A stretch of DNA of 64,000 nucleotides, from the NCBI RefSeq assembly GCF_036370855.1, contig NW_026991398.1, positions 1,178,001 through 1,242,000 of the forward strand, given 5' to 3'. Source of the stretch: Dromaius novaehollandiae. Taxonomy: Eukaryota; Chordata; Aves; Casuariiformes; Dromaiidae. A model generated the notes under the pieces. That model worked only from the letters and a program-made list of their open reading frames with translations. It ran no database searches and was not told the origin of the DNA. Made by a program: the position numbers and the translations under genes. The number at the start of each line of letters is the position of its first letter. The first letter of the stretch is position 1. Positions 1-64,000 of the stretch are shown here, piece after piece.

Positions 1-1719
1 AACTATGCACCACAAAAACATTGCACCACAAAGGGGCTTGTTGTTCTGCTTGTGAACTCTGTGGGCTCCGAGGGATGAGCTCAGAGTCCCAGTGTGATCT
101 GTTAAGGACTGATTGCTGGTTTGAGGGCTTATTTCTTGATGACCAGTGCCAGTGGAAACGGGGAATGGTCTCTGAATTGCCTGCCCGGGGCTGTCCCATG
201 GGTGACAGTGCTGATGAGAGATGCCCATCCTTCTGGAGGGGAATCTGAGCCCCAAGAAGAGCTCAGGGGATCTCCAGGGACAGCGTGTACCTGGGGGAGG
301 GCAGTGAGTGGAGCCTCACAAAATGAGGGACAGTCCATGGTGGAGTGACCAGAAGGTAGAGCACTAAATCCAGGTATGCATGGGGAAACGAGGGCTCTGC
401 AATTGCAGGAGAGGCAGTGGGGACCCAGGAGTCCCAGGGCAGGGGTACTGGAGAGTGATTCCTGCACCCTCAGTGCAACACCACAGGCTGGAGCTAGTGC
501 CCACCCAAACACATCTGCAATTGCAAATGTCCTGGGTCACTCCGAGCACCATCCATGAGCACAGACGTGGGTCAGGAGTATCAGTGATCCCTGTCCAGCT
601 GGGTCTGCTTCCTGCCCTGACCAGCATGGCCAGAGCTGAGTCAGGAGTCACCCTGTGGCCCCACAGCCGCTCACTCTGCAGAGCAGCACCACCAGCCTGC
701 AGCCCTGTGGGGAGCACAGGGCAGGGGTGCAGGAATGGCCAGGCCAGCACAGACACACTGACCTGGGGAAAGGCTCTCTGGGGAGCAGGGATGTCCCAGC
801 AGAAAAGCAGGACAGCATTCAGAGAGAGGAAATGAGAAGAAGAAGAAGGTTTCTCTGTGCACCAGCTTGGGACAGGCGGCTCTGTGCCCAGGGCAGCAGG
901 AGCTGCTGGAGGGGCTGCAGGGCCAGGGCTCTGGTGCTGTGCTGGGCAGTGGGGTGGGCATGGAGGGGCTGCAGGCAGACAGGGAGGGGGATCTGCTGGG
1001 CACAAGAGCAGGGGAGACAGTGACCAGCTTCATTGCGGGGCCTCCTCCCCCATGCCAGGGAGCTGCTCCCCTTGTCCTTGGGCCTGGCCTGAGTGATGCT
1101 GTGGACATGGCTCTGCCTGGCCCTGCACCTCTTGGGTCCTGACCTGACCCTGTCCCCATCCTGCTGACCTGACTCCCCATCTCTGCCTCAGACCTGTGTC
1201 TGACTATGGTCAGGAAAGCCTTGGCAAGGGAAGCTGGGACCCAAGCAGATCCCAGAGAAGGTTGTAAGCACAAACGTTGGCCGTGCAGGCACAGCAGCAG
1301 CTCTTGCCTGACAGCCCATTTAAAGGAGCAAGGAGTGCTTTGGATTTGGACCCCCTACCCAGGTGACGCTGCACACAGAGTCTTAGCTAGATGAAAAAGT
1401 GAGAGCAGCCACTTGGGGTGTGCTTTTTAATGTGTAGTTATGAAAGCAGGTGTTTCTGTATCACAGCTCGAGTGTTTAAGCACCACTTGTGAATGGGTTC
1501 CTGCTACAGAGCACTGGAGTGCTGGGAGCAGCAAGAGCTGGGCTGCTGCGTGTGGGAAGCGGAGCTGGGAGTCGAGGGTGCCGGCAAGGCAGGCAGGGCA
1601 GTGACCCACCAACGAGAGGTGCCGTCCTGCAGTGCTTGGACAAGAGGAGCAGAGCAAGTTTGGGGATGGTAACCGGGGTCAGGTGCAGTTCAGAGATCAC
1701 AGACAAGACCGTAGGGCTC
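1..1719 (+). other. 3' flanking block of an OR14-type repeat unit; no gene
   Basis: No convincing reading frame. Positions 28-228 and 1140-1719 resemble 7376-8134, which lies downstream of the OR14 pseudogene at 5.5 kb. Positions ~200-340 and ~590-800 resemble, in inverted orientation, ~32600-32400 and ~32160-31970, which lie downstream of the minus-strand OR14 gene at 33.0 kb. The block therefore looks like the 3' flank of another plus-strand OR14 unit whose coding part lies left of the window. That last step is inference. Confidence 0.55.
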
Positions 1720-1740
1720 TAAGCAGCCCTGCTGTGCGTG

Positions 1741-1805
1741 GGAGGTTGGACTGGAGACCTCCGGGGGTCTGATCCCACCAAAACTCCTCTGCAACTCCAT
1801 GAATG
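1741..1805 (+). repeat. CR1 LINE 3'-end remnant
   Basis: The text around ggttggactggagacctcc followed by a cccaccaaaactcctctgcaa-like stretch has the typical form of the CR1 3' tail in bird genomes. The same remnant recurs at 8523-8588 in the paralogous block, so it predates that local duplication. Confidence 0.55.
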
Positions 1806-1892
1806 GAAAGACCCCAGGCACAGAGACAGGCTCTGCCTTTCCCATGAGCTGCACTGCTGGCAGGAGAGGGGCAGTGTTAAAGACGGTCTCTG

Positions 1893-2500
1893 ACCCTAGG
1901 TTTCCCAAAGCAGAGTCTCAGATGCAGAGTATCACAAACTCATTTACTCTAAGTGGTACAGCAGCAAATGACAGCTCGAGCTGGGTGCCTCTGGAGAGGG
2001 ACCCAAACAGAGAAACCCCTGGGCAATTATAACTATCCAATCTAAGTTCTCCACCCCTCACGTGATAGTTCGGACCAAGAGTAATATTGAGGTCTGGGGT
2101 CTTCCCATTCCCTATTGAATCCTATCGTCGTTTCTCCAGGTCTGGAGGAGATAGTTCCAGACCATAACAACTAACACTGCCCCAGCAGTGAGCTAAGGCT
2201 TTGTCCCTTCAGGTCCTAATGCCCTGCACTGGTCTTATTTCAAAGCCTTGACACCCTCCCTTTCGGAGTGTGAGACACAGGAATGCAGACCGCTTGGAAC
2301 TCCCTTCTCTTCCCAGCTTGAACCAGTTCTGGGGCCTCTTTTACTGGACTAAGTGAAAGTTCCTCATGTTCTCTGAGTGCAGCCTAAGGCTGCAGCAAAT
2401 TTAGCTCCTCATGCTAAATAAGTTTTATAGCAGTTGTGCTAAGCGGCTATCTCTAGACAGCCCCAGTCCAATATTCTTTAACAGTTTCATAGTCGCTCCA
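1893..2500 (-). mobile_element. Degenerate LTR related to the ERV-C LTR
   Basis: Runs of similarity to the ERV-C LTRs (38616-39809 and 45968-47068) in the same order. They share gaccctaggtttccc, gctgggtgcctc followed by agagggaccc, ctgggcaattata, cccctcacgtg, ggtctggggtct, cttatttcaaagccttgaca and cctaaggct followed by cagcaaattt. The first ~270 bp and the exact outer ends are missing or too diverged to place. No gag, pol or env lies next to it, so it is a solo or fragmentary LTR and an older copy than ERV-C. Confidence 0.75.
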
Positions 2501-2594
2501 CCAGAGCAAGCAGACACTGGCACATGCCTGGACCACCTCTGTCTCTTCAACTGTCACCAGATGTTTGTGTGAGAGCAACTGACTCCCACCCTCC

Positions 2595-5490
2595 ATCTCC
2601 AGTGATTGTAATGGGAGCTTAGACAAGGAGCTCCCAGGCAGACCCCTCCGTTGTGCTCACTTCAGTTTTGGGAAGGGGAATCCCACCTCCTCTGTGTTTG
2701 TGGAGTTCATGGGAGTTAGTTGAATGCCACTGCATCCCAGGGGCTTCTAAATGGGCATGAGATGCCCAGACTGACTCATCTGAATCAACACCTGAACTGT
2801 GGGAAAATGAGCTCCCTTCCTGTCCCCTTCTAGGTGTCCTGCCTAGTGAAGAGATGGAAATATGGATTTCCAGGGTGGGAACTTTCCACCTCTCATAGAT
2901 AACCATCCTCTGATGAAACAAGTGACAGTGCTGTAGCTGGTCTCTCTGTATTGTTTAGGGAGGGACCAAAGGTGATTATTTTGCTTTACATCAGGGAACA
3001 TTTCCCAGGAGGAGGGAGCACAAGGGACAGAGAATGTCAGGCCTTCAGATGGACCCTGCTCCTGAGTGGGGCCAGGCTCCTGGGATGGAGGGAGCTCATG
3101 GCAACCTGGCAGCACTGCCCAGACACAGCTGTGTGCAGGAGCAGCTCCTCTGCCAAGGGCAGCAGGGCTGTGGGCACTGCCTGCTGCTGCTGACATGAGC
3201 TGAGAGAAGGCAGAGAGAAGTGGAAGGCAGTGTGGAGTGGGAGAGTGGCTGACAGTGCATTGTGGGAGAAATCTTCACTGCCCTGAACACAGTAAGTCTC
3301 TGGCTGCAGGGCAATGCTACTGAGGCTCCTGCAGGGATCTTCTAAACCCATTCCAGCACGAATGATCAGTTTTTAAGGATCGCTATCCCAGCTTCTCCAG
3401 TATGGGGGAGGTGATGCTTTAGAGCAGGGCTTCCCTGTCACACCGTCACAGGCACAGGGCATGCTGCTGCCTTCTGCCAGGGACGGTGCAGGGCTGTGAA
3501 GCTGGGACATGCACCAAGATCTGCCCAGGGCTGTGATTCAGAGCAGTGTCCCTGCACCACAGGGGAAGGTGGAAAAAAAAAAGGAAAAGGCTACTTGAAA
3601 GGGAAGGAGTTTTCCTTCCAGGGCTTTCAGTTTCCTAATTTGGCAGGGAGAAAAAGGGAAAGAGTTTGCTGGTTTGGCAAGGGACTGGGACTCGCTAACC
3701 TTCACTCTCAGAGATCAGTAGGTCTGTGAGAAAGGTCAGCAAACCCCTTCAACCCCACCTCAGCTTACAGACAGCACCAGCAGCACCTTTATGGTCTCAT
3801 CAGGGTTTATGTGACCTGCTGCTTAGGACCTGCATGCAGAGATGCCCCTGGCAAGTGCCCTGTCCTGAGTAGTTTCTGTAGGGCAGAACTGTGCACATGG
3901 AGGGTGGGATGGGGTCTGTGAGCACCGACAGGGAAAAGATGTTGGGATCGAGAAAGCTCCAGGCAGCAGGGACAGTGCCAGGCAGCAGAGATGGGCAGGG
4001 AATGAGAGGGAACGGTCAACACAATCGTCATGGGAGGGTGGATTTGGGCAAGTCATGGTCAATCCCTCCGATGCAGACACCTTCTTCTGAGCACTCCCCC
4101 ATGTCTTCTCTCCCACCCAGCAGAGCCTCTGCCCTGACAGTTGTGACATCCAGGGCATGAGCCGCCTCCTCTGCAGTCCGACCTCTGGCAGAGGAGAGGG
4201 GCCTCTCAGCTGTCACGGGCCTGTTTTGTGCTGCCCGACAAAGGGGCTGAGAGCGACTGCTCTGCAAATGTCACTGTCTGCGAGGTGGCTTGTCCAGCTG
4301 GGGAAGGTGAAGGCTTTCCCAAGTGCCTGTCTGTCTGTCTCTCTCCTTGCCTCCTTCAGCACCAGGATCATGATATTGCTCCTTTTTTTCCCTCCTGTCC
4401 ATGCTGCTCCTGTTCTGCTCTCAATCTCCCTGGGGTTGAGGGTTTCAGATGAAGTTCACACACTGACATTGTGAGTTGTACAGCAGAGGAGTCTGCATGG
4501 AAATGAGGTTGCTCCAGCCCCCTTCAAACTTGTGCAGATAAAGGGAATGCAGTCCGTGGAGTTGGGAAATGAGCTGACTCTCCCTTAAGGAGAGCCCATC
4601 TTCAGTCCTAACGGTCCTTTGACTGTTTCTCTGTTGGGTCCTGCCGGGCTGTGAGCTGCCCTCCAGAAAGGCACTGCTGTCTCATAGCATCTCTGTGATC
4701 TCATAGCATCTCCATGAAGCAGCACAGATGCTGAGAGCATGGAGATGGTGGTGGGAGGCTGTCAATGGGCATCTGAAAAGAGCCCTGTGTGTCCTTGGCT
4801 AGAAGAGGAGTGTGGAGACCTCCCTCAGGTGCCTGGAGAAAGGCAGAGAAGGTTGGAGATCTGCACTTTGAAACTGGACTGCTCTGCTCTCAGCAGGGGC
4901 TGGTTCTCTTTTGGGGGGAACAGCATGCTCCAGCTCAAAGAGGTGCAAGCACAGGACAGGTGGGAATGAGACTACTAGACAGTCGAGATGTCCCCACTCC
5001 AAGTGACAGTGCATGCTTTCCTCTCAGGACTCACAGTAGAAATGCCAGGATTTCTACTTTTAAAGAGCACTCCCCAGGGGAGACGAGGGCCTCTCAAAGA
5101 AAATAAACAATATTAAAAAAATCCCTGAAACTCACTTCTGCAACCCTTGTCCTTTAGAATTGGGAGAGAAGATGCTGAAAAGCCCTTCCACAAGATGAAT
5201 GAATTTCATTTGACAGAAATTGTGAATCTCAGAGCTAGTCACCCCCACTCCCATGTACCCCCTGCTGTACAGCAGGACAGACTCCTACGGAAGCTATGGG
5301 CAGAGGTCCCTGCTCCTCATGACTCACTCTGCTAATACAAACCAGAGCTCAAGCAAGGGAAATGGGCAAAGGGCCTCCCAATAAACAGAGAAGCAATATG
5401 AGATTAATAATAAGAAAGGAAAAACATTATTTATTTATTTTTCTTTAAAAGTCTCTCCTAACTTGTCAATGTCTTTTCCTCTTTGGACAG
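2595..5490 (+). other. Conserved 5' flank of OR14-type unit
   Basis: No protein-coding gene. The block matches 37135-33980 in inverted orientation over nearly its whole length, for example at ~2840-3200 against ~36890-36520. In both copies the match runs into the OR coding start. It probably contains the OR promoter, a non-coding upstream exon and an intron: a pyrimidine-rich stretch ending tttggacag lies just before the OR start in both copies and fits a splice acceptor (5482-5490 here). The transcription start cannot be placed from sequence alone. A ctgt repeat lies near 4328-4345. Confidence 0.5.
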
Positions 5491-5513
5491 TCCCCCATGG
5501 CCAGGGGGAGCAA

Positions 5514-6436
5514 ATGTTGAACAGCAGCTCCCTCAACGAGTTCCTCCTCCTGGCATTTGCGGACACGCAGGAGCTGCAGCCCTTGCACGTCTCACTCTTC
5601 CTGGGCATCTACCTGGCTGCCCTCGTGGGTGACGGACTTGTCATCACAGCTATAGCCTTCAGCCACCGCCTCCACACCCCCATGTACTTCTTCCTCCTCA
5701 ACCTCTCCCTCCTCGGCCTTGGCTCCATCTCCACCACTGTCCCCAAATCCATGGCCAATTCCCTGTGGGACACCAGGGCCATTTCCTACTCAGGACGTGC
5801 TGCCCAGGTCTTCCTCTTCCTCCTTTCACTTGCAGCTGAGTGTTCTCTTCTCACAGTCATGGCCTATGACCAGTACGTTGCCATCTGCAGACCCCTGCAC
5901 TACGGGACCATCATGGACCACAAAGCCTGTGTCAGAATGGCAGCAGCTGCCTGGGGCACTGGTTTTCTCAATGCTCTCCTGCACACTGGGAACACATTTT
6001 CAATACCACTCTGCCAAGGCAACACAGTGGAGCAGTTCTTCTGTGAAATCCCCCAGATCCTCAAGCTCTCCTGCTCAGACTCCTACCTCAGGGAAGTTGG
6101 GGCTTATTGTGGTTAGTGCCTGTTTAGTCTGCAGGGTGTTTTGTTTTCATTGTGGTGTTCTACGTGCAGATCTTCACTGCTGTGCTGAGGATCCCCTCTG
6201 AGCAGGGTCGGCACAAAGCCTTTTCCATGTGCCTCCCACACCTGGCCATGGTCTCCCTGTTTGTCAGCACTGGCATGTTTGCCTACCTGAAGCCCCCCTC
6301 CCTCTCCTCCCCAGCTCTGGATCTGGTGGTGGCTGTTCTGTACTCGGTGGTGCCTCCAGCAGTGAACCCCCTCATCTACAGCATGAGGAACAAGGAGATC
6401 AAGGAGGCACTGAAGAAAGTGATTCAGTGGTTATGA
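5514..6436 (+). pseudogene. Olfactory receptor, OR14-like, frameshifted
   Basis: Class II odorant GPCR of the OR14-like group that is amplified in birds. It would act in olfactory neuron cilia through Golf. ATG 5514 gives a start like that of the intact copy at 33.0 kb. Visible motifs are an N-terminal NSS glycosylation site, LHTPMYFF, SMANSLWDTRAISYSG, MAYDQYVAIC (Q replaces the usual R of the DRY motif), KAFSMCLPHL and NPLIYSMRNKE at the C-terminus. The frame breaks twice: one extra G near 6103 (gttggggctt) and one extra base near 6132 (tgcaggg). The first places a stop at 6114-6116, removing TM5-TM7. An upstream ATG at 5496, in-frame in the 33.0-kb copy, is out of frame here. Likely a recent pseudogene; sequencing error at the G run is the alternative. 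Confidence 0.85.
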
Positions 6437-8134
6437 TGTCAATGCCAATAACTGTCCCATGTGCATCTGCTCATCATTCCTAGGGTATTCAGCCTCAAGG
6501 ATACATATTTTTCATTTCTTTCTTTCTTACTTTGCTCTGTTATATTCATGTGAAAAGGAAATGTTTAGGTTCCTCTTACTTCTCAGTAATCCCTCTCTTG
6601 TATTTGATCCAGAGGCCATGTAGAAGCAGGAAACCAGGGTTCTCCTTTCATCAGCAGAGATGGGGGAACCTCAGAGCCTGCTACTCTGAGCTCCCTCGGA
6701 TGCCCCCAGGGCAATGGGGAGAGTTTCCCTTTGCAGTGTCTCTTTCAGCACTGACACCAAGGGAGCTCAGGGGCACAGAGTCAGGCTCAGGTGAGTACAG
6801 GCGGGAGGAGACCATGGGTCCCATGTCCATTAGGAGAGCTCAGCTCCTCTGGCCACAGTCTGGGTGTGATCCCACACCCCTCTCCTGAGAGGGTGGCAGC
6901 CGGCTGTCACTGTGGGCTGGTCCCTTCCCTCTCCAGTGCTCCAACACTCACAGCATATCGTGAGTGGAGGGGAGGAGAGTCTGGATGCAGCCTGTGGGAA
7001 CAGATGCCCTGCTCCTCAGGACTGTTCCCCCACTGCCACAGCAGGCATTTCCTTGCTGCAGCCTTTGCATGGGGGCTGATGCTTTCTGGGAGACACATCC
7101 ACCAACAGCAGCAGGACTTTCTCTTTTCAGGGCTTTCCTCCTCATTCCCACACTGTCCTGCTGTGCTCTCATGTGTGTATATGGCATCAATGCTCTTGTA
7201 ACGTGCTTCCGTGTGCATTCCTGTGAGCTCAGGCAGCACCAGCCCCTGGGCACCCTTATGCCAGACCTGGCCTCCAGAATAACATTTCCATAACAAAAGG
7301 GGTTCTCCTTTGTTATCTGCCTGAAGTCTGGCCTTTCTTCAGAAGATGGAGTCAAAAATATGCTCAAGGCAATGCACCACCAAGGGGTCCAGTGTTCTGC
7401 TTGTGAACTCCATGGGAGCCAGGGGATGAGCTCAGAGTCCCCGGTAATCTGTTAGGGACTGAGGGTTGGATTCAGGGCTCATCTCTCAGTGACCAGTGCC
7501 AGTGGAGATGGTGAATGGTGTCTGAATTACCTTCCCAGGGCTGTCTCACGGGTGACAGTGCTGATGACCTGACCCTGTCCCCGTCCTGCTGACCTGACTC
7601 CTCATCTCTACCTGGGACCTGCCTCTGACTACAGCCAAGAAAGCCTTGGCAAGGGAAGGTGGGATCCAAGGAGATCCCAAGGAAGGCTGTAAATACAAAA
7701 GGTGACTCTATGTCCGTAGCAGCAACTCTTACCTGACAGCCACTATAAAGGTGTGAGGAGAGCTTCAGATTTTGACCCTCTACCCAGGTAACATTGCATG
7801 CAGAGTCTCAGCTGCATGAAGAAGCGAGAACAGTCACTTGGGGTCAGATTTTGTGATGCCCAGTTATGACAACAGGTCTTTCTGTGTCACAGCTTGACCC
7901 TTTATGCACCATTTCTGACAGAGTTCCTGCGACAGAGAGTATGTTGTCGGGAGCAGCAAGAGCGGGGCTGCTCCGTGCGGGAAGTGGAGTTGGGAGCTGA
8001 GGGTGCCAGCAAGGCAGGCAGGGCAGGGACCCACCGATGAGAGGTGCCGTCCCACAGTGCCCGGAGAAGAGGAGCAGAGCAGATTTGGGGATGGTAACTG
8101 GGGTCAGGCACAGTCCAGCGATGGCCAGACAAGA
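6437..8134 (+). other. 3' flank of the OR14-type unit; no gene
   Basis: No supported coding region. 7376-8134 is paralogous to 28-228 plus 1140-1719 and lacks the intervening ~910 bp. The intervening part of the other copy resembles the 3' flanks of the OR14 genes at 33.0 and 63.1 kb. 6437-7370 holds nothing I can name. Confidence 0.5.
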
Positions 8135-8140
8135 CTCAAG

Positions 8141-8491
8141 TGTTGGGGACCAAGATAGGATGATGCTGTGTAAGACAGCAGAGGATCTCTAAGGCAGAAA
8201 GTGATGATGTGGTAAGTACGATCTGTGGCCAGAATGTGTGCACGTGAGTTGCCCGTAATCACGATGTGCCTTGCTGCCTACGTGCCAGCAATCACAGTGT
8301 GCCTTCCTGCCTGCCTGCCAGGGATCAGGATGTGCCTTCCTGCCTGTCACAAGATGCCACAATGCACAAGGAGATACGTGGCAGGAAGAGGGGCTGGCCT
8401 TGGTTGGTTGCTATATAACCAGCCATTGTTGTCTCAGTAAAGGAGATCTCTTGCACCATCCTGTCTGAGGTCCGTGTCGTCATATGCCACA
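8141..8491 (+). mobile_element. Solo LTR (351 bp) with 6-bp target duplication
   Basis: Begins TGTTGGGGAC and ends ATGCCACA, i.e. TG...CA. Flanks ctcaag (8135-8140) and ctcaaa (8492-8497) form a 6-bp target duplication with one mismatch. TATATAA at 8412-8418 and AGTAAA at 8436-8441 fit a U3/R core promoter and polyadenylation signal on the plus strand. The paralogous block near 1704-1722 reads straight across this site without an insert. It is not similar to the ERV-A/B or ERV-C LTRs. Six-bp duplications are usual for alpha- and betaretroviruses, so a class II element is likely but unproven. Confidence 0.8.
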
Positions 8492-8522
8492 CTCAAAGGC
8501 TCCAAACAGCCCTGCTTTGTGT

Positions 8523-8588
8523 GGCAGGTTGGACTGGAGACCTCCAGAGATCCCTTCCCACCAAAACTCCTCTGAGATTCCATGAATT
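8523..8588 (+). repeat. CR1 LINE 3'-end remnant
   Basis: Paralogue of the remnant at 1741-1805, with ggttggactggagacctcc followed by agagatcccttcccacc. It lies directly right of the solo LTR. Confidence 0.55.
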
Positions 8589-8589
8589 C

Positions 8590-10559
8590 TTGCTCCTTGG
8601 CCTCTGCTCTAGCACGGCTGGCAGGGCGTGGAGAGCCCCTGGGGCAGAGCAGAACAACCTTGGCTGGGAGAGCATGGGGGGGGGGGGGGGGAGATCCAGA
8701 AGTCCCTATCTCAGCCCTGGGCTTTGGAAAACTCCCTCACGCACCCCGAGAGGCTCCACCTGCCTCTTCCACCCTCCCTGTGCTCCCCTCCCGTTGGCCA
8801 AAGTGGAGTCCAGCATCACCTGGGGACTCTCTTCCCCATGGGGAGGGGAGGGAGGGCCTTCACCAGCCCCATGCTGCCTTTTCCACCCCTGGCCTTTGCA
8901 GCTACCCGGGCCTGGGTCCACTTGCCTTCCTCACAGTCATGGCTCCCCTGAAGCCCATGAAGATGCCGGTGCCCCTACCCTCGAGTGGGCATCCACCCCA
9001 AACCTGGAGCCTGACTGGCCAGAAAGGCATCGCCCATCCAGTGCCCTGGCCATACCGCCAAGGCCAGGGGTCTTTGCCCCAATTTCCCTGCTCCTCCCCT
9101 GCTTCTGGCACCGCTGCTGTTGTGCCCATGTCAAACCCTCCTGCTGCCAGACTGCCCCTGGCCCGAGGCAGCTCCAGCTCCCTCCAGGGCTGCACTGGAG
9201 CCTTTCAGGAGCAGGCTGAGGTGGGGCTGGCACTGCCAGGGTGGGTCGGGAGAGGGCAGCTCCCCTCTGCCATGCTGGGGCTGGGGCTGGGGCTGGGGCT
9301 GGGCACAGCGTTTCCCTGGGGAGCTCCCTGAGGAGCCGCTCCGGGGGATCCTCCACCTCTGCCCTGGCAGCAGCACCAGTGCTGAGGGTGCTGGGGTGGA
9401 AGTGCACAGAGGGTGGAAGGGGCACAGGCTGCCCAGGGGAGCATCAAGATCATATCTGTGCACACAGGGATGGAGTGACGAAAGCCAGAGCTCAGCTGGA
9501 GCTGGCATCACAGACCTCGGACATGCAAACTGCTGGGGTATTATTAAATGACTCCTAAATGATCCTCCAGAGTCTGGGAGGTCTGAGCGCCCAGCCCCTG
9601 CCCAGTCCCGGCTGAGCCCCTCATGGGGGTCTGCAGACAGCCATGCTCCAGGATCTGCTGGGGTCTGGTGCAGAAGAGAGGCCATGCAGGGCTGGCCTCT
9701 TCACCTCCATTGGGGGACATCTCCGTGTAATAGGTTCAGTCTCAGGTCAGGTGGGGTTTTCCCCAAATACCCCTTGCAGGTGGGGAAGCCCCAGAGTGCA
9801 AGCCTGACTTGGAAGGTGGGGGGGAAGGCAGACAAATGAGACTGTCGGAGCCTGACTATCTCCTCCATGGTCACCAGTAACTGTGACATCAGAGACTGTG
9901 ACATCACAATTGGGCAACCAGGTGAGCACATGAGGTGGGGCAGCACAGGCTCACCTGCCCTGGAGGCCAATGGGCACCAACATGCTTTTCTTTGCTCTAG
10001 CAGGGGTGATGACCTGAGGGACTGCTTCAAAGCAGTTTCCTAATAGAACAAGGAAACCTGCTTCTCTGTCTCACCCAAGGCTGGAGTTGGTCATTTCTGC
10101 TGAATTTCATGACATCTGGCCACCTGCAGTCCTGCTCTCAGATCACCTGGGACTAGAGAGGGCTCCTCTGGCTTCTCTCTCAAGGAGAAGGATGGACTGC
10201 ATTTGTGTCTTTTCTGCTGGTGGAGGCAGTGGGTTCCTAGGATGTGTCCTGGCTCCCAGAGCTCTCCCCTGGACACACTGGCCAGCATGCTTATTGCTGT
10301 GGCTTTACTGACTGTTGGTCATCCTCTCTCTCTGGTCATTCCCAGCGTCCCCATCTCCTTACCAGGTTTGCCAGGCTGTCAGCAAAGATGCTTCTGCCCT
10401 GCTTGTTCAGGCTGACCCTATCTCTTCCGAGCAAAGAGGGCCCCATGGTCGTAAAAACCAAAGTCCTGTTGCTGACACCAGCTGTGCAACAGTTGTTGGC
10501 CCACAGGATCTGTCCCCACCTCCTCAAGCCCTTTGCCATCACCAGCACCCAATGTTGAA
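8590..10559. other. GC-rich stretch without a recognisable gene
   Basis: Several reading frames longer than 100 codons overlap on both strands around 8520-9560, but they only reflect high GC content. None has a recognisable domain, and the frames are mutual shadows. A run of 16 G lies at 8676-8691. Nothing else identifiable. Confidence 0.5.
9277..9303 (+). repeat. (GGGGCT)n microsatellite
   Basis: Four and a half perfect copies of GGGGCT. The regularly spaced G4 runs could form a G-quadruplex. Confidence 0.9.
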
Positions 10560-10561
10560 TT

Positions 10562-11056
10562 GCCATAAGACATGCGGACACCCAGGCAACTCGTAATTCC
10601 CGAGATGCCAAGGTAGATGCTTCGGCGGCTGTTAGTGTGATTATTGCTCCAGGGTTAGCAGATTGGATTCACCACAGAAGCGGCCATCTGGGTGGAGACA
10701 GGGCCACCCAATGGACTAGCGTTCGAGGTCTTCACACCACCATCGTGGCATAAAAAGGGACAAGACAGCATTGCCCCTGTTGTACCCACTTAGCTCCATG
10801 GCGGTTGCAGACCGAAAAGCTGTATATTTGCAGAGGACAAAAGCCTGGGGAGGTGGTGATATGGGACCCCTACAGGAGACACAGTGGCACAGATATGTCC
10901 TGACCACAGTAGATTCCTGCTCTGGTCTATTGTGCACCCACTCTTGTGCCACAGCTACCCAGGCTCACATCATTAAGGCATTAGAAGATTTGACTGAGTT
11001 TTATAGTTCATACGTGGAGAATCATTGCCTCAGAACTGCACAGCATGGCAGGGGAA
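10562..11056 (+). pseudogene. Decayed retroviral pol relic (RNase H end and integrase)
   Basis: One frame gives an RNase H tail followed by an HX3H-like motif (WIHHRSGHLG, ~10660-10695) and a CPCC pair (~10770), resembling the HHCC zinc-binding start of integrase. After a frame change the frame at 10771-11076 gives GDMGPLQETQWHRYVLTTVD and SGLLCTHSCATATQAHIIKA, which fits an integrase core with its first catalytic Asp in VTTVD-type context. In-frame stops and at least one frameshift make it non-functional. It differs from the pol genes of ERV-A, ERV-B and ERV-C. A class III (ERVL-like) origin seems likeliest by eye, but this is tentative. Confidence 0.6.
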
Positions 11057-11076
11057 GTGCTCTGAGACCTTGCTAA

Positions 11077-14042
11077 GCCCTCCAGACTCCAAGCCTTCAC
11101 AAACAGATAGCAGTGACCTCTCTTTCTTCCTCACTGAAACATATGCGGCCAAACTTGTAGCTACATTTTAGTCCCTATTTGCCCACCAGCAAGCTTCCCT
11201 CAAGATTTTCACATCTTGTTGCCTATAGTAGCGCAGTCTTTTTTGCACGTCAGAGATCTTCCCCTCATTCACTTGCTGTCATGCCAGCAATTGCTTTTTT
11301 CCCCTTGGGCAACCTGCTGTCTACTCTATGATACACAGCTTATGGAGGAGGGCCTACATCACTTGGATTTTCAGCAGTGTTTAACAAAATGGAGAAAGTA
11401 GCCTTTGCAACTCTCAAATCCCAATGCTTAGGGAAGGCTTCTTGGTTTCATGGGTGAAAAGTTTAAGAAGTCTATGAAGCGTACTCAGGCTGGGGATTTC
11501 TATGCCTATGACACCCTGGGTGATTAGTGTTAAGTCCTTATTTATTCATTTAGTTATTTCTTCAGAAGCAGACTAACAACAAAGGGGCCATCACAGCCTT
11601 TGGCGTTATCTGCTAGGGAGGTTTAGCCCTGAAACTTTGTGTTCATAAACAGCCACAGAAAGTCCATGAGACTCATAACCCTTTTTAATTCCCATTCTCA
11701 CTGAGGTTTCCTTTCTACTCCTTCTTCATCCCACACTACTTCCAGTGCTAACTCCAGGAAAGAAATGTGATTTCGGACATTTATTCCAGTTTCCTGTATC
11801 CGTTACATACCATAGAAAATAAAGCCCTTCCCTGTTTCTGGGAGTTTGACCACAGGCATGAAATGCTGATGCTGGCTGACATTCAAGATCTTTTCATGAC
11901 ACAGACTGCATTCCCAGCTTTTACATTTGAGATGCTTTTCCATGTAGATTGTGCACCTCTCTCACAAAATCATAGACAAACCATTTAAAGACTAATAGCC
12001 ATGGCCTTGTGCTGGCCCAGACCTACATATAAGCTTGCAGTTAGGACACCTTGTTCTTGTGCCTATGCTATCTGCACAGTTTTGCAGCAGGCAGAAATGG
12101 CAATAATGTAGCTATGGAGATGTTTGTGCAATGTCTGACAGTGCTCCAAAGAATTTCTCCACCCAAATACCTTCCTGCCATTCTTAATACAAGAGTAATA
12201 TCCATTGTGTAAAAGGAGAAAACAGGTCTTGAGATATTTGCAATAGGTATTTAGTTTAAAAATCCCCCAGTTTTTTTTTTTTTACCCATAGATATGATGA
12301 AGATGGGTATAGCAATGTGCAGCAGATCCTCAGACAATGAAGTTTTGCTCACCACGACTGTCCTGCTCATAGACCGCCAGCAAAACAGTGATCATTGCCC
12401 CTGCTATTTAGATTGACTAAGTAGTGCTACTTTCCTTAGATAGTTTTAAATGGAGGGTAGTTCATATGGCACTGCCCGTCCAAACCCAGCCACTTTTACA
12501 ATAAAGGCTGGCAGATGATAAGTCTGACCAACAACAACAACAAAAAAAAATCTCCCTTTGACTCTAGGGGATCACTGACCCAAACACTTATAAAATCTCT
12601 GTGTTCGTATTGCTTAAATTAATAGTGGGGAAATAGAAAGATGTGTGCCAAAGCTGGTCCTTCATGCTGCAACCCCAAAGCCTAAGCCTATAGTCGTCTC
12701 TGTCCCCTTTGGGGATCACAAAGTAATGGAGAAGAGGGACCTTGACATCAAGGTCAAGTAGCTGCAGCACCTCCAAGACCTGCACTGTTAAAGGATGTTG
12801 AACCTGGTGGACTTTTGGATCCAGGGGATTCCTCCTCCCTGGTCCACTGGATGGGAGACTGCTGCGGTTCTCTGCTCCCTGGTCCTGCCAGCAGTGAGGC
12901 TGCACATGTGCTTCCAACAGGCACACACACACTCTGTACGGACATGGTGGGCCACCAAAAAATCAATTCAGCCAGGGCACAGTACCTTTACAGGCACCAC
13001 AGAGACACGAGCAGCACTCATAAACATGAACCATGCAAATGGCCTGGTCTTGTTTTTGCTCACTGGCTAATGAGACTCAAAGCTTGCAGGAGACCTCACA
13101 CGCACCCTTGCACGGGTGTCTCTGGCAGCTGGCTGCCTTGAGGGCTGCAAGCCTTCCACACATGTACTCACACAGAATAGAGAATGCTCACCCAGAAAGT
13201 AGCTAGGAATAGGATTTAATACGACGCTAAGGCAGACCGCAGTGACCAGGCACACAGCTTGGCCAGGCAAGTGTACTTGCCAGCAGCTTGCTTACACAAA
13301 ACTGGGCCCTTTTATTCCCTCTCCCTCCATTTTCCCGTGCTTTTTATTCCATGATCCAACTGACCCCTCCCTTTCGCCAGCTTTATCCCCTTTGCAATAA
13401 ACAGTCCATCTCTAAGTAGTTTTTTCCTCATTGGTCCCAGTTTTACTATGTATGTACTCAAGCACATATGTAGTAGACAATTTAGTCAGTTATCTCAACC
13501 TCAAGCCACAGCCTAGTTGTCTGCCTGCATACCCTAACTGCACATTGCCGGTGGAGCTGTGGGCCTGGGTGGGTAGACCAGGGCCACCACATCCTTCACT
13601 GCAGTGCAGAAGGACCCAGCCTGGAGCTTAATTTTTGTGCTTAGCATCTTCTGTTATTCAGGGAGAGAAGGTGTTTTGAGCTTTTCTCAACAGTCCTGGG
13701 ACATTGTCCCCAGAGTTTTCAGCTAAATTTCCTGAGATAACTTATGAAAGCCTCCTTGTGTCAGCACCCACTGGCAGTCTATGCCCCAGTCCTAAGAAGT
13801 GTGTTTCCAACATTTTATTAATATGTTTAAGATTTTGTTTATAATAACCCCCTCTAACCAAGACACACAATTCACATTTCTTCCTTTCACTACTACAATC
13901 CAATGTGAAAATAAATCTCCTGAGGCACCTGTATTTAGTCTGAGGCACCTGTATTTAGTAGCTACATACATATGTGTGAGATATTTTATATGATACACAA
14001 TTAAAATTGCTATCTCGAGAAACATCATGACTGGGGGAAAAG
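11077..14042. other. Intergenic, no recognisable gene
   Basis: AT-richer than the preceding region. Only short overlapping frames without domains. A 20-bp unit beginning tgaggcacctgtatttagt is tandemly duplicated at 13921-13960. 13170-13430 could include decayed LTR-like sequence, but no TG/CA ends or target duplication could be placed. Further decayed parts of the pol relic upstream may extend into this stretch but were not recognised. Confidence 0.45.
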
Positions 14043-14978
14043 TCAAACCTTTGCACAGCCAATGGCTTTCTTCAGGGCCAGTTTCACAGTCTTGTTTCTG
14101 AGACTGTAGATGAAGGGGTTTAAGAATGGGTACAGGACAGTGTTCAGCAAAGCTACAGTTCCATTGGTCTCCAAGGAAACATCTTCTGAGGGTCGTGCAT
14201 AGAGAAAAATGCAGCTTCCATATACGATGGCTAAAGTGATGAGATGGGAAGAGCATGTAGCAAAAGCTTTCTTCCTCCCAGATGCTGATGGCATGTGCAG
14301 AATACAATGGAAGATGCACATGTAGGACACCAGGATTAAACATAAGGAACCCAGCACTACAAATGATATGAAAAGAGAGTCTACTTTCCAAAGCAGGCTG
14401 GTGTCAGAGCAGGACAGTTTGAACAAGGGAGAGTTGTCACAAAAAAAATGGTGGATCTTGTCTGGGCCACAGAATGTCAGCTTTGAGAGCAGGACCAGGC
14501 GGTAACTCGAGAGTGTGAAGCCTATGACCCAAGCAGCAACAACAAGGTGGGTGCAGAGCTGCCACTTCACGACAGCAGCATAATGCAAAGGTTGGCAGAT
14601 GGCAACGTAGCGGTCAAAGGACATGACAACAAGGAGAGTGAACTCTGTACCACCCAGGGAAAAATAGAAATAGGATTGGGCAAAGCAGCTGCTTAATGAG
14701 ATTGTCCTCCTGCCAGAGCTCAGAATCACCAACAGTTTGATAGTTGTGGAGGATGTAAACCAGATTTCCAGGAATGCCAGATTGCTGATGAAAAAGTACA
14801 TGGGGGTTTGCAGGCGGTGATCCACACACACGAGGAAAATGATCGTTGTGTTCCCTATCACCGTTGTCAGGTATATGAGTAGAAGGAGCAGGGAGAGGAA
14901 CAGCTGTAGTCTTTGATCAAGCCCTGAGAAACCCTCTAGGATGAACTCAGCAACTACAGTTTCATTTCCTGGTCCCAT
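14043..14978 (-). CDS. Olfactory receptor, class II, OR6-like; intact
   Basis: 311-residue seven-transmembrane odorant receptor, a normal OR length, expected in olfactory cilia coupling to Golf. I chose the ATG at 14978, which starts MGPGNETVVAEF with an N-glycosylation site at N5. The frame is open a further 12 codons upstream, but a splice acceptor lies inside that extension. Landmarks: GN at 42-43 in TM1, LQTPMYFF at 57-63, conserved TM3 Cys98, MSFDRYVAIC at 119-128 with an intact DRY motif, HFFCDNSPLFKLSCSD in the second extracellular loop, RKKAFATCSSHL at TM6 and NPFIYSLRNK at the end of TM7. No lesion is seen. It is unlike the OR14-type genes in this window, and also distinct from the pseudogene at 17.4 kb. 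The family-6-like assignment is by general resemblance only. Confidence 0.9.
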   Translation of the reverse strand: MGPGNETVVAEFILEGFSGLDQRLQLFLSLLLLLIYLTTVIGNTTIIFLVCVDHRLQTPMYFFISNLAFLEIWFTSSTTIKLLVILSSGRRTISLSSCFAQSYFYFSLGGTEFTLLVVMSFDRYVAICQPLHYAAVVKWQLCTHLVVAAWVIGFTLSSYRLVLLSKLTFCGPDKIHHFFCDNSPLFKLSCSDTSLLWKVDSLFISFVVLGSLCLILVSYMCIFHCILHMPSASGRKKAFATCSSHLITLAIVYGSCIFLYARPSEDVSLETNGTVALLNTVLYPFLNPFIYSLRNKTVKLALKKAIGCAKV

Positions 14979-14994
14979 GCCCAATTTCAGTACA

Positions 14995-15018
14995 TCCTGC
15001 TGAGAGGGGAGCATGAAG
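14995..15018 (-). promoter_or_regulatory. Probable splice acceptor upstream of the OR start
   Basis: On the minus strand a pyrimidine-rich tract (TTTCTTCATGCTCCCCTCTC) is followed by AG at 15001-15000, about 21 nt before the chosen ATG. OR genes normally have a non-coding upstream exon spliced close to the start. This also argues against the in-frame ATG at 15014, which lies inside the tract. Confidence 0.5.
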
Positions 15019-15029
15019 AAACAAGTGTG

Positions 15030-17370
15030 AGAATTTCACAGTCTGCACAGGAGGCTGTATCCTTCCTTCTTTGCTCCCTTGCTTGCTTCCTATGTAACAC
15101 AGACAGAATATTCCTCTCAACCATTCATCACACCCTGATTTCTCCGTTTCACATTTACAGTCCTCAGAGATTTTATTGTCTTCTTTGTACCTTTTCCAAA
15201 CTCTCACAAAGGATTCTTTCCCAAGAGCACACTATTTTAAAGAGATTGTGAACTATTTCATGCCATGCCTTGGAAATTCCCAGTTCACTTCGACTTATTG
15301 CAAACATCCATCACATCTGTCTTTCAAAAGCCAAACTAATGTCCCAGCAAAAATGCTTACTGTTGTCTGCAGATGCCAGACCATCCCTTTATATGTGCAT
15401 TTTGAAAGTTATCCCTTCTACTTTTCAGTACTTGCCTTTTTTGATTCAGAACATCTGGGCGACTGTTGATTTCAAAACAAGTCAATATCAAGTATCTCTT
15501 TTGTAATCCCCTGCTTTCTTCCACATCTTCTTCCTCTCTGTTTCTCTGGAAAAGGGGAGGAAATAGGGAACAAGTATAGCTTGCCTTCTTTAATACTCTA
15601 AATAGTGAAATTCATGACAGTTCCCTTCAGTCACTGGAAGTGGCTTTCCCTTTAGGGAAGGGGGGAATCATCTCATACGAAAAACCTAAAGGCTGTCCTT
15701 CTGGTTATTTGAAACAGGAAGCATCTGGAACAAAGAAAACATGAAGCAGGGTTATATTTTAGGTGTCTAAAAGTTGGACGCTTCAGTTTGAGCAAGTTAG
15801 CAGACTCCCATATTGCCAGGGCAGAGAGAGAAGAGTGTCTGGAAGAGACTGGTAACACTTCTTTCACATGCTGGTTATAGTCTGGGAGGACCCAACCTCT
15901 AGAGCTCTCTCTTCATCTCCATTGACTATATAGGGAGCCAAGGGAAAATGAGTACGGACTCCAGCTGCTCACACACACCTCCAGTGAAGTAAATGAAACT
16001 CCCTATTTCAATCTCAAATCTCCTAATTTATTTAGTAGCTAATTTCTTTTTCAAACCAAAGAACACGTCTAACAGAAGGAAGCCCAGGGAAAACACAGGC
16101 AATAAATACTGACATTTTCCCTTCCACCTTTGCATTTGGTTTTAGACATATAAAGGAAAGGAGCAGATGCCTCCATAAATAGGATGCCTCAAAAATGCAA
16201 GGGGGGAGGATGATGGGTTTTAAGCAGTGAAACAGACGTTCTCCTCAAACTGTGTTGTCCCCCCAGGCCCCATCTCAGAGCATAGCACATGGCTCTTATA
16301 CAGGGAGCAAAATGGGAAGCCCAGTAGTGGGCAATACTCCGTGATTGCATTGGCATTTTAACTTGGGGCTCAGGTTAGTCCTAGATCCCAAATACTCTGT
16401 CTTGCTCTCTGCCTCTAGTCTGGCATAGGGGGATCTCTGCGCTGGGTCCATCTGGAATATTTGCTGAAATTTAGCCGCTGGCTGTAGTTGTTTGAGCAAA
16501 AGCTCAAGCCCAGTCGCCTACAGCAATATCACTGTAGTCTCTCTTGTGTTATGATTTGATGGTAATTTTGAATGATGGTTACAGAGAAATTGAGGCAGCT
16601 TTGCAATAAAGACCTACCTATGTCACCTCTGTTTATTAAGGAAAGAGCAATGGCAAAGATCGGTGGCACCAAACTGTGACAGCTGTTTCACAAAGGTTGT
16701 CATCTTCCATTCCTCAGCTGTCAATGGAGAGAGGCAGACTGCAATGGTCTGAATCACCTTTTAGGAATGGCTTCCTCTCCTGTTTGATTAGACAGGGAGC
16801 TGGAATGGGATATATTCCATCTCTAGAAAGGTTATTGCCAAAACAGACCAAAGTAGGCCTGTGTTTTTTGGACAAGATGTATTTTTGGACAAGAATAGAT
16901 GAATGGCCCTTTAGGCACTACTGATTGTACCCTGTAGGTGGGCACCTGCAGGCTCCATTCAGCTGCTGGCACATTGGGACCTCCAGTTATCTAAGACTTA
17001 GGCTTTGTGGGGATGTCTGAGACCTCTCAAATGGTACTGGATGCCTAATTATGAGCAACTAAATTAAGCACCTTAAGTCAGGCATGATGAATCTCAGTTG
17101 AAAAGACAGATGTCTTAGGCTGAACTGGTCACTCCAGGACCCTTCTATAGTTGTGGAGGGCTAGGCAGCCTCAAAAATGGTACTAGATGACTAACTCAGA
17201 AGATGAAGATGTCCAAGTTAGGTGTGATGAACTTCACCCTGAATACCTATGTGTAGGGACTTAACTTCTCTTTAAAAATCAGGATGTCCAAAACTTACTA
17301 GATGTCACCTGAGAAAATATTCAACACTCTACATTACTCTGTTGTTCTTTCCCATGACAGAGAATGCACA
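15030..17370. other. Intergenic, no recognisable gene
   Basis: AT-rich; only short frames without domains. I see no repeat family or relic I can name. Confidence 0.45.
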
Positions 17371-17373
17371 GAG

Positions 17374-18313
17374 ATGGAGAATGTGACATCTGTGACAGAG
17401 TTCATCCTAGTGGGATTTCCTAACATCCATGAGGTGGAGATCCTCTTCTTCATTGTGTTCCTGCTTATTTATTTAGTGACTGTCTTGGAAAACGCTCTTA
17501 TCATTGTCCTGCTATACACTGATTGCCACTGTATTACTTCCTCAGTAACCTGTCTTTCACTGAGATCTCCATGACTTCCTCTGTGGTTCCTAAAATGCTG
17601 GCAAACTTCCTGTCAGAGAAGAAGGTCACTTCCTTTGCTGGCTGCTTTAGCCAGCTCTACTTCTATTTCCTCCTGGGCACAACTGGCTTCATCGTCTTTG
17701 CTGTTATGTCCTATGACCAGTATGTGGCAATATGTAACCCACTGAGGTATCCCAGCATCATGACAAGCAAGGTATGCAGTCAACTTGTTTGGGGCTCCTG
17801 GGTGGGTGGCTTTGTCATAATTCTGTCATCTCTGGTTCTGAAAGCCCCGTTGCCGTACTGTGGTCCCAATGTAATCGATTACTACTTCTGTGACAGTGCG
17901 CCTTTATTACACCTTGCTTGTGCTGACATCCAGCTTATTGAGTTGATTGATTCTGTGGTGTCCTGGTCTTGCTCCTTGGCTTTTTGGCATCGACTGTGGT
18001 CTCCTATGCCTACATTATTTCTACCATATTCTGGATCCCATCAACTCAGGACAGGCAGGAGGCATTTGTGACTTGTGCTTCTCATTCCACTGTTGTTTCC
18101 TTAGGTTTTGGCATCTTTGTCTATGCCAGGCCTTCCCAGGTGACCTCTCTGCATGTCAACAAAATACTCTCTGTGTTCTCCAGTATTGTGACACCTCTTT
18201 TAAACCCATTCATATTCAGCCTAAGGAATGAACAAATGAAAGAGGCCTTGAGAAATGCTTTGCACAAGGGCCTGGTGATGTCTAAGGCGGCAGGAAACCC
18301 ACGAGCTTCATGA
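17374..18313 (+). pseudogene. Olfactory receptor, class II, twice frameshifted
   Basis: Start ATG 17374 gives MENVTSVTEFILVGFPNI, a typical OR N-terminus. Visible: TM1 up to LLYTD, then LYYFLSNLSFTEI, MSYDQYVAICNPL (Q in place of the DRY Arg), CGPNVIDYYFCDSAPLLHL in the second loop, EAFVTCASHS at TM6 and NPFIFSLRNEQ at TM7; stop at 18311-18313. Two lesions break it. Near 17523 about 13 bp covering the residues between YTDC and PLYYF are missing. Near 17960, in the run gtcctggtcttgctcc, the frame changes again within TM5. Between lesions the sequence is well preserved, so loss of function looks recent. It is closer to the family 6/10/11-type ORs than to OR14. Confidence 0.85.
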
Positions 18314-19576
18314 TGACTGTTACTCAGTCAATCCTTGAAAAATGTGAGCAGGATCTTTGCGTTCATATGGATAAACTAGCCAGATTAGATTAGACTCCTT
18401 GGATGAGATTCAGTGGTGCATGGAATATGCTTCAGGTAAGCAGCCAGGTGGTATCTACATGAGGATGACGGGAATCCTTCTCTCAACTCCATTGTCTGTA
18501 TTGATAAGGGACTAATTTCCACTCACAGTCACATGGGGGCTAGTGCCATTTGAGATGCCACAGCATATCCTAGTTGACCTCCACCTGCCTTTCTGGAAAG
18601 CAACAAGTCTCTCAAAGTCCCTTGTCACAACTGCACAGATGTCTTGGGCTCCTTAGGGCATCTCAAAAAGCAGAAGACACCTGCATGTGGACAACTGAAT
18701 CCCATTCTCTAAAGAACTGTGGTGTTCAGGATTCGTCTCACCTAGCTTTAGCCACTGCAAAGGATGTGTCTGTATTTGAGATTACCACGAGCTACTGCTA
18801 GAGTGAGTGGAAAGAAAGATATTTCCACACAGTCATTCAGCACAACTCGGGATAGGTGCACTGACCTGGCCTCTGGAAGTGGTGAATTCTGTCTGTTAAT
18901 TGTAGACTCCGCCTGGCTGAGTCTCTTGCACACAGCAGGTGTGCCTCAGGCTACACTTCTGTTCTTGTGGTGTCTTCCAGGGGCTGAGTCAGAGTACCTG
19001 AGCAAGTGATGCTGACTGGTTTGCATCCATTCTGTCTGCAGAGTGTAAATTCTGGCATCTTCTTTTCTGCACCCTGATTTTTCCATTAACGGAACTAATT
19101 GGCTCACTCCAGATAAGGTGCAAACTAAGAGCTTAAAGGTACGGAAGATCAGAATTACTGGGGACTCTGGAGAGAAATATGAACCTCTAAACACCTCTAA
19201 ATCAATTAGATTTGACCCCTCCTGAAGTTTCTTCCCCCCCCCGCCCTTTTTTCACATCAGTTAAATGTTATGGTTTGGTTTATATTGTAAGCTATATGAA
19301 TTGTCTCTGTAGCTGTGGACTGATTGGTGCATTAAAAAAAAAAAAGTAGAATAATCTGCCTTCATAGTACCCTGCAGCACTGGAAAAGACAGATTGATTG
19401 GGCTTTATATATTACCGTATTTTTGCAGTTTTTAAAATCTGAATACATAAGGTAATTAGGAACCCTCTTTCCCTTTTCCTCTCTCTCACGCCTTTTCTTT
19501 TTTTAAAAAAAAACTTTCTGGGAAAGCTTTAACTGAAAGAGGAATGCATGATTTCAAAGAGATGATTCATTATTAT
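18314..19576. other. Intergenic, no recognisable gene
   Basis: No coding or repeat family recognised. Short A and T runs occur near 19335 and 19500. The unit shared with 54914 onward begins at 19577, so this stretch is outside the duplicated part visible here. Confidence 0.5.
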
Positions 19577-19835
19577 ATTTCTCCAAATGTGTGTTCTCAT
19601 TGAAATAAAAGCTATGGTTTCCTCAGAATGCTGCATCATTCCTTATTAAGTGCTCATATTGTATCTTTAGTGTCATAACTGTATCATTACTTGGGAGATT
19701 CCAATGTTTAAACATGGTATGTTTGAAATGAGGTGTCTCACATGAAACACACAGTTACTGAGGACAAAAAGTCTCTTGAAACAAAACCAGAATCAATTAC
19801 CTAATTGGTTTTTCTTTGTTTTTATCTGTGCTGTC
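19577..19835 (+). repeat. Segmental duplication copy 1, left part
   Basis: Near-identical to 54914-55171, for example atttctccaaatg followed by aataaaagctatggtttcc. In copy 1 the similarity stops at 19835, where ERV-A begins. In copy 2 it stops leftward exactly at the outer edge of the ERV-B right LTR. This is the left edge of the duplicated unit as visible here. Confidence 0.9.
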
Positions 19836-19836
19836 C

Positions 19837-22070
19837 AAGGTTGTACGCGTGGGTGCCCGGGAATGGGGGCTCTCTATGAGAGCGGATGCAGTTGCGAACT
19901 GCATCGGGCGGCTCCTGAAAGATGGAGCGATAGTTAGACCAGGGGACATTTTTTCCCCTTCTAACTGGGAGAAGTGCACTCGAGCACTTGCTCAGAGAGC
20001 TATGGCCACTAAGAAGGCCGCAGAGCTTAAGACGTGGGGAGATATAATGATCATTTTAGAAAGGACTAGGGAGGAGCTTGAGACCTGGCAGGCTGCCCGC
20101 GCGGCACTGCACATGTCCGCGGAAATGGCGACACAGACAGCAGCAAACGCAGAGGAGCGAACGGAGGTGATAGAGGAAGAGGCGATAGTAGGGGATGAAG
20201 TGAAAACGGAGAGTGTGGAAACAGACATAAAGGAGGAGGCGGTTAATCAAGAACCAGAGCGGGGAGAGGGGGAGGCAAAAACTCCAGAGGCTTACCCAAT
20301 AACGCCCTCTTCTCCGCCACCGCCGCGGTATCCGTGGAAAGAGATGAGGGCGATGGAAGGGGGAGAACTAGGAGAACCAGGAGACCTGTGTGGAGACCGA
20401 GATATGAAAAAGCCAGTGGCGGGTAGAGGAAAAGAAAGCAAGGTGAAAGTGGAGGAGGCAGAAGAAAAGGAAAGACCGCTTATAGTGGATGATCCCCGAG
20501 ACTGGCTACCGGGGGCCATGATTCGGGTGCAGTGGGAGGACGAAAGACAAGAAGAAGCAGGGGAAAGACCAGAAGCAGGGGAAAGATCGAGGGTGCCGCA
20601 CCCGGGAAAAGATGGCGCTGGCCGAGAGAGGAGTGGGCGTCGACCAGCATTGCGGGAGGAGGAGACTGAAGACTCAGGCACAGACTCTGACTCCTTAGAA
20701 GGAATAACAACGAAGATGCAGCAACTAGGGCGGAGTTCCCCGCCGCAGTCAGAGGCGGGAGGAAAAAAGGGGAGGAAAGTCACAAGAGATATAGAGCAGA
20801 TGTTTATGCTGCTTACAGCTCTGGAAGAAGAAATAGCTAAACAAAGAGGGCTATTAGAGGCAACAACTAAACAAAGAGGGCTATCAGAGGCAGCAACTAA
20901 ACAAAGAGGGCTATCAGAGACAGCAGGTTCCACCCAAGCGGGAGGGGGAAAAGAAATTCCCCTAACAGACTGGAAACTGATAGCGACGGAATGTGCCCTG
21001 AGTGGCCTCAAGTTTCGTGCGCCAATAGGGGCCTTCCCAGTACGAGTTGCCCCGGGGGGGGCGCAGTGGAATGGATGCCCCTCGACCCAAAGACGGTACA
21101 ACAGCTATTGAAAGCAGTGCAAGAACAGGGCCTGCGACACCCGGTGACACAGACATTGCTGGACGCGGCACACGCGGGAGGCCTAATACCGTGGGATTGT
21201 CGCGCCCTCGCGCGACTGGTTTTATCGCCCACGATGGTCCTTATGTGGAAAGAAGCGTGGACCTCGCGCCTGCAGCAGGCGTTGATGGCCGCGCAGGCAG
21301 ACCCGCAGAACCCACTGGGCCAATCCACCCTAACGCGGTTAAGAGGAAATGATGCGGCCATGGCTACACCCCAGCAGCAGGCAGCGGGCCTGAGACCTCG
21401 GGAGATACTGGTGGCAACAGAAGCATCTCGAAAGGCCTTTGATGATTTTGGGCCACTGGTGCAGCAGGCAGACCCATGGACGACTGTGAAGCAGAGAGTG
21501 GGAGAGCCGTTTGACAAGTTTTGTGACAGGCTACAGGCAGCAGTAGAACTTGCATCTTTACCAGACGCTGCAAAAGGAGCGGTGATGTTGGAATGTATCA
21601 AACAACAGGGCAACGAGTTGACAAAAGAAATCCTAAGAACAGCGCCTAAGGGAGCAAGTCTAGGGCAGACGATCAAGTACGTATTAGAACACCGGGACAA
21701 GACCACAGCCCTACAGATTGCTGCAGCAGTTATGGCAATGCCGGAGGTTAGAGCTAGAGGAGGTCCAAAAGGAGGCCCATGCTTTGGCTGCGGGCGAATG
21801 GGCCATTTGAGAGCACAGTGCACGAATAAGGGAAGTTACGCGCGCCCAACAAGGGGTATGGGGAGCCTTACATGCTGGACCTGTGGAAAACCAGGACACA
21901 GAGCACGAGATTGTCGGCGGTCGGGAAACGAGAAGCGGGGAGGGCAACTAGGGGGCCACCCCTCCCCGGTGAGCCGGCCTCAAGTAGCCCCCGTCAACAA
22001 CAACACACCGCTGATGGACAGCTCCAGCGACCAAACTCCGAAGGGAAACCCCGCGTGGCCCTGGTCTTAG
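19837..22070 (+). pseudogene. ERV-A gag, start missing and frameshifted
   Basis: Matrix-like N-terminus (SPSNWEKCTRALAQRA context), an acidic Glu/Pro-rich middle, a 10-residue KQRGL repeat (three copies, ~20835-20924), a capsid-like region and two CCHC zinc knuckles (CFGCGRMGHLRAQC and CWTCGKPGHRARDC, 21781-21915). The true ATG is absent: the first five codons of ERV-B gag are missing and host DNA runs straight in. A one-base net loss in the G run at 21054-21061 (8 G here, 11 in ERV-B with differing neighbours) shifts the frame between the N-terminal half and the capsid/nucleocapsid half. Stop at 22068-22070. Not able to give a full Gag. Confidence 0.88.
22043..22049 (+). promoter_or_regulatory. 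Gag-pro -1 frameshift heptamer GGGAAAC
   Basis: GGGAAAC lies in the gag frame as G-GGA-AAC, seven codons before the gag stop, and a -1 slip enters the protease frame. The form X XXY YYZ is canonical. This heptamer is known from gag-pro junctions of betaretroviruses such as the Mason-Pfizer type. The same heptamer is present in ERV-B (52374-52380). Confidence 0.8.
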
Positions 22071-22417
22071 GGTGTGAGAAGAGACCCCGAGTGAAAGCGC
22101 ATCTGATAGGCCCACCAGGGGCGGGTCCTCCTAGCATCCCCTTAATAATGATGCTAGATACGGGGGCAGATGTTACATGTGTGCCCTCGTGGTTGTGGCC
22201 ATCGAGTTGGCCAGCAAAAGTGGCAAGCTCGTTAGATGGAGTGGGAGGCAGGGCGGAGGCTATGATTTCTGAAACCGATATCACAATTGTATTGGAGGAC
22301 CCGGATAGGCCTGCTCAGATCATCTGTGTGCGGCCGTACATAACTGCCATAGGGGAACCATTGTTAGGGCGAGATGCCTTATTGCAAAGCAGCTTTCACC
22401 TGACAAATTTAGGGTAA
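22043..22417 (+). CDS. ERV-A protease (pro), transframe reading
   Basis: Read by -1 frameshift from gag at 22043-22049, ending at the stop 22415-22417. Contains the retroviral aspartic protease signature MMLDTGADVTC (~22150-22180) and a GEPLLGRDAL motif near the C-terminus that fits the second protease signature (G-R-D/N). The frame is open throughout. It would act as a homodimer cutting Gag and Pol polyproteins. Because gag upstream is broken, production from this copy is unlikely. Confidence 0.82.
   Translation, partial: GKPRVALVLGCEKRPRVKAHLIGPPGAGPPSIPLIMMLDTGADVTCVPSWLWPSSWPAKVASSLDGVGGRAEAMISETDITIVLEDPDRPAQIICVRPYITAIGEPLLGRDALLQSSFHLTNLG
22405..22411 (+). promoter_or_regulatory. Pro-pol -1 frameshift heptamer AAATTTA
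   Basis: AAATTTA in the protease frame as A-AAT-TTA, six bases before the TAA at 22415. A -1 slip enters the open pol frame. The same heptamer is used at the Rous sarcoma virus gag-pol junction. In ERV-B the first base is changed, giving GAATTTA. Confidence 0.82.
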
Positions 22418-25001
22418 GGGCCACTGCCTACCTCCTCGGGGCTCATTTCGCTGTCCCGCTGACATGGTGCTCCAATGAGCCTGTGTGGGTAGAGCAGTGG
22501 CCATTGACAGGGGACAAATTGGCGGCTGCCCGACAAATAGTAAGTAGAGAACTAGAGCAGGGACACCTGGAGGAAAGCCACAGTCCCTGGAACACTCCTA
22601 TATTTGTGATACACAAAAAGGACAAGTCTAAATTTCGATTACTGCATGACCTACGAGCGGTAAATCAGCAGATGGAAGCGATGGGTGCCCTCCAGCCGGG
22701 GTTGCCACTACCATCAGCAATACCAAAGAATTGGCCAGTGGTGGTGATGGATATCCAAGATTGCTTTTTCTCTATACCATTAGCCCCTCAGGATAAAGCT
22801 CGATTTGCCTTCACACTGCCCTCAGAGAATCTGCAGGAGCCAGCAGCGCGATATCAATGGACAGTCCTCCCGCAGGGCATAAAAATTTCACCTACGATTT
22901 GTCAGGCGGCAGTAGCTAAGGTATTGCAGCCGGTAAGGGCGCAGTTCCCGCGCGCGCTTATCATCCATTACATGGACGACCTCCTAATAGCTGCAGAGAC
23001 CCAGCAAGAAACCGATCAGGCAGAACAGGCAGTAATTAACTGCCTAAATGAAGCGGGATTGTACGTCCAGAAAGCGAAGACACAAAGGGGAGAATCTGTC
23101 GACTATCTGGGAACCACCATCCTCCCCAGAGCTGTGGTCCCACAGCTGATAAAGCTCACTAGAGAGATACGGACGTTGCATGATGTACAGCAATTGGTTG
23201 GAGCTCTCCAATGGCTGCGAGGGCTGATAGGTATTCCCAAGGAGTGGATGGAGCCACTGTTCGAGTTGCTCAAGGGCCACAAACCATGGGAACCGAGGCA
23301 GATGACACCGAACGCGTTAGAAGCCCTCCGAAAAATAGAAGATCTCATGGCAAAGGGCGGAGTAACGAGATACGACCCGGCCAGACCAATCAATCTGTAC
23401 GTGGCAGTTACAAGAACAGGAGCCATAGGCGTTCTAGGACAAGGGACGCCGGAGCGTCCGGAAGTCGTATGGTGGATAGTGTCAAACCAAATAAGTATGG
23501 CATACGTCACAATCGTAACAGCGTTGGCACAGATGATACAGGAGGGACGAACCGCCACCGTTCGGCACTTCGCGAAGGAGCCTGAGTCCATTTACCTGCC
23601 GGTAAAAAGGAGTCAATGGGACAGCGTGGTCCAGAAACAAGATAGCATAGCAATAGCTTTAGAAGGATTCCCAGGAACAATCAGATTATCGCCTGTGCTG
23701 GAGATGTATACACACCTCTCCGTCCTTCGGCCCCATCTGAAAGCCCGAGTGCTACAGCGACCTGCACCAGGGCGCACAGTGTTCACCGACGCGTCATCGG
23801 TGACCAGGGCAGCGGTCGTTGTGTGGCAAGATCAAAAGGCCCAATGGCACCGAGTGAAGATCAGCGAGCCGGACAGTAGCGTACAGCATCTAGAGGCCCG
23901 AGCTGTGGCGCAGGCATTGCAAATGTGGCCAGAAGAGCATTTGAATGTAGTGACAGACTCCATGTTGGTCTTTAAATTGTTACACAACATGTCATATCCC
24001 GGATGGGCTGGGTCGCCCATTGCGCTAATGCTAGAAGAAGCCCTACAACAGCGGCGGGCCACTGCCTCCGTTATTCATGTTCGGAGTCATGAGGCAATCC
24101 AAGGAGTGTACCAAGAAGGCAACAATAAAGCCGATCAAGCGGCCAAAGGTGTGTGGACAGTCGCAGAAGCAAGGCAGGTGCACGACCTTCTCCATGTTGG
24201 TGCAAAAGCACTGGCAAAAAGCTGCAACATCCCCCTTACCACAGCTCGTGAAGTGGTTGCGGCTTGCCCGTATTGCCAAAAAAACCCCCTGTGGGGCGCC
24301 GGCATCAACCCCAGGGGGCTGAAAGGAAACCAAATATGGCAAACGGACTTCACAATGTGCCAGCGACTTCGACCACGGCCCTGGCTGGCTGTCACAGTGG
24401 ACACACACAGCGGTATCATCATTGCGACCCAACATAAACGAGTCACAGCGCGGGCGGCACAGTTGCATTGGCACACGGCAATGGCCTGGCTGGGTGCCCC
24501 AGAAACTATTAAAACAGACAACGGCACGTGTTTCACAGCGCAAAGCACGAGAGAATGGGCCGTACGGTGGGGAATTAAGCTAGTGCACAGTATTGCCTAT
24601 AATAACACAGGTCAGGCCATCGTCGAGCGAGCAAACCACACTTTAAAGCAAAGGATCGAGATTCTTGGGGAGGGGGAAGGATATACACAAAGAATCCCCA
24701 CGCACAAACAATCAGAAATAATTATGCGCGCCTTATTCGGTCTGAATCAGTTCATCGGGGGGAGGAGAACAAGACGCCAGCGGAAAAGCATTGGGCGGTC
24801 CGAGCGATGCACGAGGGACCAGACGTAAAGGTCCGAATCCCGGAAAAAGGGGAATGGGAAGAGGGGTGGCAGCTGGTAACCCAAGGACGAGGCTATGCAG
24901 CAGTCAGGCAGGGGGAAGTGGTAAGATGGGTCCCTGTGAAGTGGGTGCGCCCAGACCTCAGGGCAAGGACAAGACAGGAAGCAGAGAGTCAGGTGAATTA
25001 A
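22411..25001 (+). pseudogene. ERV-A pol (RT, RNase H, integrase), one frameshift
   Basis: Open from the slip site through 24756. RT with VVVMDIQDCFF (first catalytic Asp), LPQGIKISP and YMDD. RNase H with FTDASS, LEARAVAQAL, VTDSM and NNKADQAA. Integrase with HX3H (VHDLLH), CX2C (CPYC), and D,D,E residues in WQTDF, IKTDNG and AIVERANH. Near 24756 (ttcatcgggggga) one base is missing relative to ERV-B (ttcatcagggggga), so the last ~80 residues are read in another frame ending at 25001. All enzyme cores lie before the break; only the integrase C-terminal domain is affected. Confidence 0.9.
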
Positions 25002-25108
25002 TGAATGTCTGAGTTTTATTGCAGGGGAGGACCACCCTGAAAAGCCGATGATCCCTTCTAGCAGCAAAGACAGCAGACAGGAGAAGAAGAACAGATGAGA
25101 AAAGGCGC

Positions 25109-25678
25109 GTGAAACCACAAGAAGAATGCGTAACCAGAAAACCCGAGAAGATGACAGGGGGAGCAACCCAAGTAGCTCTCCTCGTAGCGATGCTGGGACT
25201 GGGACTCCAAGGGGTGAAAGGCGAACCAAGGTTAGCGAAATGGGGTAGTAACAATCTATGGCTCACCTGGCAAACCGGACAGGAAATAAGCAATTTTGCC
25301 TGACGCTGGCGGGTGCGGGGCAGCTTTTAAGACATGCTTAATAGGGGTCCCATTGAATTTGACCGTAGACCTACCAAAGCTGAGAGAGCATTGCACAAAC
25401 ACAAGCAATATTAGTAACTGCTTGAACACGCTGAATGCATCATTGCCCTGGGACCCGCAAGAGCTTGACCTTCTGGGTTCAGTAGTAGTAATTGGCTTGG
25501 GCTAGGACCATGGGCCAGGCAATTACTAATAGAAGAGTTGCACCTGCTGCTGATGCTCGTGCTAGGCATATTAGCATGTAGACTAGTGTTTAGATGCTTG
25601 GTAAGACAACTGCTAGAAAAGGGGTGGTCCCACCCACACCCACACTATGAACGCTTAACCCGCGACACGGCAATTTAA
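25109..25678 (+). pseudogene. ERV-A env remnant with large internal deletion
   Basis: Only ~570 bp of env-like sequence remains. The N-terminal frame (25109-25303) has a hydrophobic signal peptide (VALLVAMLGLGLQ) and then a short surface-subunit start. A second frame (25296-25505) has a Cys/Asn-rich surface fragment (FKTCLIGVP, several N-X-S/T sites). The final frame (to the stop at 25676-25678) has a membrane-spanning segment (LLLMLVLGILACRLVF) and a short basic tail. Most of the surface subunit and the transmembrane ectodomain, including any fusion peptide, are missing. It cannot encode a working Env. ERV-B shows the same collapse, and ERV-A keeps ~30 bp more near 25460. Confidence 0.8.
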
Positions 25679-25701
25679 AGCAAATAGCATAGTCAAAGCA
25701 T

Positions 25702-25714
25702 GGGGAGAGGGAGA
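25702..25714 (+). promoter_or_regulatory. Polypurine tract of ERV-A
   Basis: ggggagagggaga directly before the LTR TG. The position and composition are those of the plus-strand primer. ERV-B has the matching tract at 48736-48748 on the minus strand. Confidence 0.85.
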
Positions 25715-25944
25715 TGTAGGGAACGGCGATCGGAAGATCTCGCGATGGCACGGAAAGAGGAAGGAAGAGGAAGGATATGACGTAGAGATAGCAGTATGCT
25801 TGTAGGTATATAAGCGAATACATGCGTACAATAAACGCCATTTGCAGCATCCTCATATTGGTGTCAGTGCTCATTGGCCCGGAGGGAGGGGGAGCCTCCG
25901 TGCCGTCTCAGGCGGACGGGAGATTGTCGCATCAGAAGGCGACA
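25715..25944 (+). repeat. ERV-A 3' LTR, 230 bp
   Basis: Runs from TGTAGGGAACG to AGAAGGCGACA, the same length as both ERV-B LTRs. TATATAAG lies near 25807 and AATAAA at 25830-25835. The right flank, aatctgtc, continues as host DNA matching copy 2 from 55937. Confidence 0.93.
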
Positions 25945-28900
25945 AATCTGTCATTAAAATGTTAGAAATACAGGTGAAAATAAATTTCATCAGGCAGTTC
26001 AGATGCCAGTAGCTATGATAAAATCTAGTCTTTCCTGCTGAATGGGTAATGTCACACTGTATGATTTCTTGATAGCTATTAGTTTTCCTAGATACAAACA
26101 GTAAAAAAAAAATGAGATTTTTTTTTTCTGAAATGTTCATTGAAAAAACAAGCAATTAACTTCTGGATCAGATTCCACTATACTTATTTTACCTTTCTTA
26201 CCTAAACTGTGGTCTCTCTAGAGACAAGTGGAGACAGGTATGTTTTACTAAATGGAGAGCCCTCCAGTGCTAAGACACTGTCTAAACTGCCTAAATTCAT
26301 CATCTTCTGCAGGTGCCATTCTTTTTCCCCTGACTCTGAAGGGGCAGCAGACACTAACTCTGATGTGAACATTTGCAGTGCAGCAGTGGGATTCAGCTCC
26401 AGACAGCGAAGCTGGTGTCTGCAACGCAAGTGGTCTGAGCTCTCATTATATTCAGCAGTGACCTGGCCAATAGTGTCCACAGAGCTTACAGAGCATTTTT
26501 GCTGAACAAATGTAGGGAAGTGATTAGTTGATGGAACATGGGCATGTAGTGCTATTTTTAGTATTCTAGGATATTCTAGGATATTTTAAATGCCTACATG
26601 GGATGGAAGAAAAGACAACAGACACTGCTGGCTCAGAACCAGCTGATTAAATCTTCTGGTTCATAGATGCCTGTATTTAAGCAGCTGGTCTCCATTGACT
26701 ATAACAGAAGCTTATATGTCCCATTCGCTGGTGCTCCTCAGAGAATGAAAGTCTTGGGGTCCACTGACCAGACCTTAGAGCCATTCAGTACCCTCATGCT
26801 CCCAGTCTGAGTCAGTGCTTTCTAGAGGGAAGAGACCTCACTCCCCTGGCCTTGCCAGCCCGCCAAACCAGAACAATTGCTGTCTCTGACCTCTTTTCAA
26901 GTCATTCTCCTAAATTATTCTACAACTTCCACTCCACATATCCTTTCCCTACTTTTTTGATCTCCAGATCCTTACCAGCAATAAGACTTCCTTGGCATTG
27001 CATGTCCTGCTGTTGGATGGCTTATCTTCTGGTGTGTGCTGTTGTTTGGAGTTTTACGGGACATCACAAGGGATCATGCTTTTGGGGGAAAAGGTGATGA
27101 TCTAGAGTGTAAGTGGAGAAGGCAGGAGTAATTTGCAATTTTTTTTCATGCCTCAGTAACTATCTGTTTGTTTGAGCAAAGGGAGAGATCAATCTCTGCC
27201 CTGATAGGAGGGGAAGGGGGAAGAGGGAGTCTGTGTAGACTTCTGCCTCATGCAGAAGTCAAAAAGTCAAGATGGAGTGATGGAGTGTGATTCCACAGAA
27301 GGGTCAAGGAGTTCTCTGGACCAAGAAAAACAGAGGTAGGAGCACTCAGTTACCTCACTGGGGATGGCTACCATAGAGATGTCTCTCCCTGAGCTTCCTT
27401 TGTAGTTAGGAGAAACATCTACTGTTGGATACAAGTCATTTGAGCTAATTTAGACAATTCACTTAAGGTGAGTTGTATCCCTCTAGAAATGCCTCACTGG
27501 GTGTGAAGGCAGGCTAAAAGAGGAAGCTTCTTTGGATGGTACCTCTTGCAGGCATCTAGTGGTATTCCAGGTGCCCTGGGCATGTATACAGCACGTACAG
27601 AAAACCTGTGCCCTTCAGGGAGGCAGTTTGAGGCCAGGCAGGACATCCTCAAATGGCCTTGAACACCTACACATACGAATTCACAGAGCCTCTTGTGTCA
27701 AAGTCACCTCAGCCTCACCTGTCACCTCAGGTCCCTCCCAAGTCCATGACAAGGGACCAGCATCTCCACATCTCCAGAGAGGGAGTCATCCTACCTGTTT
27801 CAAGAGTCCATCTTAGAAGAGCATCTGTCATTCTCTGATGTGGTTGATCCTGACTGTCAGTGAAATCTCCCTGACCAGCAGAGATTTGGATCCTAGAAGT
27901 TTGTTGAAGTGAATCGCAGGGGACTCACTCTTAAAAAGAAATTAAATTTGGGGATACTCAAGGAAATGTTTTGTTTTTTGTTTTTTGGGTTTTTTTTTTG
28001 TGGAGGTCATTGGGTCCAACACATCCCCTCAAAGAAAAGCAAGTTATGTGGCTCGTACTTTTTCCCCTCAGGTATCACCTTGGTATCTCTCACATCTCAA
28101 GTTCTTTTCTCTGTCATACCACTTTCAACTATAGTATTTTCCAGATTTCCCTTTCTTTGTCATTCCCCAGAAAATTGTGCACCTCGTTAGAAAGAACACC
28201 TCGTTCACATGCTCAGCTCACCCTGGGATGCAGGAGGTGACTGAAGTCCAGCTCTTCAGGCAATGGGGAATGGTTGCTTCATACAGGAATATCCATGCTC
28301 ACATACTTCATTACTGATCAGGGAGAAGCTTGGCCTGCACCTGCTGGTGCTCATTATTTCTGTCTGAAAGGAAGATAACATCCACCCAAGGACAGTCAAG
28401 CCAAGCCCCTTACTGTCCCAAGTGAGCTCTGTGTACTGTCCCAAGTGAGCTCTGTGTGATCCATCACTCCCCTAGTCTGGGGGCTCAGAGTGTGTCAAGA
28501 ACTCACTGTGCTTCTGCTTGAGACCCCATCCCACGCTGCTGCTGAAAGTCCCTGCTTTTAATCCCCATGCAAAGTTATTGTGGGGAGGAAAAGGAATCCT
28601 GGAATGATGAAACCACTTCCAGTGGCATCTGAGATACCGGTTTTCAGAGGCTGAATTATCCTCTGCAGATACTGCTCTGAAGTACAGAACAGAGCCAATA
28701 TCACTGCGCCAAGACTTAGAGATCAAGACCTCAAATATCTGAAGTTAAGGTCGAGGAATGCCACCCAGAGAATTTACACACTGATTATAGTTATATGCTC
28801 AGGGAATTAAGGGTACCCAGAAATTCATGACCAATTTCTGTCACTCTAAAATTACATCATATTCATCCCTCTGGCTATGGGACGGGACTCTTAGGAAAGC

Positions 28901-31900
28901 TTTCTTTATTATCAACACCCTTGTTTTCTCATCTCCCACTGCAGCAGGATGGTATTGGCTCAGTTATTAACAAACAAACAAACAACAAACATGCTTTCCT
29001 CTGTGAATTCAGATGAGGGGAAGCAAAGAAAGATGAAGAGAGCTTCAGAGGCCATGGTAAGCATGAACTGTGGGAGTAAAGCAAAGAGAGAGGATTAGGG
29101 GTAGGAAAGGAAGAAAATGCAAGGCCTCAGTCCATAAGAGCTATGTCAGTGAGTGGGGAACAAATGAGTAATTAAAATGTGTTTGTGGGGGGGAAATGAT
29201 GCAAAGGAAAGCAGAGGAAAGTAATGATTTCTGCTTAAAGTACTGGGAAAATAAGACCCAGATGATATACCTTTCCTCTGAAGAAGAGCCTACAACTTTT
29301 TAGAGGGGCTGAGACTATCAGACCAGCTTTCACAGTTCTCCTCTGCAAGAAACCTGAGAGAACAGGAGGGGTGGGATTCATCTTCTCAGATGTAGACACG
29401 TTCCGTGGAAAGGCTTGATTCAGTTGCCCACTTATCCCTGCCAATATGGAGATGCCCTGAGGTATCCAAGACATGTACAGGAATGCCATCCTTCAACTTA
29501 GCTGGGCAATGGGAGGGAAAACAGCCCCTCAAGAGTAAGGTTTCTGCCACTTCAGAACAGGTGCAACAGGCATGAGGGAACACAGGATGTTGGGAGGCTG
29601 ACTGAGAACAAAAGCTCAGAGGAAGATTAAGTCAGGCCCTGCCTCTGGTGACCAAATTACAATCAGCTTCTGTTGATATACTTATCATATGTTTGTGGCT
29701 CCACAGATAATAGCTATATCTCCTCAGAAGGCCACCCCAGGTGCTGAAAGCTGAGTGAGGGAAATGCTCGAGGCATGCACAGGAGTGAGGCTTTAGGGAT
29801 GGGCTCATATATGAAGGCTTGAAAGAGACCACTGAACAGTAGAAAAATATTGACCCAGAATAAAATTTGTGTTGCATGGGTAATGGTGTAGGTAGCCATT
29901 TGGGAATGCTCCTACATGTCTAGTGGTAAAAGCTGAAGCCCTGTAGTTGATGTTTGCAAGAAGTTTACCTTGTAATGCATGAATGCGAGTGATAATGCTA
30001 AGAGCTTTCCTTGAAGGAAAACAACCCCCCCCAAAAAAAAGAACACGGCAAAGAGAAAAAGAACATGTATAAATTGAACAGCGTCTCACTGAAAATAAAA
30101 ACACAAAGTTCCCGTGTTTGTTATAGAGATGGAACCAATGAGAGCAAACGCTGACGGACGACAGAGAAGATCACTGCACAGGTTTTTGTGAATAGTTCCT
30201 CATGATTTGGATGAAGCAAGGAAGCACAAACGCGATTTATCAGACTGTTGGTATCACCAGAACCGCCAACAGACAGAGCTGTTCCTGCCCGGGGAACTGG
30301 GATAACTCTCCGTGCCAAGTGTGTGTTGTGTCTCCTCCCAGGCAGTGCTGAGGACTAAGCAATCCTTTCCCACCCTGGGCACGGTGTTAGCAATATCTGG
30401 CTTCTCTCCACTTTGGTGGCTTCTCTTTTCTTTCCGTTTGGTTTCGTTATCCTACATGCATGTGTGAGAAGGGGAAGAGATGATAACTTTTAGACTAATT
30501 GCCACGGCTACACTTGAAGAGAGCAGAAAACCATCAGTGAGCCAAAGTAATAAAATCAAATGGACCCAACTGAAAGCTGCCTCCGCCTCCAAACAAGAGA
30601 AGCCCTGTTTCTCCTGGGGAGGAAGGACCACTGTTACATACTGGGAGCTGTAGTCTGCGAGCACAGGGCTGCTGGGTGGCCATGTTGCCCATGAGGCATG
30701 ATGGGAGCTGTAGTCTGCTGGTAGGGGGCTGCTGGTTGGCCACGTTCCCCGCGGGGCATGCTGGGAGCTGTAGTCTGCAATCACAGGGCTGTGGGGCAGC
30801 CATGTTCCCCACGGGGCATGCTGGGAGCTGTAGTCTGCCAGCACTGGGCTGCTGTGTGGCCATGTTGCCCGCGGGGCATGCTGGAAGCTGTAGTCTGCCA
30901 GCACAGGCTGCCGGGCGGCCATGTTGCCCACGGAACATGCTGGACCCGGGGCTGACTGCCCGGGGCTGGGCCAGGACAGCAGCCGCGAGGAGCAGCAGCC
31001 CGGGAGAGGCCGGGCCGGAGATGTCCCGTTGTGGCAGCACCTGGGACAGTCCCCAGGGATCCCCAAACAGCCCCGAGACCCCAGAGCAGCCCCGGGGTGG
31101 TGGGAAGAGGGCGGCAAGGGCGGTGTGTTGTAAGGGGCAGTGCAGGGGAAAGGGGATGGTATTTTGGTAATTCCTGCTATTTCAGCTCCTCGGTCTGGGC
31201 ACTTCTGTAAGGGGGCGAGGTCCAGTGCTGCCCCTGCCAGGCTGAGGAGCTGGCATGGAGGAGAAGGGGGTGGCTGGGAGTGGATCCATTCCCTCCAGCA
31301 TTTGGGGGACAGAGGCTGCTTTGGCCTGGAGGGGGCTGTGTTGTGCCGGGAACCATCCCTGAACATCCGAGTGCCAGCACAGAGCCCCCCGGAACTGCTG
31401 TGGCAAAGTGCCCTGCTCTGGAGATGCAGAATAGCTGCCCCTTGCCTGGCCCAGCAGAAATGGAGCCTGGAGAGGGGAGGGGACATCACCAAGAGTCATG
31501 TGCAAGCTAAGAAGGGAGTGGGAAGCATTTCCTTTTGCTGTGGGAGGTGGGGATGCATGCGGGTTACTTGACATGTTCCCCTTCTTTGGTGTCTTTTGAG
31601 AGAAAAGGGAAGGTGCTGCTCCTGGCAAACCTGTGGGGAGAGCAGAGGGAGGCTTATAGGGAGAGGCACAGAGGGGTGTCAGCCTCCCCATCAGCCCCCA
31701 GGGTTGGGGCCAGCAACAGTGTGAGGAAATTGAGGCCAGTCAGTCCCTGTCTCCACTGCTCGTGTGTCCGGGAGACCTTAACGCTGGCTGCCTGCAGCCA
31801 CTCTGTGCCAGCCCTTCTCCCCAGGACAGCACTAGCGTCCTGGCCCCGGGGCTCCTCAAGCAACTCCAGCTGCTCCAGTAACGGAGCAGCCTGCTCTGAG

Positions 31901-33019
31901 TTGACACACGTAGAAACAAGTATTCATTTATACCTCTCCTCAAGCTCGCAATTGCTTCTTTGTTCTTCTCCAGAGATGTCCCTGCTCCCCAGGGAGCCTT
32001 TCCCCAGGTAAGCATGTCTGTGCTGGCCTGGCCAGCCGGTCCTGCACCCCTCCCCTGTGCTCCTCGCAGGGCCCCAGCTGGCAGTGGTGCTCTGAAGCGT
32101 GAGTGAGCTGTGGGGCCGTGGAGCGACTCTGCACTGGCCGTGCTGGTCAGGGCAGGAAGCAGACCCAGCATGGCCCAGCACCTGACAACCTTCTCCCCAG
32201 GGGCTGGGACTGTGGAAGCTGCTCGGAGCAATCACAGGGCATTTCAAATGGCTCAGGATGGTTCATGTGTCGTTTGATCCCGCCCATGGTTTTTCAGTGT
32301 AGGTGACATGACCTGCTCTCGAGGCTCCCTTCCCTGTGCCCACTGAGTCCCCGCTGCCCCTGCTGAGATTGCTGAGCTGTCATTTGGTGCATACTTCAGT
32401 TTAGCCCTTTGCTTTTGGGTGACTCCACTTGTTTTTGTGAGTCTCCACTCACTGCCCATCCCAGGCACACGCTGTCCCTGGAGACCACCCTGTGCTCTTC
32501 AGGCAAGCTCCATGTTCCCATCCAGAAGGACAGGCATCTGTCACCAGCCACATCATAGGGGAGACAGTCCCCAGGAGATACTTCTTGAGCATTCACTCTC
32601 TCCAAGGAAACTGGGCACCCACAAGTGAGGACTCCATCCAGCCCTCATTCCCTAAAACATCACCCTGTGAGCACATCCCCCCTTGCCCATGGAAAGCCCA
32701 AGCCCAGCAACAGGGCCTTTTCAGGTGCAGTTCCCTGAGTGCATTCTTGGCTCCAGCTCTGAAAGAAGATCCCAACCTTCAGGCACAGTACTGAGAAAAT
32801 CCCCTTTTATTACAGAGATGCTACTTGGGAGGCCAGCTCTGATGCAGTGGTTGGCAGATTTACAGAGAGCCTCTTGATCAAACTGATGGAGTTTGTTCCT
32901 CTGGAGAAGAGATGAATTCAAACATTTGTGTACCAACGTGATTATCACAGATAGAAAACCAAAAGCACAAGAGGTGCCTGAGATAAATTGGAAATCACTT
33001 GTGAAGAGAGATGGGCAGC
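25945..33019 (+). repeat. Segmental duplication copy 1, main part (no gene before the OR)
   Basis: Matches 55937-63105 base for base apart from scattered substitutions, small indels and a different minisatellite length. Offset is ~29990 before the minisatellite and 30086 after it. No host gene is supported in 25945-33019. Frames conserved in both copies, such as the ~90-codon frames at 26209 and 27532, show no domain and are explained by high overall identity. The part from ~31600 rightward is OR14 3' flank shared with the left end of the window. A short (CAAA)n-like run lies near 28970. Confidence 0.92.
30643..30942 (-). repeat. 60-bp minisatellite, 5 units (ZNF143/YY1-like motifs)
   Basis: Units start at 30643, 30703, 30763, 30823 and 30883. 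On the minus strand each unit has ACTACAGCTCCCAGCATGCC or a close variant (the fourth to fifth carry CTTCC for CTCCC), the form of the ZNF143/THAP11 site. Each also has a GCCATGTT core on the plus strand resembling a YY1 site. CpG-rich sequence follows at ~30945-31130. The period is a multiple of three, which creates long spurious frames on both strands. Confidence 0.9.
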
Positions 33020-33955
33020 TCATTGCTGCTGAACTAGTACCATCTGAATCAGTTTCCTCACTGCGTCCTTGAGCTCCTTGTTCCTCATGCTGTAGAGGAG
33101 GGGGTTCACTGCTGGAGGCACCACCGAGTACAGAACAGCCACCACCAGATCCAGAGCTGGGGAGGAGAGGGAGGGGGTCTTCAGGTAGGCAAAGATGCCA
33201 GTGCTGAGAAACAGGGAGACCACGGCCAGGTGAGGGAGGCACATGGAAAAGGCTTTGTGCTGGCCCTGCTCAGAGGGGATCCTCAGCACAGCAGTGAAGA
33301 TCTGCACGTAGGACACCACAATGAAAATGAAACACCCAAAGCCTAAACAGGCACTAACCACAAGAAGCCTGACTTCCCTGAGGTAGGAGTCTGAGCAGGA
33401 GAGCTTGATGATCTGGGGGATTTCACAGAAGAACTGCTCCACTGTGTTGCCTTGGCAGAGTGGTATGGAAAATGTGTTAGCAGTGTGCAGGAGAGCATTG
33501 AGAAAACCAGTGCCCCAGGCAGCTGCTGCCATTTGGACACAAGCTCTGCTGCCCATGAGGGTCCCATAGTGCAGGGGTCTGCAGATGGCAGCAAAGCGGT
33601 CATAGGCCATGACTGTGAGGAGAGAATACTCTGCTACGAACAAGAAGAGAAGCAGAAAGACCTGGGTAACACATCCTGAGTAGGAAATGGCCCTGGTGTT
33701 CCACAGGGAATTGGCCATGGATTTGGGGACAGTGGTGGAGATGGAGCCAAGGTCAAGGAGGGAGAGGTTGAGGAGGAAGAAGTACATGGGGGTGTGGAGG
33801 TGGTGGTCGCAGGCTACGGCTGTGATGATGAGTCCGTTGCCCAGGAGGGCAGCCAGGTAGATGCCCAGGAAGAGCGAGAAGTGCCAGAGCTGCAGCTCCC
33901 GTGTGTCTGCAAATGCCAGGAGGAGGAACTCGTTGAGGGAGCTGCTGTTGGACAT
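33020..33955 (-). CDS. Olfactory receptor, OR14-like; intact
   Basis: 311-residue class II odorant receptor on the minus strand, starting MSNSSSLNEFLLL at ATG 33955. A second in-frame ATG at 33973 would add six residues (MPGDSK), and the splice acceptor at ~33980 allows either. N3 is an N-glycosylation site. Landmarks: GN at 39-40, LHTPMYFF at 53-60, TM3 Cys95, MAYDRFAAIC at 116-125 (F and A replace the usual Y and V), KAFSMCLPHL at TM6 and NPLLYSMRNKE at TM7. Four features favour function: full length, no stops, the acceptor, and a 5' flank shared with other units. It is the parent-like copy of the broken OR at 63.1 kb, and close to the pseudogene at 5.5 kb. Regulation would follow OR monogenic choice; no enhancer is recognised. 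Confidence 0.92.
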   Translation of the reverse strand: MSNSSSLNEFLLLAFADTRELQLWHFSLFLGIYLAALLGNGLIITAVACDHHLHTPMYFFLLNLSLLDLGSISTTVPKSMANSLWNTRAISYSGCVTQVFLLLFLFVAEYSLLTVMAYDRFAAICRPLHYGTLMGSRACVQMAAAAWGTGFLNALLHTANTFSIPLCQGNTVEQFFCEIPQIIKLSCSDSYLREVRLLVVSACLGFGCFIFIVVSYVQIFTAVLRIPSEQGQHKAFSMCLPHLAVVSLFLSTGIFAYLKTPSLSSPALDLVVAVLYSVVPPAVNPLLYSMRNKELKDAVRKLIQMVLVQQQ

Positions 33956-33975
33956 TTTGCTATCTCCGGGCATGG

Positions 33976-36900
33976 GGGACTGTCCAAAGGAGAAAACACA
34001 TTGAGAAGTTAGGAGAGACTCTTTAAGCAAAAAAAAAAAAAAAACAAAACAAAAACCCGAGTTGTTGCAGTTCTCATACAACCCCCCACATTGCCTCTCT
34101 CTGTACTGAGAGGATCTTTGTGCAGCTCCCTTGCTTGAGCTCCACTTTGCACTGGCTGAGTGTGCTGCTGTGAGGAGCAGGGACCTCTGCCTGTGGGCTC
34201 CGGAGGAGTCAGTCCTGCTGTGCAGCAGTGGGAATTGGGAAATGTGGGTAACTAGCTCTGACATTCACCATATCTGTCAGGTGAAATACACTCATTCTGT
34301 AGAAGGGATTTTAACCATCTTCACTCCCCATTCTAAAGAATGAGGTTTGAGGAACAGTGTTTCTGGGATTTTGTATTTTAGTTTACATGTCCTTGTCACC
34401 CCTGGGGAGTGTTCCTCAAAGGTAGAAATCTTTGGCATGTCTACTGTGAGTCCTGAGAAAAATGGATTCACTGTCCCTTGTTGCAGCGTGAGGACAGCTG
34501 GTCTGTCTATTAGTCTTGTTCCCAGCTGTCCTGTGCTCCCACCTCGTTGAGCTGGTGGACGATCGCACTCATGTGTTGCCCTGAAAGGAAACCAGCCACT
34601 TCTGAGAGCAGAGGAGTCCAGTTTCAAAGTGCAGATCTTCAACCTTCCTCCCTTTCTCCAGGCACCACAGGGAGGTCTCCACACTCCCTTTTTAGCCAAG
34701 GACACAGAGGGCTCTTTTCAGATGCCCATATGCAGCCTCCCACCATCATCTCCATACTCTCTGCATCTCTGCACCGTCTCCATTTGTCTCTCAGCTATTA
34801 CAGATATGCTATGAGACAGCAGTGCCTTTCTGGAGCTCTCAGCCTGGCAGGACACCCCGGGGAAACAGTCAAAGGACCGTCAGGACTGCAGATGGTTTCT
34901 CCTTAAGGGAGGATCAGCTCATTTCCAAACCCAACAGACTGCATTTCTTGGGGCTGCACAGCTTAGAAGGGGGCTGCAGACCCCTCACTTCCATGCAGAC
35001 CCCTCTGTTGCCCAACTCGCAGTGGTGGTGTCTGAACTGCAGCTGAAAACCCATCCACCCCGGAGAGCCCGAGAGAAGAACAGGAGCAGCAGAGACAGAA
35101 GAAACAAGGAGCAATACCATGATCCTGCTGCCAAGGGAGGCAAGGAGAGAGACAGAGGGACACTTGGGAAAGCCTTCACCTGGGAAAGCCTTCACCTTAC
35201 CTGCTGGGCATGCCACCTGGCAGATGGTGATGTTGCAGAGCAGTCACTCTCAGCCCCTTTGTCGGGCAGCACTAAACAGGCCCCTGGCAGGAGAGATGCC
35301 CCTCTCCTCTGCTGGAGGTCTGGCTGTAGAGGAGACAGCTCATGGTCTGGATTCCATGGCTGTCAGGGCAGAGGCTCTGCTGGGTGGGAGCAGAGACGTG
35401 GGGGGCTTGCTCAGTGCAATGTGTTTGCATTGGAGGCTCTGACCATGACTTGCCCAAATCCATCCTCCCACGATGCTTCTGTTAGCAGTTCCCTCTCCTT
35501 TCTTGCCTGTCTCTGCTGCCTGGAGCAGTCCCTGGTGGCACCTTTCTCTCTCCCAACATCTTTTCCCAGGCAGTGCTCACAGACCACATCACACCTTTTG
35601 TGTGCTCAGATCTGCCCGACAGAAACCTCCCAGGACAGTGCACTGTCCAGAGGCATCTCTGTGCCTGCAGTTCGTAAGGAGCAGGTACCATAAACCCCAG
35701 GGAGACCACACAGGTGATGCTGGTGCTGATGCTGTCTGTAGGTGGAGGTGGGGTTGAAGGGGTTTGCTGAGCTTTCTCCCAGACCTCCTGATCTCTGAGA
35801 GGGAAGGTTTGTGAGTTCCAGTTCTTTCCTAAAAAAGAAAACTCTCCTTTTTTCTCCCTGCCAAAATTAGGGAGAAAACAAAGCACAGACACCAGATGGA
35901 AAGCTCCTTCTCTTTCAAGCAGCTCTTCTCTTGATATTCCTCTTGAAAAGACCCCTTGGACATGTCCTGTGCATGAGCTAGAGGTGGGAGCATCCTCGAC
36001 CCACGAATGAACCTGCCCGGCCAGGATCAATCCTCCCACCCAGAGCTTCTCCCTGCAGGGCCTTGGGGAGCTCCCCAGGCAGGCTGAGTGCTGACCTTTG
36101 CAGACAGCAGAGTTACTGCCCTGGGCACACAGCAAACTGGGGCACAGGGATGCTGCTCTGAATCACTGCCCTGTGGAGACCTGGGTACCCACCCCAGCAG
36201 CACACCACTGCAGTATCTCTAGAAGAAGGTAGCAGGATGCCCTGTCCAGTAGCAGGATGCCCTGTCCCTGTGAGAGTGAGGCAGGGAATCCTGCTCTGAA
36301 GCATCTCCTCCTCCTGCTATGCCCTGGAGAATCCAGGAGAGAGAGCGTTAAAATGCCTATCACCCCATGTTACGGGCTGGGTTCAGAAGACCCCTCCAGG
36401 AACCTCAGTAGCATTGCCCTGCAAACAGAGACTTACCGTGCAAAGAGCTGTGAAGATTCCTCCCACAAGGAGCTCTCCTCTGTCCTCCCACTCCACACTG
36501 CCTTCCACTTCTCGCTGCCTTCTCTCATCTCATGTCAGCAGCAGCAGGCAGTGCCCGCAGCCCTGCTGCTCTTGGCAGAGGAGCTGCTCCTGCACACAGC
36601 TGTGTCTGGGCAGTGCTGCCAGGTTGCCATGAGCTCCCTCCATCCCAGGAGCCTGGCCCCACTCAGGAGCAGAGGCCCAGCTGAAGGCATGAATTTCTCT
36701 GTCCCTCGTGCTCCCTCCTCCTGGGAAATGTTCACCGCAATCAACTAAAATAATCACCAATGGTTCCTCTCTAAACACTGAAGGCAGACTGAGGCCAGCA
36801 TTGCAATTTGTCTCATCAGAGGATGGTTATTTGCAAGTGGTGGAAACATCCCATTCTGGAAGTCCCTATTCCCATCTCTGCACTAGGCAGGACACCTAGA

Positions 36901-37135
36901 CAGGGATAAGAAGGGATTCATTGATGCCATGGTTCAGGTATTGATTCGGATGAATCAATCTGGGCATCTCATGATGGTTTAGAAGGCCCTGAGCTGCAGT
37001 GGGATTCAGATCCCTCACATGAACTCCACAAACACACAGGAGCTGAGATTCCCCTTCCCCAAGCTGAAGCGTGCACAACAGAGAGATCTGCCCATGAGCT
37101 CCTTGTCTAAGCTCCCATCACTGGAGATGGAGGGT
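33976..37135 (-). other. 5' flank of the OR14 gene, with splice acceptor
   Basis: Inverted paralogue of 2595-5490. Minus-strand CTTTGGACAG ends at ~33980, a likely acceptor of a non-coding upstream exon. An A-rich run lies at ~34030-34055. No coding gene is supported here, although many overlapping short frames exist. Part of ~35140-35200 carries a short local duplication (gggaaagccttcacc twice). Confidence 0.55.
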
Positions 37136-37139
37136 GGGG

Positions 37140-38069
37140 GTCAGTTGCCCACACACAAATGCTTGGTGACATGTGAAGCGACAGAGATGGTCCAAGGCAC
37201 GTGCCAGTATCTGCCTGCTCTGTTGGAGTGACTGTGTGACCCCCCCATCCTCCTGCAGCATCAGGTGGGGACGAGATGGGGAACTTCCTTGCCCATCTCA
37301 AAGGACACTAGATGCACACTACTGTTAGAGCACCACTCACTATGAAGCCGAGACACACAGAGATGCCTACAGTGCAAACTGCTGATGTAGTTCAGTGCAG
37401 ACACTTGGTATAATGACATCAAAATAAACAGGCAGGTCCATGTTGGATGTCTGGGGTTTCTAGCACAACTGCATGGGTGGGACCTATGGGAAAACAATGC
37501 CCTTTTGGAGGGGTTGCTGGGTAAACCCCCCAGGTTATCTCAGGTGTTTCTACCTGTGCCCAAACAAATGAATCCCACCACTGCCTTTAGGCCAAGTCCC
37601 TCCCACCTGCATCCAAGCGTGCTGCATAAATGGGAAAGGCACATCACACCAAGGTCTCCACTCTAGTCTCTGCACTCGCAAACCCTTCCTGCTCTCCACC
37701 CCATGAACATCTTCTCACCCCCAGATGATATGAACAGAGACTGGGCTAATGATGTCCACAGAGTGCCTGGATCTCAGGCTGCCCAGGCCCAGAGACTTCT
37801 TCAGATGCACGTTGTCCTACTTGGAGATGGATTCACTTCTGTCACAGGGCCCATGGTGCTGTGAATCAGCTCAGGCAGCAAACCCCTTCCTGCCATTTCA
37901 GCACAGCCCAGCTCTGTTTCTCCCTGGCCTTGGGCACTGCAGGGTTTGCTCTCTTAGTGGGAAGCTCCTTTCACCATCACATTGCCACCAGCTATCTATG
38001 CCAGCATGGCTCTGCTCTGAAGTGGGGCCATGGCACACATGGTGTCTTTGGCTCTTGGTAACAAGTGTC
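37140..38069. other. Intergenic, no recognisable gene
   Basis: Only short frames without domains. No repeat family recognised. Confidence 0.45.
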
Positions 38070-38615
38070 ACCATGACCAGTCAGGGTAATAGGGCAGCAT
38101 ACAGCAGGGGGAAGAAGGGAGAGGCCAAGGAGGAATTTAGAAATATTGTCCAGCATCATAGGTTAGGGAAGAAAAAGCTCCCCTAGGATTGACCCTTGCA
38201 GGGGATGTCAAGGGCATGAAGATGAGCTGCTACTGCTCCCGTAAGAATCAAAGAATAAAAAGGAAAATGTGGCCTCACTGCTAAATGGGACAGGGAATCC
38301 TCTAGCAGCAGATGCAGATAGGTCTGAGGAACTCAACCCATGGTTAGCTTCTGTTTCCACAAGCAAGGTCTCCTGGGCTGTTGTGCCTTGAGTCAGGACT
38401 CCAGAGGAGAAAAACAGCCAATGATGGATGAGGTTATTGAGGGATTCCTTGTGAGAACTCAGACTACACAAGTCAGTGGGGCTGGATGGGCTGCATACAA
38501 GGATGCTGTGAGAGCTGACTGCTGTCACTGCAAGGCCACTTGCTACCATCTTTGCAAGGTTGTGGAGATGGGGCGAAGTCCCAATGACTGGAGAAAGGCA
38601 AAAGTTGCATCCATC
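38070..38615 (+). mobile_element. CR1-like LINE ORF2 fragment, decayed
   Basis: Degenerate translation with GAGWAAYKDAVRADCCHCKA and VVEMGRSPNDWRKAKVASI (~38480-38615), the reverse-transcriptase region usual in bird CR1 elements. Stops and indels are frequent upstream. The similarity ends abruptly at 38615 where the ERV-C LTR begins. The expected CR1 continuation is not found on the other side of ERV-C. Confidence 0.7.
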
Positions 38616-39809
38616 TGTCCCGATCCAATATCGGGAGGGTTTCGTTACGATCCCAAGGACGAGATTAAGACGCTAAAACCGGTCAAATATCATACAACCT
38701 TTTAACTTTATTTTCCACAGAGTGGGGAGAAAAGGTGGGGGGAGAAGGCGAAGGGGAGGAAAGAGAGAAAGAAAGAGAGAGAAATGGGGGAGAGAGAAAG
38801 AGATATCACCACCCGTGGATCCAGCGGCGTCCCGTTGGTCCTCTTCACCCTGGGTGTAAATTTTTTAGCGATGCGCGTGCAGTAATTACAACTCGAGCTG
38901 GGTCCGACCCTAGGTTCCCACTGAAAAGTCTGGAGCCAAATCAAGGCAAATTAAATAAATAAATTGTAATGACACGCGTGCAGTAGTTACAGCTCGAGTT
39001 GGGTGCCTCCAAAGAGGGACCCTGAACAAAGAAATCCCTGGGCAATTATAGCTTTTTTCAAATCAAGTTTCCCGCCCCTCACGTGGTAGTTCAGACCAAT
39101 AGTAATTTTTGGGTCTGGGGTCTCCTGCTCCCTATTGGGTCTCATCATTGTTCCCAGGCAGGCTGCTTTTCTCCCTTATCTTTACTGTTGTGGTTTCTGC
39201 TGACAAATGTGTTGATTCCTCGGGTTCTGCCCTTCTTTCTCAGGGCCCTGACAAACAGGTGTTGTTCCAGCAATTAGCACTGCCCCAGCAGTGACAACAG
39301 GTGTTATCTTCCAAGCTCCTGACGAGGAGGATATAATCCGGACCCCCCCCCCCCCCCCAAATTAACACTGTTTCAGCAGTGAGGGGAGGCTTTGTTTCCC
39401 AGGGTCCTGGCGCCCAAGCAGGCCTTATTTCAAAGCCTTGACATCCTCCCTCCTGGAGTGTGACGCATAGGAATGCAAACTGCTTGTAACTCCCTTATCT
39501 TTCCAGTCTGCACCAGCTCTGGGGCCCCTTCTCACTGAACTAGGGAGTGCGGCTAAGCAAGTTTTATAAAAGTTGTGTTAAGCGGCAGTAATTTGCAGTC
39601 CAGGTCCCAAAGTCTCTGTCCGATCGTGGTCCGGTTCAGCGCCGGCTCGGTGTGTCCCGAATGGTCGCAGGGAGACCATTTCAGGGGTCGCAGCAGCTCA
39701 GTCCTGTTTCCGCTGGGAACAGATGGCTTGTTTGGGGTTTTGGTTTGCTTGCACCTTATGTACCAAGAAATGTTTAAGGCAAAAGTTCACTCATCTGTCC
39801 GCCACACCA
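38616..39809 (-). repeat. ERV-C 3' LTR, 1194 bp
   Basis: Printed strand begins TGTCCCGATCC and ends CGCCACACCA. It contains an aaagagagaga tract at ~38755-38810 and a run of ~15 C near 39345. It is longer than the other LTR by insertions near 38930-38980 and 39150-39230. No clear polypurine tract adjoins it. Confidence 0.88.
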
Positions 39810-39988
39810 CCCCGTGACTTAAACATTGATTGGTACGTCTCCTTCCTGAAGTCTTCATAGCCTTCGTCCATGGTGGTGATATGAGACAGAGATCAGAAGG
39901 AAATATAGAAAAGGTAGAAGCACGCACAATAAACAGAGGTCTTGCTCAATGCAAACTTATTCTTTAACAACTTTAACAACATATAACT

Positions 39989-40440
39989 TCACAGAACAAA
40001 CATCAAAATTGAGTTAACAAGGTAAGTGATTGTTACAACAGGTAAACAAATTGCATATTTGACACAACATGTCAGAATAATTGAACAAAGCAAGGAATTA
40101 TACAAGATAAGAACATTAAAGCAGCAACTGCACATAACAAATACAATATTAACTGTTTCACTCACAGTGCCCCCAGTAACCAGGACCACAAATCGCCACT
40201 CCAGCCATTCCAGGTTTGGACAGGGACGTGGGCTATTTTTTCTGATATCTTTGGTTAACTGGAGAGCTACTTCGCCTACATCATCTATCTTTAAACAACA
40301 GTTGGAAATATTCAGTTTCCCACACACCCCTCCCTCTTCAGCTAACAGATAGTCTAAAACCATGCGGTGCTGAAGGATTGCCATGCGCATCTGTTGGGAC
40401 TGCAGAGTTAAAAGATCTATTGCATTTCGTTCCCCAGCTT
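39989..40440 (-). pseudogene. ERV-C env transmembrane-subunit fragment
   Basis: The minus frame from ~40438 reads a heptad-like stretch, then LDYLLAEEGGVCGKLNISNC, an immunosuppressive-domain-like segment with Cys followed by a CC pair seven residues later, then a Trp-rich juxtamembrane part and hydrophobic segments to the stop at 39989. The usual spacing in gamma-type Env is CX6CC; here I count seven. The N-terminal portion, with cleavage site and fusion peptide, is absent, replaced by the foreign block to the right. It cannot make Env. Confidence 0.75.
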
Positions 40441-40955
40441 TACTGAAACCAGGGGTTCGGCTGGGGAATCCAATTTCTCAACCCCCGGTCCCTGTCAGTC
40501 TGAATCTTCTGTACCAATCATGAGCAAATCTGCCTCTGGAACAGATGCAGACTGAGGTTTCCAATGATCTGATTGTCTCTTCGGGCACTCATTTTTCCAG
40601 TGCCCCTTCCCCCTGCAAATTGCACACTGATCTCTCCTCAGTGGAATTCTATTTCCCAAATTCCCTCCTACTCTATGCCCTCTTCCACATCCTTGTCCTT
40701 TTGGAAAACCCCTTCCCTGAGAGGGAGTTTGTGCCCGGGCAAATGCAGCTGCCAACATTGCAGCATTTTGCCTCTTATCTTTCAGTTTCTCCTTTTGTTT
40801 TTCCTTTCCCTCTACTTCTTCCCTGTTATTGTACACCTTATATTAACATCCCCGACATACCATCTACTTTCTGAAGCTTTCTCCTTATATCTGGTGCTGA
40901 TTGTCCTACCTCTCTCTTAATTGTTTGATTCATTCTTTCAACTTTTCCACTGGAT
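40441..40955 (-). pseudogene. Foreign integrase-nucleocapsid-protease fragments inside ERV-C env
   Basis: Reading on the minus strand: near 40955-40900 an integrase piece (PQSSGKVERMNQTIKRE); then, after stops, a basic Lys/Glu-rich stretch and a single CCHC knuckle (CAICRGKGHWKNEC, ~40620-40580); then near 40470-40440 a protease-start-like EPLVSVKLG in another frame. These belong to gag and pol of a gammaretrovirus-like element, not to env, and appear in a non-genomic order (IN, NC, PR). The env reading is interrupted after EWPPD (40960) and resumes at ~40438. Confidence 0.7.
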
Positions 40956-41830
40956 TGTGGCCTCCAGGGGGTATGTCAGGAGGCCACTCGTTATTCTCCC
41001 ATTTTTGCATCCCACCCAAATCTGCCTTAATGGATTGCGTCTTACAGGCAACACTTCTGTCTCCGAGGTTATCAGATACCTTTACGCCTAACTGAGGTCC
41101 GCCTGTTTCTGGTAAAAGGAAAAACAAAGATCTGATAATCCCTATATAACAAATTCCCGACCACCCCACGGGTAAAAATTTATATGCTGTGTCCACAGAT
41201 CCAATAATGCCCCTTCTTAGCTCTGATGCTCTGAGCAAATGGCCTGTCTATCCCTGGTGGGAACTGAAAGTAAGTTGTGTCTCTGTTGCCCAGAGGGCTG
41301 ACAAATGTGACCGTCCCATCACCTATTTGGCCGGTACAATATCAAGCCCCAGAAGTGCCTTCCCATTTGCAGGTTTGGTTGTAAGGGGGATAATTGGATC
41401 GTTGGAGAGTTAAAGTTTCATTTTTGTTTGACCAGTATCCCTCAAATCCCCGATTGTGCCCCATTTCATCGAGCCACGTCCATAAGTGGAGATTCCCGTC
41501 TTTATCGAGTGGCTTACGAGCGAGTGTCCATTGACATTTACTTTCCCCCACTTCGATCCCTCCCTCCTGGGTACGATTTAAACAATATTGCCCCATGGCT
41601 GGAAACTGAATTGGCCAGGTCCCACTGTCGTCCCACGGGTCGTCCGCGGTTTCGCTATAATTGCTTACGATCTGGGCTGGGGTGAGGGGTGTGGACGTCC
41701 ACGGCCAGCTTGATAACCCTAGCGGTCCTCCGCAAACCCAGCAGTGGCTTAAATTGAAAGTTTGGCTTACTGCTTTCGCCAGCAACATGAACTCGTTGTT
41801 CTCAAAGGGATTAAATGGGTTGGGGGAAGG
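40956..41830 (-). pseudogene. ERV-C env surface-subunit fragment
   Basis: The open frame 41788-41342 (extending upstream without Met to ~41840) contains HCWVCGG, a CXXC motif of gamma-type surface subunits, and N-X-S/T sites. A stop at 41342 interrupts it. The frame at 41238-40956 continues with Cys/Trp-rich sequence (VGWSGICYIG; QKWENNEWPPD). The join to the transmembrane part is lost to the foreign block. Receptor binding cannot be inferred. Confidence 0.72.
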
Positions 41831-41875
41831 TAGAGGGAGTGGTCGTTCGTCGCCCTCATGGATGCATCCTTGAAT

Positions 41876-44023
41876 CTAGATGGTCCAGAGCAGTAGATGC
41901 ATCTTGGTCAGACCACCACCTTTGAAAACATAAATAAGAACAAACTCGCTCCTCGGGTCAGGAGGAGGGAATAATCCATTTTGTGTGAATCTTGTAGGTT
42001 TTCCCACTAGCATCTTTTGCTCTCCGAATATATTTATTATTCTATTAACCTCCCAGGCATTTTGCTCCCAAAAAGGAAGCCATTCCAGGCAGCCTTTGAA
42101 CACCGTATGTGAGTCCGTGTAGATGTGTACAGGGGAAGTAGCCTGGCTTTTGCATTGGGATACGCTCCACACTGCAGCCAGCTCTCCCACCTGCGCACTG
42201 CCCTCTCCCTCTGTAATGATCTGCTCCTTAGTCCCCACTTGGAGCGCCACAGCCCGGTATCTCCAGGTTTTCCCTTCCCACTTTGAGGAAGCATCTGTGA
42301 ACCATGCATTTAGGATCTGATCGGAAAATGTGGGAGCTACTTGAATTACAGACGGAAGTTGGGGGGTTTCTTTATTCAAGTCTGCCTCATCTTGTATATT
42401 TAATACTTTAGTGGCTCCCTCTGTTACGGAGAAGATTTCACAATAATGCTCTATTTGTGCATACCATTTTCGTACAGAGGCTCTCTGAGCCACCCCGTCA
42501 GGGGGCAGGGTCCCTGCCAGGACTGCTTTGGTCACTTTAAACGGACCTCGGAGAACTATGGTTTGCTTTTGAATAGCTCGTTCAGCCTCTCTTACAGCAA
42601 GGCTGACTACAAACAGCCCCTTCTCCCACATGTGGATAAAGAGCCCAGTCCGGGCAAATCCCCATTCGATCTGGATAGGATCAGTGGGGTGGATTGGCCC
42701 CAAAGCTTGGTAGGCGTTTGCCTCAAAAACCCGCAGCCACAATGCCTCATCGTGGACCGAGGTCCACTCCCAGTGAGCCCTTTTCCGTAGTAAGTTGTAT
42801 AATGGCCTGGCAATAATTGAAAAATTGGGAATGTGCTTCCTCCAGGATACGAGTAGCCCTAGAGCGTGTTGCAGGTCCTTTTTGGACTCCAGCATTTTAA
42901 CTGAGTCTAATGAGGACAGGATATCCAGGGGAATGCAGGTCATCCCCCTCCTCCACCAGATTCCCAGAAATTTTACTTCACTGGAGGGAGTTTGGATCTT
43001 TTCGAGTGGAATTATCAGCCCTACCTGCTCTAGGTGAGCAATAATGTCACGCTGTGTTTTCTCAACGTCCTCTACCCGGCTCCCTCCCACGAGCACATCA
43101 TCTATGTATTGATAAATTTTGACTCCCGCCTGTATGGGGACAGTTTCAAGCTCTTGTGCTAGTGCATGATGGGCTAGTGTAGGGGAGTGCTTGTACCCCT
43201 GAGGTAGTCGGGTGAACGTGTATTGCTGTCCCTCCCACGTGAAGGCAAAACGCTCTTGGTCCTCAGGCTGCAAAGGGACCATAAAAAACATGTCTTTGAC
43301 ATCGATTGTTGCCATCACAGGGTGGGACTGCTCCTGGATAGTCGTTATCAACTCAGCAATATTTGGCACAGCGGCCGTCAATGGGCCTGTATTGTTATTT
43401 AGTCGCCGATAGTCTACGGTTAGTCTCCACTTGCCATTTGGTTTTCGAACTGGCCATACAGGGGAATTGAAGGGGGACTGTGCCGGGATCACAACTCCCT
43501 GTTTTTTCAGGTCCTCCAATACTGGGGTAATACCCTCCCTGGCTCCCAAAGGTAACGGGTAGGGTTTTACATTAGTCAGCCGGGAAGGGGGGAGGGGAGG
43601 TGCCGCTTGCAGCAAGCGCACTGCCACCCCGAAATCTCTGGTTAGTCTTCTAACTTGAGGAACACCGAAAGACCAGGAATTTCCCTGGGTATCTCGCCAC
43701 TGTTTCCCCTTCAGGACATCTATCCCTAAAAGGTTCATTTGAAAAGGCCCCACAGCCACCATGGTGTCCACAGGACTCTCTTCCCCTGGTAACCACAATG
43801 TTACCGGGGTCATGGGCACAGTCTGGGTCTTCCCCAGAGCATTTAAAACTATTAGGTGTTTGGAGGGGGCCGAGATACCACACCGTTCTGCCTCACTCCG
43901 TTTTAGTGCTGTAATTTGGGCCCCTGTGTCAATTAAAAAGGTTACAGGCCTTCTCTTCAGCCCCACCGCTACAGTGATTAACAAATCTCCTTTGTTATTG
44001 CAGGTGAGTTGTCTTATAAACAT
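41876..44023 (-). pseudogene. ERV-C pro-pol, truncated before integrase
   Basis: 715-codon open frame. Protease signature FLIDTGAQITAL (D32). RT with DVKDMFF (D241), LPQGYKHSP at 273-281 and YIDD at 306-309. RNase H with FTDASS, a GELAAVW stretch carrying the Glu, and YTDSH. The match to RNase H ends around FWEQNAWEVNR; the last ~50 residues look foreign and integrase is missing from this position. The frame differs from gag, which ends 44065, so expression would need a frameshift or separate initiation. RT and protease motifs are intact, but the element could not integrate on its own. Confidence 0.85.
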
Positions 44024-44064
44024 CCACCCTCCGCCTCCCCCCTCACCCTGAGGGGATGGAGGAG

Positions 44065-45570
44065 CTAGTTTTCCGCCTCCCTTTCATCCCCCTCAAACCC
44101 CTCTCCCACGTTTAACACCGGTGTGGAAGGTAGTTTCGGTCTGGGCGGGAGTCCCTGTCCGGACCACCTTCGCACCAGAAGCTCTAGTTTTTTGGTTGAG
44201 AGCCCGTCCATCAAGTCTCGGGGCACACCCTTTTGCAGCCCCAATTGCCATAGTCCCTGCCGGGTCAGGGATCTTTCTCTTCTGGCCAAGTCTGGGCTCC
44301 TCCCAGAGAATGCCAGCGGCTTGTTTGCTGGCTCTGCTGCCCGCACGGCCCTAGTTTCCGCTTTTTGGTAAGTCCGGCCGACTGGCCCATATTTCCTCCC
44401 ATAATTGATCAGTTCCTGGGCTACCTCCCCCCAGGTCCACACCTTTTTTCCCAGCCGCTGATGCTCGGGGGTTACCATCCCCTCCAGGGCAGCTGCAATT
44501 CTCTCCTCGCGGGGTACATTTTGGATTCTCCCCTGCAATTGGATCCCAATAGGTTTCAGGGAATCAGGAAGTCCCCGTATTAGGGGTGTCATCCTCTCGG
44601 GATCTACTGGCAATAACATCGGAGAGCTCAGGTTTGGCTTGAGTTCCCGATCATACATCATTTGCAGACAAGCTGCCTTTTGTACACTTTCCAGCAACTG
44701 ATCGACGGAACCTGTTATAGCTAGGGGATCCCCCCTTTCCAAAGGGTTCAGCCCCCCCGCCCAATATGCGGCCCTCTGAGTCAGGGACCACGGGGCTCGG
44801 CCATCGCCGGTTGTCAGGAACACGCCTGGGCCCCAATATCCCTCTGCCTCCTTTTCAGATAGCAGGATTCCGTCCCCCCCCGACAGGGATACCCTCCACA
44901 CGTATTCGGTTTCGGATTCCCTAGCCGTTCTGGCAAAATCCTTTCGCAGCTTGGCCAATTCGGTAGCTGTGAAAGGGATTTCTTTGGTAACAACCTGGGG
45001 GCGGTTGTCGCTATCATCCTCGTATATATATTCTGTTTTGACTAGTGGGCACATATGGGGGGGGTCGTCTACGGCCTCCTTTAGTCTTTTTAGGTCCCTT
45101 TGGGGGTAAATTTGGTGTACCCTTTTTCCTTCAGACAGCACCTCACCTTCGGCAAGGGTGTCTGCCTCCCTCAGGAGCTGGTTTCTTAGCTCCTCTTTCA
45201 ATATCAGACCCTGGTGTTTCTCCTCCTCCAGCGCCCGCTTGGTTTCCCGTAATTGTTCTTGCAGGGCTGTTACCACCGCTTGCAGCGCGGCATTCGCAGC
45301 CTCCGCCTGACAAGGTGCCCCCTTCTTCTCCTCCACCGCAGCTGCTAGGCACGCTCCTAACACGGCACAAACAATAGCTTTCCCTTTTCCTCTCTTAACT
45401 TTAGCTTCTTTTTGCAAGACCGCTATCCGGTCCACTACACTTTGCAATTGGGACCAATGGTTCCGTGCCCAGTCTCGTCCTGAGGGCGAGGGGCGAGAAC
45501 AGTGTATTTCCAAAAGGTCATATAGTTTCTCGATTTCTCCACAAAAGTCGCCTGCCTTCTGGGCGGCCAT
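44065..45570 (-). CDS. ERV-C gag, open
   Basis: 501 residues from ATG 45570 (MAAQKAGDFCGEIEKLYDLL). A predicted coiled region rich in Glu/Lys/Gln (~100-150) is followed by a region with SPMLLPVDPERMTPLIRGLP and a Glu/Lys-rich middle. The end is basic and Pro-rich (RPKLPSTPVLNVGE). No CCHC zinc knuckle is present, which is unusual for an orthoretroviral Gag; a CCHC sequence does occur in this provirus, but in the foreign block at 40.6 kb. Function is inferred from position between leader and pol. The open frame may be chance survival or selection. Confidence 0.72.
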   Translation of the reverse strand: MAAQKAGDFCGEIEKLYDLLEIHCSRPSPSGRDWARNHWSQLQSVVDRIAVLQKEAKVKRGKGKAIVCAVLGACLAAAVEEKKGAPCQAEAANAALQAVVTALQEQLRETKRALEEEKHQGLILKEELRNQLLREADTLAEGEVLSEGKRVHQIYPQRDLKRLKEAVDDPPHMCPLVKTEYIYEDDSDNRPQVVTKEIPFTATELAKLRKDFARTARESETEYVWRVSLSGGDGILLSEKEAEGYWGPGVFLTTGDGRAPWSLTQRAAYWAGGLNPLERGDPLAITGSVDQLLESVQKAACLQMMYDRELKPNLSSPMLLPVDPERMTPLIRGLPDSLKPIGIQLQGRIQNVPREERIAAALEGMVTPEHQRLGKKVWTWGEVAQELINYGRKYGPVGRTYQKAETRAVRAAEPANKPLAFSGRSPDLARRERSLTRQGLWQLGLQKGVPRDLMDGLSTKKLELLVRRWSGQGLPPRPKLPSTPVLNVGEGFEGDEREAEN

Positions 45571-45571
45571 A

Positions 45572-45755
45572 TCCTACAAAGGGGATTTCGTCCCGGGAGG
45601 GCCAAACCTTAAATGAGTCCAAGTTTCCCCTATACGCTCCCGGGAGGCCAAACCGTAAGCTACTATAAAAAATGTCCTACAAAGGGGATTTCATCCTGAG
45701 GGGGTCACACCTTAAAGTCCAAGTTTCCCCTATACACCCTCAGGAGCCAAACCAC
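45572..45755 (-). repeat. Leader tandem repeat of ERV-C (2 units, ~103 bp)
   Basis: tcctacaaaggggatttc starts at 45572 and again at 45675. Both units continue with similar text including tccaagtttcccctatac and ccaaacc. They lie between gag and the primer site, where packaging or translation-control elements of a retroviral leader usually sit. Confidence 0.75.
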
Positions 45756-45943
45756 CAACTAATATACTAAAGATCTCAGCATTCACTCCTTCCTTACACT
45801 TCGTTCGTCTCCGGCCGCTTCCCTCGCGGGAGAGCGGAACCGCGGATCGGAACTCCGCACTCGCTTCGTACTTGTTCGTACGTCTCGTTCACACACACTC
45901 GCTCAGCACACCACAAGGTTGTACGACACTCTCATCTCAAGGG

Positions 45944-45961
45944 ATCCTGTCCGTGACGCCA
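45944..45961 (-). promoter_or_regulatory. ERV-C primer-binding site, tRNA-Ser(CGA)-like
   Basis: The minus strand reads TGGCGTCACGGACAGGAT, which starts TGG and differs at one position from the complement of the tRNA-Ser(CGA) 3' end as I recall it. It lies 6 nt from the LTR edge, more than the usual 0-3 nt. Assignment of the tRNA is from memory. Confidence 0.6.
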
Positions 45962-45967
45962 ATTAGA

Positions 45968-47068
45968 TGTCCCGATCCAATATCGGGGGGGGTTCGTTAC
46001 GATCCCAAGGACGAGATTAAGACGCTAAAACCGGTCAAATATTGTACAACCTTTTAACTTTATTTTCCACGGAGTGGGGAGAAAAGGTGGGGGGAGAAGG
46101 CGAAGGGGAGGAGAGAGAGAAAGAGAGAGAGAGAAAAGGGGGAGAGAGAAAGAGATATCACCACCCGTGGATCCAGCGGCGTCCCGTTGGTCCTCTTCAC
46201 CCTGGGTGTAAATTTTAGCGATACGCGTGCAGTAATTACAACTCGAGCAGGGTCCGACCCTAGGTTCCCGCTGAAAAGTTTGGAATGACACACGTGCAGT
46301 AGTTACAGCTCGAGTTGGGTGCCTCCAAAGAGGGACCCTGAACAAAGAAATCCCTGGGCAATTATAGCTTTTTTCAAATTAAGTTTCCCTCCCCTCATGC
46401 GGCAGTTCAGACCAATAGTAATCTTTGGGTCTGGGGTCTCCTGCTCCCTTATTGGGTCTCATCATTGTTATCTTTACTCTGCCCTTCTTTCTCAGGGCCT
46501 TGACAAACAGGTGTTGTTCCAGCAATTAACACTTACAGTGTTATCTTCCAAGGTCCTGATGAAGAGGATACAATCCAGACCCCCCCTAATTAACACTGTT
46601 TCAGCAGTGAGGGGAGGCTTTGTTTCTCAGGGTCCTGGCGCCCAAGCAGGCCTTATTTCAAAGCCTTGACATCCTCCCTCCCGGAGTGTGACGCATAGGA
46701 ATGCAAACTGCTGGTAACTCCCTTATCTTTCCAGTCTGCACCAGCTCTGGGGCCCTTTCTCACTGAACTAGGGAGTGCGGCCTAAGGCTTCAGCAAATTT
46801 AGCTACTCATGCTAAGCAACTTTTATAAAAGTTGAGCTAAGCGGCAGTAATTTGCAGTCCAGGTCCCAAAGTCTCTGCCCGATCGTGGTCTGGTTCAGCG
46901 CAGGCTCAGTGTGTCCCGAATGGTCGCAGGGAGACCATTTCAGGGGTCGCAGCAGCTCAGTCCTGTTTCCGCTGGGAACAGATGGCTTGTTCGGGGTTAT
47001 GGTTCGCTTGCATCTTATGTACCAAGAAATGTTCAAGGCAAAAGTTCACTCATCTGTCCGCCACACCA
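45968..47068 (-). repeat. ERV-C 5' LTR, 1101 bp
   Basis: Printed strand begins TGTCCCGATCC and ends CGCCACACCA, matching the other LTR over most of its length, with deletions of ~30-60 bp relative to it near 46285 and 46460. A purine-rich gagagag tract lies at 46100-46160. Confidence 0.88.
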
Positions 47069-47349
47069 ACTGCCAAGGAGAACATGAATCATCCTGGCAC
47101 AGCTAAAGTGTGGTGAGAATAACCTGGGGAAAACTGCTACCGTAGGGGTGGACCCATAAGGACAAGAAAAAAGCAAGAATGGTCATTATATTGTGCATCC
47201 GTGGCTTAACAGTAGGGCTTGGATATACTTTGAGGTTTGTTAATACTTACAGTTTGCAGATTGTGTGGTGTTGCCCAATGTTTGTTATATGTGTAGAACC
47301 ATTTATCTCTAATAAACTCCTACACTTGACAAGCAATTTCTCTCAAGCT
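47069..47349. other. Short unique stretch right of ERV-C
   Basis: No gene seen. AATAAA occurs at ~47310 (ctctaataaactcc). It does not continue the CR1 fragment that flanks the other side of ERV-C. Confidence 0.4.
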
Positions 47350-48235
47350 CAGCGTGCCTGGCCTATGAGGGCCTGAGGCACAAGTGACCTCACAAGCACA
47401 AACAGCAGCCATTGGCCTGCCACTGGCCTGTCAGGGCCGCAGGTGCAAGTGACCTCACAATCTGCATCAAAGACACGTGACCACTGCTGGCCCATCAGGG
47501 AGTGAGGCAGAAGTGGCCTCACAAGTACAAACTGCACCAAGATGCCTGTGCTGGCCAGTGAGGTACTGAGGCCAAGGGACCTCACCATCTGCATCCAAGC
47601 CATGGGCCTGATGCTCACCTATGAGGGGCTGAGGCAGAAAGGACCCCACAGGAACAAACAGCAGCAATGTGCCTGCTCCTGGCTTAGCACGTCTGGAGAC
47701 ACAATGACCTCACCAGCACCACCAAAGCCACGTGCATGCTGCTGGTCTCTCAGGTTCTCAGTGTCCTCACCAAGACAACCAGCAGTAATGTAGCTGGCGC
47801 TGGCCTACCAGGTAGGGATTGAAAAGGGGCCTCACATTAAGCCCTGCAGCCATATGCCTGCAGCTGCCCTATCAGGTACTGAGTCACCAATGACCTCACA
47901 AGTGCCAATGGCAGCCATGTGCCTGCTGCTGGCCTATCCCGTACCAAGGCACCACTGACCTCACACTCAGCCTCGAAGCCATGTGCCTGCTGCTGGCCTA
48001 TCAAGGCCTGAGGCAGAAGCACCTCACAATCTGCACCAACAGCACTTAGGTGCCTCCCCCAGCCTAGGAGGTGCTGAGGCACAAGTCACCTCACAGGCAG
48101 CACCCAAGCCAGCTGCCTGCAGCTTGCCCAGCAGCTCCTGAGGATAAAGGGACCTCACAAGCACACACCCTCCCCATGGGCCTGCTGCTGACCTGTCAGG
48201 TACTCAGGCAGAAGGGACCTCCAAGGCCACACTGA
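47350..48235 (+). repeat. Diverged tandem repeat, ~65-bp unit, about 14 units
   Basis: The word gacctcaca or a close variant recurs about every 63-66 bp (for example 47386, 47451, 47515, and on to ~48215). Between occurrences lie alternating tails of two types, caagcacaaacagcagcc and caatctgcatccaagcc-like, followed by a tgcctgctgctggcc-type segment and tatcaggtactgaggcac. Adjacent units are well diverged. No coding frame persists. Confidence 0.8.
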
Positions 48236-48505
48236 AGCTATTGAAAGGTTTCCTGCTGATCAGGAGAATGCACAGAGGTGACATCCCAAGAACCTGCACC
48301 AACCAAGAGCCTGCTGGGCACAGCCTTTTCTCTACAGGAAGGTGCTCTGCCAAAGGATCTGTCACAGGGGCAGCTGGGAACCTCCACTGCTTCTTCAGGC
48401 ATGAGACACATCTCTGGGACAGTCTGTATTTCACAAAAACACAGGGGTTGAGGCAGGCTTCTCTGATGCCCTTCGCAGAGGAGAAGCTCACCTGGGTCAC
48501 CCTCC
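48236..48505. other. Left flank of ERV-B; no gene
   Basis: No similarity seen to the sequence that precedes the matching point in copy 1 (before 19577). Frames on both strands are open for ~110 codons across this stretch but carry no domain and run into the LTR. Confidence 0.5.
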
Positions 48506-48735
48506 TGTCGCCTTCTGATGCGACAATCTCCCGTTCGCCTGAGACGGCACGGAGGCTCCCCCAGCCTCCGGGCCAATGAGCACTGACACCAATATGAGGA
48601 TGCTGCAAATGGCGTTTATTGTACGCATGTATTCGCTTATGTACCTACAAGCATACTGCTATCTCTACGTCATATCCTTCCTCTTCCTTCCTCTTTCCGT
48701 GCCATCGCGAGATCTTCCGATCGCCGTTCCCTGCA
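48506..48735 (-). repeat. ERV-B 3' LTR, 230 bp
   Basis: Printed strand TGTCGCCTTCTG to CGTTCCCTGCA. The TATA region reads gtacataag on the coding strand, against gtatataag in the other LTR. The outer U3 end is TGCAGGG instead of TGTAGGG. Polypurine tract complement tctccccctcccc at 48736-48748. Confidence 0.93.
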
Positions 48736-48771
48736 TCTCCCCCTCCCCATGCTTTGACTATGCTATTTGCT

Positions 48772-49313
48772 TTAAATTGCCGTGTCGCGGGTTAAGCGTT
48801 CATAATGTGGGTGTGGGTGGGACCATCCCTTTTCTAGCAGTTGTCTTACCAAGCATCTAAACACTAGTCTACATGCTAATATGCCTAGCACGAGCATCAG
48901 CAGCAGGTGCAACTCTTCTATTAGTAATTGCCTGGCCCATGGTCCTAGCCCAAGCCAATTGTGCGGGTCCCAGGGCAATGATGCATTCAGCGTGTTCTAG
49001 CAGTTACTAATATTGCTTGTGTTTGTGCAATGCTCTCTCAGCTTTGGTAGGTCTACAGTCAAATCCAATGGGACCCCTATTAAGCCTGTCTTAAAAGGCT
49101 GCCCCGCACCCGCCAACGTCAGGCAAAATTGCTTATTTCCTGTCCGGTTTGCCAGGTGAGCCATAGATTGTTACTACCCCATTTCGCTAACATTGGTTCG
49201 CCTTTCACCCCTTGGAGTCCCAGTCCCAGCATCGCTACGAGGAGAGCTACTTGGGTTGCTCCCCCTGCCATCTTCTCGGGTTTTCTGGTTACGCGTTCTT
49301 CTTGTGGTTTCAC
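48772..49313 (-). pseudogene. ERV-B env remnant with large internal deletion
   Basis: An N-terminal frame 49313-49119 with the signal-peptide-like hydrophobic run (VALLVAMLGLGLQ) ends at a stop. A Cys/Asn-rich surface fragment in a changed frame (49118-48990) is followed by the frame 48978-48772 with membrane anchor LLLMLVLGILACRLVF and short tail. A TAG interrupts the middle piece (~49005). Compared with ERV-A about 30 bp are further lost near 48965. Most of Env is absent, so the protein cannot function. Confidence 0.8.
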
Positions 49314-49420
49314 GCACCTTTTCTCATCTGTTCTTCTTCTCCTGTCTGCTGTCTTTGCTGCTAGAAGGGATCATCGGCTTTTCAGGGTGGTCCTCCCCTG
49401 CAATAAAACTCAGACATTCA

Positions 49421-51940
49421 TTAATTCACCTGACTCTCTGCTTCCTGTCTTGTCCTTGCCCTGAGGTCTGGGCGCACCCACTTCATAGGGACCCATCTTA
49501 CCATTTCTCCCTGCCTGACCGCTGCATACCCTCGTTCTTGGGTTACCAGTTGCCACCCCTCTTCCCATTCCCCTTTTTCCGGGATTCGGACCTTTACGTC
49601 TGGTCCCTCGTGCATGGCTCGGACCGCCCAATGCTTTTCCGCTGGCGTCTTGTTCTCCTCCCCCCTGATGAACTGATTCAGACCGAATAAGGCGCGCATA
49701 ATTATTTCTGATTGTTTGTGCGCGGGGATTCTTTGTGTATATCCTTCCCCCTCCCCAAGAATCTTGATCCTTTGCTTTAAAGTGTGGTTTGCTCGCTCGA
49801 CGATGGCCTGACCTGTGCCATTATAGGCAATACCGTGCACTAGCTTAATTCCCCACCGTACGGCCCATTCTTTCGTGCTTTGCGCTGTGAAACACGTGCC
49901 GTTGTCTGTTTTAATAGTTTCTGGGGCACCCAGCCAGGCCATTGCCGTGTGCCAATGCAACTGTGCCGCCCGCGCTGTGACTCGTTTATGTTGGGTCGCC
50001 ACGATGATACCGCTGTGTGTGTCCACTGTAACAGCCAGCCAGGGCCGTGGTCGAAGTCGCTGGCACATTGTGAAGTCCGTTTGCCATATTTGGTTTCCTT
50101 TCAGCCCCCTGGGGTTGATGCCGGCGCCCCACAGGGGTTTTTTTTGGCAATACGGGCAAGCCGCAACCACTTCACGAGCCGTGGTGAGGGGGATGTTGCA
50201 GCTTTTTGCCAGTGCTTTTGCACCAACATGGAGAAGGTCGTGCACCTGCCTTGCTTCTGCGACTGTCCACACACCTTTGGCCGCTTGATCGGCTTTATTG
50301 TTGCCCTCTTGGTACACTCCTTGGATTGCCTCATGACTCTGAACATGAATAACGGAGGCAGTGGCCCGCCGCTGTTGTAGGGCTTCTTCTAGCAGTAGCG
50401 CAATGGGCGATCCGGCCCATCCGGGATATGACATGTTGTGTAACAATTTAAAGACGAACATGGAGTCTGTCACTACATTCAAATGCTCTTCTGGCCACAT
50501 TTGCAATGCCTGCGCCACAGCTCGGGCCTCTAGATGCTGTACGCTACTGTCCGGCTCGCTGATCTTCACTCGGTGCCACTGGGCCTTTTGATCTTGCCAC
50601 ACAACAACCGCTGCCCTGGTCACCGATGACGCGTCGGTGAACACTGTGCGCCCTGGTGCAGGTCGCTGTAGCACTCGGGCTTTCAGATGGGGCCGAAGGA
50701 CGGAGAGGTGTGTATACATCTCCAGCACAGGCGATAATCTGATTGTTCCTGGGAATCCTTCTAAAGCTATTGCTATACTATCTTGTTTCTGGACCACGCT
50801 GTCCCATTGATTCCTTTTTACCGGCAGGTAAATGGACTCAGGCTCCTTCGCGAAGTGCCAAACAGTGGCGGTTCGTCCCTTCTGTATCATCTGTGCCAAC
50901 GCTGTTACGATTGTGACGTATGCCGTACTTATTTGGTTTGACACTATCCACCATACGACTTCCGGACGCTCCGGTGTCCCTTGTCCTAGAACGCCTATGG
51001 CTCCTGTTCTTGTAACTGCCACGTACAGATTGATAGGTCTGGCCGGGTCGTATCTCGTTACTCCGCCCTTTGCCATGAGATCTTCTATTTTTCGGAGGGC
51101 TTCTAACGCGTTCGGTGTCATCTGCCTCGGTTCCCATGGTTTGCGGCCCTTGAGCAACTCGAACAGTGGCTCCATCCACTCCTTGGGAATACCTATCAGC
51201 CCTCGCAGCCATTGGAGAGCTCCAACCAATTGTTGTACATCATGCAACGTCCGTATCTCTCTATTGAGCTTTATCGGCTGTGGGACCACAGCTCTGGGGA
51301 GGATGGTGGTTCCCAGATAGTCGACAGATTCTCCCCTTTGCGTCTTCACTTTCTGGACGTACAATCCCGCTTCATTTAGGCAGTTAATTACTGCCTGTTC
51401 TGCCTGATCGGTTTCTTGCTGGGTCTCTGCAGCTATTAGGAGGTCGTCCATGTAATGGATGATAAGCGCGCGCGGGAGCTGCGCTCTTACCGGCTGCAAT
51501 ACCTTAGCTGCTGCCGCCTGACAAATCGTAGGTGAAATTTTTATGCCCTGCGGGAGGACGGTCCATTGATATCGCGCTGCTGGCTCCTGCAGATTCTCTG
51601 AGGGCAGTGTGAAGGCAAATCGAGCTTTGTCCTGAGGGGCTAATGGTATAGAGAAAAAGCAATCTTGGATATCCATCACCACCACTGGCCAATTCTTTGG
51701 TATTGCTGATGGTAGTGGCAACCCTGGCTGGAGGGCACCCATCGCTTCCATCTGCTGATTTACCGCTCGTAGGTCGTGCAGTAATCGAAATTTAGACTTA
51801 TCCTTTTTGTGTATCACAAATATAGGAGTGTTCCAGGGACTGTGGCTTTCCTCCAGGTGTCCCTGCTCTAATTCTCTACTTACTATTTGTCGGGCAGCCG
51901 CCAATTTGTCCCCTGTCAATGGCCACTGCTCTACCCACAC
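49421..51940 (-). CDS. ERV-B pol (RT, RNase H, integrase), intact frame
   Basis: 839 codons from the first Met to the stop at 49421; the natural start is by -1 frameshift from pro, and the frame is open from 52012. RT: D90 in VVVMDIQDCFF, LPQGIKISP at 129-137 and YMDD at 163-166. RNase H: FTDASS, LEARAVAQAL, VTDSM and NNKADQAA. Integrase: VHDLLH (HX3H), CPYC (CX2C), and catalytic D, D, E in WQTDF, IKTDNG and AIVERANH, with a full C-terminal domain. All catalytic residues are present. Production is doubtful because gag is broken and the pro-pol slippery site is changed. Confidence 0.92.
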   Translation of the reverse strand: MWVEQWPLTGDKLAAARQIVSRELEQGHLEESHSPWNTPIFVIHKKDKSKFRLLHDLRAVNQQMEAMGALQPGLPLPSAIPKNWPVVVMDIQDCFFSIPLAPQDKARFAFTLPSENLQEPAARYQWTVLPQGIKISPTICQAAAAKVLQPVRAQLPRALIIHYMDDLLIAAETQQETDQAEQAVINCLNEAGLYVQKVKTQRGESVDYLGTTILPRAVVPQPIKLNREIRTLHDVQQLVGALQWLRGLIGIPKEWMEPLFELLKGRKPWEPRQMTPNALEALRKIEDLMAKGGVTRYDPARPINLYVAVTRTGAIGVLGQGTPERPEVVWWIVSNQISTAYVTIVTALAQMIQKGRTATVWHFAKEPESIYLPVKRNQWDSVVQKQDSIAIALEGFPGTIRLSPVLEMYTHLSVLRPHLKARVLQRPAPGRTVFTDASSVTRAAVVVWQDQKAQWHRVKISEPDSSVQHLEARAVAQALQMWPEEHLNVVTDSMFVFKLLHNMSYPGWAGSPIALLLEEALQQRRATASVIHVQSHEAIQGVYQEGNNKADQAAKGVWTVAEARQVHDLLHVGAKALAKSCNIPLTTAREVVAACPYCQKKPLWGAGINPRGLKGNQIWQTDFTMCQRLRPRPWLAVTVDTHSGIIVATQHKRVTARAAQLHWHTAMAWLGAPETIKTDNGTCFTAQSTKEWAVRWGIKLVHGIAYNGTGQAIVERANHTLKQRIKILGEGEGYTQRIPAHKQSEIIMRALFGLNQFIRGEENKTPAEKHWAVRAMHEGPDVKVRIPEKGEWEEGWQLVTQERGYAAVRQGEMVRWVPMKWVRPDLRARTRQEAESQVN

Positions 51941-52005
51941 AGGCTCATTGGAGCACCATGTCAGCGGGACAGCAAAATGAGCCCCGAGGAGGTAGGCAGT
52001 GGCCC

Positions 52006-52380
52006 TTACCCTAAATTCGTCAGGTGAAAGCCGCTTTGCAATAAGGCATCTCGCCCTAACAATGGTTCCCCTATGGCAGTTATGTACGGCCGCACACGGA
52101 TGATCTGAGCAGGCCTATCCGGGTCCTCCAATACAATTGTGATATCGGTTTCAGAAATCATAGCCTCCGCCCTGCCTCCCACTCCATCTAACGAGCTTGC
52201 CACTTTTGCTGGCCAGCTCGATGGCCACAACCACGAGGGCACACATGTAACATCTGCCCCCGTATCTAGCATCATTATTAAGGGGATGCTAGGAGGACCC
52301 GCCCCTGGTGGGCCTATCAGATGTGCTTTCACTCGGGGTCTCTTCTCACACCCTAAGACCAGGGCCACGCGGGGTTTCCC
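52006..52380 (-). CDS. ERV-B protease (pro), transframe reading
   Basis: Read by -1 frameshift at GGGAAAC (52380-52374) and ending at 52006. Carries MMLDTGADVTC and GEPLLGRDAL, and is nearly identical to ERV-A pro. Open throughout. The context is the same as in ERV-A: gag, pro and pol lie in three frames. Confidence 0.82.
   Translation of the reverse strand, partial: GKPRVALVLGCEKRPRVKAHLIGPPGAGPPSIPLIMMLDTGADVTCVPSWLWPSSWPAKVASSLDGVGGRAEAMISETDITIVLEDPDRPAQIIRVRPYITAIGEPLLGRDALLQSGFHLTNLG
52012..52018 (-). promoter_or_regulatory. Altered pro-pol slippery site GAATTTA
   Basis: Same position as AAATTTA in ERV-A (22405-22411), but the first base is G (ACA to ACG codon change, silent for Thr). 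The X XXY YYZ pattern is lost, so frameshifting into pol should be reduced. Confidence 0.7.
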
Positions 52381-53684
52381 TTCGGAGTTTGGTCGCTGGA
52401 GCTGTCCATCAGCGGTGTGTTGTTGTTGACAGGGGCTACTTGAAGCCGGTTCACCGGGGAGGGGTGGCCCCCTAGTTGCCCTCCCCGCTTCTCGTTTCCC
52501 GACTGCCGACAATCTCGTGCTCTGTGTCCTGGTTTTCCACAGGCCCAGCATGTAAGGCTCCCCATACCACCTGTTGGGCGCGCATAACTTCCCTTATTCG
52601 TGCACTGTGCTCTCAAATGGCCCATTCGCCCGCAGCCAAAGCATGGGCCTCCTTTTGGACCTCCTCTAGCTCTAACCTCCGGCATTGCCATAACTGCTGC
52701 AGCAATCTGTAGGGCTGTGGTCTTGTCCCGGTGTTCTAATACGTACTTGATCGTCTGCCCTAGACTTGCTCCCTTAGGCGCTGTTCTTAGGATTTCTTTT
52801 GTCAACTCGTTGCCCTGTTGTTTGATACATTCCAACATCACCGCTCCTTTTGCAGCGTCTGGTAAAGATGCAAGTTCTACTGCTGCCTGTAGCCTGTCAC
52901 AAAACTTGTCAAACGGCTCTCCCACTCTCTGCTTCACAGTCGTCCATGGGTCTGCCTGCTGCACCAGTGGCCCAATATCATCAAAGGCCTTTCGAGATGC
53001 TTCTGTTGCCACCAGTATCTCCCGAGGTCTCAGGCCCGCTGCCTGCTGCTGGGGTGTAGCCATGGCCGCATCATTTCCTCTTAACCGCGGTAGGGTGGAT
53101 TGGCCCAGTGGGTTCTGCGGGTCTGCCTGTGCGGCCATCAACGCCTGCCGCAAGCGCGAGGTCCACGCTTCTTTCCACATAAGGACCATCGTGGGCGATA
53201 AAACCAGTCGCGCGAGGGCGCGACAATCCCACGCTATTAGGCCTCCCGCGTGCGCCGCGTCCAGCAACGTCTGTGTCACCGGGTGTCGCAGGCCCTGTTC
53301 TTGCACTGCTTTCAATAGCTGTTGTACCATCATTGGGTCGAGGGGCATCCATTCCACCGCCCCCCCCCCCGGGGCAACTCTTACTGGGAAGGCCCCTATT
53401 GGCGCACGAAACTTGAGGCCACTCAGGGCACATTCCGTCGCTATCAGTTTCCAGTCTGTTAGGGGAATTTCTTTTCCCCCTCCCGCTTGGGTGGAACCTG
53501 CTGTCTCTGATAGCCCTCTTTGTTTAGCTGCTGCCTCTGATAGCCCTCTTTGTTTAGCTGTTGCCTCTAATAGCCCTCTTTGTTTAGCTATTGCCTCTGA
53601 TAGCCCTCTTTGTTTAGCTGTTTCTTCTTCCAGAGCTGTAAGCAGCATAAACATCTGCTCCATATCTCTTGTGACTTTCCTCCT

Positions 53685-53716
<32 letters not shown>

Positions 53717-54621
53717 CTCCTTCGCCTCTGACTGCGGCGGGGGAACTCCGCCCTAGTTGCTGCACCTGAGTCTTCAGTCTCCTCCTTCCGCAATGCTGGT
53801 CGACGCCCACTCCTCTCTCAGCCAGCGCCATCTTTTCCCGGGTGCGGCACCCTCGGTCTTTCCCCTGCTTCTGGTCTTTCCCCTGCTTCTTCTCTTCTTT
53901 CGTCCTCCCACTGCACCCGAATCATGGCCCCCGGTAGCCAGTCTCGGGGATCATCCACTATAATCGTTTTTTCCTTTTCTTCTGCCTCCTCCACTTTCAC
54001 CTTGCTTTCTTTTCCTCTACCTGCCTCTGGCTTTTTCATATCTCGGTCTCCACACAGGTCTCCTGGTTCTCCTAGTTCTCCCCCTTCCATCGCCCTCATC
54101 TCTTTCCACGGATACCGCGGCGGAGGCAGAGAAGAGGGCGTTACTGGGTAAGCCTCTGGAGTTTTTGCCTCCCCCTCTCCCCGCTCTGGTTCTTGATTAA
54201 CCGCCTCCTCCTTTATGTCTGTTTCCACACTCTCCGTTTTCACTTCATCCCCTACTATCGCCTCTTCCTCTATCGCCTCCGTTCGCTCCTCTGCGTTCGC
54301 TGCTGTCTGTGTTGCCATTTCCGCGGACATGTGCAGCGCCGCGCGGGCAGCCTGCCAGGTCTCAAGCTCCTCCCTAGTCCTTTCTAAAATGATCGTTATG
54401 TCTCCCCACGTCTTAAGCTCTGCGGCCTTCTTAGTGGCCATAGCTCTCTGAGCAAGTGCACGAGTGCACTTCTCCCAGTTAGAAGGGGAAAAAATGTCCC
54501 CTGGTCTAACTATCGCTCCATCTTTCAGGAGCCGCCCGACGCAGTTCGCAACTGCATTCGCTCTCATAGAGAGCCCCCATTCCCGGGCACCCACGCATAC
54601 AACCTTAACTACTGCGTCCAT
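52353..54621 (-). pseudogene. ERV-B gag with nonsense change and 38-bp deletion
   Basis: Starts MDAVVKVVCV at ATG 54621. MA-like N-terminus, acidic middle, 10-residue KQRGL repeat (four copies, ~53503-53620), CA-like region, two CCHC knuckles (CFGCGRMGHLRAQC, CWACGKPGHRARDC) and stop at 52353. Lesions relative to ERV-A: a CGA-to-TGA nonsense change at 53820-53818; a 38-bp deletion at ~53765 that shifts the frame; and an A/T run of ~30 at 53687-53716 (Lys run) where ERV-A has six A. The C-terminal half is intact from ~53760 on. Confidence 0.9.
52374..52380 (-). promoter_or_regulatory. Gag-pro -1 frameshift heptamer GGGAAAC
   Basis: Same heptamer, frame and distance to the gag stop as in ERV-A (22043-22049). 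Conserved in both proviruses. Confidence 0.8.
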
Positions 54622-54663
54622 GATCCGGATCCTCTCGACCGCCTGCGGTCCGCCGTCTCAGCT

Positions 54664-54681
54664 ATCACGTCGGGGTCACCA
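54664..54681 (-). promoter_or_regulatory. Primer-binding site for tRNA-Trp
   Basis: The minus strand reads TGGTGACCCCGACGTGAT, the tRNA-Trp primer site known from Rous sarcoma/avian leukosis viruses. It is separated by two bases (AG) from the LTR CA, as expected for the dinucleotide trimmed at integration. Confidence 0.9.
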
Positions 54682-54683
54682 CT

Positions 54684-54913
54684 TGTCGCCTTCTGATGCG
54701 ACAATCTCCCGTTCGCCTGAGACGGCACGGAGGTTCCCCCTGCCTCCGGGCCAATGAGCACTGACACCAATATGAGGATGCTGCAAATGGCGTTTATTGT
54801 ACGCATGTATTTGCTTATATACCTACAAGCATACTGCTATCTCTACGTCATATCCTTCCTCTTCCTTCCTCTTTCCGTGCCATCGCGAGATGTTCCGATC
54901 GCCGTTCCCTACA
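54684..54913 (-). repeat. ERV-B 5' LTR, 230 bp
   Basis: Printed strand TGTCGCCTTCTG to CGTTCCCTACA. On the minus strand TATATAAG lies at ~54822-54815 and AATAAA at 54798-54793. Its outer edge is the first base beside duplication copy 2. Confidence 0.94.
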
Positions 54914-55171
54914 ATTTCTCCAAATGTGCATTCTCATTGAAATAAAAGCTATGGTTTCCTCAGAATGCTGCATCATTCTTTATTAAGTGCTCATATTGTA
55001 TCTTTAGTGTCATAACTGTATCATTACTTGGGAGATTCCAATGTTTAAACATGGTATGTTTGAAATGAGGTGTCTCACATGAAACACACAGTTACTGAGG
55101 ACAAAAAGTCTCTTGAAACAAAACCAGAATCAATTACCTAATTGGTTTTTTTTGTTTTTATCTGTGCTGTC

Positions 55172-55936
55172 TTTTTGACAAAATCTTTCTAGCAATTTCT
55201 GTCCTTGAAAATGATCCTCCCCCCCCCCCAAGGGCTCATAATTCCCCAAAGGTCTTCTTTTACTGATTTTTGTTTGTTTCTTTTTTTTTGTCATAAAACG
55301 GTCTGGTAAAATCAACCGGCGAAGACCTTTATTTTCAGTCACTGCAAACTTGGATTAACTGGTGGCTGTTCACTCACTCCCACTTGATGCTAACATCTAT
55401 GTATTATTCCACCTTGTTTCTCTTGATGCTTTCTTCTTTTCTTCGGTTATCTTACTATTTATTCCTTGCCTTAACTTTAGCTATGTCACTGACCGCCCAT
55501 AGTGAGCAGATGCTTTGTGGTTCATGGTGCATTAACACTGAAGAATGTTGCTTTTGGTATCAATTGGTGCACTCATCTTCCCAAAGTTCAGTCACCTAAT
55601 ACACATTCATACAGCCTAAGCTGCTCTGCAGAAGCCACAGGGAGGTGGAATCTCGGAGGAAACCTTAGGGATGGGATGACTTAAGCCCCAGTAGCTCTGT
55701 CTCTCTCCAGTGACTGCAGAGATTGGATGACCCATTGAGGCTTAAAGTTGTTTAAATGAGTTATATGAAAAAGCTGAAGATTAAATGAAATTATTTCCAT
55801 GTCTGCCTATTTGGAGGTACAATAAAAGGCAATCCTCCATATTTAAGTAGCATTGACTTCTGTAAGACTTGGCCTCAAAAACAAAAAGCTTGCCTCTTAC
55901 ATGCCTTGCCTTACTAGATTAAGAGAAGCATTTATA
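55172..55936. other. 765 bp of host sequence missing from copy 1
   Basis: Unique to copy 2. It lies between the end of the left match (gctgtc) and the start of the right match (aaatctgtc). AT-rich; no gene or repeat recognised. Its absence in copy 1 coincides with the truncated end of ERV-A. Confidence 0.85.
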
Positions 55937-58900
55937 AATCTGTCATTAAAATGTTAAAAATACAGGTGAAAATAAATGTCATCAGGCAGTTCAGATGCCA
56001 GTAGCTATGATAAAATCTAGTCTTTCCTGCTGGATGGGTAACCTCACACTGTATGATTTCTTGATAGCTATTAGTTTTTCTAGATACAAACAGTAAATAC
56101 AATGAATTTTTTTCCTGAAATGTTCATTGAAAAAACAAGCAATTAACTTCTGGATCAGATTCCACTATACTTATTTTACCTTTCTTACCTGAACTGTGGT
56201 CTCTCTAGACACAAGTGGAGACAGGTATGTTTTACTAAATGGAGAGCCCTCCAGTGCTAAGACACTGTCTAAACTGCCTAAATTCATCATCTTCTGCAGG
56301 TGCCATTCTTTTTCCCCTGACTCTGAAGGGGCAGCAGACACTAACTCTGATGTGAACATTTGCAGTGCAGCAGTGGGATTCAGCTCCAGACAGCGAAGCT
56401 GGTGTCTGCAACGCAAGTGGTCTGAGCTCTCATTATATTCAGCAGTGACCTGGCCAATAGTGTCCACAGAGCTTACAGAGCATTTTTGCTGAACAAATGT
56501 AGGGAAGTGATTAGTTGAGGAAACATGGGCATGTAGTGCTATTTTTAGTATTCTAGGATATTCTAGGATATTTTAAATGCCTACATGGGATGGAAGAAAA
56601 GACAACAGACACTGCTGGCTCAGAACCAGCTGATTAAATCTTCTGGTTCATAGATGCCTGTCTTTAAGCAGTTGGTCTCCATTGACTATAACAGAAGCTT
56701 ATATGTCCCATTCACTGGTGCTCCACAGAGAATGAAAGTCTTGGGGTCCACTGACCAGACCTTAGAGCCATTCAGTACCCTCATGCTCCCAGTCTGAGTC
56801 AGTGCTTTCTAGAGGGAAGAGACCTCACTCCCCTGGCCTTGCCAGCCCACCAAACCAGAACATTTGCTGTCTGTGACCTCTTTTCAAGTCATTCTCCTAA
56901 ATTATTCTACAACTTCCACTCCACATATCCTTTCTCTGCTTTTTTGATCTCCAGAGCCTTACCAGCAATAAGACTTCCTTGGCATTGCAAGTCCTGCTGT
57001 TGGATGGCTTATCTTCTGGTGTGTGCTGTTGTTTGGAGTTTTATGGGATATCACAAGGGATCATGCTTTTGGGGGAAAAGGTGATGATCTAGAGTGTAAG
57101 TGGAGAAGGCAGGAGTAATTTGCAACTTTTTTTTCATGCCTCAGTAACTGCCTGTTTGTTTGAGCAAAGGGAGAGATGAATCTCTGCCCTGATAGGAGGG
57201 GAAGGGGAAAGAGGGAGTTTGTGTAGACTTCTGTCTCATGCAGAAGTCAAAAAGTCAAGATGGAGTGATGGAGTGTGATTCCACAGAAGGGTCAAGGAGT
57301 TCTCTGGACCAAGAAGGACAGAGCTAGGGGCACTCAGTTACCTAACTTGGGATGGCTACCATAGAGATGTCTCTCCCTGAGCTTCCTTTGTAGTCAGGAA
57401 GAGAAACATCTACTGTTGGATACAAGTCATTTGAGCTAATTTAGACAATTCACATAAGATGAGTTGTATCCCTCTAGAAACGCCTCACTGGGTGTGAAGG
57501 CAGGCTAAAAGAGGAAGCTCCTTTGGATGGTACCTCTTGCAGGCATCTAGTAGTATTCCAGGTGCCCTGGGCATGTATACATCACGTACAGAAAACCTGT
57601 GCCCTTCAGGGAGGCAGTTTGAGGCCAGGCAGGACGTCCTCAAATGGCCTTGAACACCTACACATACGAATTCACAGAGCCTCTTGTGTCAAAGTCACCT
57701 CAGCTTCACCTGTTACCTCAGGTCCCTCCCAAGTCCATGATGAGGGACCAGCATCTCCACATCTCCAGAGAGGGAGTCATCCTACCTGTTTCAGGAGTCC
57801 ATCTTAGAAGAGCATCTGTCATTCTCTGATGTGGCTGATTCTGACTGTCAGTGAAATCTCCCTGACCAGCAGAGATTTGGACCCTAGAAGTTTGTTGAAG
57901 TGAATCGCAGGGGAGTCACTCTTAAAAAGAAATTAAATTTGGGGATACTCAAGGAATTTTTTTGTTTGTTTGTTTGTTTGTTTTGTGGAGGTCATTGAGT
58001 CCAACACATCCCCTCAAAGAAAAGCAAGTTATGTGGCTCGTACTTTTTCCCCTCAGGTATCACCTTGGTATCTCTCACATCTCAAGTTCTTTTCTCTGTC
58101 ATACCACTTTCAACTATAGTATTTTCCAGATTTCCCTTTCTTTGTCATTCCCCAGAAAATTGTGCACCTCGTTAGAAAGAACATCTCGTTCACATGCTCA
58201 GCTCACCCTGGGATGCAGGAGGTGACTGAAGTCCAGCTCTTCAGGCAATGGGGAATGGTTGCTTCATACAGGAATATCCATGCTCACATACTTCATTACC
58301 GATCAGAGAGAAGCTTGGCCTGCACCTGCTGGTGCTCACTATTTCTGTCTGAAAGGAAGATAGCACCCACCCAAGGACAGTCAAGCCAAGCCCGTTACTG
58401 TCCCAAGTGAGCTCTGTGTGATCCATCACTCCCCTAGTCTGGGGGCTCAGAGTGTGTCAAGAACTCACTGTGTTTCTGCTTGAGACCCCATCCCATGCTG
58501 CTGCTGGAAGTCCCTGCTTTCAATCCCCATGCCAAGTTATTGTGGGGAGGAAAAGGAATCCTGGAATGATGAAACCACTTCCAGTGGCATCTGAGATACC
58601 GGTTTTCAGAGGCTGAATTATCCTCTGCAGATACTGCTCTGAAGTACAGAACACAGCCGATATCACTGCGCCAAGACTTAGAGATCAATACTTCAAATAT
58701 CTGAAGTTAAGGTCGATGAATGCCACCCAGAGAATTTACACACTGATTATAGTTATATGCTCAGGGAATTAAGGGTACCCAGAATTTCATGACCGATTTC
58801 TGTCTCTCTAAAGTTATATCATATTCATCCTTCTGGCTATGGGACGGGACTCTTAGGAAAGCTTTCTTTATTATCAACACCCTTGTTTTCTCATCTCCCA

Positions 58901-60608
58901 CTGCAGCAGGATGGTATTGGTTCAGTTATTAACAAACAAACAAACAAACAACAAACATGCTTTCCTCTGTGAATTCAGATGAGGGGAAGCAAAGAAAGAT
59001 GGAGAGAGCTTCAGAGGCCATGGTAAGCATGAACTGTGGGAGTAAAGCAAGGAGAGAGGATTAGGGGTAGGAAAGGAAGAAAATGCAAGGCCTCAGTTCA
59101 TAAGAGCTATGTCAGTGAGTGGGGAACAAATGAGTAATTAAAATGTGTTTGTGGGGGGGAAATGATGCAAAGGAAAGCAGAGGAAAGTAATGATTTCTGC
59201 TTAAAGTACTGGGAAAATAAGACCCAGATGATATACCTTTCCTCTGAAGAAGAGCCTACAACTTTTTAGAGGGGCTGAGACTATCAGACCAGCTTTCACA
59301 GTTCTCCTCTGCAAGAAACCTGAGAGAACAGGAGGGGTGGGATTCACCTTCTCAGATGTAGACACGTTCAGTGGAAAGGCTTGATTCAGTTGCCCACTTA
59401 TCCCTGCCAATATGGAGATGCCCTGAGGTATCCAAGACATGTACAGGAATGCCATCCCTCAACTTAGCTGGGCAATGGGAGGGAAAACAGCCCCTCAAGA
59501 GTAAGGTTTCTCCCACTTCAGAACAGGTGCAACAGGCATGAGGGAACACAGGCTGTTGGGAGGCTGGCTGAGAACAAAAGCTCAGAGGAAGATTAAGTCA
59601 GGCCCTGCCTCTGGTGACCAAATTACAATCAGCTTCTGTTGATATACTTATCATATGTTTGTGGCTCCACAGATAATAGCTATATCTCCTCAGAAGGCCA
59701 CTCCAGGTGCTGAAAGGTGAGTGAGGGAAATGCTCGAGGCATGCACAGGAGCGAGGCTTTAGGGATGGGCTCATATATGAAGGCTTGAAAGAGACCACTG
59801 AACAGTAGAAAAATATTGACCCAGAATAAAAATCGTGTTGCATGGGTAATGGTGTAGGTAGCCATTTGGGAATGCTCCTACATGTCTAGTGGTAAAAGCT
59901 GAAGCCCTGTAGTTGATGTTTGCAAGAAGTTTACCTTGTAATGCATGAATGTGAGTGATAATGCTAAGAGCTTTCCTTGAAGCAAAACAACCCCCCCCCA
60001 AAAAAAGAACACAGCAAAGAGAAAAAGAACTTGCATAAATTGAACAGTGTCTCACTGAAAATAAAAACACAAAGTTCCTGTGTTTGTTATAGAGATGGAA
60101 CCAATGACAGCAAATGCTGACGGACGACAAAGAAGATCGCTGCATAGGTTTTTGTGAATAGTTCCTCATGATTTGGATGAAGCAAGGAAGCACAAATGCG
60201 ATTTATCGGACTGTTGGTATCACCAGAACCGCCAACAGACAGAGCTGTTCCTGCCCAGGGAACTGGGATAACTCTCTGTGCCAAGTGTGTGTTGTGTCTC
60301 CTCCCGGGCAGTGCTGAGGACTAAGCAATCCTTTCCCACCCTGGGCACGGTGTTAGCAGTATCTGGCTTCGCTCCACTTCGGTGGCTTCTCTTTTCTTTC
60401 TGTTTGGTTTCGTTATCCTACATGCATGTGTGAGAAGGGGAAGAGATGATAACTTTTAGACTAATTGCCACGGCTGCACCTGAAGAGAGCAGAAAACCAT
60501 CAGTGAGCCAAAGTAATAAAATCAAATGGACCCAACTGAAAGCTGCCTCCACCTCCAAACAAGAGAAGCCCTGTTTCTCCTGGGGAGGAAGGACCGCTGT
60601 TACATACC

Positions 60609-61028
60609 GGGAGCTGTAGTCTGCGAGCACAGGGCTGCCGAGTGGCCATGTTCCCCGCGGGGCATGATGGGAGCTGTAGTCTGCTGGTAGGGGGCTGCTG
60701 GTTGGCCACGTTCACCACGGGGCATGATGGGAGCTGTAGTCTGCAATCACAGGGCTGTGAGGCAGCCATGTTCCCCACGGGGCATGCTGGGAGCTGTAGT
60801 CTGCCAGCATTGGGCTGCTAGGTGGCCATGTTGCCCGCGGGGCATGCTGGAAGCTGTAGTCTGCAATCACAGGGCTGTGAGGCAGCCATGTTGCCCGCAG
60901 GGCAGGCTGGGAGCTGTAGTCTGCCAGCATTGGGCTGCTAGGTGGCCATGTTGCCCGCGGGGCATGCTGGAAGCTGTAGTCTGCAATCACAGGGCTGTTG
61001 GGCGGCCATGTTGCCCACGGGACATGCT
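60609..61028 (-). repeat. 60-bp minisatellite, 7 units (ZNF143/YY1-like motifs)
   Basis: Units start at 60609, 60669, 60729, 60789, 60849, 60909 and 60969. 60789-60908 and 60909-61028 are near-identical 120-bp dimers, so the two extra units relative to copy 1 arose by one dimer duplication. Motif content is as in copy 1; some units vary (for example gcaggctgg at 60900-60910). Confidence 0.92.
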
Positions 61029-63105
61029 GGACCCGGGGCTGACTGCCCGGGGCTGGGCCAGGACAGCGGCCATGAGGAGCAGCAGCCCGGGAGAGGCCGG
61101 GCCGGAGATGTCCCGTCATGGCAGCAGCTGGGACAGTCCCCAGGGATCCCCAAACAGCCCCGAGACCCCAGAGCAGCCCCGGGGTGGCAGGAAGAGGGTG
61201 GCAAGGGCGGTGTGTTGTAAGGGGCAGCACAGGGGAAAGGGGATGGTATTTTGGTAATTCCTGCTATTTCAGCTCCTCGGCCTGGGCACTTCTGTAAGGG
61301 GGCGAGGTCCAGCGCTGCCCCTGCCAGGCTGAGGAGCTGGCATGGAGGAGAAGGGGGTGGCTGGGAGTGGATCCATTCCCTCCAGCATTTGGGGCACAGA
61401 GGCTGCTTTGGCCTGGAGGGGGCTGTGTTGTGCTGGGATCCATCCCTGAACATCCGAGTGCCAGCACGGAGCCCCCCGGAACTGCTGTGGCAAAGTGCCC
61501 TGCTCTGGAGATGCAGAATAGCTGCCCCTTGCCTGGCCCAGCAGAAATGGTGCCTGGAGAGGGGAGGGGACATCACCAAGAGTCATGTGCAAGCTAAGAA
61601 GCGGGTGGGAAGCATTTCCTTTTGCTGTGGGAGGTGGGGATGCATGCGGGTTACTTGACATGTTCCCCTTCTTTGGTGTCTTTCAAGAGAAAAGGGAAGG
61701 TGCTGCTCCTGGCAAGCCTGTGGGGAGAGCAGAGGGAGGCTTATAGGGAGAGGCACAGAGGGGTGTCAGCCTCCCCATCAGCCCCCAGGGTGGGGGCCAG
61801 CAACGGTATGAGGAAATTGAGGCCAGTCAGTCCCTGTCTCCACTGCTCGTGTGTCCAGGAGACCTTAACGCTGGCTGCCTGCAGCCACTCTGTGCCAGCC
61901 CTTCTCCCCAGGACAGCATTAGTGTCCTGGCCCTGGGGCTCCTCAAGCAACTCCAGCTGCTCCAGTAACGGAGCAGCCTGCCCTGAGTTGACACACGTAG
62001 AAACAAGTATTCATTTATACCTCTCCTCAAGCATGCAATTGCTTCTTTGCTCTTCTCCAGAGATGTCCCTGCTCCCCAGGGAGCCTTTCCCCAGGTGAGC
62101 ATGTCTGTGCTGGCCTGGCCAGCCAGTCCTGCACCCCTCCCCTGTGCTCCTCGCAGGGCCCGGGCTGGCAGTGGTGCTCTGAAGCATGAGTGAGCTGTGG
62201 GGCCGTGGAGCGACTCTGCACTGGCCGTGCTGGTCAGGGCAGGAAGCAGACCCAGCATGGCCCAGCACCTGACAACCTTCTCCCCAGGGGCTGGGACTGT
62301 GGAAGCTGCTCGGAGCAATCACAGGGCATTTCAAATGGCTCAGGATGGTTCACGTGTCGTTTGATCCCGCCCATGGTTTTTCAATGTAGGTGACATGACC
62401 TGCTCTCGAGGCTCCCTTCCCTGTGCCCACTGAGTCCCCACTGCCCCTGCTGAGATTGCTGAGCTGTCATTTGGTGCATACTTCAGTTTAGCCCTTTACT
62501 TTTGGGTGACTCCACTTGTTTTTGTGAGTCTCCACTCACTGCCCATCCCAGACACATGCTGTCCCTGGAGACCACCCTGTGCTCTTCAGGCAGCTCCATG
62601 TTCCCTTCCAGAAGGACAGGCATGTGTCACCAGCCACGTCATAGGGGAGACAGTCCCCAGGAGATACTTCTTCAGCATTCACTCTCCCCAAGGGCACTGG
62701 GCACCCACAAGTGAGGAGTCCATCCAGCCTTCATTCCCTAAAACATCACCCTGTGAGCACTTCCCTCCTTGTGCATGGAGAGCCCAAGCACAGCAACAGG
62801 GCCTTTTCAGGTGCAATTCCCTGAGTGCATTCTTGGCTCTAGCTCTGAAAGAAGATACCAGCCTTCAGGCACAGTACTGAGAAAATCCCCATTTATTGCA
62901 GAGATGCTACTTGGGAGGCCAGCTCTGACACAGTGAGGGGCAGATTTACAGAAAGCCTCTTGATCAAACCGATGGAGTTTGTGCCTCTGGAGAAGAGATG
63001 AATTCAAACATTTGTGTACCAACGTGATTATCACAGATAGAAAACCAAAAGCACAAGAGGTGCCTGAGATAAATTGGAAATCACTTGTGAAGAGAAATGG
63101 GCAGC

Positions 63106-64000
63106 TTATTGCTGCTGAACTAGTACCAGCTGAATCAGTTTCCTCACTGCATCCTTGAGCTCCTTGTTCCTCATGCTGTAGATGAGGGGGTTCACTGCTG
63201 GAGGCACCACCGAGTACAGAACAGCCACCACCAGATCGAGAGCTGGGGAAGAGATGGAGGGGGGCTTCAGGTAGGCAAATGTGCCAGTGCTGAGAAACAG
63301 GGAGACCACGGCCAGGTGTGGGAGGCACATGGAAAAGGCTTTGTGCCGGCCCTGCTCAGAGGGGATCCTCAGCACCGCAGTCAAGATCTGCACATAGGAC
63401 AGCACAATGCAAATGAAACACCCAAAGACTAAACAAAGACTAACCACAAGAAGCCCCACTTCCCTGAGGTAGGCGTCTGAGCAGGAGAGCTTGAGGATCT
63501 GGGGAAGTTCACAGAAGAACTGGTCCACTGTGTTGCCTTGGCAGAGTGGTATGGAAAATGTGTTCGCAGTGTGCAGGAGAGCATAGAGAAAACCAGTGCC
63601 CCAGGCAGCTGCTGCCATTTTGGCACAAGCTCTGCTGCCCATGAGGGTCCCATAGTGCAGGGGTCTGCAGATGGCAACAAAGCGGTCATAGGCCATGACT
63701 GTGAGGAGAGAATACTCTGCTGAACATAAGAAAAAGAGGAGAAAACCTGGGCAGTGCATCCTGAGTAGGAAATGGCCCTGGTGTCCCACAGGGAACTGGC
63801 CATGGATTTGGGGACAGTGGTGGAGATGGAGCCAAGGTCGAGGAGGGAGAGGTTGAGGAGGAAGAAGTACATGGGGGTGTGGAGGTGGTGGTCGCAGGCT
63901 ATGGCTGTGATGACGAGGCCGTTGCCCAGGAGGGCAGCCAGGTAGATGCCCAGGAAGAGTGAGAAATGCAAGAGCTGCAGCTCCCTCATGTCTGTGAACA
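63106..64000 (-). pseudogene. Olfactory receptor, OR14-like, one frameshift, 5' end off window
   Basis: Duplicate of the intact OR at 33.0 kb, on the same strand. Stop at 63106. By comparison the ATG lies about 40 bp beyond the window. Motifs: LHTPMYFF, MAYDRFVAIC, KAFSMCLPHL, NPLIYSMRNKE. One base is missing near 63740-63748 (coding strand CAGGTTTTCTCC), at the start of TM3, which shifts the frame. No other lesion is seen, so it is either a very recent pseudogene or an assembly/sequencing error. The 33.0-kb copy has A at the second Ala of DRFAAIC; this copy has V, closer to the family norm. Confidence 0.85.

Follow-up and report, generated by a model that had tools for sequence, protein, structure and literature searches.

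Provirus B, which lies between olfactory-receptor (OR) cluster repeats in the window (the whole stretch of 64,000 nucleotides that was analysed), probably arose when two proviruses of a single young, alpharetrovirus-like family underwent homologous recombination. A recombination between two related proviruses, one contributing each flank, had been proposed by the sequence-only reading. It is backed by the flanks, which are separate sites found uninterrupted elsewhere. The LTRs, being of different subgroups, lend it independent support.

Structure and gene content of provirus B

The features of provirus B and of its left flank are the following:
48506-54913, minus strand: provirus B with two full 230-bp LTRs, delimited by self-comparison and by the LTR edges
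54684-54913, minus strand: 5′ LTR of B, 230 bp, with TG...CA ends
48506-48735, minus strand: 3′ LTR of B, 230 bp, with TG...CA ends
48130-48505, plus strand: left flank of B, a stretch of a dispersed host repeat that breaks off at CCCTCC/LTR

As described before, both LTRs are complete and carry TG...CA ends. The genes gag, protease, and pol are present (Pfam domains Retro_M, Gag_p24, RVP, RVT_1, RNase_H, and rve), and no env was recognised in the scanned frames of at least 130 codons. The alpharetrovirus-like traits of B are the Retro_M domain in gag and a pol close to that of Rous sarcoma virus (RSV). The solved structures most closely related to its pol frame include the integrases of RSV and avian sarcoma virus (ASV). 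B resembles these viruses in both respects and is unlike them in being endogenous and in its unrecognised env. The stretch adjoining the 5′ LTR may be a tRNA-Trp primer-binding site. A tRNA gene search returned 0 genes.

Flanks of provirus B and the OR-bearing unit

The six bases outside B read CCCTCC on the left and ATTTCT on the right and are alike at two of six positions, which is about chance, so the missing target duplication noted earlier was confirmed. Target repeats are absent despite complete outer LTR ends, although the left end can be placed only to within 4 bp.

Both flanks belong to dispersed repeat units of the olfactory-receptor cluster. With the left flank as query, 40 matches were listed including itself, and 20 of the 39 others were read. 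In all 20 the left site is uninterrupted and runs on into other host DNA, with 480–600 bp of common DNA to the right of the site. With the right flank as query, 38 relatives were listed besides copy 1 of the OR-bearing unit, of which 31 were read; the right site is uninterrupted in all 31 and in copy 1. Each flank thus passes intact into its own host DNA elsewhere in the genome, and B therefore joins two unrelated sites. No provirus was found at either flank site in the places read with these two queries, which is weak evidence against an assembly misjoin, because the queries would miss places that hold only a severed half.

In 14 of the 20 left-flank relatives the next host DNA starts with TGTC, as does the LTR, and the left boundary of B is therefore uncertain by up to 4 bp. 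The motif has a frequency of 0.49% in the window. This 4-bp overlap at the left junction is not predicted by recombination and speaks against it; the right junction has no microhomology.

To the right of B lies the second of two copies of the OR-bearing unit in the window:
11011-33985, plus strand: copy 1 of the OR-bearing unit, interrupted by provirus A, both limits approximate
54914-64000, plus strand: copy 2 of the OR-bearing unit, its left part cut off by B, with an OR reading frame at the window's end
14046-15035, minus strand: olfactory-receptor reading frame (Pfam 7tm_4, 8.2e-48), in the part of the unit missing from copy 2
17523-18068, plus strand: partial olfactory-receptor reading frame (Pfam 7tm_4, 8.6e-27), in the part of the unit missing from copy 2

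Homology between the copies begins exactly at 54914 and 19577, and copy 1 has no provirus there, both as first reported. The placement of B on the edge of a segmental duplication was not confirmed. The DNA left of 19577 belongs to the same OR-bearing unit in all 31 other relatives read, so that 19577 is no native edge, and 11011-19576 is the part of copy 1 without a counterpart in copy 2. Two relatives which were fetched further match 11011-19576 of the window at 94–97%, and both matches end near 11011. The 31 relatives read run on across this point, as does copy 1; an edge at 54914 was seen in copy 2 only, and it was made by B. By way of caution, what looks like a duplication "edge" in a comparison of two copies may have been left by something that happened afterwards.

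LTR subgroups and the proposed recombination

The two LTRs of B differ at 6 of 230 sites. Three of the six (58, 129, and 136) separate LTR subgroups: in the plus-strand numbering of the window, the 5′ LTR has T at 58, T at 129, and A at 136, and the 3′ LTR has A, C, and G. The 12 nearest relatives read of the 3′ LTR are one site away from it and five sites away from the 5′ LTR. Among 59 other LTRs read, which were picked for similarity to B's own LTRs and not randomly, all 59 are nearer to the 3′ LTR than the 5′ LTR of B is, and 53 are nearer to the 5′ LTR than the 3′ LTR of B is. As a control, the markers were concordant in 16 of 17 LTR pairings elsewhere at provirus spacing (5.1–6.2 kb). FastTree support is low (0.12) for the nearest group of the 5′ LTR and moderate (0.87) for that of the 3′ LTR. 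The subgroup markers of the two LTRs differ; by sequence comparison they belong to different subgroups and are not each other's nearest relatives. A comparison of three LTRs inside the window had given a star-like pattern, each LTR of B having three changes to itself. This is wrong when set against the genome LTRs, which place one of these changes in the 5′ LTR, and two in the 3′ LTR, at subgroup markers.

We infer that B is a hybrid of two alpharetrovirus-like proviruses. One, X, would have inserted into a left-flank-type repeat unit at CCCTCC and the other, Y, into copy 2 at ATTTCT, the two presumably lying on a single chromosome and pointing the same way. A crossover inside the proviruses would then have joined the left flank of X to the right flank of Y, and the right flank of X and the left flank of Y would have been lost from this locus. 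It counts against this reading that neither X nor Y nor a reciprocal product came to light among the places read. The simplest form of such an event would be a deletion, which would have removed at least 8.6 kb of the left part of copy 2 together with the counterparts of the OR frames 14046-15035 and 17523-18068. If this reading holds, LTR divergence cannot be used for dating B, since each LTR would come from a different parental provirus.

A second member of the same family interrupts copy 1:
19837-25944, plus strand: provirus A, same family as B, in copy 1, without 5′ LTR and adjacent host DNA

Copy 2 retains the empty site of A at 55937, which reads AATCTG once, plus 765 bp missing from copy 1; A has lost one LTR, and its right flank runs colinear with copy 2. 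The internal divergence between A and B amounts to 0.25–3% per 400 bp without a step to mark a crossover, an observation that speaks against recombination. An inversion between A and B was considered and rejected, since the partner sequences were not found in the stretches compared and since the right flank of A is colinear with copy 2. Within the window, copy 1 alone contains the sequence to the left of 19577, which was not found in 64001-94000 either. In one relative (L051), the sequence beyond the left site was looked for in the window, in 64001-94000, and in the other stretches compared, and was not found.

Other explanations and known systems

An assembly misjoin, in which the assembler merged a real provirus in one repeat unit with a real provirus in the other and no hybrid exists in the bird, is rather unlikely and ranks first among the alternatives. 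Across near-identical repeats, mismatched flanks and unpaired LTRs would be its outcome as well, and the family is large (669 candidates at first look) with many nearly identical copies, both flanks being repetitive too. However, bases that occur in none of the other 59 LTRs read are present in both LTRs of B (at sites 51 and 209, and at site 228), which makes B more than a mixture of the youngest copies. Furthermore, the contig spans 3.56 Mb through this locus, and the places read hold no provirus at either flank site, an argument weakened by queries blind to severed halves. We consider it very unlikely that B stems from one aberrant integration, in which integrase joined the right end at ATTTCT in copy 2 and host repair joined the left end to distant DNA via TGTC. 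The 4 bp of microhomology on the left and none on the right would fit, and host-joined ends with rearrangements are on record (PMC5041404, PMC2857682), but the two LTRs would be expected to be identical at the start. Their subgroup states differ at three sites, so that a single provirus would have had to acquire known subgroup states by several separate mutations, or else one of its LTRs was gene-converted. Gene conversion among LTRs is documented in humans (PMC4921805) and is also invoked where B is taken for a simple insertion with one LTR converted by a family member and one flank replaced by an unrelated rearrangement. This course is highly improbable, as more than one event would be called for and another breakpoint would have to fall no more than 4 bp from where the LTR ends.

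The sequence-only reading had further suggested that the recombination could have built the OR-bearing duplication. B would then mark the seam of a tandem duplication, left there when copy 2 was generated by unequal crossing over of Y, located at 19577, with X, located at 48505. The start of the in-window copy homology exactly at the edge of B favours this, but the unit occurs in at least 38 further places besides copies 1 and 2, and the 31 read all extend left of 19577, as far as about 11011 in both that were read to that point. Moreover, copy 1 is not the closest relative of copy 2, which is about equally close to six other relatives and to copy 1, with identities of 96.1–97.1% and 96.5%, respectively, over all or part of 55937-60600. 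A seam would require a left-flank-type unit past copy 2; the near-identity of the copies stops near 63985 and no such unit was found in 64001-94000 (30 kb), and the claim is therefore unsupported. On these grounds the seam was rejected and has next to no probability. The unit duplication is independent of the event that formed B, and B shortened an existing OR-bearing unit; that it created the duplication is not supported.

The preferred recombination between two proviruses belongs to a known kind of event, in which proviruses join unrelated DNA. HERV-K(HML-2) proviruses were reportedly rearranged by ectopic recombination, as described by Hughes and Coffin in 2001 and in a 2005 paper in Genetics. 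Like B, such recombinants have mismatched flanking repeats and non-pairing LTRs; unlike them, B is found in a bird, is alpharetrovirus-like, and has repeat units of an olfactory-receptor cluster as both flanks. In PMC3228705, six HML-2 proviruses with non-paired LTRs are described, and intact identical flanking repeats are taken as a sign against recombination. In the beta-defensin region of human and macaque, ERV LTRs lie at a copy-number variation boundary, and in human the flanking duplication-rich region contains olfactory-receptor genes (PMC4255768). The boundary position is shared with B. The beta-defensin LTRs are said by the authors to have mediated the first copy-number change, whereas B ends one copy and the duplication is not its work. 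For aberrant integration, PMC5041404 describes, for a defective viral end and for drug-treated HIV, ends joined by the host and accompanied by inversions, deletions, duplications, and interchromosomal transfers, and PMC2857682 an XMRV end minus 5 bp which was accompanied by a 273-bp duplication. Such RSV and HIV cases share with B the lack of a proper target duplication and the joining of distant host DNA; the LTRs of B are of different subgroups, which is not expected from a single integration. The titles and abstract openings of the literature searched do not name this locus, and the statement extends to these only.

B represents a clean avian case in which a rearrangement is marked by a hybrid provirus and both empty flanks and the subgroup of each LTR are legible in one genome. 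It also illustrates how ERVs can prune repeat units in a fast-changing receptor cluster. As a tentative extension, ERVs, chiefly of this recently active alpharetrovirus-like family, might recurrently break and reshuffle OR-cluster units, several unit edges being provirus or LTR edges. Hints of this kind are B itself and the partial loss of A, as well as the unit in one relative (L034), which ends at an LTR of a different ERV family. Further hints are an ERV at 38616-47068 with mismatched flanks and, away from the cluster contigs, a set of three LTRs at even spacing (C4:6775290-6786035).

Provirus B and its flanking repeat units

The alpharetrovirus-like provirus B lies between two dispersed repeat units. 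On its left is a host unit represented by 48130-48505 (left-flank-type unit) and on its right an olfactory-receptor (OR)-bearing unit, of which the window holds copy 1 (about 11011-33985) and copy 2 (54914-64000). The features concerned are:

48506-54913, minus strand: provirus B, with LTRs and gag/pol domains
19837-25944: provirus A, present in copy 1, not in copy 2
38616-47068, minus strand: third provirus, its LTRs 1.1-1.2 kb long and matching each other at 89-96% in separate pieces
14046-15035: OR frame in the part 11011-19576 of copy 1, missing from copy 2
17523-18068: partial OR frame in the same part of copy 1, missing from copy 2

Several frames of B encode Gag, protease, reverse transcriptase, RNase H and integrase domains, and the closest solved relatives of its pol frame include the RSV and ASV integrases. 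Both LTRs are 230 bp long with TG...CA ends. Despite these complete ends, the bases just outside are CCCTCC (left) and ATTTCT (right), as the sequence-only reading had noticed.

Both flanks were aligned to the 1.47-Gb assembly of 271 contigs, in which the window is G000:C158:1178001-1242000. For the right flank (query 54914-55300, 387 bases), 40 of the 55 candidates from a first look were scored, and at least 40 main genome places were found, counting B's own and copy 1. The other 38 listed match at least 302 of the 387 bases, and 31 of them were read. In all 31, as in copy 1, the DNA left of 19577 runs unbroken into the site, and none carries an LTR there. The hexamer at this site is ATTTCT in 27, ATTACT in three and AGTTCT in one. 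Copy 1, rightly described before as lacking a provirus at 19577, is therefore one empty site among many, and the DNA left of 19577 belongs to the repeat unit. This does not bear out the earlier claim that B sits on a segmental-duplication edge. The two relatives closest over 258 bp beside the junction (99.2%), read 10 kb further, match 11011-19576 at 94-97%, and the matches end at about 11011 in both; this position is a better candidate than 19577 for the true edge of the unit.

Within 55937-60600, compared in whole or in part, copy 2 shows 96.5% identity to copy 1 and 96.1-97.1% to six other relatives. Four of the six cover nearly all of this region, one aligns as two separate pieces and one along 1.1 kb. 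Judged by these identities, the two copies are no special pair. Given at least 38 further places with the unit, and its extension leftward past 19577 in all 31 read, the earlier proposal that recombination could have built the OR-bearing duplication is not supported.

For the left flank (query 48130-48505), at least 40 places were listed, own included, after scoring of part of the 426 candidates from the first look. Twenty of the other 39 were read, and all cross the start point of B uninterrupted. Beyond it lies common host DNA, 480-600 bp of which aligned to one relative at 89-98%; this continuation was found neither in the window nor in 64001-94000. A place with nothing but a severed half would go unlisted by either flank query. 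As both sites are empty in every relative read, B joins two different repeat units.

In addition, the reading of B as the seam left by a tandem duplication of 19577-48505 was considered and rejected. It would need a left-flank-type unit after copy 2. The near-identity of the copies stops at about 63985 and falls to about 77% past 64000, and left-flank-type DNA was not found in 64001-94000.

The two LTRs of provirus B

The 5′ LTR (54684-54913) and the 3′ LTR (48506-48735) differ at 6 of 230 sites, numbered along the plus strand of the window. The comparison took in the full list of 39 other LTRs ranked nearest to the 5′ LTR (set 1) and 20 of the corresponding 39 for the 3′ LTR (set 2); four more of the latter 39 already belonged to set 1. 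Since both sets were chosen for similarity to B's LTRs, the following marker frequencies are not those of the whole family. At site 58 (5′ LTR T, 3′ LTR A) the T:A ratio is 10:29 in set 1 and 0:20 in set 2; at site 129 (T, C) T:C is 38:1 and 0:20; at site 136 (A, G) A:G is 39:0 and 2:18. The remaining differences are private among all 59 LTRs, sites 51 and 209 in the 5′ LTR and site 228 in the 3′ LTR.

Each of the 12 closest relatives of the 3′ LTR shows one mismatch to it and five to the 5′ LTR. All 59 other LTRs resemble the 3′ LTR more closely than its partner in B does, and 53 of them resemble the 5′ LTR more closely than its partner does. In a midpoint-rooted FastTree of 62 LTRs, the two LTRs of B meet nowhere but at the root, with low support (0.12) for the nearest group of the 5′ LTR and moderate support (0.87) for that of the 3′ LTR. 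As a control, 17 LTR pairings 5.1-6.2 kb apart were used, assigned to one provirus by spacing alone (10 from set 1, two sharing one LTR, and 7 from set 2). Fifteen show no difference and one a single difference with the same marker states, so that 16 agree at the markers. The remaining pairing has two differences and unlike states at site 58.

Origin of provirus B

The mismatched flanks are evidence independent of the unpaired LTRs, and each indicates that B probably arose when two proviruses crossed over, one (X) lying in a left-flank-type unit (CCCTCC) and the other (Y) in copy 2 (ATTTCT). The recombination of related proviruses suggested earlier is thus supported by the empty sites and the differing subgroup markers. 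An assembly misjoin would give the same flanks and LTRs, and seems an unlikely source of B. Far less probable is that the host joined the left viral end, as is reported in PMC5041404 where one viral end is defective. The 4-base overlap at the left junction, which counts against a crossover, would suit such joining: the host continuation starts with TGTC, as the LTR does, in 14 of 20 relatives, and TGTC has a frequency of 0.49% in the window. However, host joining leaves the three subgroup differences unexplained.

The crossover would have taken place inside X and Y. If both stood on this chromosome and pointed the same way, it would have deleted the DNA between them. This is the simplest outcome, since the two surviving halves share one contig and the left side of Y is missing. 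That a deletion occurred, how large it was and that X and Y shared a chromosome is what we infer; alternatively, the exchange may have occurred between chromosomes or homologues. A deletion would strip copy 2 of at least the counterpart of 11011-19576, including the counterparts of both OR frames. The common internal region of A and B diverges by about 2% without a step, so no crossover point is visible, and A is not known to be a parent.

Non-paired LTRs and broken flanking repeats are generally taken as evidence of recombination in human HML-2 proviruses; PMC3228705 describes six with non-paired LTRs, and PMC4422153 refers to five more that underwent ectopic recombination. Like these, B has unpaired LTRs and mismatched flanks; it is an avian instance of an already known kind of recombinant provirus. 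Furthermore, according to PMC4255768, LTRs lie at copy-number boundaries of the beta-defensin locus, which in human adjoins a duplication-rich region with olfactory-receptor genes. B ends one copy of the OR-bearing unit.

Neighbouring proviruses and related LTRs

Only 5 different sequences occur among the 39 LTRs of the similarity-picked set 1, and in 9 of its 10 pairings the two LTRs are identical, which suggests recent activity of B's LTR family. Two LTRs 5055 bp apart (G000:C2:95202936 and 95207991) differ in their site 58 states and are possibly a second unpaired provirus. Three identical B-family LTRs, equally spaced at 5258 bp (G000:C4:6775290, 6780548 and 6785806), could be two tandem proviruses with a common LTR.

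Provirus A has lost its 5′ LTR together with about 77 bp of leader and a 765-bp stretch of host DNA. Copy 2 retains that host DNA and keeps the empty site of A at 55937. The third provirus, whose right end lies 1.4 kb left of B, also has mismatched flanks (left CATCCATC, right ACTGCCAA). An LTR resembling its own starts at about 3053 of locus L034 (C64:692800-702600), where homology of the OR unit to copy 2 ends (copy-2 position 57076). Finally, the number of units in a 60-bp tandem array is not the same in copy 1 (30637-30943) and copy 2 (60609-61030).
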